From NCBI GenBank assembly GCA_029561305.1, contig JAKQJG010000268.1:1-46723 (forward strand): a stretch of DNA of 46,723 bases, written 5' to 3'. The notes under the pieces are model-generated. The model searched no databases and was not told where the DNA came from. It was given only the letters and a program-made list of their open reading frames with translations. This document shows, piece by piece, positions 1-46,723 of the stretch. The DNA comes from Bacteroidota bacterium. GTDB taxonomy: Bacteria > Bacteroidota > Bacteroidia > Chitinophagales > Chitinophagaceae. A program made the translations under genes and the position numbers. How positions within the stretch are numbered: the first letter of the stretch is position 1; each line of letters begins with the position of its first letter.

Positions 1-259
1 TTTTCACATCACCCCATAAAAGTCCAAAACCCCCTGCAAATTGTCAACCGTTAAAACACCCATTTTCACCCGTTTTTTCACGGTATTTTTTACAGGGTTT
101 TCATCCCCTTTGCTAACTGCATAGTAAAATCACTAAGCATCTGTAAAACATAAATGCATTATCTTAGCTTCCTTTTTCAAACACCATCCGTACTATGTAA
201 ACAAAGCTTTAAAGCAACCTTTGCCTGCCCCAATCACAGGATTTATTTATCAGTTGTAT

Positions 260-3200
260 ATGTGGAAATTTATAATGGTCTTGTACATCTGTATAAGCAG
301 TGTAACAACATTTGGACAGGAGCCAAAAGATTTTGTAATACCTGTTCAGGTAACAACAAACCCTCAAAAACCCTCTATCAGCTTTACATGGCCTGCAAAT
401 ACGGATGCGCTTAATTATACCATCAAGAGAAAAAAAGTAACCAGCGAGTCGTACGCAGCACCTTTTGTTCAAATTGGTTATTTAGAAAGCGGAGCAGTGC
501 AAACTGAATTTGAAGACACATCTATTGAACAAGCGGTATTATATGAATATGAAATCAGTGGCAACTTCGCTCCCTCCCTCCCGGAGATAAGAAATTTTTA
601 TACTTGTGCCGGCATCAATGTACCGGCGGCGAAAGAAAGAGGTCACCTTCTTTTGCTATGCGACAGCAGTATTACAGATGCTATTGCCGCAGACCTGGCA
701 ATCTTATATGCAGACCTAATTGGCGACGGCTGGCAGGTAATCAGGTTAGATGCCGGTCAACAGAGTACAGTTGCCGAAGTGAAATCAAAAATCAATGAGA
801 TATATAACAGTTTTCCTGACTTGAAGCAAATATTGATTATTGGCCATGTACCCGTACCCTACTCTGGCAATATCAATCCGGATGGCCACAACAATCACCG
901 GGGCAGCTGGCCGGCAGATGGATATTATGGAAGTATGAACAGCACCTGGACAGATACCATCACAGGATACAGGGTTGCAACCTCCAGGCCGGAAACAATT
1001 AACCTGCCGGGTGATGGAAAATTTGATCAAAGCTTTTTTCCAGCAGCACAAATAGCTGTGGGGAGAATTGACTTTTATAACCTGCCAAGTTTTGCTATCA
1101 GTGAAACAGGGTTATTGACTAAATACCTAAAAAAAAATCACCGGTTCCGGCACAGGCAAATAAATGTTTTAAAAAGAGCACTGGTAGAAGATAATTTTTT
1201 AACCTATACAGAAAAATTTTCTCAGTCGGCATGGAAAAGTTATGCTGCCCTGGTTGGTTATGACAGCATCAGGATCGGGCAGTATGAAACAGACCTGCAG
1301 GATGAAGCAGGATATCTTTGGTCATATGGAAACGGCGCCGGCATTTATACAGGTGCAAGCGGTATCGGCAGCACCTTTGATTTTGTGATCAGGACTTACC
1401 GCACTGTTTTTACCCAGCTTTTTGGCAGTTATTTTGGCGATTGGGATAATGAAAATAATTTCTTACGGTCTTCCCTGGCTTCTGGCGGGCATACACTCAC
1501 AGCCGTATGGGGTGGCAGGCCACACTGGTTCTTTCATCACATGGCTGCTGGCCTGCCCATTGGATATTCGGAACTGGTGACCATCAACAACAATGGCGTA
1601 TACACGAATACAGGCTTTGGCCCCAGGATGGTGCACACAGCACTTTTAGGTGATCCAACCTTGCGGCAGACATATGTAAAACCTCCACAGTCATTCGCTG
1701 CACAGCCGGCTGCCAATGCAAGTCAAATCAATTTACAATGGTCGGCTGCGGGTGAAAACAATATTTTGGGCTATCATATTTACCGCAGCAATTCTATTAC
1801 TAAGCAATTTCAGTTGCTTACCAGCACACCCATTGCTGCACTGCAGTTTACCGATTCATTTCCCATGAACGGCAACAATGTTTATATGATACGCACGGTA
1901 AAGACAGACACGATGCTTACTTCGGGAAATTTTGCCAATAACAGCACCTATAGTAATCTTTCTCAAGGCTTGTTTGACTCCGCAATTGCCAGCATTGCAC
2001 CGCCAGGTCCCTTTATTTCGCTTGAGCTTTTGGCGCAAGCTGACAATGTGAAACAAATAGCCATTATAGGAAAAAACAGCAAAAGATATTTTGCAGGCCA
2101 GCAAAATGGAGAAATCAAATTATTTGATAACGGGTTTGCACATGAGAAAATTTATTTGAGTGTACCCGGTATCAATGAGGGATTATTCAGTTTTGCCTTT
2201 GACCCGGCGTTTGAAACCAGCAAACTCTTGTATGTTTTTTACACCAACCAGGATGGTGACCTTGAATTGTCAAGATTTAAAGAAAGTGCCGGTGCTGATA
2301 CAGCTTTACCTGATGGTATTGTATTCAGCATTCCCAACCCTGGTAATTCGAGAAACCTGGGCGGCGAAATTCATTTTGGCCCTGACGGGTATCTTTATAT
2401 ATCTACCGGTGACGGTGACACGAGAACAGCGGATGCCAATAATGCACAAAATAACAATTCCTTGCTGGGCAAGCTTTTACGGATCCATCTGGCAACAGCT
2501 CAAAACCCCGCTAATGCATACACGCTTCCCCCGGATAACCCATATGGCAATGAAGTATACGCATCAGGCCTCCGGTTTCCTTATAGATGGGGATTTGACA
2601 AGCTAACAGGAAATGTATGGATTGGCGACAGGGGCGACAGTACGATTGAAGAGATTAACTACCTGTCTTTTGAAGCGTTGAGAGGAGCCAATTTTGGATG
2701 GCCCTGTTACGAGGGAAATGTAATGATCAATAGTAATTGTGGCGCTGCAAATGGCTACCAGTTTCCAGTGTACCAGTACCAATCTCCCGGCAATGGAAGT
2801 TCGGTTACAGGAGGAACTTTTTACAGGGGTGAAACCTACCTGGCATTAAAGGGGTACTATATTTTTGCTGATGCCAATAACGGTAGGATCTACCTGGTGC
2901 GGTACGACTCAGCAACAGGCAGTTATTCAACCGTTTCACAAATTACCATGCCCGGTGCTGTATCAGATATCAGTGAAGATAACGATGGTGAATTGTATGC
3001 CACTTCCCTTGCAGGCGGGTTTTACCGGATTCGTGCAGGCGGCCCCGTACGATACCGCTTTGCAGGAAACGGATTTTGGAATGACCCTGAGAATTGGTCT
3101 AATAAAACCATTCCTCCTGCTGACCTACCATCCGGTTCTGAGATTGTAATTGCCCCTGTTGATGAAGGGAAATGTATTTTAAATGTACCCCAGACTTTGT

Positions 3201-3271
3201 TGCCGGGCAGTAAGATCATAGTTGAAAACAACAAACTTTTCAGGATTGCCGGAAACCTCACTATACAATAA
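260..3271 (+). CDS. secreted fusion: degenerate C25 (gingipain)-like domain, Fn3, PQQ-type sugar dehydrogenase-like domain
   Basis: Predicted exported protein of 1003 residues. The ATG at 260 gives a signal peptide (MWKFIMVLYICISSVTTFGQ); the frame opens at a TTG at 221 that would place 13 polar and aromatic residues ahead of it. Domains in order: an Fn3-like stretch (about 25-120); a peptidase C25-like domain (about 125-475) that ends in the typical LLGDPTLR; an Fn3-like domain (about 475-570); a six-bladed glucose/sorbosone dehydrogenase-like propeller (about 590-925, with HFGPDGYLYISTGDGD, LLGKLLRI and GLRFPYRWGFD); and a short terminal W...NWS domain. In the C25-like part the sites where gingipains carry His and Cys read YGNGAG (about 352) and GSYFGDWD (about 388), so proteolytic activity is doubtful. 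There is no recognisable type IX C-terminal sorting domain. It is convergent with the next gene, 28 bp away. Family calls are from motifs; substrate unknown. Confidence 0.85.
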   Translation: MWKFIMVLYICISSVTTFGQEPKDFVIPVQVTTNPQKPSISFTWPANTDALNYTIKRKKVTSESYAAPFVQIGYLESGAVQTEFEDTSIEQAVLYEYEISGNFAPSLPEIRNFYTCAGINVPAAKERGHLLLLCDSSITDAIAADLAILYADLIGDGWQVIRLDAGQQSTVAEVKSKINEIYNSFPDLKQILIIGHVPVPYSGNINPDGHNNHRGSWPADGYYGSMNSTWTDTITGYRVATSRPETINLPGDGKFDQSFFPAAQIAVGRIDFYNLPSFAISETGLLTKYLKKNHRFRHRQINVLKRALVEDNFLTYTEKFSQSAWKSYAALVGYDSIRIGQYETDLQDEAGYLWSYGNGAGIYTGASGIGSTFDFVIRTYRTVFTQLFGSYFGDWDNENNFLRSSLASGGHTLTAVWGGRPHWFFHHMAAGLPIGYSELVTINNNGVYTNTGFGPRMVHTALLGDPTLRQTYVKPPQSFAAQPAANASQINLQWSAAGENNILGYHIYRSNSITKQFQLLTSTPIAALQFTDSFPMNGNNVYMIRTVKTDTMLTSGNFANNSTYSNLSQGLFDSAIASIAPPGPFISLELLAQADNVKQIAIIGKNSKRYFAGQQNGEIKLFDNGFAHEKIYLSVPGINEGLFSFAFDPAFETSKLLYVFYTNQDGDLELSRFKESAGADTALPDGIVFSIPNPGNSRNLGGEIHFGPDGYLYISTGDGDTRTADANNAQNNNSLLGKLLRIHLATAQNPANAYTLPPDNPYGNEVYASGLRFPYRWGFDKLTGNVWIGDRGDSTIEEINYLSFEALRGANFGWPCYEGNVMINSNCGAANGYQFPVYQYQSPGNGSSVTGGTFYRGETYLALKGYYIFADANNGRIYLVRYDSATGSYSTVSQITMPGAVSDISEDNDGELYATSLAGGFYRIRAGGPVRYRFAGNGFWNDPENWSNKTIPPADLPSGSEIVIAPVDEGKCILNVPQTLLPGSKIIVENNKLFRIAGNLTIQ

Positions 3272-3299
3272 ATACACTAACCGGGCAGCGAATTAAGAT

Positions 3300-4319
3300 T
3301 TAATAATTGAAATAAATTTCCGTGGCACCGTAACCGTAAGCGGCAGTGTACTGGTTTACAAATGATTTTACTTCCCTTTTTGTACGAAGTATAAAATGTA
3401 TCTCGTCTTTCAATTTGCCCTCTCCCACGCCATGTATGATGGTAAGCGAAGGTTGGTAATGGGAAACTGCCAGGTCATAAAATTTTTCAAACTCTTTTAG
3501 CTGCAGGTTTAATATTTCAAAATTGGACAAGTGTTTCCAATTGTCTGATATTTTTTCTATGTGCAGATCAACTACAGTTCTGGGCGGCGGCAAATGCTCC
3601 CTTATCCTCGAGGCTTCATATACCCGGAAACCAGCGTTACCAAGTTTGCTGAGATCCACTCTTTCCTCATCCACACGGTCAGGATATTTCTCCAGCAGCA
3701 GATAAGAAAATGTAGGTTGATTATTCACCCGTACCTCTTCTATTTTTTTAAACAGTTGCTTTGCTTTTATCTTCAACGACGCTTCATAATGCGGTGCTTT
3801 CTTTTTATCAGGCACTGCCAGGGAAAACTCCACATTAAATCTTGGGTTATCGCTCAGGTCATCAAAAGCCACATCATGCAGGTAAAAATCCTGGTGGGGC
3901 AAAATGGTATTCGTTAATTCAAAATTATTTTCACCATTGAAGTATAACGTGTAAATAAAATTGAAATGGGTGCTTGTTTGGTTGATGAGGTGAACTTTAA
4001 ATTTCTCCACCACATCATCATCAAAAATATCTTTATCAAATACAGGCAAAAAGGAAATGAATACCCCTTTATCTTCTCCCGGTTTTGTTTTGATATTGAT
4101 CTTCTCCGGCTTTACATTGTCAATAAATATCTTCTTTTTTTCTGCCTGGCGTTTTTGGGTAAACATTTTGAAGTAGGGAAAATCAATCTGGTCTAAGTAT
4201 GCAGGAAACTTTACGCCTTTTACTTCTATCATCACCATTTCTTCATTGATAATTTCCAGCACTTTGCCTTCTTCGTCGGTATGGAGTACGATGATCTTAT
4301 CGCCGGGTTCGTATTTCAT
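3300..4319 (-). CDS. DUF2027 / Smr domain protein
   Basis: Cytoplasmic protein of 339 residues. The N-terminus (MKYEPGDKIIVLHTDEEGKV) is a small beta-rich domain of the DUF2027 type, the middle is a larger beta domain, and the C-terminal 90 residues form a Smr domain with VDLHIEKI and the nuclease-type signature IIHGVGEGKLK. Smr domains occur in MutS2 and in stand-alone proteins, with nicking or RNA-cleaving activity shown for some. This architecture is characteristic of Bacteroidota and has no firm function. It starts 81 bp after the permease on the same strand, with a possible weak terminator between them. The start is the ATG at 4319, where the conserved N-terminus begins. Confidence 0.9.
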   Translation of the reverse strand: MKYEPGDKIIVLHTDEEGKVLEIINEEMVMIEVKGVKFPAYLDQIDFPYFKMFTQKRQAEKKKIFIDNVKPEKINIKTKPGEDKGVFISFLPVFDKDIFDDDVVEKFKVHLINQTSTHFNFIYTLYFNGENNFELTNTILPHQDFYLHDVAFDDLSDNPRFNVEFSLAVPDKKKAPHYEASLKIKAKQLFKKIEEVRVNNQPTFSYLLLEKYPDRVDEERVDLSKLGNAGFRVYEASRIREHLPPPRTVVDLHIEKISDNWKHLSNFEILNLQLKEFEKFYDLAVSHYQPSLTIIHGVGEGKLKDEIHFILRTKREVKSFVNQYTAAYGYGATEIYFNY

Positions 4320-4363
4320 TGTCTTCAGTTCTTTATTTCAGGGCAAAGGTAGCCCATAAACAA

Positions 4364-4392
4364 GGAAGCCAAGCTTTTAAAACCCGGCTTCC
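4364..4392 (-). terminator. possible intrinsic terminator after the amino acid permease
   Basis: GGAAGCC (4364-4370) and GGCTTCC (4386-4392) form a perfect 7-bp stem starting 8 bp past the permease stop. On the minus strand the stem is followed by a mixed T-rich run rather than a clean T tract, so termination is likely partial. It separates the permease from the Smr gene. Confidence 0.4.
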
Positions 4393-4400
4393 ACTGTCAA

Positions 4401-6212
4401 TTAGTCTTCAAATTTCTTTAAATAATCAGGCCCATTATTTTTTTCATTTACCGGCACGGCTGAAATTTCATTTGTTGCCAGCTTACTCTTCTTATACCCG
4501 TACAAAAAGTAGATCACCAAACCAATTGCCAGCCAGCCTAAAAACCATACCCAGTTACTTTTTGTCATTCCTGTAAGTAAATATAAACAGGTAATAAGCC
4601 CCATTAAGGGAATAAGAGAATACTTTTTTATAAATGCTGCGATGCTTAAAATAATTGCCACTAACCAAAAAATTATTATTGAAATATTTGGCAGGGCCGC
4701 ATCCATAAAACTGATCTTTCCCTCAACATATTCCGTGTTACTACTGAAATCAAAATTAAAAATACTACCAAAGTAATTTTTGGTGAATGCAAACAGGCAG
4801 GCCATCGATCCAAAGATGATCAGCGGAAAAATAAACTGACCGTTAACATAGGGCAGGTTGAATTTACCATGTTCTTTTTGCTTTGCTGGTATCAGCAATA
4901 CTCCTCCGCATACCAACACAAATGCAAACAAGGTGGCAATACTGGTAAAATCCAGCACAAAAGTTTTATCAGTAAACAAAATAGGTATTCCCACCACAAG
5001 ACCTGTTACGATGGTGGCGAAAGAAGGTGTTTTAAATTTATGGTGAATTTTCTGAAACACGGGAGGCAATAATCCATCCCTGCTCATGCTCATCCAGATA
5101 CGGGGTTGCCCCATTTGAAAAACCAGTAACACACTCGTCATGGCTACTACGGCACAAACAGCAACCAGCAACTGCATCCAGCCAAGATTGAGGTTTTGCT
5201 CTTCAAAAATAAATGCCAGCGGATCGCCTACCCCATCAAAATTCCTATAGTTAACCGCTCCTGTGAGTACCAATGTCAGCAATATATACACTATAGTACA
5301 AATCACCAGCGAATAGATCATCCCCTTGGGCAAATCTCTCTGTGGATCCTTACTCTCCTCTGCCATTACACTAACCGCATCAAAACCAATGTACGCAAAG
5401 AAAACACCTGCCACGGCAGCCATCACACCACTAAAACCATTGGGCATAAAGGAATGCACGCCTTCATCATTTGGTGGCACCCAGTTATGTGTAAGGCCAT
5501 TTGAAAAAACCAGGTAACCACCTACCAGGATCACCAGCAGCACCACCGCCATTTTTAATACCACCATTACATTGCTGAAGTTGCGGCTCTCTTTAATACC
5601 ACGATACACAAGGTAGGTGATAAGCATATTAATGACCAGCGCAGGCAGATCAAAAATAATCCTTAGTCCACCCATCACCGGGGCATTATTCCATGCAGCT
5701 ATATCATCTTTATTTCCGTTATCAGCCACTGCACCCTTCGCTTCCATATAACTGGTGCTTAACCATTCCGGAACATGTACGCCCATTTTATCAAGAAAGG
5801 AAGTAAAATAATCGCTCCAGCTGAATGCCACATAAATATTACCGATACTATATTCCATGATCAATGCCCAGCCAATAACCCAGGCAAACAATTCACCAAA
5901 ACTGGCATAGGCATAAGTGTAAGCACTACCAGCCACGGGTATCCTGCTGGCGAATTCACTATAACAAAATGCAGTGAATGCACAGGCAATAGCCGTGATA
6001 ATAAACAGAACTACCACACCTGGTCCACCATTAAACACCGCACCGCCCAAACTACTGAAACTGCCTGCACCAAGTATGGCCGCAATGCCAAAAAAAGTAA
6101 GGTCACGAACGGTGAGTACCCGTTTCAATCCATGCTGGCCATGTGGATCGTCTGAACCGCCCTCCGCAATTATATTTGATATCTTCTTTGTTCTGAATAA
6201 AGAACTGGACAT
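4401..6212 (-). CDS. APC-family amino acid permease (cationic amino acid transporter type)
   Basis: Inner-membrane protein of 603 residues that probably imports amino acids by proton symport. After a hydrophilic leader it shows the APC signature TFFGIAAILGAGSFSSLGGAVFN, then GSAYTYAYASFGELFAWVIGW and GFDAVSVMAEESKDPQRDLP, the classic motifs of the cationic amino acid transporter branch; 12 to 14 hydrophobic segments are visible. The first TM motif has GAGSFS where many members have G(S/A)GIF. A roughly 45-residue polar insertion after TM3 (near SYMEAKGAVADNGNKDD) is longer than usual. The substrate cannot be told from sequence. The 277 bp upstream hold no convincing gene, so it probably has its own promoter. 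Confidence 0.9.
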   Translation of the reverse strand: MSSSLFRTKKISNIIAEGGSDDPHGQHGLKRVLTVRDLTFFGIAAILGAGSFSSLGGAVFNGGPGVVVLFIITAIACAFTAFCYSEFASRIPVAGSAYTYAYASFGELFAWVIGWALIMEYSIGNIYVAFSWSDYFTSFLDKMGVHVPEWLSTSYMEAKGAVADNGNKDDIAAWNNAPVMGGLRIIFDLPALVINMLITYLVYRGIKESRNFSNVMVVLKMAVVLLVILVGGYLVFSNGLTHNWVPPNDEGVHSFMPNGFSGVMAAVAGVFFAYIGFDAVSVMAEESKDPQRDLPKGMIYSLVICTIVYILLTLVLTGAVNYRNFDGVGDPLAFIFEEQNLNLGWMQLLVAVCAVVAMTSVLLVFQMGQPRIWMSMSRDGLLPPVFQKIHHKFKTPSFATIVTGLVVGIPILFTDKTFVLDFTSIATLFAFVLVCGGVLLIPAKQKEHGKFNLPYVNGQFIFPLIIFGSMACLFAFTKNYFGSIFNFDFSSNTEYVEGKISFMDAALPNISIIIFWLVAIILSIAAFIKKYSLIPLMGLITCLYLLTGMTKSNWVWFLGWLAIGLVIYFLYGYKKSKLATNEISAVPVNEKNNGPDYLKKFED

Positions 6213-6489
6213 AGTAGAATTGGTTTACAGGCAGGTAAATTAAGTATTTTATTTTTATTGGTTTCGCTTAATAAAATTTAATACTGACGAATCTCATGCT
6301 GGTAAATAACGGGCATCATAAATCGTGCAATAACAAAAGAAGAAATTTGTATGGCAAAAGAAAAAAAGAAGGCAGCTCACCAAGAGGGAGCATTGTCGGA
6401 AAAATAGTTTAGTCCAATATTATACCGGGGTTCAATTAAGCCTTTGTACGTAAAAGTAACGGTTAAAATCCCCCGGCTATGACAGCAAC

Positions 6490-7455
6490 TTAGTTTTGAC
6501 GTTCGATCAAGAAAAGGGCCAGTTGTTTCAACGGCTCTTTTCGTTTTGAGAGTACTGCTATATCTTCTAAATGCTGGAGGGCAGTTTGCAAATACTTTTC
6601 CTTTAATTCATTTGCCCAGGTATCCACGTCACATTTTTTAAAAATAGCCAAAACCTTTTCCACCTTATCTACCGGGTTTTCCCTCATTAGCTGCATCAAT
6701 TCGTTTTTTGATACCTCATCAGCCACTTCCATCGCCCTGATCATCAAAAAAGTTTTTTTATTGGCAACAATATCTCCGCCCACCAGCTTGCCAAATTTTT
6801 CCGGGTCGCCAAAAGCATCCAGGTAATCATCCTGTATCTGGAAGGCAATACCCAGGCTCTTGCCAAATTCATAAATATGCTGCTGATTTCTTTCGGTGGT
6901 ACCCCCCAGTATGGAACCCAACTGTAAACTGGCTGCCAGTAAAACAGACGTCTTCAATGTTATCATGTTTACATATTCATCCATGCTTACTGTGTCCCTT
7001 TTTTCAAAGTCCATATCTAATTGCTGGCCTTCGCAAACCTGTGCAGCCGTATGATTGAATATGTGCAGAATTTTATGTAAGGAAGTGCTTTTTAATTTAT
7101 TCAGGTAATCATAACAGCGTACAAACATTACATCACCGGCAAGCAACGCAGTACTGTCTCCAAATTTCATATGCACTGTTGGCAAGCCCCTGCGAACAGG
7201 CGCCTTGTCCATGATGTCATCATGTATCAGGGTGAAATTATGAAACAGTTCGATGGCTGTTCCCAATTCATAGGCATCCGGGGTGATCTCATCAAAGAGT
7301 TCATTGCCCATCAGCACACTAACGGGGCGCACCCGTTTACCACCAAGTTGTAAAATGTATTGTGCCGGGTCATACAGAGTTTTAGTATGAGCAGGAAAAT
7401 GACGGGTATTGAATTTCTCTTCAAATATTTTTGATAGTTCTATGAAGGAGTGCAT
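6490..7455 (-). CDS. short-chain polyprenyl diphosphate synthase (FPP/GGPP type)
   Basis: Trans-prenyltransferase of 321 residues that condenses isopentenyl diphosphate with allylic diphosphates for quinone, carotenoid or undecaprenol precursors. Both aspartate-rich motifs are intact: HDDIMD (D79, D80, D83) and QDDYLD (D209, D210, D213), together with GGKRVRP at the isopentenyl site. The residue five before the first motif is Phe74; an aromatic residue there is known to cap chain length at about C20, whereas long-chain enzymes have Ala. I chose the ATG at 7455 (MHSFIELSKIF) over 7473 because it matches the usual N-terminus. It lies 51 bp downstream of RNase R on the same strand and is probably cotranscribed. 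Confidence 0.93.
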   Translation of the reverse strand: MHSFIELSKIFEEKFNTRHFPAHTKTLYDPAQYILQLGGKRVRPVSVLMGNELFDEITPDAYELGTAIELFHNFTLIHDDIMDKAPVRRGLPTVHMKFGDSTALLAGDVMFVRCYDYLNKLKSTSLHKILHIFNHTAAQVCEGQQLDMDFEKRDTVSMDEYVNMITLKTSVLLAASLQLGSILGGTTERNQQHIYEFGKSLGIAFQIQDDYLDAFGDPEKFGKLVGGDIVANKKTFLMIRAMEVADEVSKNELMQLMRENPVDKVEKVLAIFKKCDVDTWANELKEKYLQTALQHLEDIAVLSKRKEPLKQLALFLIERQN

Positions 7456-7506
7456 ACATTTAGTTGACAACACAAAACTGAAATTCGCCAGCTGCTTCAG
7501 TTTGTA

Positions 7507-9528
7507 TTATTTCTTTTTCTTAGTTGTTGTTTTTGCCTTTTTCTCTTTTGTAACTTCTTTCGTATTTGCAGTTGCTGCTGTTTGCACCCAATGCAGGTCC
7601 AGCTGCCTCTTGTCTAAATTAGCCGCCACTACTTTTACTTTTACCGCATCGCCCATGCGGAATTTGCGTCCGCTCTTCATTCCCACCAATGCATAGTCTG
7701 CTTCATCGAGCCTGAAATCATCGTACTCACTCAGATCATCTCTCACACTCACCAGCCCTTCGCATTTATGCAATACGGTTTCTGCAAAAAAGCCAAAACT
7801 GGCCACACCACTGATCACTGCATCAAACTCATCCCCAATATAATCCTGCATAAACTCTACCTGCTTGTATTTGTTGGCTGCACGCTCGGTCTCCATTGCC
7901 TTGCGTTCTCTTTCACTGCAGTGTTTGCATTTCTCCTCCATCTTTTTATCCGGTAGTACATTTTTATCCAGGCATTCCTGCAAAACCCGGTGTACCAGCA
8001 CATCAGGATAACGGCGAATGGGGGATGTGAAATGACAATAGTGTTCAAATCCCAAACCATAGTGGCCAATATTTTCCGAGGTATACACGGCCTTAGCCAT
8101 TGTTCTGATACCCAATTGCTCCAGCACATGTTGTTCCGGTTTACCACTCACTTCTTTTAATAAATTATTGAAGGAGCTGGCAACCGCTGCTTCATCATGT
8201 ACATCGAACTGGTACCCAAACTTTTTTGCAAAAGCTGCAAATGGTTTCAATTTTTCTTCATCCGGCGTATCGTGTATGCGGTATGGAAAAGGTACCGGCT
8301 CTTTATTGATCTTTATCCTTGACACATATTCAGCCACCGCCCTGTTGGCCAGCAGCATAAATTCTTCCACCAGTTGATGGGCTTCCTTGCTTTCCTTAAT
8401 AACGATGCCAATGGGTTTTGCATTCGCATCCAGTTTAAATCTTACTTCCTGCGATGAAAAATTGATAGCGCCTTTTTCAAATCGTTCCTTACGAAACTGC
8501 TGCGCCAGCTCATTCAGCATTAATACTGCTTTGTGATGCGGACCATCTTTTGTTTCAATAATATCCTGCGCTTCCTCGTATGTAAACCTGTGATTGCTGT
8601 GAATAATGGTTCGGCCGATCCACTTGTTTTTAATCTCTCCCCTGTTGGTAATCTGAAACACCACGGAGAAAGTGTACTTGTCCTCGTCAGGACGTAAAGA
8701 ACACAGTTCATTACTGATCCTTTCGGGCAGCATCGGGTTAACCCTGTCTGGCAGGTATACACTGGTAGCCCTTTCATATGCCGCTTTATCCAGTATACCA
8801 TTGGGTTTTACAAAATGGCTTACATCAGCAATATGAACTCCTATTTCATAATAACCGTTGTCGAGATTCCGTATAGAAATAGCGTCATCAAAATCCCTTG
8901 CATCTATTGGGTCTATCGTAAACGTTAGTATGTCGCGGAAATCTTTGCGTTTTCTTTCTTCTTCCCTGGTGATGTTCTCACTCAGTTTTGAAGCCTCTTC
9001 CAGCACTTCGCTCTCAAACGCTAATGGGAATCCGGCATCAATGAGTAATTCTTTCATCGCCATATCATTCAGATCGCTGGCCTGCAGAATGCTTACCACT
9101 TCACCTTCGGGTTTTCTGTCGCCCTTATCCCATTTCACCAACCGCACTACTACCCTTTGCCCGTCTTTTGCGCCATTTAGCTTTTCCCAGGGTACATAAA
9201 AATCAGGTATGGGTTTTTCTGAGGCAGGTACAAAAAACGCTACATTGTTCTTCACCTGCATATTACCAATAAAGGTTGATTGCTTTCGTTCCAGCACATC
9301 CAATACTACACCTTCGGCCCTTTTGCCGCTGCCGCTGTCTTTCTTAAGCTGCACTTTTACTGTGTCTCCATGCAATGCACGTCCAAAATCATTGGGCCTC
9401 ACTACTACATCTTTGTCAACGCCGGTCACTATTACAAAGCCCATTCCGCCTTTTGAAATATCGAGTTGGCCGGTTACAGTTGAAGCGTGCTGTGTTTTCT
9501 TTGTTTCTTTCTTTTTTTGATTGTTCAT
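7507..9528 (-). CDS. rnr: ribonuclease R (RNase II family 3'-5' exoribonuclease)
   Basis: Processive 3'-5' exoribonuclease of 673 residues that degrades structured RNA. It has cold-shock domains (about 18-150), the RNB catalytic domain with DPIDARDFDD (206-215) holding the metal-binding aspartates, HYCHFTSPIRRYPD, an S1 RNA-binding domain (about 570-650, with GVASFGFF) and a lysine-rich tail (KKAKTTTKKKK). Both ends are basic, as in helix-unwinding RNase R. The N-terminal winged helix of the E. coli enzyme is absent, so the protein is shorter, which is common in this phylum. The ATG at 9528 is the only sensible start. The 70 bp upstream separate it from a possible 41-codon ORF. Confidence 0.96.
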   Translation of the reverse strand: MNNQKKKETKKTQHASTVTGQLDISKGGMGFVIVTGVDKDVVVRPNDFGRALHGDTVKVQLKKDSGSGKRAEGVVLDVLERKQSTFIGNMQVKNNVAFFVPASEKPIPDFYVPWEKLNGAKDGQRVVVRLVKWDKGDRKPEGEVVSILQASDLNDMAMKELLIDAGFPLAFESEVLEEASKLSENITREEERKRKDFRDILTFTIDPIDARDFDDAISIRNLDNGYYEIGVHIADVSHFVKPNGILDKAAYERATSVYLPDRVNPMLPERISNELCSLRPDEDKYTFSVVFQITNRGEIKNKWIGRTIIHSNHRFTYEEAQDIIETKDGPHHKAVLMLNELAQQFRKERFEKGAINFSSQEVRFKLDANAKPIGIVIKESKEAHQLVEEFMLLANRAVAEYVSRIKINKEPVPFPYRIHDTPDEEKLKPFAAFAKKFGYQFDVHDEAAVASSFNNLLKEVSGKPEQHVLEQLGIRTMAKAVYTSENIGHYGLGFEHYCHFTSPIRRYPDVLVHRVLQECLDKNVLPDKKMEEKCKHCSERERKAMETERAANKYKQVEFMQDYIGDEFDAVISGVASFGFFAETVLHKCEGLVSVRDDLSEYDDFRLDEADYALVGMKSGRKFRMGDAVKVKVVAANLDKRQLDLHWVQTAATANTKEVTKEKKAKTTTKKKK

Positions 9529-9598
9529 CTTTGTTTCTGCGTCCAGCCGGCTTCAACCGGGCTGGTTCTTTTAAATATATTTTATTTTAATTATGCCA

Positions 9599-9724
9599 TT
9601 ACTGATACCATCTCCATAGCAACAATTTTGCTGCTCTTTTACCGGCTTCTGCAGAAGGATTTTCCAGCAACTTATAATAAAAGGGGAATAAATAAACCGT
9701 TTGTAAAGGCACTTCCTGCTGCAT
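9599..9724 (-). CDS. possible small protein, 41 residues, upstream of rnr
   Basis: An ATG-initiated frame of 41 codons on the same strand as rnr, ending 70 bp before its start. The product begins MQQEVPLQTVYLFPFYYKLL and ends in a Lys/Arg/Trp-rich helix (GKRAAKLLLWRWYQ); composition is protein-like and amphipathic, unlike the AT-rich flanks. I do not recognise a family. It could be a small regulator or membrane-associated peptide, a leader ORF, or chance. Conservation in relatives would decide. Confidence 0.35.
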   Translation of the reverse strand: MQQEVPLQTVYLFPFYYKLLENPSAEAGKRAAKLLLWRWYQ

Positions 9725-9902
9725 AAAAAACATCAAATTAAATAGATAGGTTTTTTAATATGTGCAGCGCTTGTGTTCATTCTTTGAGTATATCTTTTTA
9801 TCAATTCAAAATCAATCCCTTTAATTTTACAAAATTGCAAATGATTATTCACAATACATGCAATGTAGAACAAAATTCCTGCATTGACATAAAACGGCGG
9901 TC

Positions 9903-11108
9903 GTGCAGGCTTTTATCAATCCCCAAAAAAAGATCATTACAAAGACCATCTGGCAGTTGTCGCTGGTGAGTTTGTTTACCGACATGGCCGGGGAAATGCT
10001 GTACCCCATCATGCCTTTGTATCTAAAAAGCATCGGTTTCTCTCTTTTTGCCATCGGAGTGCTGGAAGGTATTGCCGAGGCGGTGGCCGGGCTTACCAAG
10101 AGCTATTTTGGCAGCATGAGCGACGCTAAAGGCAAACGGCTTCCTTTTATACAGATTGGCTACACCCTGAGTGCCCTTAGCCGCCCAATGATGGCTTTGT
10201 TTACGGCACCCCTTTGGGTATTTTTTTCAAGAACCATGGAGCGGCTTGGCAAGGGAATACGTACCGGGGCAAGAGACGCCCTGTTAAGCGATGAAGCCAC
10301 CAAAGAGACCAAGGGTACTGTATTTGGTTTCCACCGCAGTATGGACACCATTGGCGCTGTGATTGGTCCTGCCATTGGACTAATGTTTTTGTATTTTTAT
10401 AAAGATGATTACAAAACCCTTTTTTATATTGCTTTTGTGCCAGGTCTGTTGGCCATTGCCTGCACCCTGGTAATCAAAGAAAAACCAAGACCTGCCCTCA
10501 TTCAATACAAAGGGCAGCAACCCGGCTTTTTTGCATTTATACATTACTGGAAAAAGAGTTCCCCGGAATACAAAAAGCTGGTGACCGGGTTGCTGGCTTT
10601 TGCGCTTGTCAACAGTTCGGATGTTTTTCTTTTATTAAAGATGAAAGAGAACGGGTTGAGTACCGAATATGTGGTAGGTATCTATATTTTTTACAACCTG
10701 GTGTTTGCGCTGATGGCTTATCCATTGGGAATTATTGCAGACCAGTTGGGCCTAAAGAAAGTTTTTCTTTTTGGCCTGGTGCTTTTTGTGATCGTTTATA
10801 CCGGTTTTGCCGTCAACCACAACATGATCATTTTTATCGTATTGTTTTTTTTATACGGGCTCTATGCAGCAGCCACCGACAGTGTATCCAAGGCATGGAT
10901 CAGTAATATAGCCCCTAAATCCGAAACGGCTACAGCCATTGGCACTTATATGGGGCTTCAAAGTATTGCAACATTAGTTGCCAGTAGTATTGCCGGTTTA
11001 TTGTGGGATCAATATGGTGCGGTGGTTGCGTTTATGGTAACGGCGGTGGTTACAGCGGGTGTGGTACTGTATCTTTCGATGATGAAATTTGAAATGAGTA
11101 AAAAGTGA
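9903..11108 (+). CDS. MFS transporter
   Basis: Major facilitator protein of 401 residues with about 12 TM segments. The N-terminus shows LVSLFTDMAGEMLYPIMPLYL, followed by the loop 2-3 region (GSMSDAKGKRLPFIQIGYTLS) and RTGARDALLSDEA. This set is typical of a Bacteroidota and proteobacterial subgroup of uncharacterised drug or metabolite MFS exporters. The start is the GTG at 9903: an in-frame stop lies at 9885 and no other start codon comes between. It is divergent from rnr. Substrate unknown. Confidence 0.9.
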   Translation: MQAFINPQKKIITKTIWQLSLVSLFTDMAGEMLYPIMPLYLKSIGFSLFAIGVLEGIAEAVAGLTKSYFGSMSDAKGKRLPFIQIGYTLSALSRPMMALFTAPLWVFFSRTMERLGKGIRTGARDALLSDEATKETKGTVFGFHRSMDTIGAVIGPAIGLMFLYFYKDDYKTLFYIAFVPGLLAIACTLVIKEKPRPALIQYKGQQPGFFAFIHYWKKSSPEYKKLVTGLLAFALVNSSDVFLLLKMKENGLSTEYVVGIYIFYNLVFALMAYPLGIIADQLGLKKVFLFGLVLFVIVYTGFAVNHNMIIFIVLFFLYGLYAAATDSVSKAWISNIAPKSETATAIGTYMGLQSIATLVASSIAGLLWDQYGAVVAFMVTAVVTAGVVLYLSMMKFEMSKK

Positions 11109-11171
11109 TCTGTTCTAAATGATGAGTATTTAGTGGGCTCCATTCTTCTTACTTACAAATTACCAGTAGCA

Positions 11172-11199
11172 ACTTGTCACTTGTTACTTGTCACTTACA
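11172..11199. repeat. four-unit tandem heptamer repeat in a 5' leader
   Basis: Four 7-bp units in phase, the first three ACTTGT plus C or T, the last degenerate (ACTTACA). It ends 28 bp before the ATG of the next gene. Another ACTTACA lies at 11151-11157. Similar 7-bp phrases occur at 12601-12642 and 13556-13576. Confidence 0.85.
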
Positions 11200-11227
11200 A
11201 CAAATCATTAACTTTATAATAAAACTT

Positions 11228-11539
11228 ATGCAAACCTACGAAACCGTTACAGCCGCCCTCACTGGTCTCAAAGCAAAAGGCTATACACTCGATTTTAATA
11301 TTGCTTTTGACAATATCAAATGTGAAGAGCACAATATTTGCCTGAATCCAAATGAATTTGAAATAACGGAAGTATTCAGGTTCGAAGGCGATACCAACCC
11401 CTCAGACGAAGATGTGGTGTACGCAGTGGAATCAAAAGATAATCAGGTAAAAGGAACCATCACCAGCGCATATGGCATGTATGCAGACAGTGTAAGCGAT
11501 ACCATGCTGAAAAAATTAACCATAAAACATCATGAATAA
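11228..11539 (+). CDS. small conserved Bacteroidota protein (often labelled phosphoribosylpyrophosphate synthetase)
   Basis: Soluble protein of 103 residues starting MQTYETVTAALTGLKAKGY. Relatives in Bacteroidota databases commonly carry the name phosphoribosylpyrophosphate synthetase, but the protein is far too short for that enzyme and has no PRPP-binding loop, so the name should not be trusted. It is acidic, with FEITEVFRFEGDTNPSDEDVVYA and a conserved-looking AYGMYADSVSD near the end. The ATG at 11228 is preferred; the longer frame from 11174 would read through the heptamer repeat. It ends 9 bp before the asparaginase gene, suggesting cotranscription. Function unknown. Confidence 0.8.
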   Translation: MQTYETVTAALTGLKAKGYTLDFNIAFDNIKCEEHNICLNPNEFEITEVFRFEGDTNPSDEDVVYAVESKDNQVKGTITSAYGMYADSVSDTMLKKLTIKHHE

Positions 11540-11548
11540 CACTTGCTG

Positions 11549-12595
11549 ATGAACCGCAGAAAATTTATCAATCTTACCGCTTTAACCGCACCGCTGTTAT
11601 CCTTTTCAAAAGTTACTGAAAGCATTCCTGCAGTAAAACCCATTATGATCTCTACCTGGGAAGAAGGCAAAAATGTAAACAAAGCAGCATGGGGTATTTT
11701 ATCTGAAAAAGGAAGGGCCATTGATGCCATTGAAGCCGGAGCAATATATGTAGAAGATAAAATCAGCTGTTGCGTAGGCCTGGGCGGCAACCCCGACAGG
11801 GATGGATTTGTGACGCTGGATGCCTGCATCATGGATGAGAACGCCAACTGTGGAGCCGTGGCTGGTTTGGAAAGAATAAAACATCCCTTATCAGTAGCCA
11901 GAAAAGTAATGGAAACCACACCGCATGTTCTATTAGTGGGTGATGGGGCTTTAAAATTTGCTTTGCAAAACGGCTTTACAATTGAAAATAAAGAACTGAG
12001 TATTGATGCGAAGAAAGAATATGAAAAGTGGTTGAAGAAATCAACCTACAAACCCGTTATCAATATTGAGAACCTGCCAGTGCAGGTTGAAAATAAAGAC
12101 GGCGCTTTTACCATGCCGTTGAAATTTGATGATGGCAGCTTTAACCACGACACCATGGGAATGATAGCCATGGATGTTTCCGGAAATGTAAGCGGTGGCG
12201 TTACTACCAGCGGAATGGCTTTCAAAATGCATGGACGTGTAGGCGACTCAGCTGTTATTGGTGCCGGCCTGTTTGTTGACAATGAAGTGGGTGCTGCCAC
12301 TTCCAGCGGCGTAGGTGAAGAAGTGATCCGTACTTGTGGTACACATACCGTAGTAGAATTTATGAGAAGAGGGTACTCACCTGAAACCGCTTGTAAAAAA
12401 ACGATTGAGAGAATTATAAAAAACAATAAAGCAAGGGCAAAAACATTACAGGTAGGTTTTGTAGCGGTTAATAAAAAAGGAGCATATGGTGCCTATGCTG
12501 TGCAGGAAGGTTTTGTGTATGCAGTAAAAACCAAGCAGGTAGACAGGATTTTCAAATCAGCTTTCTTTTACAAGGCACCCAAAAGCGAAGACTAG
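11549..12595 (+). CDS. N4-(beta-N-acetylglucosaminyl)-L-asparaginase / isoaspartyl peptidase family (Ntn hydrolase)
   Basis: Self-cleaving N-terminal nucleophile hydrolase of 348 residues, probably exported. The N-terminus MNRRKFINLTALTAPLLSFSK has two arginines before a hydrophobic run, a weak Tat-like signal. The autocleavage site is NHDTMG, which places the nucleophile threonine at about residue 202, followed by GNVSGGVTTSGMAFKMHGRVGDSAVIGAGL, a very typical glycosylasparaginase core. The expected reaction is hydrolysis of the GlcNAc-Asn bond or of isoaspartyl peptides. The ATG at 11549 is chosen over the TTG at 11543. Confidence 0.92.
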   Translation: MNRRKFINLTALTAPLLSFSKVTESIPAVKPIMISTWEEGKNVNKAAWGILSEKGRAIDAIEAGAIYVEDKISCCVGLGGNPDRDGFVTLDACIMDENANCGAVAGLERIKHPLSVARKVMETTPHVLLVGDGALKFALQNGFTIENKELSIDAKKEYEKWLKKSTYKPVINIENLPVQVENKDGAFTMPLKFDDGSFNHDTMGMIAMDVSGNVSGGVTTSGMAFKMHGRVGDSAVIGAGLFVDNEVGAATSSGVGEEVIRTCGTHTVVEFMRRGYSPETACKKTIERIIKNNKARAKTLQVGFVAVNKKGAYGAYAVQEGFVYAVKTKQVDRIFKSAFFYKAPKSED

Positions 12596-12600
12596 TACCT

Positions 12601-12649
12601 GCCTATTGCCTATTGCCAATTGACCATTCACCATTCAACATTCACCTCC
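12601..12649. repeat. degenerate heptamer tandem repeat in a 5' leader
   Basis: Six consecutive 7-bp units fit the pattern (G/C)(A/C)(A/C)NATT, beginning with two identical GCCTATT units and drifting stepwise to CAACATT; a seventh unit breaks down. The array starts 5 bp after the asparaginase stop and ends 12 bp before the cutC ATG. Confidence 0.85.
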
Positions 12650-12661
12650 CTCACCACTCTC

Positions 12662-13396
12662 ATGAACTGCCTCTTAGAAACCATCGCCTTTACCATCGAC
12701 AGCTGCCGGATAGCACAAGCTGCAGGTGCTCACAGGATAGAACTATGCGATAGTCCCGGAGAGGGCGGCACCACCCCTTCTTTTGGTTTTATCAAAGCAG
12801 CGAGAAAGATGTTACAAATACCATTGTATGTAATGATCAGGCCAAGGGGTGGAGATTTTTTATACAGCAGCGATGAATTTGACATCATGAAGGCTGATAT
12901 AAAATTGTGTAAAGAAAATGGCAGCGATGGCATTGTACTCGGACTTTTGAATGATGACGGCAGCGTGGATAAAAAAAGAACAGCACAGTTAGCAGACCTG
13001 GCCTACCCCATGGGTGTCACTTTTCACCGTGCGTTCGACCGTTGTGCAAATCCTTTTGAAGCATTGGAGCATATCATTAACAGTGGCTGCGAAAGAATAC
13101 TTACCAGCGGGCAACAACCAACGGCAATGGAAGGTGTTGCTCTAATTGCAGACCTGGTAAAGCAGGCTGATGAAAGGATTATCATCATGCCAGGGAGCGG
13201 TGTTAGAAGCGATAACATTATTGATCTGGCCAAAAAAACTGGCGCAAATGAATTTCATACTTCAGCAAAAGCAATGAAAAAAACTGAGATGAAATTTTTA
13301 AGTAGTACTATGAAGGAACAACTGCAATCGGTAACAGTCGATGCGGAAGAAGTAAAAAAAATACTCGGCAGCCTCTCTAAAATTCACTGGCAATAA
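12662..13396 (+). CDS. cutC: CutC family protein
   Basis: TIM-barrel protein of 244 residues of the CutC family, historically linked to copper homeostasis though the biochemical role is unsettled. Family motifs are plain: LLETIAFTIDSCRIAQAAGAHRIELCDS, EGGTTPSFGFI, PLYVMIRPRGGDFLYS, GVTFHRAFDRC, ERILTSGQQPTAMEG and IIIMPGSGVRSDNI, ending with EFHTSAK. The start ATG at 12662 comes just after the heptamer repeat; a frame from 12620 would add residues encoded by the repeat and is unlikely. No copper transporter lies nearby. Confidence 0.93.
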   Translation: MNCLLETIAFTIDSCRIAQAAGAHRIELCDSPGEGGTTPSFGFIKAARKMLQIPLYVMIRPRGGDFLYSSDEFDIMKADIKLCKENGSDGIVLGLLNDDGSVDKKRTAQLADLAYPMGVTFHRAFDRCANPFEALEHIINSGCERILTSGQQPTAMEGVALIADLVKQADERIIIMPGSGVRSDNIIDLAKKTGANEFHTSAKAMKKTEMKFLSSTMKEQLQSVTVDAEEVKKILGSLSKIHWQ

Positions 13397-13555
13397 TTCG
13401 ATTAAGCAGGTATAAACAGGTTTATTAGTGTGAATTCATCTTTTACACAACCAACTCAATCTTTTTGAACAGAATATACTCTTTTAGCATGCACCTCAAT
13501 ATCTGCATTACTCCCTGCCCATAACTTCAGGGATTGGAAACCGCTTATTCCAACG

Positions 13556-13576
13556 AGAAACAAGAAACAAGAAACG
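13556..13576. repeat. three-unit heptamer repeat
   Basis: Three in-phase copies of AGAAACA (the last ends in G) inside the 271-bp gap between cutC and the Skp-like gene, 92 bp before the latter. It has the same 7-bp period as the repeats at 11172 and 12601 but a different unit. Confidence 0.7.
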
Positions 13577-13667
13577 CTCCCTGTTAACCCTTTCCTAAAT
13601 TAAATCCTGCCTTTATGGATAACTATTTAATTGTGCCTAAATTGCAGCCCTAATCAAATTTTGTTGC

Positions 13668-14282
13668 ATGAAGCAATTTTCCTTCGTTCTGAATATCCTG
13701 TTGGTAGCCGCGGTGGGTGTGTTGTATTACCTGCATTTTTCTTCTTCTAAAAGCCCGGTTGCTAAATCTCCCGGAAAACCGGTTTCCTCTCAAACAAAAG
13801 ACAGTTGTGCAAACGGTCATTTAGTAGCATTTATTGAAATAGATTCTGTGTATGATAATGTGGCCCATATAAAGCAGGAACAAAAGAAACTCGAAGCAGA
13901 CCAGGAAGCGGCCGCCAAGCAATATGAGAACAGCGCAATGAAATTTGAAAAGGATAAAAATGATTATATCCAGAAAGCCCAGGGTATGACGCCACAGCAA
14001 AGAGAACAGGAAGAAGGCAAGCTGATGCAGGCGCAACAAAGTATTGAAGCAAACAGGCAGAGCCAGATGCAGGGCCTGGCCACTAAACGAAGCCGCACAA
14101 TGGAAGAAATACAGAGCAAGCTGAAACAATTTTTAAACGAATTCAACAGCGATAAGCGGTATGCTTACATTTTTGCCACCGGCGCCGGGCTTGATTATAT
14201 GATGTATAAAGATTCTGCCAGCAACATTACTGCTGACGTGATTGCCGGTCTTAATAAGTCCTTTGAGAAAAAGGACAAATAA
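13668..14282 (+). CDS. OmpH / Skp family periplasmic chaperone
   Basis: Protein of 204 residues resembling Skp, which holds outer-membrane proteins during transit. It starts with a hydrophobic segment (FVLNILLVAAVGVLYYLHF) that is a signal peptide or anchor, then a beta strand (HLVAFIEIDSVYDNVAHI), a long charged coiled coil (about 65-155, rich in Glu, Gln and Lys), and a C-terminal part FLNEFNSDKRYAYIFATG, typical of OmpH-family proteins (often K..Y..IL). A strong terminator follows 30 bp after the stop. Bacteroidota often carry several Skp paralogues. Confidence 0.9.
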   Translation: MKQFSFVLNILLVAAVGVLYYLHFSSSKSPVAKSPGKPVSSQTKDSCANGHLVAFIEIDSVYDNVAHIKQEQKKLEADQEAAAKQYENSAMKFEKDKNDYIQKAQGMTPQQREQEEGKLMQAQQSIEANRQSQMQGLATKRSRTMEEIQSKLKQFLNEFNSDKRYAYIFATGAGLDYMMYKDSASNITADVIAGLNKSFEKKDK

Positions 14283-14311
14283 CATTTCCGGTCAAATTTA
14301 TTTATCTTGAA

Positions 14312-14337
14312 CCCCGTTATAAAAAACGGGATTTTTT
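14312..14337 (+). terminator. intrinsic terminator abutting the permease start codon
   Basis: CCCGTT (14313-14318) pairs with AACGGG (14325-14330) around a 6-nt A-rich loop and is followed by A plus six T (14332-14337). The T tract ends exactly at the ATG of the next gene, so it terminates the Skp-like transcript and would also sit in the leader of any longer permease transcript. Confidence 0.75.
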
Positions 14338-15765
14338 ATGCCTCAAAACACAGAAAGTACAGCAGGATTTAAACCATCGCTCGGTTTGTTTGATGCCACA
14401 ATGATCGTTGCCGGCTCCATGATAGGATCCGGTATTTTTATTGTGAGTGCGGATATGCTGAAAGACCTGGGCAGTGCCGGATGGCTGTTGGCCGCATGGC
14501 TTATCACCGGCTTTATGACACTTACAGCGGCATTAAGCTATGGTGAATTAAGTGGTATGTTTCCCAAGGCCGGTGGACAATATGTTTATTTAAAAGAAGC
14601 CTATAATCCACTTGTAGGCTTTTTATATGGGTGGAGCTTTTTTGCCGTGATACAGACAGGTACCATTGCTGCTGTTGGAGTTGGCTTTGCAAAATTTGCC
14701 GGTTATTTTTTTCCGGCTTTGGCCTGGGAAGATGCCAACACTTTTAATGTTGCCGGTTTAAATATTCATTACGCACAATTGGTGGCGATCGTGCTGATCG
14801 TTTTATTAACATTTATCAACACAAAAGGTATTGAGGCAGGTAAGGCAATTCAAACCATCTTTACATCCACCAAACTGCTTTCGCTCTTCGGACTTATCAT
14901 CGCTGGTTTTATTGCATTCAAGTGGGATGTGTGGCAGGCCAATTGGGAGAATGCCTGGACTCCACAACATCTTAACAAAGATGCCAGTGGTGTTATTAGT
15001 ATAGAGCCGTTGCTTACCGGCGCTGCATTAGGTGCAATGGCAAGTGCCATGGTAGGCAGTATCTTCAGCAGCGATGCTTGGAACAATGTTACTTTTATTG
15101 CAGGTGAAATTAAAAACCCAAAAAGAAATATTGGGCTGAGTTTATTTCTTGGAACGCTCATCGTTACAGTCGTGTACATTTTAGCCAACGTTGTGTATTT
15201 AGCAGTGGTTCCGCTCAACGAACTGGCTTTCGCAAAAGATAACCGTGTTGCCCTAAGTGCCTCCGAAGCAATTTTTGGAAGCAGTGGTACTATCATTATT
15301 GCGGTAATGATCATGATCTCCACCTTTGGATGTAATAATGGTTTGATATTAGCTGGAGCAAGGGTTTACTACACAATGGCAAATGACAAACTTTTTTTCA
15401 AACAGGCCGGTACACTGAATAAGAACAGTGTTCCCGCCTGGGCATTATGGATACAGTGTGCAATGGCCTCCGCACTCTGCCTGAGTGGAAAATATGGTGA
15501 TCTGTTAGACATGGTTTCCTTCATAGTCGTTATATTTTATGTCCTTACCATCATTGGTATTTTTATATTAAGAAGAAAAATGCCAAATGCAGAAAGACCT
15601 TATAAGGCATTTGGCTATCCTGTACTGCCCATTATTTACATACTAATGGGAACCAGTTTTTGTTTTTTATTGATCGTTTATAAGCCTGCATTTACCTGGC
15701 CTGGCCTTATCATTACGTTGATTGGTATCCCTTTATATTATTTTGCTGTAAACAATAAGAAATAA
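14338..15765 (+). CDS. APC-family amino acid permease (LAT-like)
   Basis: Membrane transporter of 475 residues with about 12 TM segments. FDATMIVAGSMIGSGIFIVSADML is the canonical first-TM substrate-binding motif, followed by SYGELSGMFPKAGGQYVYLKEAY, SDAWNNVTFIAGEIKNPKRNIGLS and FGCNNGLILAGARVYY, all typical of the L-type amino acid transporter-like branch. It differs from the longer permease at 4401-6212, which has GSFS at the same site. The ATG at 14338 directly follows a terminator T tract. DUF4254 starts 11 bp after its stop, so the two probably share a transcript. Confidence 0.93.
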   Translation: MPQNTESTAGFKPSLGLFDATMIVAGSMIGSGIFIVSADMLKDLGSAGWLLAAWLITGFMTLTAALSYGELSGMFPKAGGQYVYLKEAYNPLVGFLYGWSFFAVIQTGTIAAVGVGFAKFAGYFFPALAWEDANTFNVAGLNIHYAQLVAIVLIVLLTFINTKGIEAGKAIQTIFTSTKLLSLFGLIIAGFIAFKWDVWQANWENAWTPQHLNKDASGVISIEPLLTGAALGAMASAMVGSIFSSDAWNNVTFIAGEIKNPKRNIGLSLFLGTLIVTVVYILANVVYLAVVPLNELAFAKDNRVALSASEAIFGSSGTIIIAVMIMISTFGCNNGLILAGARVYYTMANDKLFFKQAGTLNKNSVPAWALWIQCAMASALCLSGKYGDLLDMVSFIVVIFYVLTIIGIFILRRKMPNAERPYKAFGYPVLPIIYILMGTSFCFLLIVYKPAFTWPGLIITLIGIPLYYFAVNNKK

Positions 15766-15776
15766 TCCGTTGCATC

Positions 15777-16379
15777 ATGATCAGTACACTTTGCAATAAA
15801 ATTTTTGAACAATCTATCAGGGACTATCACAGAACCGATAATGTAGATACACCCGTCAGTAACCCGTACCCTTCCACCTCTTTGTTAGATCATTTGCTGT
15901 ACCATAAAAACTGGATAGATACGGTACAGTGGCACCTGGAAGATATCGTACGCAACCCTTCTATCGACCCGGTAGAGGGCCTGGGATTAAAAAGGCGAAT
16001 TGACGCCAGCAACCAGGAAAGAACGGATATGGTTGAATATATTGACAGCTATTTTTTAGAGCAATATAAAAATGCACCCCTTGATCCCGATGGCACTATC
16101 AATACCGAAAGTCCTGCCTGGGCTATTGACCGGCTTTCTATTTTAGCGTTAAAAATTTATCATATGCAGGCTGAAGTAAACCGTACTGACGCAAATCCGG
16201 AGCATATTAACGCCTGTTCTGATAAATTAAAAGTGCTGCTCAACCAGCAAAAAGATCTTTCAAAATCTATTGATGAATTATTGGTTGACATTTCTAAAGG
16301 AAAAAAAATTATGAAAGTGTATAAGCAGATGAAGATGTACAATGATCCGGCGCTGAACCCGGTTTTATATAAATTATAA
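15777..16379 (+). CDS. DUF4254 domain protein
   Basis: Soluble alpha-helical protein of 200 residues. The N-terminal part with SLLDHLLYHKNWIDTVQWHLEDIVR and the later GLKRRIDASNQERTDMVEYID match the DUF4254 family of Bacteroidota. Function is unknown; in this phylum it is commonly next to a family 9 glycosyltransferase, as here, which suggests an envelope polysaccharide role (inference). It follows the permease by 11 bp and is separated from the glycosyltransferase by 126 bp holding repeat-like sequence. Confidence 0.85.
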   Translation: MISTLCNKIFEQSIRDYHRTDNVDTPVSNPYPSTSLLDHLLYHKNWIDTVQWHLEDIVRNPSIDPVEGLGLKRRIDASNQERTDMVEYIDSYFLEQYKNAPLDPDGTINTESPAWAIDRLSILALKIYHMQAEVNRTDANPEHINACSDKLKVLLNQQKDLSKSIDELLVDISKGKKIMKVYKQMKMYNDPALNPVLYKL

Positions 16380-16402
16380 TATAAAGGAGTTTGGCTATAG
16401 AA

Positions 16403-16493
16403 GGTTTAGAGTGAAGGTTTAGAAGTTTAGCGGATGCTGTAAAATTGAACCCCAACTAAGCCCCTAAACCTCTGAAATTCTAAACTATAAACC
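16403..16493. repeat. imperfect inverted array of TTTAG / CTAAA words in a leader
   Basis: Left arm: GGTTTAG at 16403-16409 and 16416-16422 plus GTTTAG at 16425-16430. Right arm: CTAAACC at 16464-16470, CTAAAC at 16480-16485 and TAAACC near 16488-16493. The arms can pair in several registers. The array ends 12 bp before the glycosyltransferase start. The right arm resembles the leader at 21465-21503. Confidence 0.6.
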
Positions 16494-16505
16494 ACCCCAA
16501 TCCAC

Positions 16506-17531
16506 TTGCATTCCCCCACCCACATATTAGTGATCCGCTTTTCTGCCATGGGTGATGTTGCGATGACCGTGCCAGTTTTAAAAAATGCGCTGGATCAAAA
16601 TCCACAATTACAAATTACGGTAGTCTCCAGTGCTTTTTTTGCACCGCTTTTTGCTGGTTTAGAAAGATGCCATTTTCACCCGGCCCATCTCAAAACAATA
16701 CATAAAGGTGCAACCGGCATGTATAAACTGTTTAGGGAACTGGTAAAAAAAAATAAGTTCAATGCAGTGGCTGACCTGCACAATGTTCTGCGTTCTACTA
16801 TACTTAAAACATTTTTCACACTGGCTGGCTACAAAACAGCGGCAATTGACAAAGGCCGTGGAGAAAAGAGGTTGCTCACAAGAAAAGAAAACAAAGACTT
16901 TAAACAACTCACCAGCACGCATGAACGCTATGCCCAGGTATTGAGAAAAACCGGACTTGGTTTATTATTGAATCCGGCAACACCTGTATATCAAAAGCAG
17001 CAAATGCCAGCTTCCATTCAGCCGCTCTTTCTGCAAAACAAAAAAATGATTGGCATTGCTCCTTTTGCACAGCATAAAGAAAAAATGTACCCACTGGAAA
17101 AAATGAAAATGGTTGTGAAATTATTAGCGGTAGATAATCAAATGATTTTCTTTGGCGGTGGTGCAGAAGAAACTGCAGTATTAAAAGCATGGGCCTCCGA
17201 AATTCCCAACACGATCAATGCAGCAGGTAATTTTACTTTTACAGAAGAACTGGCTATCATCAGCAATCTGGATGTTATGATCAGCATGGACTCCGCTAAT
17301 ATGCACCTGGCTTCTTTATATACTATACCGGTAATAAGTATTTGGGGCGCCACGCATCCTTATGCTGGTTTTTATGGCTGGGGGCAAAACGAAAATAATA
17401 TTGTCTCTATTGACCTTTCCTGCCGCCCCTGCTCTGTATTTGGTAATAAACCCTGCTGGCGTGGTGATCATGCGTGTATGATGCAGATCCAGGAAAACCT
17501 CATTATTGATAAGATCAATTCACTCACGTAA
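16506..17531 (+). CDS. glycosyltransferase family 9 (heptosyltransferase-like)
   Basis: ADP-heptose:LPS heptosyltransferase-type enzyme of 341 residues. The N-terminal Rossmann half opens with ILVIRFSAMGDVAMTVPVL, diagnostic for GT9; the C-terminal half has IGIAPFAQHKEKMYPLEKM, FFGGGAEE, AISNLDVMISMDSANMHLASLYTIPVISIWGATHPYAGFYGWGQ and CRPCSVFGNKPC. The acceptor is likely an LPS core or other envelope glycan (inference). The start is a TTG at 16506, with no ATG or GTG before the conserved strand other than a GTG inside it. Its stop is immediately followed by the ATG of the next gene, so the two are translationally coupled. Confidence 0.92.
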   Translation: MHSPTHILVIRFSAMGDVAMTVPVLKNALDQNPQLQITVVSSAFFAPLFAGLERCHFHPAHLKTIHKGATGMYKLFRELVKKNKFNAVADLHNVLRSTILKTFFTLAGYKTAAIDKGRGEKRLLTRKENKDFKQLTSTHERYAQVLRKTGLGLLLNPATPVYQKQQMPASIQPLFLQNKKMIGIAPFAQHKEKMYPLEKMKMVVKLLAVDNQMIFFGGGAEETAVLKAWASEIPNTINAAGNFTFTEELAIISNLDVMISMDSANMHLASLYTIPVISIWGATHPYAGFYGWGQNENNIVSIDLSCRPCSVFGNKPCWRGDHACMMQIQENLIIDKINSLT

Positions 17532-18368
17532 ATGCTCACACGCCTCGCCCCCACTCCCAGCGGATACATTCATACAGGGAATATTTACAACTTCCTGCTC
17601 AACTGGCTTTGGGCAAGGAGCAACAATGGAAAAGTTATGCTCCGGATAGATGATGGTGATGCCACCCGGAAAAGAAAAGAATATGTTGAAGATATTTTTT
17701 ATGTGCTCGACTGGCTTGGGCTCGATTGGGATATTGGTCCCTCAGGTCCAGGCGATTTCGAGGCCAACTGGTCGCAGTTGAAACGCACTGACTTATACAA
17801 AGACATACTGGATGAACTGGTTAAAAAAAACTGTGTGTTTGCCTGCACTTGCAGCCGCAACCAGGCATGCCAGTGTGCAGAGAAAAAAGCAAACCTTCAT
17901 CAAACTAATACTGCCTGGAAAATGAAGGTGATAGAAAACAGCAGCATTCATTTCAGAGATAAGATCATGGGAAATACTGCAATTGATATACTTCCCTTTG
18001 TTATAAAAAGAAAAGATGGCTTTGCATCCTACCAGGTTTGTTCGCTGGCTGATGACAGGCATTTTGGCATTACACATATATGCCGCGGTAATGACCTGAA
18101 AGAATCAACAGCGATGCAGTTGTATATTGACCAGCAAACTGCCTTACCGTCTTTTTATCAATGTCAGTTTTGGCATCATCTGTTGATACCCGGTACCAAC
18201 GGAATAAAATTGTCGAAAAGCGCCGGTGTTTCTGCTGAAAGTATCATTAAAACTTATTCGAAAGCAGACATCTTCTCCTCTTTTGCGTCCTGGATGGGCT
18301 GGCAACATGCAGGTGAAATCACCTTGCAGGAAATGGTGCAGGCCCCTGTATTTAATATGGGTAAATAG
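17532..18368 (+). CDS. glutamyl-Q tRNA(Asp) synthetase-like (truncated GluRS paralogue)
   Basis: Class I synthetase-like protein of 278 residues holding only the catalytic half of GluRS. The HIGH-type motif is SGYIHTGN (about 10-17) and the KMSKS loop is KLSKS (226-230). A Cys cluster (C105, C107, C113, C115) lies where GluQ and GluRS bind zinc. The anticodon-binding domain is absent, as in GluQ, which glutamylates queuosine in tRNA(Asp). LRIDDGDATRKRKEYVEDIFYVLDWLGLDWD matches the family, which usually has DLD or DID at the start of this run. The ATG abuts the GT9 stop with no gap. GluQ is the best call; other acceptors are possible for GluRS-like stand-alone proteins. Confidence 0.85.
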   Translation: MLTRLAPTPSGYIHTGNIYNFLLNWLWARSNNGKVMLRIDDGDATRKRKEYVEDIFYVLDWLGLDWDIGPSGPGDFEANWSQLKRTDLYKDILDELVKKNCVFACTCSRNQACQCAEKKANLHQTNTAWKMKVIENSSIHFRDKIMGNTAIDILPFVIKRKDGFASYQVCSLADDRHFGITHICRGNDLKESTAMQLYIDQQTALPSFYQCQFWHHLLIPGTNGIKLSKSAGVSAESIIKTYSKADIFSSFASWMGWQHAGEITLQEMVQAPVFNMGK

Positions 18369-18377
18369 TTCGCTTTC

Positions 18378-18393
18378 TACTCCAAATGGAGTA
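18378..18393 (+). other. hairpin just after the GluQ-like gene
   Basis: TACTCC and GGAGTA pair perfectly around a 4-nt AAAT loop 9 bp after the stop. No T tract follows, so this may be an mRNA end-protecting hairpin rather than a full terminator. Confidence 0.45.
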
Positions 18394-18427
18394 CGCTTTA
18401 GATTGACGCATACACTTATTTTTACGG

Positions 18428-18447
18428 CAACAGGCATCTTCCTGTTG
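18428..18447 (+). other. hairpin in the metalloprotease leader
   Basis: CAACAGG (18428-18434) and CCTGTTG (18441-18447) pair perfectly around a 6-nt loop, ending 16 bp before the ATG at 18464. It could act as a leader hairpin affecting translation. Confidence 0.4.
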
Positions 18448-18463
18448 AATTAAATACGGGTAT

Positions 18464-20080
18464 ATGTTTAAATTTTTACTCCTGTTTGGGTATGGCATCA
18501 TCCAGGCTGTGAATGCCACTGCACAACAACAACCATCACAGCTGTACAATATGGTAACGGCTACGCCTGCAGCAGAAAAAGTTGCAGCATCCACTCAGCT
18601 TTTCAAACGTTCAACCACCATACAGCAGGATGAACTTGCCAGCACGCTGCTGACGCAACAGCTGCTGGACTTAGACAAAAACCAATCGGCTGGCATTTAT
18701 CAATCGCAGCCAGGCAGGTTATCAATAACAGTTCCCTATGCACATAACAGAACATACATCCTTCAACTGGTGCAGCAGGATATCAGTTTTGATGGCTTAA
18801 CCCTGTACACACTAACGGGAACGGGCAGCTCAAAAAAAGCTGGCAAAGTGAAGGCTGTTCACTACCGGGGATATATCGAAGGCTTTCCTGCATCCATTGC
18901 CGCCGTGTCTGTATTTGCAAATGGCGAAATAATGGCAATTTTCAGCAGTGAAGAAGGGAATTTTAATCTTGGAAAAATCAATAACAAGGATGAATATATT
19001 GTATACAACAGTATGGATATGCGCAGCACCTTGGGTTATGAATGTGGTGCTGCCATGCTGCCTGTTATCAGCACCAGCAAAGAAAAACGCCCTGCAGCGC
19101 CTTCACAGCCACAGGGTGGAACGCTGAATTTGCTTTGCAAAAAAGTAAGGTTTCATTGGGAAGTGGATTATAAGCTTTATAACAACAACTTCAGCGGAAA
19201 TCTCAACAATACAGCAAACTATATTGCTGGTTTATTCAACCAGCTGGCTGCCATGTATGCCAATGAAGGCATCCTGGTTGAACTTAACAGCACTTTTATC
19301 TGGACAACACCCGATCCCTATAATACCTCCACTGCTGATAGTGCACTGGCCACTCTAAAAAGACGTTATAATGCACTCGGCGACAACTTCAATGGTGATC
19401 TCTGTATGCTGATAGATGGTGCGCCCACTAACAACGGCGGTTTGGCGTATATCCTTGATTTTGACCAATGCAACCGGGCTTTCGCATACGGCTATGCCAA
19501 TGTGTACGCAACCTATAATACAGTACCCACTTATTCGTGGGATGTGGAAGTGATGACACATGAATCGGGTCACCTGATGGGTTCTTTTCACACCCAATGG
19601 TGCGGATGGAATACCGGCGCCGGTAATACTTGTGGGGCCATTGATAATTGTTTTGCAGTAGAGGCCGGCCCAGGATGCAGTACTTGTATTTCCACTGTCA
19701 ACACGAACCCTTCCGCTCCTCCGGGATTTATGGGAACTGTTATGAGTTACTGCTACCTGCGGGATGGCATTGGAGTGAACCTCTCCTATGGTTTTGGAGC
19801 AAAGCCGCAAGCCCGGATAAGAAGTTGTGTGAATGCGGCGGCCTGTTTTATACCAGATAGCAAATGGACAGGCACGGTAAGTACTGCCTGGGAAAACGCA
19901 GCCAACTGGAGTTGTGGAGCAATACCTACCGTAAATACAGATGTTACCATCAGCGGTGGAGCTATCAATTACCCGGTAGTAAACAGCCCGGCCACCTGCA
20001 GAAAATTAAACCAAAAAACCAACACTACCGTCACCGTTAGAACGGGTTTTTCTTTGAGTGTGGCGGGAAGAGGCAACTAA
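18464..20080 (+). CDS. secreted zinc metalloprotease (reprolysin-like metzincin)
   Basis: Exported protein of 538 residues with a signal peptide (LLLFGYGIIQAVNATAQ). The catalytic zinc motif is HESGHLMGSFH (His366, His370, His376; Glu367), the metzincin HExxHxxGxxH, and a Met-turn VMSYC follows at about 427. The N-terminal 210 residues look like an inhibitory prodomain (with FDGLTLYTLTG and VHYRGYIEGFPASIAAVSVFANG). Many cysteines in the catalytic domain suggest disulphides. The end (residues about 460-538) is a W...NWS domain like that of the protein at 260-3271; the frame stops abruptly after SLSVAGRGN with no type IX sorting domain, so a C-terminal truncation is possible. It is convergent with the FKBP gene across a strong terminator. 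Confidence 0.92.
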   Translation: MFKFLLLFGYGIIQAVNATAQQQPSQLYNMVTATPAAEKVAASTQLFKRSTTIQQDELASTLLTQQLLDLDKNQSAGIYQSQPGRLSITVPYAHNRTYILQLVQQDISFDGLTLYTLTGTGSSKKAGKVKAVHYRGYIEGFPASIAAVSVFANGEIMAIFSSEEGNFNLGKINNKDEYIVYNSMDMRSTLGYECGAAMLPVISTSKEKRPAAPSQPQGGTLNLLCKKVRFHWEVDYKLYNNNFSGNLNNTANYIAGLFNQLAAMYANEGILVELNSTFIWTTPDPYNTSTADSALATLKRRYNALGDNFNGDLCMLIDGAPTNNGGLAYILDFDQCNRAFAYGYANVYATYNTVPTYSWDVEVMTHESGHLMGSFHTQWCGWNTGAGNTCGAIDNCFAVEAGPGCSTCISTVNTNPSAPPGFMGTVMSYCYLRDGIGVNLSYGFGAKPQARIRSCVNAAACFIPDSKWTGTVSTAWENAANWSCGAIPTVNTDVTISGGAINYPVVNSPATCRKLNQKTNTTVTVRTGFSLSVAGRGN

Positions 20081-20109
20081 TTAGAATTATAAACAACCCT
20101 TGCATCAAC

Positions 20110-20139
20110 AAAAAATCCCGGAAGTTCCGGGATTTTTTA
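20110..20139. terminator. bidirectional intrinsic terminator
   Basis: TCCCGG (20116-20121) pairs with CCGGGA (20127-20132), flanked by an A run on the left and T6 on the right, between convergent genes. It should terminate the metalloprotease transcript on plus and the FKBP transcript on minus. Confidence 0.88.
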
Positions 20140-20148
20140 TTGAGAATT

Positions 20149-21258
20149 TTATTGATCTTTTTTGGGTTCAGCTGGCACCGGCACCGGGGCTGGTAATGTA
20201 TCAACCACTGTTGGTACAACCATGGTATCTTGTTTTGGTGCTGGCGGCGGTGGAGGCGGAGCAGGATGCGTAACTTTCACCAGTTCCACATCAAATAACA
20301 AAATTGAATTAGCGGGTATTCCTTTTGGATTAGCTGGACTGCCGGGTCTTGACTGAGCACCATACGCCAGGCCTGAAGGAATGTAAAATGTGGCCTTGCC
20401 GCCTTGCTTCATCAATGCTATCCCTTCATCCCAACCTCTAATTACAGACCCACGTCCAAGCACAAACGTAAATGGCTGTACATGTTTAAAGGCTGTATCT
20501 TCATTACTATCAAACTTTTTTCCATCCATGAAATAGCCGGTATAGTTCATTACTACGGTATCATTCGCCATGGCCTTTTCACCTGTTCCCTCTTCTTTCA
20601 ATGTATAGTACAACCCGGAAGCTGTTTTAACAGGGGTAAAACTTTTCTTTTTAAAATAAGCCTGCAGCGCTTTGTCATCTTTCACTACTAATTTAGCAGC
20701 TTCTGCTTTTTGCTTAGCCGCCTGCTCTTTCATTTGTTTTTCAAATGCGGCTGTTTGTTCTTTTATTACCTTGTCTTTGGTTTTTACACTTACCAATTTT
20801 ATAAAGTACTGTACCTTATCCCCTTTCTTTATAAAGTCGGGCATTTTAGACTTGGCATTTTTAAATAACGCATCAGCATCTACCAGGCACACGGCACTGT
20901 CACCCGGTGTCATCAACATGATCACTTCTATCAGGTCACCTTTAAAAGCTGGTTTTGCAACACCATACACACCTGGCTTACCTTTAAATTCCGCTGCGGT
21001 ACTGTAGAGTATCCTGTTATTGCACTGCGACTGCATATTAAGACTGATCTGCCCGCCTTCCTCTGGTTTTGGTGAAGAAGGTTTATCAACTATAAAAGCA
21101 TACTGCAAACCAGAGGGAAGTTTTTTATAGGTAAATGCAGTTGCCGGAACCAATTGCGGCCCTTGTGGCTGTGCTTGTGGTGGGGTCTTGGGTTGCTGAG
21201 CCATCACGCCAATAGCAAAGAAGGAAAGGCAAAAAGCAAAAGAGAATTTTTGTAACAT
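20149..21258 (-). CDS. secreted FKBP-type peptidyl-prolyl cis-trans isomerase
   Basis: Exported isomerase of 369 residues with a signal peptide (FSFAFCLSFFAIGVMAQ). The first 200 residues contain a degenerate FKBP-like region (GLQYAFIVDKPSSPKPEEGGQISLNMQ...) that lacks the ligand-binding aromatic residues, and a Lys/Ala/Gln-rich helix. A canonical FKBP domain follows (about 208-325): SGLYYTLKEEGTGEKA, VVMNYTGYFMDGKKFDSN, PFTFVLGRGSVIRGWDEGIALMKQGGKATFYIPSGLAYG and SILLFDVELVKV. The tail is very proline-rich with valines, and the frame ends EPKKDQ. It probably acts on outer-membrane or secreted proteins in the periplasm. The ATG at 21258 fits the signal peptide. Confidence 0.93.
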   Translation of the reverse strand: MLQKFSFAFCLSFFAIGVMAQQPKTPPQAQPQGPQLVPATAFTYKKLPSGLQYAFIVDKPSSPKPEEGGQISLNMQSQCNNRILYSTAAEFKGKPGVYGVAKPAFKGDLIEVIMLMTPGDSAVCLVDADALFKNAKSKMPDFIKKGDKVQYFIKLVSVKTKDKVIKEQTAAFEKQMKEQAAKQKAEAAKLVVKDDKALQAYFKKKSFTPVKTASGLYYTLKEEGTGEKAMANDTVVMNYTGYFMDGKKFDSNEDTAFKHVQPFTFVLGRGSVIRGWDEGIALMKQGGKATFYIPSGLAYGAQSRPGSPANPKGIPANSILLFDVELVKVTHPAPPPPPPAPKQDTMVVPTVVDTLPAPVPVPAEPKKDQ

Positions 21259-21464
21259 ATGTTTCGTGACATTTTACTGTTGAAAATAACGGGTGTAAAT
21301 ATAAAGTATCATTTTGCAAAAAACACCACTGGGAACAATTTAGCATTGTAGTTGAATTTTGAAATTCTACAGCCCCAACAAATTGAGTGGGAATATTAAA
21401 TAAATATCAAAATAATCTTGCAGGGTAAAAGATAAATTTAATTAGCTTTATTAGCCAAATTTGA

Positions 21465-21503
21465 CCTAAACCTCCAAACTTCAAAACCAATAAACCTCAA
21501 ACT
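21465..21503. repeat. leader of AAAC-rich words spaced 7-8 bp
   Basis: Five AAA(A)C words recur at 7-8 bp spacing up to the ATG at 21504. The first 23 bp (from CCTAAACCTC) match the sequence at 16463-16485 at about 19 positions. Confidence 0.5.
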
Positions 21504-21989
21504 ATGCAACTCAATTTCTGGCTCATCTTTGTCGCAGGACTTATTCCGCTTATTACCGGGTTCATCTGGTATCATCCAAAAATATTTGGTAATGCCTGGA
21601 TGCGTTCGGCAGGTCTTACAGAAGATTCCTTAAAAGGCGGCAAAATGGGGCTCATTTTTGGGCTTACTTATTTATTCGGCTGTATCCTTGCATCTGCACT
21701 CATGACGATCGTAATTCATCAAATGGGTTTTAGTTCTGCTTTACAAGGAGATACCAGTGCGGAAACCACTGCTTACATGAAACAGTTTTTTGAAACTTAT
21801 GGAAACCGGTTCCGCACGTTTAAACATGGTGCCCTTCATGGCACCATTTCGGGCTTATTTATTGCCATGCCCGTATTGGGGATCTGCGCTTTGTTTGAAA
21901 GAAAAAACTTCAAATACATTGCCATTCATACAGGCTACTGGATGCTCACTATGGCGTTGATGGGCGGTGTTCTTTGTGCTTACATGTAA
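21504..21989 (+). CDS. DUF1761 family membrane protein
   Basis: Membrane protein of 161 residues with about four TM segments. The N-terminus WLIFVAGLIPLITGFIWYHPKIFGNAWMRSAG is the family signature (a first TM followed by WY.P..FG..W), and the later HGALHGTISGLFIAMPVLGICALFERKNFKYIAIHTGYWMLTMALMGGVL matches its C-terminal half. Function is unknown. It is followed by a strong terminator, so it is likely monocistronic on the 3' side. The start at 21504 directly follows the AAAC-rich leader. Confidence 0.88.
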   Translation: MQLNFWLIFVAGLIPLITGFIWYHPKIFGNAWMRSAGLTEDSLKGGKMGLIFGLTYLFGCILASALMTIVIHQMGFSSALQGDTSAETTAYMKQFFETYGNRFRTFKHGALHGTISGLFIAMPVLGICALFERKNFKYIAIHTGYWMLTMALMGGVLCAYM

Positions 21990-22011
21990 GAAACAACACT
22001 TTTAGATGTAC

Positions 22012-22042
22012 AAATGCCCATTCATCGCTGAATGGGCATTTT
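22012..22042 (+). terminator. intrinsic terminator after the DUF1761 gene
   Basis: A 13-bp perfect stem (22012-22024 with 22029-22041) around a TCGC tetraloop, containing TGCCCATTCA and its complement. The 3' side ends in a short T run. It lies 23 bp after the stop. Confidence 0.8.
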
Positions 22043-22208
22043 AAATTAAACCGCTCAATCAAAATGTTCTGTAAAATTCAAACCTACACAATAGTAATTA
22101 TACTCTTACGGCGCTGGGACTTCGAGGCCTAAGATAAAAAGCGTCCGACAGGTAGAAAAAAATACCCCCTACTTCCCTTACACTGGCCGATGTACCTGTC
22201 CGATAAAT

Positions 22209-23294
22209 TTATAAAGCATTCATTTGTTTCAAAAACTTCTCCGAATTGAGTTTCACATTTTCCGGAGGATTAAGGCTGATTGATTTTTTGAAATTGATGA
22301 TGGCATTCTTTTTATCACCTTTCATAAAAAAGGCTTCTCCAAGACTGTCCCATGTATTGGCACTTTTTGGAAAGCGTTTGGTATTAAGCGTTAGTACTTC
22401 TATCGCTTTGTCCTGCATGCCTCCATTTAACAATTGGTAGCCGTATATATTTAACTCCGCTTCCGTTGCAATGCCCATGGCTTCGGTCATTATTTTATCA
22501 GCCTCTTCTGCTTTGCCCATTTCTTTTAGAATACCTGATTTTACACTGAGTGTTGCAAAACTGTTGTTTTGCGCAACAGCAGTATTGGCCCATGCCAGTC
22601 CCTGCTCCAGAGCCGTCTTGTTTTGCAGCGTATATTGTGCTGCACTTAGAAAACCCTGCCATGTAAATCCCAACGGCCCTTTTAGTTCTTCAGCCGCATT
22701 TTTAAGTACGATGGCATCCATATCAAAAGAGATCTTTACTGGCAACTGCTTTTTCTCCCAGTTTAAGACCATCACTGCTTCATCTTTTTTTACATTGATA
22801 AAATCATATGTAAGCAATTCGGTATGCTGTATATCGGCAAGTTTTATAGGCGCCCTCAGCACATCCTGGTCGGCTTCATAAAAAAAACTGCCCCAGCTCC
22901 TATAATCTTTTGACAATACGATTTCTCCTGTATTATTTTCATTCACTACAAAGAACAGCCCATAGGTACCGGCTTTTACGGGTTTACCTTCTATAGTAGC
23001 ATCATGACTCAGATTGAGGGTGCTGTTTTCATTTGCGCCGGCACGCCACGGTGCATCTTTATTATTGCCGAAGCCCTGCTTTGTCCAGCCAAAAGGTACC
23101 AGGTTGCCCCATACAACCCTTCCTTTAACCGCAGGCCTTGAATATTGAACCGTAACTTTCGCAATACCGATGGTTTGTGATACTTCAGCTGCAGGACTTG
23201 CCTGCGGTGTGGTCACATTCTGGCTCAGTGCGAAAAAAGGAGCGGCAGTAATCAAAAAGATTGCCGACATGCGGACTGCATAATGTAAAATCAT
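22209..23294 (-). CDS. DUF2911 protein with C-terminal TPR repeats
   Basis: Exported protein of 361 residues with signal peptide MSAIFLITAAPFFALSQ. The DUF2911 domain (about 30-190) has VTVQYSRPAVKGRVVWGNLVPFG, PWRAGANENSTLNLSHDATIEGKPVKAGTYGLFFV and IVLSKDYRSWGSFFY, all characteristic. The remaining 150 residues form TPR-like helices, ending in SANTWDSLGEAFFMKGDKKNAIINFKKSISLNP. The family is common in Bacteroidota and function is unknown; the first domain is probably a beta-rich binding domain. The ATG at 23294 is chosen over the TTG at 23300; an internal ATG at 23270 would also leave a signal peptide. Confidence 0.88.
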   Translation of the reverse strand: MILHYAVRMSAIFLITAAPFFALSQNVTTPQASPAAEVSQTIGIAKVTVQYSRPAVKGRVVWGNLVPFGWTKQGFGNNKDAPWRAGANENSTLNLSHDATIEGKPVKAGTYGLFFVVNENNTGEIVLSKDYRSWGSFFYEADQDVLRAPIKLADIQHTELLTYDFINVKKDEAVMVLNWEKKQLPVKISFDMDAIVLKNAAEELKGPLGFTWQGFLSAAQYTLQNKTALEQGLAWANTAVAQNNSFATLSVKSGILKEMGKAEEADKIMTEAMGIATEAELNIYGYQLLNGGMQDKAIEVLTLNTKRFPKSANTWDSLGEAFFMKGDKKNAIINFKKSISLNPPENVKLNSEKFLKQMNAL

Positions 23295-23574
23295 AAACAA
23301 GTGTTTTAGTTAGCAAAAAAAAAGCAGTAGTAAGTTACTTTGTAAAATACCGGCATACTACAATTATTTACTGAACGGATATTATTAACTGACAAAACAA
23401 TGAAAATGGGTGATGAGAGGATTTAGATATGCAGCTGATCTTCATGGAGGTGACAGTCTGGACCGATTCTTCCGAACCAACAGGTACAATTTAGAATCAA
23501 TACCGGCCCTCCGTGCAACATCTTATTCATAATGTACAAATACAATACATTCGCAGGGCGATAATATAAAACTT

Positions 23575-24081
23575 ATGGGCAGCATTCAAAAACGGGAAAA
23601 CTACATTTCATGGGATGAATATTTTATGGGAGTGGCCTTGCTAAGTGCCAAACGGAGTAAAGACCCCAGCACGCAGGTGGGTGCCTGTATTGTAAATGAA
23701 AAAAATAAAATTGTTGGCGCTGGTTACAACGGTTTGCCCATTGGCTGCGATGATGATGATTTTCCCTGGGAAAAAGAAGGTGATTTTTTACAGACTAAAT
23801 ATCCCTTTGTTTGTCATGCCGAATTAAACGCCATTCTGAATAATATTGGGATGGATCTGAAGGGTTGTAAGATCTATACAGCGCTGTTCCCCTGTAATGA
23901 ATGTTCCAAAGCGATCATTCAGTCCGGCATTTCTGAAGTTATCTATTTATCAGACAAGTATGAAGGCAGCGATATCTTTAAAGCAGCTAAGGTAATGCTT
24001 GACAAAGCAGGTGTACAATGCCGCAAAGTAAAAGTGAGTATCAGCAGCCTGCATTTGTCATTCAAAGAAGAAGATGTATAA
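23575..24081 (+). CDS. deoxycytidylate (dCMP) deaminase
   Basis: Zinc-dependent cytidine/deoxycytidylate deaminase of 168 residues, converting dCMP to dUMP for thymidylate synthesis. The catalytic HAE is H81-E83 (CHAELNAIL) and the zinc cysteines are C107 and C110 (PCNEC). RSKDPSTQVGACIV and GAGYNGLPIGCDD with the acidic DDDDFPWE run match dCMP deaminases rather than CDA or tRNA deaminases. The 280 bp upstream contain no gene and probably hold its promoter. Confidence 0.94.
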   Translation: MGSIQKRENYISWDEYFMGVALLSAKRSKDPSTQVGACIVNEKNKIVGAGYNGLPIGCDDDDFPWEKEGDFLQTKYPFVCHAELNAILNNIGMDLKGCKIYTALFPCNECSKAIIQSGISEVIYLSDKYEGSDIFKAAKVMLDKAGVQCRKVKVSISSLHLSFKEEDV

Positions 24082-24221
24082 TAAACCCAACCTGTATTTT
24101 ATCAAGGTTAAAGCAGGCAATTGTTGTTGGAGAAAAACAAAACTGAATTTCCAGGCTGGTATTTTTTCTTTCAGGGACTTTCGGCATTGTATTTTCTGAC
24201 CGGGTCTTTTAGAAAAAACAA

Positions 24222-24773
24222 ATGACCATCGCACAGGCCCGTACAATCAACAGCCTTTTGGCAATAATACTGGTTGTAACAAATCATTTAGTGTATGGAT
24301 GGTACCTGGTTACGATGCATTTATCGCTGGAACTACTGAACAGGCAACACAAATACCTTCAACACTCTTACAAACTGTACAATGGCATTTTTGTTTTGTA
24401 CACCGGCGTATTGCTGGCCAGGGTACGCCGCTTTCATTTTAATAACAACACTGAGTGGCTGATCAATTGTACAGAACATTTTCTATTCGGCGTAGTCATT
24501 TGTATCAAGATCTACATCTATACTGCCTTGTTTGGTTCACGCTGCCATTTATCAAGACAACAAAGAGGAGTAATTGCATTTACTGTATTTAACCTGGTGG
24601 GTGTGTTCAATGAAGTATTTCAAAATGAACTTGCTCAAAGAGAACTGTTTATTCTTATACCCGATAGTATTAAGGATATACAGGTGAATCTGATGGGGTC
24701 CTTGGTTTTTGGTGCGGTGGTTTGGGGAAGGATCAGTTGGATAAAGTACGGGAGAAATAATATAACGCTTTAA
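24222..24773 (+). CDS. membrane protein, weakly VanZ-like
   Basis: Predicted membrane protein of 183 residues with about five TM segments. The C-terminal third has an NEVFQNELAQRE run, then DSIKDIQVNLMG and a final TM, the same order as the E..Q.....R..D...N..G pattern of VanZ-like proteins, though several positions differ, so the similarity is suggestive only. Function unknown. The gene lies alone between dCMP deaminase and the sigma factor, 140 bp from the former. Confidence 0.6.
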   Translation: MTIAQARTINSLLAIILVVTNHLVYGWYLVTMHLSLELLNRQHKYLQHSYKLYNGIFVLYTGVLLARVRRFHFNNNTEWLINCTEHFLFGVVICIKIYIYTALFGSRCHLSRQQRGVIAFTVFNLVGVFNEVFQNELAQRELFILIPDSIKDIQVNLMGSLVFGAVVWGRISWIKYGRNNITL

Positions 24774-24985
24774 TTGATCCGCCAGCAAACTGAAATTTTT
24801 GAGGAAAACAGCTTTTTGCAATTTCAAAATACCCTGATTTTCAAACAGCATTCATCTAATGCAATATCAGCTGCATCATAACAGGAGATCGCAGCAACCC
24901 TGGTTCCATTTATAACCCTTGAAACTATTTTTTTATCCTGTAAGTTTTACTGGAAGTTAAGCAACTAATGTACCATATAACCTGA

Positions 24986-25012
24986 TTTGGAAAAGTGATA
25001 GTGTGATATTTG
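24986..25012 (+). promoter_or_regulatory. candidate sigma-type promoter of the ECF sigma gene
   Basis: TTTG (24986-24989) and a TATTTG box (25007-25012) are spaced 17 bp apart, close to the Bacteroidota -33 TTTG / -7 TAnnTTTG pattern but lacking two bases of it. The box ends 22 bp before the ATG at 25035. Confidence 0.35.
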
Positions 25013-25017
25013 ATCAC
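25003..25017. promoter_or_regulatory. palindrome overlapping the candidate -7 box of the sigma gene
   Basis: GTGAT (25003-25007) and ATCAC (25013-25017) form a perfect inverted repeat with a 5-bp spacer, overlapping the promoter-like box. It has the size and position of an operator. Confidence 0.35.
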
Positions 25018-25034
25018 CAGAAATTGTGAATAGT

Positions 25035-25505
25035 ATGGAAAAAGAATTTTTAGCGGCGGTCCATCAACATCAAAGAATTATTTATAAAGTTTGCAGGATT
25101 TACCGGGATAACAGGGAAGACCAGGAAGACTTATTTCAAGAGATTGTTTATCAACTTTGGAAATCCTTCCCCGGTTTTAAAAGTGAGTCTAAAATAAGCT
25201 CCTGGATATACAGGATAGCGTTGAATACCGCCATCGCTGTTTACAGGAAACCCAAACTGCCGGTTGACCTTTACAAGGAGTTACCTGACCAAATTCAGAC
25301 TGCACAGGAAAAGCCTGTTTCAGAAAACGAGGAACGGCTATTTAACGCCTTTCGAAAACTGAACGATGCCGAGAAAGCTGTTGTATCACTTTTTCTTGAA
25401 GATTTCAGTTACAGGGAAATTTCAGAAATAACCGGCTTGAGTGAAAACAATGTGGGGGTACGGTTAACCAGAATTAAAAATAAGTTGAAAGAAATACTAA
25501 AATAA
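25035..25505 (+). CDS. ECF-type RNA polymerase sigma factor
   Basis: Alternative sigma factor of 156 residues, starting MEKEFLAAVHQHQRIIYKVC. Region 2 (about 5-80) has DQEDLFQEIVYQLWKSFPGFK and SWIYRIALNTAIAVYR; region 4 (about 98-156) has FRKLNDAEKAVVSLFLEDFSYREISEITGLSENNVGVRLTRIKNKLKEIL, a helix-turn-helix. The ATG at 25035 is preferred over the GTG at 25026. The next gene begins 8 bp later and encodes a membrane protein, the usual arrangement for a sigma with a membrane partner. Target promoters cannot be inferred from the window. Confidence 0.93.
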   Translation: MEKEFLAAVHQHQRIIYKVCRIYRDNREDQEDLFQEIVYQLWKSFPGFKSESKISSWIYRIALNTAIAVYRKPKLPVDLYKELPDQIQTAQEKPVSENEERLFNAFRKLNDAEKAVVSLFLEDFSYREISEITGLSENNVGVRLTRIKNKLKEILK

Positions 25506-25512
25506 TAATACT

Positions 25513-26061
25513 ATGGAACTTAATGATCTGAAAGCCGGATGGCAGCATGCCGGTGCCGCTTTAAAAAATGAAACTGATTTGCAGAAAATGACACAGGTTT
25601 CAAACCATCCCGTACTAAAAAAGATAAGGAGAAAGCTCATTGTAGAAACTGCTGGCCTGGCTGTCTTTCTTTTGATCTACTATGACTGGTTTGACGGGGA
25701 CCAAAAACCTTTTACTGTAAACTTATTTTTGGTGGTCAGCTTATTACTGTACCTGTCAAATAATATTATTGGCTATATCGCAATAGCAAGCCCCGTAAGA
25801 CGAACGAATTTGAAATTGTCTGTGCAGGATTACTTCATTAGAATAAAACGTCTGTCGATAGCTTCGCTGGTTATTTCATTTGTTTACAGTGTATCGTTAA
25901 TTATTTTTTTTACATCGATTATAAATTTCACCAAAGAAAAGAGGATGATTCTGGCGGGTATCGTTTTGGTGTTGCTTCAACTATTGCTGTTTTCCTGGAG
26001 AAACTGGCATAGAAAGATCAACAGGTTAAAACAACAAACCATCCATTTCAACCAAGGCTAA
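25513..26061 (+). CDS. membrane protein downstream of sigma factor, possible anti-sigma
   Basis: Protein of 182 residues: a cytoplasmic N-terminal 45 residues (MELNDLKAGWQHAGAALKNE...) followed by about four TM segments and a short basic tail. MELNDLKAGWQ is typical of membrane proteins that sit behind ECF sigma genes in Bacteroidota. It is not a recognisable zinc anti-sigma domain, because there is no HxxxCxxC motif. The 8-bp gap to the sigma gene and shared strand support cotranscription. Anti-sigma function is inference. Confidence 0.75.
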   Translation: MELNDLKAGWQHAGAALKNETDLQKMTQVSNHPVLKKIRRKLIVETAGLAVFLLIYYDWFDGDQKPFTVNLFLVVSLLLYLSNNIIGYIAIASPVRRTNLKLSVQDYFIRIKRLSIASLVISFVYSVSLIIFFTSIINFTKEKRMILAGIVLVLLQLLLFSWRNWHRKINRLKQQTIHFNQG

Positions 26062-26086
26062 AACGGATCAGTTTTAAAAAGTGAAC

Positions 26087-27328
26087 TTACACAAACCCGC
26101 CTCCAATCATTACCTTGTCAATCAAATTATTGCCAAAACTGTACGGCAGGTAGGACAATGAAGGAACAGGCTTTGTAAAAATGAGGTTTGCTTTTTTACC
26201 CACTGTAATGCTGCCTGTTTCTTTTTCCAGTTCCATTGCATAGGCGCCATTGATCGTAGCTGCATTGATAGCCTCTGCAGGCAGCATCTTCATTTGTATG
26301 CAGCTGAGTGCTGTTACATAATTCATATTGCCACTTGGTGAAGATCCGGGGTTATAGTCACTTGCCAGTGCAATGGCACAATTGTTATCAATCAATTGCC
26401 TGGCAGGCTGGTATTGCATTCGTAAAAAGAAAGCAGCCGTTGGTAATAGGGTGCCGATTGTATTGGAGGACGACAAATCGGAAATATCTTTATCCGTCAT
26501 CGTTTCTAAATGATCAACAGATACTGCATTCAACTGGATAGCCCGCTGCAAACCTCCAATGCTGTTGAGTTGATTAATGTGCAGTTTGGGTTTTAACCCA
26601 TACCTCATGCTGGCCCTGCAAATGCATTCCATTTCATCCACAGAAAAAAAACCATTCTCACAAAACACGTCTACATAATCGGCCAGCTTTTCATTGCCGA
26701 TCACGGGGAGCATTTCAGTTATAATGCTGCGTATATATCCAGCATGGTCTTCTTTAAAAAGTAGTGGATAAGTATGGGCCCCAAGAAAGGTGGACCTGAT
26801 CAGCAGACTGGATTTCTCTTTTAGTCTTTTTATCACTCTCAGCATTTTCAACTCACCTTCTACCGTTAATCCATAGCCGCTTTTTATTTCAATAGCACCG
26901 GTACCGAGTTTGGCCACCTCATCGAGTCTTTTCCAGGCCGCGTTAAACAACTCGTCCTCCGAAGCATCATTCAGTTTTTGGGCAGAGTGTAAAATACCAC
27001 CACCTTTAGCTGCTATATCTGCATAACTTAGTCCTTTTATTTTATCTACAAATTCATGTTCCCTGCTGCCGGCAAATACAAGGTGTGTATGGCTGTCACA
27101 CCAGGCTGGCAATAAAAATTGTCCATCTGCCTTGATGATATGTTTGGGCAACTGCGGCACTTTCAATTCCAGTTCGTACATAGCACCATAGTCTGTTATG
27201 ATACCATCTTCAATTAACACAAAGGCATTTTCAATTATTGGTAATACTGCCAGCGCTTTTCCTCTAAGGAGCTCGTTTTGCTCTCTTGTACCAACGAGTT
27301 GTTCTATGTTGATGATCAGTGTGGTCAT
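26087..27328 (-). CDS. hutI: imidazolonepropionase (histidine degradation)
   Basis: Amidohydrolase of 413 residues that opens the imidazolone ring in the third step of histidine catabolism. It begins MTTLIINIEQLVG, with the metal HxH as H80-x-H82 (DSHTHLVFAGSREHEF), then the family motifs GGGILHSAQKLNDASEDELF, IEIKSGYGLT, LHINQLNSIGG, VDHLETMTDKDISDL and ALASDYNPGSSPSGNM. The ATG at 27328 is chosen; the longer frame from 27442 overlaps the upstream stop region and adds unrelated sequence. No other hut gene is in the window. It lies 38 bp behind the Mur ligase and probably shares its transcript. Confidence 0.95.
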   Translation of the reverse strand: MTTLIINIEQLVGTREQNELLRGKALAVLPIIENAFVLIEDGIITDYGAMYELELKVPQLPKHIIKADGQFLLPAWCDSHTHLVFAGSREHEFVDKIKGLSYADIAAKGGGILHSAQKLNDASEDELFNAAWKRLDEVAKLGTGAIEIKSGYGLTVEGELKMLRVIKRLKEKSSLLIRSTFLGAHTYPLLFKEDHAGYIRSIITEMLPVIGNEKLADYVDVFCENGFFSVDEMECICRASMRYGLKPKLHINQLNSIGGLQRAIQLNAVSVDHLETMTDKDISDLSSSNTIGTLLPTAAFFLRMQYQPARQLIDNNCAIALASDYNPGSSPSGNMNYVTALSCIQMKMLPAEAINAATINGAYAMELEKETGSITVGKKANLIFTKPVPSLSYLPYSFGNNLIDKVMIGGGFV

Positions 27329-27366
27329 GCAATTTTTTTTTGATTCAAAAACTGTCTTGCTTCTAT

Positions 27367-28746
27367 TTATAATGCCTCCCAAAGCTCTTTTCCAAATATT
27401 TCCAAACTTGGGTCCCGTGCACCCATCAAAAGCAGTACACAATCTTCAGTAAGGTGCGGCCGGGCTTTTTCTAAAAAAACATTCCTGTCGTCTACAAAAA
27501 AAGCATTTTTACCAAGGGATTTTATGTCCTGGATCAAATCGTTTGCTGAAATATCTTTTACAGCAGTACCGCCAGCATAAAATATTTCACTCATCCAGAT
27601 TTCATCTTCGGGTCTTAATACCGCCGCTATTTCATTTACAAAATCCTGGCGTAAGAAACGGGTGGGTCCGTATCCATGCGGCTGAAACCAGGCGATCACC
27701 TTGGGTGCAATAAATTGACAGGCGGCAATGGATGCTGCACACTTGGCAGGATTGTGTGCATAGTCATCAATCACCCATACACCGTTTTTCTTTCCTAATA
27801 CCTGATGGCGGCGGTAAATACCTTCATAATTTTTTAAAGCAGCTGCACAGGTTTCCATATCAACTCCCAACTGGCTGGCAACCGCTGTTGCCGCAAGCGC
27901 ATTCTCCATATTGTGTTTACCAACCGTGTTAAGAATGAATGGTGTTTTACCTACAAAAAATGAAATAGAAAGCCCATGTTGCAAAAATGAAGTGGCTTTG
28001 TAACCTGCTGAACCATTTTCATCAATAGAAAAATCATGATCCGCTTGAACTGATAACCGCTTTGATAACTGATTGGCCTGGTTCACAATAAACAACTGTG
28101 TTGTGTTGGCCCTGAACTGTGAAAAAATAGTCATTAGTTCGTTGATCTCCTGGTGATCCTTATCAATATTCAATAACAAACCCACTTCGGGATGATACTG
28201 TACAATAGACCCGTCACTTTCATCGGCTTCAATCACCAGCCACTCCCCTGCTCCAACTTTAGCATTACCTATTTTGCCTTCATTAATAATACTTATCAAA
28301 CCTGCCCCACTAATAATGCTTGGCTGCAACCCGGCATATTCCAAAATGGCAAACAACATGCCGCTGGTGGTGCTTTTACCGGAAGTGCCTCCCACAGCAA
28401 TTGTTTTTTTACTGGCAGCAATCAATGCCAGTACTTCACTTCTTTTTAAGATGGGGATATTCAGTTGTTTTGCTTTCTGCACTTCAGGCACGGTATCCTC
28501 TACAGCGGTTGATACCACTATCAAGTCCGTATCTTCTGTAATGCCTTCGCCGTTCTGCAAAAAGCACTGAATGCCGGCTGCTTCCAGTTTCTCCTTTGTG
28601 TCATTGTGCTTACCCGGAGCAAAATACCGGTCGCTGCCACTTACTTTTTTATTACTTCCGGCAAGGTATTGTGCAATGGCGCTCATACCGGTACCGGCTA
28701 CCCCAATGAAAAATATGCTGTTGTAATCGTTGATGGTTTTGTTCAT
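27367..28746 (-). CDS. MurC-like UDP-N-acetylmuramate ligase paralogue
   Basis: Mur ligase of 459 residues. The N-terminal domain has FFIGVAGTGMSAIAQYLAGSNKKVSGSD, as in MurC and Mpl. The P-loop is GGTSGKST (119-126), where MurC has GTHGKT; VIEADESDGS is standard. Later motifs read DDYAHNPAK and WFQPHGYGPTR, versus MurC DDYAHHP and FQPHRYSRT. It ends MGARDPSLEIF. It is not in a division and cell wall cluster. MurC and Mpl are the nearest families but the substitutions argue for a distinct, perhaps recycling, ligase (inference). It is upstream of and close to hutI. Confidence 0.8.
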   Translation of the reverse strand: MNKTINDYNSIFFIGVAGTGMSAIAQYLAGSNKKVSGSDRYFAPGKHNDTKEKLEAAGIQCFLQNGEGITEDTDLIVVSTAVEDTVPEVQKAKQLNIPILKRSEVLALIAASKKTIAVGGTSGKSTTSGMLFAILEYAGLQPSIISGAGLISIINEGKIGNAKVGAGEWLVIEADESDGSIVQYHPEVGLLLNIDKDHQEINELMTIFSQFRANTTQLFIVNQANQLSKRLSVQADHDFSIDENGSAGYKATSFLQHGLSISFFVGKTPFILNTVGKHNMENALAATAVASQLGVDMETCAAALKNYEGIYRRHQVLGKKNGVWVIDDYAHNPAKCAASIAACQFIAPKVIAWFQPHGYGPTRFLRQDFVNEIAAVLRPEDEIWMSEIFYAGGTAVKDISANDLIQDIKSLGKNAFFVDDRNVFLEKARPHLTEDCVLLLMGARDPSLEIFGKELWEAL

Positions 28747-28823
28747 TTTATAGTTTTGTTATCAAACGAATATTTTGATGAATAAAGATAACATAGGAAC
28801 AGCCTTTCGGTCCGGGATGGACT

Positions 28824-28864
28824 GTAACACCCGGTCAGACCGGGATGGACAGACTGGGTGTTAC
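28824..28864. repeat. inverted repeat overlapping the MFS stop codon
   Basis: GTAACACCCGGTC (28824-28836) and GACTGGGTGTTAC (28852-28864) form a 13-bp stem with one G.T-type mismatch and a 15-bp loop. CCGGGATGGAC also occurs twice as a direct repeat, at 28813-28823 and 28840-28850. It overlaps the stop of the MFS gene and has no T tract. Confidence 0.6.
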
Positions 28865-30081
28865 GCAAGCCGCTTTTTTACCATCAGCGTCCTGTAAGCA
28901 ATAATAAAAGCTATAAAATACAGGAACGACCCCAACAGAAAAGACACACCCGGTAAAAAATAGTGTGTGCCTTCCTGTGAAAAATAAGCAAACAGGTTAT
29001 TCATCAACAGCGGGCCGATGATGGCAGATCCACTTTGCAGACTTGCCAGCGCACCTTGCAGCTCTCCCTGTGCATTGGGCGGCACCTGCCCCGCCATTAC
29101 CGCCTGCATGGCAGGTTGGGCTATGCCACCAAAACAATAGGGCAGCAAAAAAACAAACATCATCCAGCCCTGTGTGGCAATACCAAACAGGAACATACCA
29201 ATTGTATAAAGTAACAGCCCCGTATAGATGCTTTTTTCATTGCCCAGCCTTTTACCCAAATAACGTGGCAGCACCCCTTGAACGATCGCCACCAATACGC
29301 CTACCACTGCAAGTGAAATACTCACCATCACTTCATCCCATTTAAAGCGGAACATCACAAAGTAACTCCAGTTGCTTTGAACGGCATGCGATGCGATATA
29401 CACCAATACTACTGCAACTATCAGCCAGCCAAGAGCAGGGTATTTTCTCAGGTTTTTTAAAGAACCCAATGGGTTTGCCCTCTTCCAGCTAAAAGCACGG
29501 CGGTTTTCTTTTGACAATGATTCAGGTAAAATAAAATAACCATAGAGCCAGTTGAGTAAAGCCAGGCCTGCAGCCGCAAAGAAGGGCACCCGTGGTCCTA
29601 ATGTTGCCAACGGTCCTCCAATCAGCGGTCCGATGATAAAGCCCAAACCAAAAGCAGCACCTACCATACCAAAATTTTTTGCCCTGTTTTCTGCAGTACT
29701 GATATCGGCGATATAGGCAAAGCCGGTGGTAACACTGGCACCTGCTACGCCAGCAATCAGGCGGCCTACCAGCAACCATTCATAAGTGGGTGCAAAGGCC
29801 ATAAAAATATAGTCTACACCAAATCCAAAAAGGGAAAATAATAACACCGGTCTTCTGCCATACTTATCACTTAATGCCCCAATGAGTGGTGCACATAAAA
29901 ACTGCATAAAGGCAAAAGCAAAAATAAGAAAGCTTCCATATTTAGCTGATGCATTGATAGGCACCTGTTTTAATTCTGAAATAAGCGGTGGCATCACCGG
30001 GATGATGATCCCAAAACCGATGATATCAATAAGAAGCGTGATAAAAATAAAACCTACAGCAGCGTTTTTATTTTGGGGCAT
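28861..30081 (-). CDS. Tet-like MFS transporter (TCR/Tet family)
   Basis: Drug:proton antiporter-type MFS protein of 406 residues with 12 TM segments. N-terminal LIDIIGFGIIIPVMPPLI, the loop 2-3 motif GALSDKYGRRPVLLFSLFGFGVDYIFMAFAPTYEWLLVGRLIAGVAGAS and the later GFIIGPLIGG follow the TetA and CmlA type of 12-TM exporters. A resistance role cannot be assumed from sequence. Start: ATG at 30081 rather than the TTG at 30087. It lies 56 bp downstream of the small-protein cluster on the same strand and may be its last gene. Confidence 0.92.
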   Translation of the reverse strand: MPQNKNAAVGFIFITLLIDIIGFGIIIPVMPPLISELKQVPINASAKYGSFLIFAFAFMQFLCAPLIGALSDKYGRRPVLLFSLFGFGVDYIFMAFAPTYEWLLVGRLIAGVAGASVTTGFAYIADISTAENRAKNFGMVGAAFGLGFIIGPLIGGPLATLGPRVPFFAAAGLALLNWLYGYFILPESLSKENRRAFSWKRANPLGSLKNLRKYPALGWLIVAVVLVYIASHAVQSNWSYFVMFRFKWDEVMVSISLAVVGVLVAIVQGVLPRYLGKRLGNEKSIYTGLLLYTIGMFLFGIATQGWMMFVFLLPYCFGGIAQPAMQAVMAGQVPPNAQGELQGALASLQSGSAIIGPLLMNNLFAYFSQEGTHYFLPGVSFLLGSFLYFIAFIIAYRTLMVKKRLA

Positions 30082-30137
30082 CAGCAAATTAGTTTGGGCT
30101 GCAAGATACCCAAACGGGATTTAAGCCTGCAAATAAT

Positions 30138-30584
30138 TCATTGCACTTTTAGCTTTACAATATGAAAGCCATGGTAGTTGTATACAAGATGGGCTGCGAT
30201 GGCGGCATCTTTCTCCAGCCCGATCACATAACTGATAATACCTTCTGCATTTTGCAGCCGTTTTACATCAGCAATCTTTTTATGGCCGGATTCAAGGTAA
30301 AGTTTAGTATCGCAATGCACAGGTGAATTACCAAAACTTATTTTGTATAATTTTTCGCCTTTCACCGGGATGGTATTGTTTAGCGGCGTTTGTGTAAAAG
30401 GCCCCTTGGTCAGGTTTAGTTCACCTTTTGGTTTGTGTGGGTTTACAAAGGTAAACACCACATATTCTGCATCACCCGAAATGGCGGTACGTGCAGTGAG
30501 TAAAGCACCAGGCTGATTGCAGGTTTGTGCCACTGCAAAACAGCATGCAGGCAGTAACAATAAAAAACTAATTGCTTTTTTCAT
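30138..30584 (-). CDS. secreted hypothetical protein
   Basis: Protein of 148 residues with a clear signal peptide (MKKAISFLLLLPACCFAVAQ). The mature part is mostly beta-rich, with three cysteines in total and no family I recognise. It lies at the 3' end of a minus-strand group of small genes, with 39 bp to the upstream ACBP gene. It could be a periplasmic or cell-surface protein; function unknown. Confidence 0.75.
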   Translation of the reverse strand: MKKAISFLLLLPACCFAVAQTCNQPGALLTARTAISGDAEYVVFTFVNPHKPKGELNLTKGPFTQTPLNNTIPVKGEKLYKISFGNSPVHCDTKLYLESGHKKIADVKRLQNAEGIISYVIGLEKDAAIAAHLVYNYHGFHIVKLKVQ

Positions 30585-30623
30585 AACGGCTTTTTTTACT
30601 TAACAGCCGGAAACCGGTAGTGA

Positions 30624-30881
30624 TCAGCCTTTTAATTTTGTCACCAGGTCAATGTATTCCTGCATGGCGGCTTCCTTTGTTTTGCCTTTTTGTTCCTCCC
30701 ATGCGTTGTATTTTGCTTTGGCAACAAAATCAAATGGGTTAGAAGGCGCATCATTTGACACATCACCTTCTGTGGACTGTTTGTATAATGAATACAGTGA
30801 CAGTAATGTACTGTTATCTGGTTTTTGAGACAAGGTCTTGCTTTCAGTTACAGCCTGTTCAAATTGCGATTTTAGTTCCAT
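30624..30881 (-). CDS. acyl-CoA-binding protein (ACBP)
   Basis: Four-helix acyl-CoA-binding protein of 85 residues, the typical ACBP length, probably buffering or delivering long-chain acyl-CoA in the cytoplasm. LLSLYSLYKQSTEGDV and FDFVAKAKYNAWEEQKGKTKEAAMQEYIDLV follow the eukaryotic ACBP signature (YxxYKQ..GD, DF..KAKYxAW...G.s...AM..YI). The ATG at 30881 is used, in line with the known length; a TTG at 30902 would lengthen it by seven residues. It is cotranscribed with neighbours by spacing. Confidence 0.93.
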   Translation of the reverse strand: MELKSQFEQAVTESKTLSQKPDNSTLLSLYSLYKQSTEGDVSNDAPSNPFDFVAKAKYNAWEEQKGKTKEAAMQEYIDLVTKLKG

Positions 30882-30911
30882 GACGGTTATTTTGTTTGAC
30901 AAATTTATACA

Positions 30912-31385
30912 CTAAATGAGTTTATTCAATTCTTTTTTAAGATCATATTGCAGGTCTTCATGCATGGTATCTATTGCTTTGGATGCTTTTTTTATTTGTG
31001 CAAGGAATAAATTATTCAGCGCAGTGCTCTTTTCATATGGAATTCCCGAGTTTTTCAAAACAGCACAGAAATAAATCAGCAGTTCGGCCTCTGCCTGTTT
31101 TGTGCCAATGTAACGGATATGTTTATTGGCAATGCGTAATATTTTGCGGATGGTCTTTTTGGCGAAGTAAAGATTGCTGCTGTTCACTGTTCCAAATTCT
31201 TCGGCGATCTCATTTTTCACTTCGCTGATATAGCCTTGCTCATTACCTGATTCCAGCAACAGGTAATTCAGCAGTTCCTTATTTTCTTTTTTGTATTTGG
31301 CCAGGCGCAGGCACAATTCCACCAGTTTACCGGCAGGTAACTGTTTCAGTTCTTCCTTCAATTCATTTACAGATGCAGCTTTCAT
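30912..31385 (-). CDS. uncharacterised helical protein (possibly DUF6155-like)
   Basis: Soluble, lysine-rich, all-helical protein of 157 residues. The opening ELKEELKQLPAGKLVELCLRLAKYKKENKELLNYLL resembles the start of DUF6155 proteins (helical, KKxLK.L....LI.L...LY....), but that link is from memory of pattern and weak. The middle has basic helices and the end is an amphipathic helix (QYDLKKELNKLI). It is 4 bp from the upstream secreted-protein gene and 30 bp from ACBP, so it is part of a tight cluster. Confidence 0.65.
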   Translation of the reverse strand: MKAASVNELKEELKQLPAGKLVELCLRLAKYKKENKELLNYLLLESGNEQGYISEVKNEIAEEFGTVNSSNLYFAKKTIRKILRIANKHIRYIGTKQAEAELLIYFCAVLKNSGIPYEKSTALNNLFLAQIKKASKAIDTMHEDLQYDLKKELNKLI

Positions 31386-31389
31386 ATAT

Positions 31390-31779
31390 TTACTCCATTA
31401 CTTCCCCGGATACATACAATTGTTTTGTTCCGGTGCCAAACCCGGCATCTGTTAATTCTACTATGGCTTTTTCAAAAGGCTGCAATACAATATTAAGCGA
31501 AGATCCAACATAATTTAAAACTGAACCTGCCTGTGAAGGCGCCAGTTTAAATGGGAAGCCGTTATTGATGCGGATTGTAAGTCCTTTTGTATTATCCCCA
31601 TAAGCCAGCACGGTGCGTATTACAATTGGTGCAGCACCAGCGCTGATAGAAACACTCCCATAATCTTTGGCATCTTTAATCATGGGAGATGACACACTGA
31701 AATAACCTTTTTTTGCAGGTTGTGCATACAGTGAACAACATAATAAAAAGCAGGTGAAAGTTGTTACAAGAAATTTCAT
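31390..31779 (-). CDS. secreted hypothetical protein
   Basis: Protein of 129 residues with signal peptide MKFLVTTFTCFLLCCSLYAQ. The mature part is short, beta-rich and glycine/serine-containing (with YGDNTKGLTIRINNGFPFKLA). I see no known domain. It is the first gene of the minus-strand cluster, followed after 4 bp by the helical protein. The divergent gene at 31873 leaves a 93-bp shared promoter region. Confidence 0.7.
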   Translation of the reverse strand: MKFLVTTFTCFLLCCSLYAQPAKKGYFSVSSPMIKDAKDYGSVSISAGAAPIVIRTVLAYGDNTKGLTIRINNGFPFKLAPSQAGSVLNYVGSSLNIVLQPFEKAIVELTDAGFGTGTKQLYVSGEVME

Positions 31780-31872
31780 AAACTATTATTTCGCTAAAAG
31801 TATCAATTATTTTTCTCAAAAAATCTTACCAAACAAAAGGGATGAATTATTATTGCACCAAATTACCCCTCC

Positions 31873-32463
31873 ATGAAAAAAATAAATTTCTTTCTCCTTT
31901 GTGCCCTAATTTCTTGTGTTGTTTTTGGCCAGCAGCAACAACCAAAACCACCATCACCTGAGGTTGCTTTTTCAGAGGCCTTGAATAAAGTAGTGCAGGA
32001 TTACAGAAGTAACTTCATACATATCCAGGGCGATAAGATACCTGCGGATATGGATGCAGATGCTTATAAATCCAAAGTATGTGTACCGGCAGCATTGGGT
32101 TGCAAAGTGATGCGGTACAGGAGCGCTGAAGATAAAACAGCGAACTGGCAGGCTGGTTTTTATGATGGTGAAAGTTTTGAAGAAGCAGTTAAAATGTATA
32201 AAAAGATCTATTCCCTGGTAAAGAAAGCTGCGGTAAAAGGTGTGGCCACCAGCGCTGCAGGGTTTGATGGCAAACTGGAAACTGTGGATGAAAGCATTGG
32301 TTTTGCTGTAAGTACGCTCCGGTTGAAAACCACCAACAAAACTTATAAAGACATGGTGGCTGAAGTAGAAATAACCAGCAACTTTACAGGTTGGGAAGTT
32401 CGCCTGAACGTTTATACAAAGAAGAAGATCGAGGAAGAAAAAGACCCGGAGGATAAACCATAA
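31873..32463 (+). CDS. secreted hypothetical protein
   Basis: Protein of 196 residues with signal peptide KINFFLLCALISCVVFGQ and a Gln/Pro linker. The mature region has two cysteines (VCVPAALGCKVM) close together, likely a disulphide, plus WQAGFYDGESFEEAVKMYKKIY and a charged C-terminal tail (KKKIEEEKDPEDKP). I do not recognise a family. It is divergent from the 31779 cluster and followed by an intrinsic terminator. Confidence 0.75.
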   Translation: MKKINFFLLCALISCVVFGQQQQPKPPSPEVAFSEALNKVVQDYRSNFIHIQGDKIPADMDADAYKSKVCVPAALGCKVMRYRSAEDKTANWQAGFYDGESFEEAVKMYKKIYSLVKKAAVKGVATSAAGFDGKLETVDESIGFAVSTLRLKTTNKTYKDMVAEVEITSNFTGWEVRLNVYTKKKIEEEKDPEDKP

Positions 32464-32465
32464 AA

Positions 32466-32489
32466 AAAACCTCCGGACGGGAGGCTTTT
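32466..32489 (+). terminator. intrinsic terminator after the 31873 gene
   Basis: CCTCC (32470-32474) and GGAGG (32480-32484) pair around a 5-nt loop, with an A run before and TTTT after. It starts right behind the stop codon. Confidence 0.65.
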
Positions 32490-32653
32490 CATAGACCTTA
32501 CATGGTTTTTGCCATGATTGTTCTTCGGAGGTATTGGATAGACTTCAGGGGTAAGTAATATTTTCGATAACGAATATTTTATTTCCTGAAATATTTTTAC
32601 ATGCGTAAGATAGGGATTTATTTTATCAAGCCAAATTTTTCCATCGCACTATG

Positions 32654-35600
32654 CTATCTCACCAATGAAATATTACCTGATACAACTTTTGATTTACCAT
32701 CAAGGCCGGTAATTTCAATTGCATAAATGTACACATCTATGGCTTGTTTGATTCCTCTGGCAGTTCCATCCCAGCCTGCATTCACATCATTGGTATAAAA
32801 ATTTGATCTGTCAAAAACGGTGGCGCCCTGCCGGTTCATGATCTTAAGCCTGTTTACCTTTACACTTCTTGCTGCCCTTGGGTAAAAAATATCGTTGGCC
32901 CCATCGGCATTGGGAGAAAAAGTATTAGGCATAAACAAACCACCTGCAGGATCATCATTGCTAACGGTGATCTTTACCTTATCTATTGCCGTACAGCCAT
33001 AGCTGTTTTTTGCAGTTGCGGTGTATTCAGTTGTTACCAGTGGTCTTACTGTAACAGCGTAGCCGGCATTTCTAAATATATCACCCGTTGGAGACCAAAC
33101 AACCTCATTTACATCTGCAGACACTACAGGTATCAATTCAACAGAAGCACCTGAAGTAAGTTGCAGGTCTGCTCCGGCATCAATAGTTGGTAATGCATGT
33201 ACAGTAACTGTTATGAAGCCTGTATCACTGTAACAACCAGCGGCATCTTTCCCAATTACTTTATACCTGGTAGTGGAAGCAGGCTGCGCAATGGGGGATG
33301 CGGTGTTGCTGCTGCTCAAACCGGCTGAAGGTGTCCATTCATACATTTCAGCACCGCTCACCTGTAACCGGACTCCCGTTAACCCGCAGGTGCTGGCACT
33401 ACCGGAGTAAGCAAGTGTGAAAGGTTGAGCAACCATCACGTTTATGGTATCATTTGCAGTGCAGCCATATTCATTGGTGCCCTGTACAATATAACCTGTG
33501 CTTGATACCGGGGAAACTAACGGTGAAGCACAACCAGTACAACTCATCTTTCCATCGGTTGATGACCATTGATAAGAGGATGCGCCTGTAGCAGTAAGCG
33601 TGGTAATTTCTCCTTTGCAAATACTGCCCCGGCCGCTAATATTCAAGTCGGGTGAAGCATGTATTAAAATATCTTTACTGACAATCTTTTTGCAGCCATT
33701 GCTCCCTGTAGCTGTAAGTTTCACAACGTAATTGCCAGCAGAAGAAAAAAATTGCTCAGCCGGATGCTGACCATTGGCAATATTTCCGTTTGCAAATTCC
33801 CATTGCCATGATGTAACAGCTGTCTGCATATTGTTAGAAATACCACTGAATGAAATGCCAAATGGCATACAACCTTCATCGGCAGATGAGTGAACAGATA
33901 CATCAGGTGAAAGTGCAACCCTTACGGGTACGGCTGTTGTAAAACTGTCGGTACACCCGTTTATTGTGGTCACTTTCAGAGATGGATAATACAAACCTTC
34001 TGCAATATACTGGTGCAATGGATTTTTGATGTTGTCCGCATACGTTCCATCGCCAAAACTCCAGCGATAACTTGCAATGCTGTCTGCTGACAAAGTAGTA
34101 TTAATAAAAGAAACCTGGCCGTTACTGCATGCATTGGTATCCGCAAAACTGAAACGTGCTTCAAGCTGTTTTAAACGAATGGTATCATTTCCCTGCACAG
34201 GTACACGACAGCCTTCATTATCAACCAGCATCAATTTAGGTATAAAATCACCTTCGTTATTATATTGATGTGTTAATAAAGAATCTGAATTAGTGATGGT
34301 TGAACCATCATTAAAGTCCCAGGTAAATGAAGTGGCATCGGTTGTAATTGCAGCAAAACTAACGGTGGCAGGAGCCTGGCAAAAATTTAGTGGACCATAG
34401 GTCAATGCTCCCTTAGGACCTTTTACTTCAATGGTCTTGTGTGCGGTATTGGTGCACCCCCCTCTGCCGGCTACAGTTAACGTTGCTGTATATACGCCGG
34501 GATATGAATAAAAATGGGAAGGATTATTTGCAAAAATTGCTGTGCCATAACCAAAATTCCATTGTTCGTCTGTTGCTTTGTCAGATTGGTTTGTAAAATT
34601 CACTATCAATGGAGGACAATTCCTGAATGAATCACTGATGCTGAATCTTGCTATAGGATTTTCAATTGTAATGGGATACGCCAAGGTAAATGAATCTTCA
34701 CATCCCTGCTGCAAACTCACTTTTAATCTAACCGTATAGTCACCCTCGGAACGATAAGCATGTAACGGTTGCTGAACAGCGGCAGTTGATCCATCACCAA
34801 AATCCCACTGGTAAATGGTTCCGTGCTCGTAAAAAGGGCATACAAATCGTATTGGGTTGTCAGTGCATTTAACCGAATCGAGTGTCCAGAACTGCGGAAA
34901 TACTTTTCGTGCCGTAAGGGGTTCTGCCGAAGTATATGAATCGGTGCAACCGTTGTTATCGGTAACTTTAAGACTAACAGTATAAGTGCCTCTGGCCGTG
35001 TAGGAATGGGTAAATGGAGCGGACGTAAAAGTATCTGTTTGCCCGTCTCCAAAGCTCCATTGCCAGCTTTGTATACTGCTGCCGGCACTTACCACGGAAC
35101 TGTCTGTATATAACACATCGCTGCCTGCACACACTACTGGAACGGGTATACCAAAATTTGCCTTTACGGCTTTTACCGATATATAATTTATTTTTACGAT
35201 CGAGTCCCTGCAGTTAACCTTGTTTATAGTGACTAATGAAACAGTATACTCACCTGGCGTTTCATATTCATGTGTCACGGAATTTTCCAAGGTGCTTTCA
35301 AAACTTCCATCACCAAAATACCAGATAAAACGGTTCACCTCACCATTGGCAATAGTGGAAGTAAAAGCAGCACTATTGCCTTTGCAAATAACAGAGTCGC
35401 TTGCAAAAAAGCCGGGTATTACTTTCGTGGTCATCAACCCTTTTGATTTATAACCATCGCAACCTGTAGTATTATTGAAGGTAGTGAGCGACACTATATA
35501 GGACCCGGTATCTGCATAAACATGCACAGGGTGCATTACAGTGGAAGTGTTGCCATCACCGAAATTCCATACCCAGTTGTCGGCACCCAATGAAAGGTTG

Positions 35601-37228
35601 GTGAATGAAAACTGGAAAGGATTGCCGCAATTAAAATCAAATTTCAATTTTGCTACAGACGGTTTTACATAAACAAAATCAGGTCTCAGTAATGTATCTG
35701 AGCAACCGCCGTTAAAAACAATTAGTTCAGTTGCCATATAACCCGTATCACTAAAACGATATTGGGGATGCTGATCAAATACCTGCCCGTTATCTCCAAA
35801 GATCCATTGCCATTGCGTAACCGTTCCTTGGGTGTTATCCATAAACTGCACACCCGATTGAGCGCAGGCTACCTGCACATCTGACGAAAACCCTGCTGTA
35901 GGTTTATAGCCGGTATGTATCGCATGGTCCATTGTAGTTGTATCCCTGCATCCCGATGCACCAGTGGTTACAAGACTTACGGTAAAATACCTGTCTCCGG
36001 AAAAAACATGTGAAGGGGATTGTAACGACGAAGTTCCACCATCGCCAAACTTCCATAAATAGCTGGTGATACTGTCCGAACCCGAGGACGATACACTAAA
36101 ATGTTTATTCATTCCAGTACAGCCGCTGTCAGGCAGATTATTAAAACTTACAAACGGTTTTTGTATCCTGATAAAACCGTTTTTTATTACAGAATCGATA
36201 CAACCATTGTTGTTGCGGATGATGAGCTTTACCGTAAAGTTGCCGGTATCTCTATAAATATGAACAGGATTGGAAACAGTAGAAAAAGATGTGTCGCCAA
36301 AATCCCAGGTATAGTTATTAAATAAAAGCTCCTGGTTGGTAAACTTTACTGTTGCAGGAACTGTACAAATAGTTGTAACATCTGCACTGAAGGCAGCGCT
36401 CACAGGTTTTGCCACGGTAATACTGTTGGTGACTGTATCAATACATCCAAACTCATTGGATGTCACCAGTTTTACCTGGTAAGTACCACCCGCAGGGTAA
36501 GTATAAACAGGATTGCTTGTAACAGCTGTATCGCCGTTGCCGAACAGCCATTTGTATGAAAGTCGCCCATTTCCTTGTGAAGTATTTTGAAAATAGATTG
36601 TTGTGGGAGCACAGCGGTTTGGTATAGTGTGAGTAAAATCGGCTCTTACAGAATGTACATTGATATATGCCTGCTTTACCAGTGTAAGCGCACAGCCTTC
36701 ACCGTTAATTACTTTCAGGCTTACGTTATAACTGCCGGTTTGGGAGTAGGTATGTAACGGGTTATGATCTGATGAAAAGATACCGTCGCCAAAATCCCAT
36801 TGCCATGCATTAGCAGCATTACTCCGGTCTGTAAATTGTGCAGTAACACTGTAGCAGCCACTTGTTTGAGAAGCGTTAAAATCAACCATTGGTGCTGCAA
36901 ACACCTGCACATAATTGGTTTTTGCCAGCGAATCCTGGCCTGCTGCATTTTTTACGATCAGCTTTACATTGTAGGTGCCGGGAATGAAGTAGGTAACAGA
37001 GGGATTTTGTAAGTATGATATAGTCCCGTTTCCAAGATCCCATTTCCAAAAGGTGGGATTGCCAGTTGATTCATCTGAAAAACTGGCGAGAATGGGCGCA
37101 CACCCGGAAAGATTGGTTCCTGAAAATCCAGCATCCGGCTGGGCATGCGCAACTAGTCCCCTAAGCAGCAAAATGCCACACAGGAATGATATTGCGATAT
37201 ATGATTTTAAACAGGATGTGGCTCTCAT
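32654..37228 (-). CDS. giant surface protein with 14 PKD repeats and type IX type B sorting domain
   Basis: Exported, surface-anchored protein of 1524 residues. A signal peptide (SYIAISFLCGILLLRGLVAHAQ) is followed by 14 PKD-like repeats (about 28-1195), counted from WxFG(D/N/Y) or close variants such as WDFGDG, WKFGDG and WNFGYG, about 80-90 residues apart. After them come Ig-like or SprB-like segments with YGC. The last 94 residues (from PNTFSPNADGANDIFYP) are the gliding-motility-associated C-terminal domain for type IX secretion, ending in the family-style ISLVR. The ATG at 37228 was chosen to give the signal peptide. It is probably a cell-surface adhesin or scaffold; no gld, spr or por gene is in the window. 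Confidence 0.9.
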   Translation of the reverse strand: MRATSCLKSYIAISFLCGILLLRGLVAHAQPDAGFSGTNLSGCAPILASFSDESTGNPTFWKWDLGNGTISYLQNPSVTYFIPGTYNVKLIVKNAAGQDSLAKTNYVQVFAAPMVDFNASQTSGCYSVTAQFTDRSNAANAWQWDFGDGIFSSDHNPLHTYSQTGSYNVSLKVINGEGCALTLVKQAYINVHSVRADFTHTIPNRCAPTTIYFQNTSQGNGRLSYKWLFGNGDTAVTSNPVYTYPAGGTYQVKLVTSNEFGCIDTVTNSITVAKPVSAAFSADVTTICTVPATVKFTNQELLFNNYTWDFGDTSFSTVSNPVHIYRDTGNFTVKLIIRNNNGCIDSVIKNGFIRIQKPFVSFNNLPDSGCTGMNKHFSVSSSGSDSITSYLWKFGDGGTSSLQSPSHVFSGDRYFTVSLVTTGASGCRDTTTMDHAIHTGYKPTAGFSSDVQVACAQSGVQFMDNTQGTVTQWQWIFGDNGQVFDQHPQYRFSDTGYMATELIVFNGGCSDTLLRPDFVYVKPSVAKLKFDFNCGNPFQFSFTNLSLGADNWVWNFGDGNTSTVMHPVHVYADTGSYIVSLTTFNNTTGCDGYKSKGLMTTKVIPGFFASDSVICKGNSAAFTSTIANGEVNRFIWYFGDGSFESTLENSVTHEYETPGEYTVSLVTINKVNCRDSIVKINYISVKAVKANFGIPVPVVCAGSDVLYTDSSVVSAGSSIQSWQWSFGDGQTDTFTSAPFTHSYTARGTYTVSLKVTDNNGCTDSYTSAEPLTARKVFPQFWTLDSVKCTDNPIRFVCPFYEHGTIYQWDFGDGSTAAVQQPLHAYRSEGDYTVRLKVSLQQGCEDSFTLAYPITIENPIARFSISDSFRNCPPLIVNFTNQSDKATDEQWNFGYGTAIFANNPSHFYSYPGVYTATLTVAGRGGCTNTAHKTIEVKGPKGALTYGPLNFCQAPATVSFAAITTDATSFTWDFNDGSTITNSDSLLTHQYNNEGDFIPKLMLVDNEGCRVPVQGNDTIRLKQLEARFSFADTNACSNGQVSFINTTLSADSIASYRWSFGDGTYADNIKNPLHQYIAEGLYYPSLKVTTINGCTDSFTTAVPVRVALSPDVSVHSSADEGCMPFGISFSGISNNMQTAVTSWQWEFANGNIANGQHPAEQFFSSAGNYVVKLTATGSNGCKKIVSKDILIHASPDLNISGRGSICKGEITTLTATGASSYQWSSTDGKMSCTGCASPLVSPVSSTGYIVQGTNEYGCTANDTINVMVAQPFTLAYSGSASTCGLTGVRLQVSGAEMYEWTPSAGLSSSNTASPIAQPASTTRYKVIGKDAAGCYSDTGFITVTVHALPTIDAGADLQLTSGASVELIPVVSADVNEVVWSPTGDIFRNAGYAVTVRPLVTTEYTATAKNSYGCTAIDKVKITVSNDDPAGGLFMPNTFSPNADGANDIFYPRAARSVKVNRLKIMNRQGATVFDRSNFYTNDVNAGWDGTARGIKQAIDVYIYAIEITGLDGKSKVVSGNISLVR

Positions 37229-37452
37229 TACCGTACCATTGATGGGAAAACCTTTATGGGTATTTTCCAAAACAATAAATGGAAATGCTAACTGGGAAAA
37301 GCAGAATGCAGACAGAGCCTGAAGATGGAGGCCATCGACTAGTTTCGGTTCACAACAACGCTTTCGTACCAGAAGCGTACCCTAACTAACGAAAAACCAG
37401 TGCAGTTATTATAAAAAGGGGAAATATGGCTGCAGTTTCCTATCTGGCCGTA

Positions 37453-37481
37453 TAAAAAAAGTTCCGGAGAAACTCCGGAAC
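37453..37481 (-). terminator. intrinsic terminator after the SprB-like gene
   Basis: GTTCCGGAG (37461-37469) and CTCCGGAAC (37473-37481) form a perfect 9-bp stem with a 3-nt loop; on the minus strand a T7 follows (37454-37460). It separates the two giant genes and ends the upstream transcript. Confidence 0.85.
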
Positions 37482-37509
37482 CTATAATCAAAAAAAATAA
37501 AAAAGCGCA

Positions 37510-40500
37510 TTATCTCACCAGCATTACGGTTCCTTTTTCAATGATTTCTCTTCCCCTGCTGTCTTTTCCTTTATATACCCATACATAGGCGCCGGCAGGT
37601 TGTTCTTTACCTTTAAAGAAGCCATTCCAGCCATCACGGAAACGGCTTGTTTGGAAAACGATTTCCCCATACCGGTTGAATACCCTGAAGTATTCAATGT
37701 TTGATCCAACATTGATTGGTTTGAAGATATCATTAATTCCGTCACCGTTTGGTGAGAAGGCATTGGGCACATAATTGGTTGGGCCGATAAACACATTTAT
37801 CCTGATGGAGTCTGTTGCTTTGCAGCCAGCTGCATTGGTAGCTGTAACACTCAACCAGTAATAATTAGTATCAATGGGCGAATACTCACCTATTCCCGGC
37901 ACCGGAACAAATATGGCTGTGGGGTTATCATCTGTTCTGTCAGACAAATTAACACCGGAAGGGTAATCCCATACATAGCTTCCGCCAGCACCTGCACCAG
38001 TGGCAGTAAGCTGATGGGCTTTATTTAATACGGCATTGGTATCATTTCCTGCAAATGCATATACCGGAGGCAGCATTTTTACGAGCACAGAATCAGACAC
38101 TGCAAAGTTGCAATTGTATTCATCCCTCACTGTTACTACAAAATAAGTATTCTCATCCTGCGGCCTTACGGTTACGGAAGTAGAATCAGCCTTGGTATCC
38201 AGCAAATTTGATGGAGACCAGGTAAAGTTAACCGTACCAGAAAGGTTACTTGCTGTAGCCTTCAATTCTGTGGTTGTATCGAAACAAATGATCACATCAT
38301 TACCGGCATCGGCTATTGGCTTACGCAGCACATTAATCGTAATATTATCCGTAAGTGTACAGATGCCCCATTTTGCCGTTACAGTATAAGTAGTGGTTTG
38401 AGTAGGTGAAGCAACAGGATTTTTTACATTATTTAAATCAAGTGATGCCGCAGGTGTATAAATAAACTCACTGGTTTCAGGATTAGTATTCGGATTCAAT
38501 GTAAGTGAGGATCCTGAACAAATCGTATCTGCAGTTCCAAGATCAAGGTACATTGTAAATACAGAGTCAACAGTGGCATTGGCAGTTGCCAAACAGCCTT
38601 TATCATCTATAACTGTCACAACATAATTTCCTTTAAGCACATCAAATGTTGGCACTGCCTGGTAACCGGTATTAGTAGGCGAATCAACCGAATACTGATA
38701 AGGCAATGTGCCCCCGGATGCGGCAGACACTATCTTGCCATCGGGATTTCCACTGCAGGTTGCAGCCTGTGTACTAAGGATGGAAGCTGTAAGCACAGCA
38801 GGTTCTGATATAGTGATCACTGAATCAATAGAACAGTTGTTGGCATCTCTTATGGAGAGTGTGTGTACACCTGCACCTACGGTACTAAACGTTTTTGAAG
38901 TACCAAAAGTACCTCCATCAATTGCATATTGATAAGGCGCAACACCCAGTGACACATTCACGGTAACAGTACCATTCTGGAGGCCATTACAGGCGGGTCT
39001 TACAATGTTCAATGAATCGATCTGTACTTTAGGATTGTTGCCAACTATAGAAGTGATGGTATTCGTACAACCGGCACTGTCAGTGATAGTAATACTGTAA
39101 GTTCCGGAAGACAGGGAAGTAAACTGGTTACCAGATTGTGGTGTTCCGGAAACTGGTGAAGTGATAACATATGTTAGTGGGGAAATGCCGGCAGTTACGT
39201 TTACCGTAATTGTTCCGTTTGGTATAGAAGCGCAGGAAGCATTCTGAATAGTAGAAGCATTTGTTAATACTCCGGGCTGATTTCCTACGTTCTGTACTGG
39301 CGAATTAAATATGCAACCAACGGCGTCCCTTACCCTTACATTGTAAGCATTGGCAGCAAGGTTACGGAACACATTATCCGCCTTATAGGAACCGCCTGCA
39401 TCAATTGAAAATACAAAAGGTACTGTACCAGTAAGCGGCTCTACTATAATTGCCCCGGTTGCAGCAGCAGCACAAGCTGAATTGACAATAGCAAAATCAG
39501 CTGTAACACCAATATCATTTCCTACCGTTACGGCTGGTGCATCGTAAGCACATCCCAGGGCATCCCTTACACGGATATTATATGTATTACTTGCTAAATT
39601 CCGGATGGTATCCAGCGGGAAATAGTTTGCCCCGCCATTGGTGGAATAGGTAAATGGTGCAATTCCAGTAGTAGGCGTTATGATAATTTTTCCTGTACTT
39701 ACTCCAGTACAGGCAGAATTAACCGTTGCAAATGTTGCACCTACACCAGGGTTGTTGCTGTTAACAGTAACGGGTGCGGTGAACTGGCAACCAACTGCAT
39801 CTCTTATTAATACTGAATATGCTCCGCCTGCCAGGTTACGAATAGTATCTAAAGGAAGATAACTTGTACCACCATCTATTGAATAACTAAATGGTGCCGT
39901 ACCGGATGATACAGCGGGTATGATCCTGCCCGTACTGGCAACAGCACATGCTGAATTTTCGGTTATAAATGTTGCTGCAACTCCGGCATTATTACCTACC
40001 GTAACCGGTGGCGCATCATACGCACAGCCTAATCCATCTCTTACACGGATTGTATAAGTATTGCCGGCAAGATTGCGGATGGTATCAAGCGGTAAATAAG
40101 TTACACCAGCATCTGTTGAATAACTAAATGGTGCAATGCCAATAGTTGGTGTGATAATGATCTGCCCTGTACTTACGCCTGTACAAGCCGAATTTACTGT
40201 TAGAAACGTAGCACCCACTCCGGGGTTATTACTACTAACAGTAACGGGTGAAGTAAATTCACAACCAACTGCATCCCGAATTAATACAGTGTATGATCCT
40301 TCGGAAAGATTACGAATTGTATCTAATGCATAAAAATTTACACCTGCATCTATTGAATAGGTGAATGGTGCAGTGCCTGCTGTTACAGAAGCAGCAATAC
40401 TACCTGTGCTTGCCGCGGTACAAGCTGAGTTAATAGTTGTAAATGTTGCAGACACACCTGGATTGCTACTAACCGTTACGGGAGGCGCATCATAAGCGCA

Positions 40501-43449
40501 TCCCAATGCATCCCTTACCCGTATAGTATAGGTATTTCCGGCAAGATTACGAATAGTATCAAGGGGTAAATAAGTTACACCAGCATCTGTTGAATAAGTA
40601 AACGGAGCTATACCTATGGTGGGAGTAATAATTATTTGCCCGGTGCTTACTCCGGCACAGGCTGAATTAACTGTAGTAATGGTGGCACCCACACCTGGGT
40701 TGTCGCTGCTTACCGTCACTGGCGAACTAAATTCACAACCGGCAGCGTCTCTTATTAATATATTATATACGCCTTCAGCCAGGTTTCTTATAGTATCAAG
40801 CGGATTGAAAATAACACCAGCATCTGTTGAATAAGTAAACGGAGCGATCCCCGAAGTAACTGTTGCAATGATCCTTCCGGTACTTGCTGCAGTACAAGCG
40901 GAATTTACGGTGGTAAAAGTGGCATTTACACCGGTACCTAAGGTAATCTCTGGATTAATGGTGGTGGAACAGCCAATGGCATCTGTGATAACGATACTAT
41001 GGAATCCGCTATCGAGATTGCGGATGGTATCTGTTAATGCTACAAAAACAGAATTGTCAAGGTTGTAATTAAATGGTCCAGCGCCAGTAATTGGTGTAAC
41101 AACAATCTGCCCGGTAGTGGCTACAGCACAGGCTGTCGGTATAGTTACAAAGGAAGCCTGTATATCCGGACCTGCACTTACAGTTAACGGCTGACTTTGG
41201 AAAAGGCAACCCACGCCATCCCTGATCTGTATAACATAGTTACCTGCAGACAGGTTTGTAGCCGTATCAATTCTTGATGTGCCAAAGAAAGGCTGGAAGG
41301 CTGCATTATTTACAGAATATTCGAAAGGAGAAACACCTGAAAAATTAGTATTGAAAATGATAGAACCTGTACTTGCGGTTGCACATGCAGTTGGGTTTAC
41401 CGTAAACGTGGCATTTACACCTGTACCGCTTATAACTGAAATATCATCCAGATTAAAAATGCAACCGATATTATCTCTTACAGTTACATCATATAAACCA
41501 GCTCCTAAATTACGGATGGTATCAAGTGCCACAAAAGTAGGGGCGGTTCCTGTATCAACCTGGTAAAAGTAAGGAGCAGTTCCTCCGCTGGGAACCAATA
41601 CAATGTGCCCGTTATCTACACCAAAACAAGATGCGTTTCTTACTGTAAAATTAGACGTGATCCCCGGATCAAAACCAACAGCCTGCGTAAACACAGAAAC
41701 ACATCCAAGATCATCTTTTACATTTACTGTATAAGTACTGTCTCCGGCGAGCCCAGTAAAAGTTGGTGAAGACTGGAATGCTGCAAAAGCCCCCCCAGGA
41801 ATAGAATAAGTAAAAGGTGCTTGCCCTGCAGACGGGACATCTGCTGTAAGAGAACCGTTTAATGCACCGAGACAGGTAGCATTTACTGACGTGCCCGAAC
41901 TTGTAAATACTGCATCGCTTAAAACAGTATGGGTGAAACTAAAAATACAAGCGGCACCATCTTGCACCAGTACAGTATGATCACCAGCGGAAAGGCCGGT
42001 AAAAGTATTCGTGGCAACAAAAACCGGTGCTGTTATATTATCAACAGCATAGGTATAAGTACCGGTTCCAGCAACACCTGTCACTGTAATAGTGCCATTC
42101 AGTGCTTCAGGACAGGAGGTATTGGTAGAAGTAGCTGTACCGGATAAAGTGGTAGGAGCAGATATTGTAACGGTAGTATCTCTAGTACAAGAGCCGGAGG
42201 TTTCAAGCACAGTTACTGTATACGTTCCAGCTGGCACAGAAAAAACAGGTGAAGGCTGATACGAACCGCCACCATCTATTGAATATACAAAATTCGGTCC
42301 TACTGGCGCAGTAACAGTAATAGTTCCGTTAGGATTGGCACCGCATTGAGCTGCTGTTGTAGTAAGTGTAATTGGAGGTACTGCACTGGCTTTATACACA
42401 GTGAAAGTATCTGTAGAATAAACAATACTGTCACTTGCAGGAAACTGGAAGGGATACTGGAAATTATAGTAATGCGTTTTTACAACATACTGGGTAGTTG
42501 AGTTTAAACATACATTATCGAATGTTACATTCAACCCATTATTTCCATCACTGGCTGTATCACCCTCTGCAACCAAATTACCTGACATATCAGTCAATTC
42601 TACTTTTTTAAACAAGGTGGGGCCCGTTTTCGGTGTGAACCTCCATGACTCATTCATTGTTGGCGAACCCCATCTTGGCGTTGTAAATGCCTCCCTGCCC
42701 GGCGCCATTATACCTTTATCCTGATCATAATTCTGCATCCCGATCATTGCATTACCGTTATTCCAGGTTGTACATATCTCTCTGCCAAATACATGAACAT
42801 CTACTAATCCTAATCCTTCGTACAATGTAATTTGGTAGGTATTATTGATCTTAGACCAGCAAGTGTTTTGAAAGCATGGCACTTTGTAAAATGTAAGCAC
42901 CCACTTTCTGTGGGGTGCAGTACCAATTACGTCATATTTAATTTGTTTTGTAGGAGAGGTATTAGGAAACTGAATGTCAATATCATGATAGGCTCCCATG
43001 ATGATGGCCCTGTCGTATGCATCTGTTGGCAATGTACCTTCCCCGTTCAATATAGTCCATTGAGCTCCTAAACCTGCCTGCGAAAGATCAAAAGAGATGA
43101 TACCATTGGTATTCACGATCAACTGGGCATAAATGATACCATAAAAAGGAAAGTCGAATGGCATTGGAATTACCGGTGTGTACAGATCATCCCTGTCAAG
43201 ATTAGTAGAAGTGCCGGGAATGGAAGGAGATACTGGTGGCCTGAAACATCCATCTCCGCCACTGGTAAGATTTACCCCATAATCATCCGTAAACGCCTTT
43301 ACATCCGGTACCTTGGTGGTCAATGTAACGCAGTTTTGGAGACAATCAATAGTGGTGTCCTTGGGACAGTTAAAGCTAAACGTGGTTTGAGCTTTAGAGG
43401 TTACGAATAAAAAGGAAATAATAAACGAAAGAAGTAGCGTTTTTTTCAT
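37510..43449 (-). CDS. giant SprB-like surface protein with 16 repeats and type IX type B sorting domain
   Basis: Exported protein of 1979 residues. A signal peptide (TLLLSFIISFLFVTSKAQ) precedes a nidogen-like N-terminal domain (about 25-330, with PFDFPFYGIIYAQLIVNTNGIISFD and YQITLYEG). Then come 16 SprB-type repeats (about 357-1625), each of the form ...C....G.I.......G..P(F/Y).YS.D.G......TIRNL..G.Y...(V/I)RD..GC. Repeats 7-12 alternate in an A-B-A-B-A-B pattern with a 474-bp period. Ig-like domains follow, then the gliding-motility C-terminal domain (about 1894-1979, from NAFSPNGDGINDIF). The start is the ATG at 43449. It probably serves adhesion or gliding at the surface; the gliding machinery is not in the window. 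Confidence 0.92.
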   Translation of the reverse strand: MKKTLLLSFIISFLFVTSKAQTTFSFNCPKDTTIDCLQNCVTLTTKVPDVKAFTDDYGVNLTSGGDGCFRPPVSPSIPGTSTNLDRDDLYTPVIPMPFDFPFYGIIYAQLIVNTNGIISFDLSQAGLGAQWTILNGEGTLPTDAYDRAIIMGAYHDIDIQFPNTSPTKQIKYDVIGTAPHRKWVLTFYKVPCFQNTCWSKINNTYQITLYEGLGLVDVHVFGREICTTWNNGNAMIGMQNYDQDKGIMAPGREAFTTPRWGSPTMNESWRFTPKTGPTLFKKVELTDMSGNLVAEGDTASDGNNGLNVTFDNVCLNSTTQYVVKTHYYNFQYPFQFPASDSIVYSTDTFTVYKASAVPPITLTTTAAQCGANPNGTITVTAPVGPNFVYSIDGGGSYQPSPVFSVPAGTYTVTVLETSGSCTRDTTVTISAPTTLSGTATSTNTSCPEALNGTITVTGVAGTGTYTYAVDNITAPVFVATNTFTGLSAGDHTVLVQDGAACIFSFTHTVLSDAVFTSSGTSVNATCLGALNGSLTADVPSAGQAPFTYSIPGGAFAAFQSSPTFTGLAGDSTYTVNVKDDLGCVSVFTQAVGFDPGITSNFTVRNASCFGVDNGHIVLVPSGGTAPYFYQVDTGTAPTFVALDTIRNLGAGLYDVTVRDNIGCIFNLDDISVISGTGVNATFTVNPTACATASTGSIIFNTNFSGVSPFEYSVNNAAFQPFFGTSRIDTATNLSAGNYVIQIRDGVGCLFQSQPLTVSAGPDIQASFVTIPTACAVATTGQIVVTPITGAGPFNYNLDNSVFVALTDTIRNLDSGFHSIVITDAIGCSTTINPEITLGTGVNATFTTVNSACTAASTGRIIATVTSGIAPFTYSTDAGVIFNPLDTIRNLAEGVYNILIRDAAGCEFSSPVTVSSDNPGVGATITTVNSACAGVSTGQIIITPTIGIAPFTYSTDAGVTYLPLDTIRNLAGNTYTIRVRDALGCAYDAPPVTVSSNPGVSATFTTINSACTAASTGSIAASVTAGTAPFTYSIDAGVNFYALDTIRNLSEGSYTVLIRDAVGCEFTSPVTVSSNNPGVGATFLTVNSACTGVSTGQIIITPTIGIAPFSYSTDAGVTYLPLDTIRNLAGNTYTIRVRDGLGCAYDAPPVTVGNNAGVAATFITENSACAVASTGRIIPAVSSGTAPFSYSIDGGTSYLPLDTIRNLAGGAYSVLIRDAVGCQFTAPVTVNSNNPGVGATFATVNSACTGVSTGKIIITPTTGIAPFTYSTNGGANYFPLDTIRNLASNTYNIRVRDALGCAYDAPAVTVGNDIGVTADFAIVNSACAAAATGAIIVEPLTGTVPFVFSIDAGGSYKADNVFRNLAANAYNVRVRDAVGCIFNSPVQNVGNQPGVLTNASTIQNASCASIPNGTITVNVTAGISPLTYVITSPVSGTPQSGNQFTSLSSGTYSITITDSAGCTNTITSIVGNNPKVQIDSLNIVRPACNGLQNGTVTVNVSLGVAPYQYAIDGGTFGTSKTFSTVGAGVHTLSIRDANNCSIDSVITISEPAVLTASILSTQAATCSGNPDGKIVSAASGGTLPYQYSVDSPTNTGYQAVPTFDVLKGNYVVTVIDDKGCLATANATVDSVFTMYLDLGTADTICSGSSLTLNPNTNPETSEFIYTPAASLDLNNVKNPVASPTQTTTYTVTAKWGICTLTDNITINVLRKPIADAGNDVIICFDTTTELKATASNLSGTVNFTWSPSNLLDTKADSTSVTVRPQDENTYFVVTVRDEYNCNFAVSDSVLVKMLPPVYAFAGNDTNAVLNKAHQLTATGAGAGGSYVWDYPSGVNLSDRTDDNPTAIFVPVPGIGEYSPIDTNYYWLSVTATNAAGCKATDSIRINVFIGPTNYVPNAFSPNGDGINDIFKPINVGSNIEYFRVFNRYGEIVFQTSRFRDGWNGFFKGKEQPAGAYVWVYKGKDSRGREIIEKGTVMLVR
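39280..40930. repeat. near-identical alternating 237-bp repeat pairs (474-bp period)
   Basis: Inside the SprB-like gene, the segment for LGCAYDAP recurs at 39539, 40013 and 40487, spaced exactly 474 bp; the segment for the other type, near 39779, 40252 and 40726, has the same period. Coding frame is kept, so the repeats expand and contract the protein in units of 158 residues (two 79-residue repeats). Confidence 0.85.
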
Positions 43450-43760
43450 CTTGAGTGAAAAATGGTTTAGATTAATAGCCGTTGCCGATCATTTTCAAAT
43501 GGTAAAAGCAAACACGGATGAAAATTCCGCTTTTAGTCTTCACAGGTACAGGTAGCTTTGTAACGGCTCTAAAGTTACTTATTTTAACCTAAAATTAACC
43601 CCATGTTTAAGAATTAGTAATCCACACAGCAAAACACCCGTATAATTAATAGATACTAAGAAGAAATCTGATTTATTGAATATTAATCAATGATATATGA
43701 TTGGTTTTGAAGACCTCCTAAAGTATATTATATTTTTCTAAAATTCAGTACTTTTACAGC
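43450..43760. other. divergent promoter region between SprB-like and amidotransferase genes
   Basis: The 311 bp between divergent starts contain no supported gene (the longest frame of note is a 14-codon ORF at 43697). It is AT-rich and should hold both promoters; a candidate for the right-hand gene is listed separately. Confidence 0.6.
43706..43738 (+). promoter_or_regulatory. candidate promoter of the amidotransferase gene
   Basis: TTTG (43706-43709) and TATTTTTC (43731-43738), 21 bp apart, resemble the Bacteroidota -33 TTTG / -7 TAnnTTTG pattern with one mismatch (final C). The box ends 22 bp before the ATG at 43761. Confidence 0.35.
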
Positions 43761-44609
43761 ATGAATTCGGCAGAAAAACTACCCATTAAAGTTGCTGTTT
43801 TAGATCTATATGAAGGCTATGCTAACCAGGGCATGCGTTGTATCCGTGAAATATTGAACCAGTTTGCAGACTTTCACCACCTTAATTTAAAGGTTGAAGA
43901 ATTTGATGTAAGATTAAAGAACCAGGTGCCTGATATGAGCTTTGATGTTTTCATTTCAAGTGGTGGCCCCGGCAGTCCGCTTGAAAGTGAGGGCAGCGAT
44001 TGGGAAAAAACCTATTTCCATTGGTTGAAACAAACAGAGCATTGGAACAACAACGATGCGAATATCCAGAAAAAATATGTTTTCTTTATTTGTCATTCTT
44101 TTCAACTTGCCTGCCGTCATTATAAAACAGGACTGGTAAGCAAAAGAAAAAGTACTTCTTTTGGCGTTTTTCCCATCCACCTGCTGCACGATGGTAAAGA
44201 TGAAATAGTATTTGACAACCTGCTGGATCCATTTTATGCAGTTGACAGCCGGGATTACCAGGTAACAAAGCCCAATCATAATAAGATCAAGGAAATGGGC
44301 GGCTGCATACTGGCAATAGAAAAGGAAAGGCCCCATGTGGCACACCTCGAAAGAGCCGTGATGGCGGCCAGGTTTAATGAATATATGATCGGAACACAGT
44401 TTCATCCCGAAGCAGATGCAGTAGGTATGAGCATGTACCTGCAAACAGAAGAAAAAAAGAAAACGGTAATAGAAAACCATGGCGAGGATAAGTGGAGAAG
44501 TATGATAGAACACCTGAATGATCCGGATAAAATTCTGCATACTTACAAAAATGTGCTACCTAACTTTTTAAGGGTGGCAGTTGAAAGTATGCAACTGGTG
44601 GAAATATAA
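43761..44609 (+). CDS. class I glutamine amidotransferase-like protein
   Basis: Protein of 282 residues with the class I glutaminase fold. The triad appears complete: Cys111 in FFICHSFQLA (nucleophile elbow), and His215 and Glu217 in GTQFHPEAD. ISSGGPGSPLESEGSDW is the usual oxyanion-side loop. The C-terminal 65 residues extend past the standard domain as helices, so it is longer than a bare domain (about 190-200). The target of the ammonia or the amide is unknown. It is followed by a strong terminator, so it is not simply in an operon with the next gene, although the two are adjacent and codirectional. Confidence 0.9.
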   Translation: MNSAEKLPIKVAVLDLYEGYANQGMRCIREILNQFADFHHLNLKVEEFDVRLKNQVPDMSFDVFISSGGPGSPLESEGSDWEKTYFHWLKQTEHWNNNDANIQKKYVFFICHSFQLACRHYKTGLVSKRKSTSFGVFPIHLLHDGKDEIVFDNLLDPFYAVDSRDYQVTKPNHNKIKEMGGCILAIEKERPHVAHLERAVMAARFNEYMIGTQFHPEADAVGMSMYLQTEEKKKTVIENHGEDKWRSMIEHLNDPDKILHTYKNVLPNFLRVAVESMQLVEI

Positions 44610-44630
44610 CCCCGTAAAAATTGATTTTTA

Positions 44631-44657
44631 AAAAGCTGCTTTACTGCAGCTTTTTTT
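44631..44657 (+). terminator. intrinsic terminator after the amidotransferase gene
   Basis: A nine-base stem (AAAAGCTGC 44631-44639 with GCAGCTTTT 44646-44654) around a 6-nt loop, running into a T7 tract that ends at 44657. Confidence 0.85.
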
Positions 44658-44701
44658 ATTGGATTTAAAAAGAACAGGTTGATTAAATATCCCTATTTTT
44701 A

Positions 44702-44730
44702 GTATTGTTATTTATTCGAAAAAACAATAC
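44702..44730. promoter_or_regulatory. inverted repeat directly before the ATP-grasp-like start codon
   Basis: GTATTGTT (44702-44709) and AACAATAC (44723-44730) are perfect inverted repeats with a 13-bp spacer, ending 3 bp before the ATG at 44734. It could be an operator or an RNA hairpin covering the initiation region. Confidence 0.4.
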
Positions 44731-44733
44731 GCC

Positions 44734-45924
44734 ATGCAAAAAGAACTCAGGGAGGCATTTAATAAAAATTTCAGTGATGAAAAATATGCGGCATACGTAG
44801 AAAGAATTGAGAACCTGCATCCGGGATCCCTTGATTTCAGGAACGCAGAAACACCCATTTTTGTGCCGAAAGACTTTACACAAAAAATGCTCGATGCCTG
44901 CGAGGATATCATCGATGTGATTGTACAACCCGGTTTTTTGTCCCTAACAGAAAGGGCTATCCCAAAAGACATCGTGGTACAAAATGAAACAGCTTACTCA
45001 GACTTCATCGCGTTTGATTTTGGGGTTTGTGAAAATGAAAAAGGGGAACTGGAGCCTCAGTTAATAGAAATGCAGGGCTTCCCTACCCTTTTTGCTTTCC
45101 AGGTATTTCACACCAGGTTTACAAGAGAATATGCTGAAGTGCCCTCTTCGCATGATGCCTACTTAAACAATTATAATGAAGAAACGTACCTGCAATTATT
45201 AAAAGAGATCATTATTGGTGATGAAAATCCGGAAAATGTGATACTGCTGGAAATTTATCCCGAACTGCAAAAAACAAGGATCGATTTTTATTGTACTGAA
45301 AACACCCTGGGTTTAAAAACGGTTTGTCTTACCAAACTCATACCAGAAGGGAATAAGCTATTTTATGAAAACAACGGCCGGAAAATTCAAGTAAAGAGAA
45401 TTTATAACCGGTTGATATTTGACGACCTGCATCAACAAAAAGACCTGGGAAATATCATTGATTTTAAACATCCCTGGGAAGTAGAATGGGTGTCTCATCC
45501 CAATTGGTTTTACAGGATCAGTAAGTTTACTTTGCCATTGATCAATAACCGCTATGTACCAAAAACTGTTTTTTTAAACGAGTTAAAAGAAATACCTGCT
45601 GACCTGGAAAACTATGTATTAAAGCCACTGTTCTCCTTTGCAGGTATGGGTGTGGTAATTGATGTGACCAAAGATGATATTGAAAAAGTGAAAGACCCGG
45701 AAAACTGGATATTGCAGCGGAAAGTAAAATATGCTGACGTGATACAAACTCCGGACATTCCTGCCAAAGCAGAGATCAGGTTGTTTTACTTCTGGAAAAA
45801 AGGATGGGCCAGACCCGTAGGTACACATAACCTGTCACGATTAAGCAAAGGAAAAATGATCGGTACCCGGTACAACAAAGACAAAGAATGGGTAGGTGGA
45901 ACCGTATCATTTTTTGAAAAATAA
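44734..45924 (+). CDS. permuted ATP-grasp-like protein (carboxylate-amine ligase type)
   Basis: Soluble protein of 396 residues. The fold looks like a circularly permuted ATP-grasp of the glutathionylspermidine synthase-like group: FIAFDFGVCENEKGELEPQLIEMQGFPTLFAFQ matches the substrate-side metal site with its conserved E.Q and F, and LENYVLKPLFSFAGMGVVIDV is the ATP-binding lysine and glycine-rich loop, followed by WILQRKV and AEIRLFYFW, typical of the nucleotide- and metal-binding half. Such enzymes couple ATP to an amide or peptide bond. Its substrates are unknown. The ATG at 44734 is right after an inverted repeat; the CHAD-like gene begins 10 bp after its stop. Confidence 0.75.
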   Translation: MQKELREAFNKNFSDEKYAAYVERIENLHPGSLDFRNAETPIFVPKDFTQKMLDACEDIIDVIVQPGFLSLTERAIPKDIVVQNETAYSDFIAFDFGVCENEKGELEPQLIEMQGFPTLFAFQVFHTRFTREYAEVPSSHDAYLNNYNEETYLQLLKEIIIGDENPENVILLEIYPELQKTRIDFYCTENTLGLKTVCLTKLIPEGNKLFYENNGRKIQVKRIYNRLIFDDLHQQKDLGNIIDFKHPWEVEWVSHPNWFYRISKFTLPLINNRYVPKTVFLNELKEIPADLENYVLKPLFSFAGMGVVIDVTKDDIEKVKDPENWILQRKVKYADVIQTPDIPAKAEIRLFYFWKKGWARPVGTHNLSRLSKGKMIGTRYNKDKEWVGGTVSFFEK

Positions 45925-45934
45925 AAAATATATT

Positions 45935-46723
45935 ATGCAGAAAGGAGCAGCACGTTTTAATTTTTTTCTTGGTGAGTTAGAAACCCTGATCGCCAAAGCG
46001 GATACACAAAAGAACCCGGCATTATTTCTTTACAGGAACAATGCCCGTACACCGCTGTTTATGCTGGAAGGTCTGTGTAAACTCTATGAAGAACTGCACA
46101 ACAAAAAAAAGTTTGGCAAGCTAAAAGAACATTTTAAGTTGCTGGAAGATGGTCTCGGCGCTATTGACTATTATGATGCAATTGCAAAAAACTTATCGGC
46201 CAACAAAAAAATATCCAAATCCATTATACAGTACCTGCAGGCCCAAACAAGGGAAAAGATACAGCACCTGAATGATGTACTGGCGGATAAAAAATGGGTG
46301 GACAGCAACAACGAACGCATCACAAAAATAAAAAAGAAAGTAGAGGACGCCGGTTGGATGGACGAGGAAAAAGAAACCACAGCAATTCATCTGTTTTATA
46401 ATCAATCCATAGAAGAAATTATCGAATTCACCCACAGCACGGCTTATCACTTTGACAATATGGAGGAAGATGTGCATGAATTAAGAAGAAAACTCCGTTG
46501 GTTAAGTATCTATCCCAGGGCATTGCAGGGCGCTATACAACTGGCTGGCAATAATAGAAAGCAAAAAAATCTTGCGAAATACCAGACCAAAGAAATATTA
46601 ACTTCTCCATTTAATACCATGCCGGATGCAGGTGACTGTAAACACTTTTTGCTGCTGAACAAGGATCGCTTTTATGCCCTCAGCTGGCTTATAGACTCAT
46701 TGGGCAAATTAAAAGACAGCGGC
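45935..46723 (+). CDS. CHAD-like helical protein (partial, runs past window end)
   Basis: An open frame of 263 codons continues to the last base, so the C-terminus is missing. The start ATG at 45935 is 10 bp after the preceding stop. The protein is all-helical and rich in Lys and Glu. The motif LYRNNARTPLFMLEGL (about 32-47) and VHELRRKLRWLSIY (about 180-193) resemble the two repeated basic helices of CHAD domains, which bind polyphosphate in other systems; a D-containing turn (LGAIDYYD) follows the first one in the expected place. The first copy lacks the usual His, so the assignment is tentative. It is probably cotranscribed with the ATP-grasp-like gene. Confidence 0.65.
   Translation, partial: MQKGAARFNFFLGELETLIAKADTQKNPALFLYRNNARTPLFMLEGLCKLYEELHNKKKFGKLKEHFKLLEDGLGAIDYYDAIAKNLSANKKISKSIIQYLQAQTREKIQHLNDVLADKKWVDSNNERITKIKKKVEDAGWMDEEKETTAIHLFYNQSIEEIIEFTHSTAYHFDNMEEDVHELRRKLRWLSIYPRALQGAIQLAGNNRKQKNLAKYQTKEILTSPFNTMPDAGDCKHFLLLNKDRFYALSWLIDSLGKLKDSG

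Follow-up and report, generated by a model that had tools for sequence, protein, structure and literature searches.

The window, a whole contig (C207) of 46,723 nucleotides from a Bacteroidota bacterium of the family Chitinophagaceae, ends in three frames on the same (+) strand, at 43761–44609, at 44734–45924, and, for the third, open to the window end, so that this last gene is cut by the end of the contig. The first frame encodes a hydrolase of 282 residues with the class I glutamine amidotransferase fold (GAT), recognized by its Pfam match and catalytic triad, with the motif SGGPGSP and the nucleophile region FICHSFQ. The second encodes a circularly permuted ATP-grasp ligase of 396 residues from the glutathione synthetase/glutathionylspermidine synthetase/YgiC fold group, assigned from a structure model and invariant residues. 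The third (45935–46723) most likely starts at the ATG at 45935, 10 nucleotides past the ligase stop codon, and supplies the first 263 residues of a CHAD-fold protein, an assignment based on a structure model of a relative at locus L039, from Ferruginibacter paludis. These three fold calls had been made in an initial annotation, and all were right, GAT by Pfam and the permuted ATP-grasp and CHAD proteins by structure models.

Between the first two genes, at 44630–44657 (+ strand), lies a terminator-like hairpin with 10 pairs, a loop of six, and a T tail (z = −2.67 in a 136-nucleotide region), which is not among the sites listed by a consensus terminator scan. A strong terminator had been proposed to split off the first gene; the hairpin is indeed present, but GAT and the ligase are found together in many species. 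A scan with the Bacteroidetes-type promoter pattern found none near the genes, and the pattern was not above chance in the window. At a related locus (L038), the long protein beside GAT matches the 1538-residue PKD protein of the window only weakly, and the 1979-residue SprB-type protein of the window is not among its listed matches, so the two GAT loci do not share the SprB-type neighbor.

The GAT protein matches the GATase family PF00117 with an E value of 7.3e-8 (32.7 bits against a cut-off of 22.8), as do 15 of 15 aligned members at E ≤ 0.001, a threshold at which a peptidase family is listed for none of them. The triad Cys111, His215, and Glu217, predicted earlier with the same numbering, is present in all 85 relatives, and Q115, four residues past Cys111, is kept in 84 of 85. 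The nucleophile elbow of class I amidotransferases has the form GxCxGxQ; in GAT it reads FICHSFQ, in which the Cys and the Gln (84/85) alone are kept. GAT also retains GPG, a motif of true glutaminases. A sequence search of the PDB with GAT gave no real match, and its profile gave a weak match to homoserine O-succinyltransferase (E = 0.0012) besides one chance match. The Pfam family of that enzyme is matched by 3 of the 15 members, a likeness between sequences that is taken as a shared fold. Ammonia supply and cutting of a gamma-glutamyl bond are both candidates for the putative role of GAT.

For the ligase, no Pfam family scored over its cut-off and a sequence search of the PDB returned no real match; its assignment comes from the structure model (pLDDT 89.8), for which Foldseek lists permuted ATP-grasp ligases with E values down to 2.9e-15. 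In a fold comparison, the first 25 rows have Z scores of 19.3–25.4 over 314–370 residues and comprise YgiC, YjfC, GspS, and trypanothione and glutathione synthetases, followed by a score of 12.4 and then by values under 8. The best structural matches are YgiC/YjfC, glutathionylspermidine synthetases, and eukaryotic glutathione synthetases, and the model spans the full-length permuted fold of this group (GSS, GspS, and YgiC). D95, E112, Q114, K297, E347, and R349 are invariant in 110 of 110 relatives, and the invariant list also holds K264 and R369. The KPxxSREG loop is not retained as such: in a register set by a weak ligase–YgiC alignment (E = 0.92), K297 is present in 110 of 110 sequences, and the Glu position is occupied by Ala (100) or Ser (10). 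RxD...ExN residues are listed for Cp1B in PMC12568646. When these are placed by eye on the strand pair 91–100 and 106–114 of the model, D95 and E112 (110/110) would correspond to the acidic residues, Q114 replaces the Asn in 110 of 110, and no Arg is listed at position 93. With SFAG in place of SREG, ExQ in place of ExN, and no RxD Arg, the ligase may differ in its chemistry from its nearest solved relatives.

The association of GAT with the ligase extends well beyond this genome. Of 72 ligase loci, a sample biased to close relatives, 60 have a GAT gene 5′ of the ligase in the same orientation, with a gap of less than 300 bp in 51 of the 60; the other 12 comprise three loci with no upstream DNA and nine without GAT. 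Among 30 short loci from genomes of the family, the same arrangement occurs in 15. The initial annotation had made its grouping depend on proximity being conserved in relatives, and for these two genes it is, in many of them. Amidohydrolase genes (17/72 loci) and cupin genes (23/72) also occur near the pair.

In many relatives the pair forms the second half of a longer operon, with the order R2K-like ATP-grasp protein, GCS2 carboxylate-amine ligase, GAT, and permuted ATP-grasp ligase; alpha/beta-hydrolases are often located upstream. The set therefore includes GCS2 and the other ATP-grasp ligase as well, and is not the combination of GAT, ATP-grasp, and CHAD proteins first proposed. In the genome of the window the operon is divided, with GAT and the ligase on C207 and the R2K-like and GCS2 genes adjoining each other on another contig, C434. 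The GCS2 copy encoded there is 89% identical to the one at L039, which matches PF04107 with an E value of 7.2e-60. The family profile matches YbdK (1r8g) at E = 1.5e-56, and the GhExE signature is found as G12, E14, and E16 in 45 of 45 sequences. The R2K-like protein (317 residues) stays below the Pfam cut-offs, with a best E value of 0.0076, R2K_2 listed for 8 and R2K_3 for 3 of 10 members, and 14.5 bits against an R2K cut-off of 26.2 for the L039 copy; its profile gave no real match in the PDB.

Across 247 genomes of the phylum, the ligase is present in 74 by the tool's tally, and within its own family in 109 of 147 sampled species, each represented by a genome. The complete order R2K–GCS2–GAT–ligase occurs in 24 of the 247 phylum genomes, R2K–GCS2–ligase in 14, and R2K–x–GAT in 13. 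Wherever two of the four genes lie within 5 kb of each other in the phylum genomes they share one strand (e.g., 33 of 33 for ligase and GAT), and GAT and ligase are this close in 33 of 46 genomes having both. In 86 genomes from 12 families with mixed ligase presence, f1 and f2 included, joint presence or absence with the ligase agrees in 83 for the R2K-like gene, 82 for GCS2, and 81 for GAT. The four genes, encoding three ATP-driven ligases and one hydrolase, thus tend to be kept or lost jointly. Single scattered genes of the set are also frequent among the phylum genomes, and Fisher values computed on these genomes take no account of their relatedness. At E ≤ 1e-30, GCS2 is missing from all five sampled genomes of family f2, four of which have the other three genes, and GAT is missing from 27 of 73 ligase-bearing phylum genomes; GAT is found in only 10 of 32 genomes from families that always carry the ligase. 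A lost GAT slot mostly reflects a moved gene, because 10 of the 14 R2K–GCS2–ligase clusters have GAT elsewhere in the genome. In two loci a peptidase M29 gene fills the slot between GCS2 and the ligase (E = 2.4e-14 and 4.7e-15). Among seven loci with the R2K–x–GAT arrangement, the x gene was read in four (L155, L156, L157, and L161), and in comparisons with Pfam for three of these CP_ATPgrasp_2 scored over the cut-off in one and below it in two.

The CHAD protein has a different distribution. A model of the full-length L039 relative (pLDDT 94.0) adopts the CHAD fold of two four-helix bundles, with Z scores of 14.7–16.1 against 6qv7, 6qva, 3e0s, 6rn5, and 6qv5, 9.0 for the CHAD protein ygiF, and 5.2 for the first non-CHAD row. 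The Pfam family PF05235 is not listed at E ≤ 1 for the window fragment, which has no Pfam match of any kind at this threshold, or for the L039, L032, L103, and L048 copies. H181, R184, and R188, in the C-terminal half, form an HxxRxxxR motif in all 24 relatives; R38 and R185 are likewise invariant, K260 is kept in 23 of the 24, and no such motif was recognized by eye around R38 in the first half. The spacing equals that of His253, Arg256, and Arg260, the polyphosphate-binding residues of CtCHAD given in PMC6537752. The fold and an HxxRxxxR motif are common to these copies and to the CHAD domains described there, from which the copies differ by the absence of a Pfam match and by the motif lying in the second half.

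Of the 72 loci, mostly from close relatives, 24 show a CHAD gene, and in every one of these it is the next gene after the ligase, in the same orientation. In the family sample, however, CHAD is found in 9 of 147 genomes against 109 with the ligase; three of the nine copies adjoin the ligase, four are on another contig, and two are in genomes without a ligase match. Inspection by eye of the genes around CHAD copies outside the ligase cluster revealed no shared partner. CHAD is therefore a lineage-specific neighbor and not a core member of the four-gene set, and the counts of 9 and 109 led us to reject GAT, ligase, and CHAD as a functional set. CHAD had also been suggested to serve the product pathway by binding a polyanion; since it is apart from the ligase in six of nine carriers, two of them with no ligase, a polyanion-binding step does not belong to the common pathway. 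The true association, of GAT with three ligases, is in this way told apart from a neighbor that would otherwise mislead.

The four-gene set can be compared with several known systems. Glutathione synthesis with the eukaryotic-type (permuted) synthetase likewise combines a GCS-type ligase with an ATP-grasp ligase that has this permuted fold. The set adds a second ATP-grasp protein and GAT, and the permuted ligase lacks a sequence-level match to glutathione synthetases and has SFAG and ExQ for their SREG and ExN. It resembles glutathionylspermidine synthetase/amidase and YgiC/YjfC in the fold group (Z = 22.6–25.4) and in coupling a ligase to an enzyme that cuts amides. The amidase domain of glutathionylspermidine synthetase/amidase is CHAP-type, whereas the hydrolase here has the class I GAT fold or is M29, the activities are encoded by separate genes, and GCS2 and the R2K-like protein are extra. 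YgiC and YjfC are termed peptidylpolyamine synthetases in PMC12568646. Passages of PMC4431377 place R2K-clade ligases in operons alongside further peptide ligases, and the 317-residue protein is weakly like R2K_2, below the Pfam cut-off. According to the same passages, linkage of ATP-grasp ligases with COOH–NH2 ligases (GCS2 superfamily) was seen earlier (reference 16 therein). These passages do not name the four-gene set, and neither "Bacteroidetes" nor "glutamine amidotransferase" occurs in the main text. One further system is proteobacterial and uses another ligase family; the word ATP-grasp is missing from the main text of its paper. No description of the set was recognized in the literature searched, whose coverage excluded Iyer and others (2009, Mol BioSyst). 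The set is rated as belonging among multi-ligase non-ribosomal peptide clusters, a known type, and may have been described before.

The favored model would place GAT and the permuted ligase as two of four enzymes in one non-ribosomal pathway to a small gamma-glutamyl peptide or amide, a reading that we hold with close to even confidence. By analogy with gamma-glutamylcysteine synthesis, GCS2 would activate the gamma-carboxyl of glutamate and couple it to an amine or an amino acid. The permuted ligase would then phosphorylate the carboxyl of this product and attach a second amine, either an amino acid or a polyamine, a step modeled on glutathione, glutathionylspermidine, and YgiC-type synthesis, and the R2K-like ligase would attach a third unit or make one of the building blocks. 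GAT would hydrolyze a gamma-glutamyl (or amide) bond and so either free the finished product from a gamma-glutamyl group acting as its carrier or recycle it; the M29 peptidase genes in the GAT slot of two loci speak for such a hydrolase role. The pathway would yield a small peptide, gamma-glutamyl or trimmed and probably glutathione-like, and CHAD, as a branch-specific neighbor, may couple expression to polyphosphate. At the level of predicted product class alone, the initial annotation's guess of a pathway making amide or peptide bonds is judged right.

Alternatively, GAT may be a true glutaminase that passes ammonia from glutamine to the permuted ligase (or to GCS2), making a peptide amide the end product, in parallel with lipid II amidation or glutathione amide. 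The retained SGGPGSP oxyanion-type motif and Q115 (84/85), the GATase match in 15 of 15 members with none to a peptidase family (E ≤ 0.001), the proximity of GAT to the ligase in 33 of 46 genomes with both, and the persistence of GAT elsewhere in 10 of 14 genomes with a GAT-less cluster are all consistent with this arrangement; the GPG motif fits an ammonia donor as well as a hydrolase. Conversely, 27 of 73 ligase genomes give no GAT match, and in two of these the slot is taken by an M29 peptidase, which could stand in for an ammonia donor only if the pathway drew on free ammonia. Glutaminase function is considered rather unlikely, though the strongest of the alternatives.

Improbable, in our estimate, is a role of the four enzymes in attaching short peptide tags to proteins or some other polymer, with GAT or M29 taking the tags off again. 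Ligase and peptidase pairs would suit such writing and erasing, and R2K-clade ligases are proposed as protein modifiers in PMC4431377, but the closest characterized relatives of the permuted ligase produce small molecules (fold matches; PMC12568646), and no precursor or target gene is apparent among the labeled neighbors and frames of at least 70 residues. Still less probable is an integral role for CHAD, in which it would bind polyphosphate and bring the ligases to polyphosphate granules, or in which material associated with polyphosphate would be decorated by the pathway. The position directly 3′ of the ligase in 24 of 24 loci and the CtCHAD-like motif favor such a role; most ligase carriers, however, have no CHAD gene. 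That the genes are chance neighbors without common function is barely credible: the hairpin and the division of the cluster over two contigs would fit, but the fixed order, the single strand, and above all the joint presence across the phylum speak strongly against it.

For the favored gamma-glutamyl peptide pathway, a set mostly kept or lost together, with its catalytic residues intact, strongly hints at a conserved metabolite of environmental Bacteroidota, and naming the enzymes and their likely chemistry makes the question of the ligase product directly testable. With the ligase carried by 109 of the 147 species sampled in the family, the product would serve general metabolism and not be a rare antibiotic. 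More broadly, and only tentatively, much of Bacteroidota may make a so far undescribed, conserved gamma-glutamyl tripeptide-like amide or polyamine conjugate through GCS2, the R2K-like protein, and a glutathione synthetase–like ligase with an altered active site, trimmed by GAT or M29 as interchangeable hydrolases; alongside bacillithiol, it would be another metabolite of general use. The bacillithiol synthesis protein BshC is encoded in 242 of 247 phylum genomes (E ≤ 1e-20), so the product is not required as the sole small thiol, and its identification with a missing main thiol is disfavored. Five genomes lack BshC, and the ligase is present in two of them (G251 and G377).

The gene positions proposed in the initial annotation were confirmed on the contig, C207, one of 443 in its genome: a class I glutamine-amidotransferase-fold protein (GAT; 43761–44609), an ATP-grasp-like ligase (44734–45924) and a CHAD-like gene that most likely begins at 45935 and is broken off by the contig end at 46723. 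The closest named loci belong to Ferruginibacter MAGs, with 79% identity in the ligase. The class assigned to the GAT was upheld by a match over cut-off to Pfam GATase; the nearest NCBIfam models carry only the generic name "glutamine amidotransferase" and score far under their cut-offs, so that both a glutaminase and a gamma-glutamyl peptidase fit. Because family-model searches, extended for the ligase to the PDB, gave no useful sequence match for the ligase and CHAD-like frames, their folds were tested by structure prediction. The ligase model (pLDDT 89.8) was matched by Foldseek to 3n6x, yeast and human glutathione synthetase, YgiC and others. VIA-align gave Z scores of 19.3–25.4 across 314–370 residues against circularly permuted ATP-grasp ligases, falling to 12.4 and then below 8 past this top group. 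The CHAD-like model, built on the full-length relative in Ferruginibacter paludis rather than on the window fragment, scored 14.7–16.1 against CHAD domains and 9.0 against ygiF, with the following row at 5.2. The predicted folds thus agree with both earlier calls, for CHAD through the relative.

The conserved neighborhood of the ligase extends beyond these genes. Among 72 ligase-encoding loci, the GAT precedes the ligase in the same orientation in 60, with a gap below 300 bp in 51 of the 60; the remaining 12 comprise nine lacking a GAT and three lacking upstream DNA. In a second set of 30 short ligase loci from genomes of the family, the GAT was found within the available sequence in 15. Sixteen of the 72 loci display a four-gene set, in which a 317-aa ATP-grasp protein and a GCS2 carboxylate–amine ligase accompany the GAT and ligase; eight of the sixteen come from Ferruginibacter and are preceded by a divergently oriented esterase gene. 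In the window's genome, the 317-aa gene adjoins GCS2 on another contig (C434), again with a divergent esterase, and the GAT, ligase and CHAD gene lie on C207 beside an SprB-repeat surface protein, which indicates that the operon is split. Many of the 72 loci have GAT and ligase without a nearby GCS2, which is visible in 23 of these stretches of limited length. Upstream of the 317-aa gene, alpha/beta-hydrolase genes occur in 35 of 52 loci (one type in 22, another in 19, both in six); neither type occurs in 14, and three have too little DNA.

The four families were sought in 247 genomes of the phylum, with weak fragments left out of the counts. The 317-aa protein was found in 86, GCS2 in 79, the ligase in 73 and the GAT in 59; 41 genomes have the complete set. 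The order 317-aa gene–GCS2–GAT–ligase occurs in 24 genomes, 317-aa gene–GCS2–ligase in 14, and the 317-aa gene and GAT with another gene between them in 13; any two of the four within 5 kb always share a strand. To reduce the effect of kinship, the comparison was repeated inside 12 families in which some members have the ligase and others lack it (86 genomes). Presence or absence of the ligase agreed with that of the 317-aa protein in 83, of GCS2 in 82 and of the GAT in 81. The four genes are nevertheless not a strict unit, since one sampled family includes four genomes with the other three genes and no GCS2, and families that always carry the ligase have the GAT in only 10 of 32 genomes.

Judged by residue conservation, all four proteins look like working enzymes. 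The GAT triad is conserved in 85 of 85 sequences and the GhExE signature of GCS2 in all 45. In the 317-aa protein, E246 is invariant across 50 sequences, and D258 and N261 are found in 49. Ligase residues D95, E112, Q114, K264, K297, E347, R349 and R369 are invariant in all 110 sequences. In contrast to its solved relatives, the ligase has SFAG in place of SREG and, in a register set by eye, Gln where the ExN motif has Asn and no Arg two places before D95. It thus forms a branch of its own among the permuted ligases, and its substrate or metal binding may differ from that of the solved relatives.

Established knowledge of the enzyme families suggests a pathway, in an order that we infer. GCS2 would make a gamma-glutamyl amide bond, the glutathione synthetase–like ligase would extend the product at a carboxyl, using an amino acid or polyamine, and the 317-aa protein, which weakly resembles the R2K clade, would add another unit. 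The GAT would act by hydrolysis, for which plant GGP-type gamma-glutamyl peptidases provide a precedent. The product does not replace bacillithiol in most of the 247 genomes, because BshC is present in 242. In PMC12568646, YgiC and YjfC are named peptidylpolyamine synthetases.

Substitutions within the cluster bear on whether the GAT cuts a bond or donates ammonia. Thirteen genomes lack this family's ligase but have the 317-aa gene and GAT close together. Four of seven such loci read (L155, L156, L157 and L161) encode between the two a 452–474-aa protein, a different, longer ATP-grasp-like protein; of three tested against Pfam circularly permuted ATP-grasp type 2, one scored over the cut-off and two below. 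In two other genomes, a peptidase M29 occupies the slot between GCS2 and the ligase. Exchanges of ligase for ligase and hydrolase for hydrolase are consistent with bond cleavage by the GAT, although two M29 cases are few. Among the 14 genomes with the order 317-aa gene–GCS2–ligase, these two have M29 in the slot, 10 retain a GAT elsewhere, and two have neither; the retained GATs are compatible with either a bond-cutting GAT or an ammonia donor.

Clusters of several non-ribosomal peptide ligases plus a peptidase are an already known kind. ATP-grasp ligases linked with COOH–NH2 ligases are mentioned in PMC4431377, and carboxylate–amine ligases adjoining a GAT-like thiol peptidase are likewise on record. 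No description of the four-gene set was found in the open-access literature searched, which leaves out the likeliest source.

The CHAD gene is more narrowly distributed. It is visible in 24 of the 72 ligase loci, directly after the ligase in all 24, and was found in 9 of 147 genomes in the family sample: adjacent to the ligase in three, the three sampled genomes of the window's own genus, on another contig in four, and without a ligase match in two. Its HxxRxxxR motif (H181, R184 and R188) is kept in 24 of 24 and has the same spacing as the polyP-binding residues of CtCHAD described in PMC6537752, but it is located in the C-terminal half.

In six loci of distant families (L137, L142, L144, L145, L146 and L153), the ligase directly adjoins an amidohydrolase related to one near the ligase in Chitinophagaceae (17 of 72 loci), and this protein may be a further partner. 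In one distant genome (L125, 6637–9240), the ligase lies within a single 867-aa frame, behind a membrane part that by eye resembles a sodium:solute symporter.

Elsewhere in the window, the surface protein (37510–43449, reverse strand; 1979 aa) combines SprB repeats with a CHU_C type IX secretion domain, and a DNA array with a 474-base period (39524–40740) lies within its coordinates. It adjoins a 1538-aa protein (32654–37270, reverse strand) with PKD domains and a terminal CHU_C domain. A DUF4254 protein, a glycosyltransferase family 9 protein and a short, 278-aa tRNA-synt_1c protein of the Glu/Gln type are encoded in a row at 15777–18368 on the forward strand.
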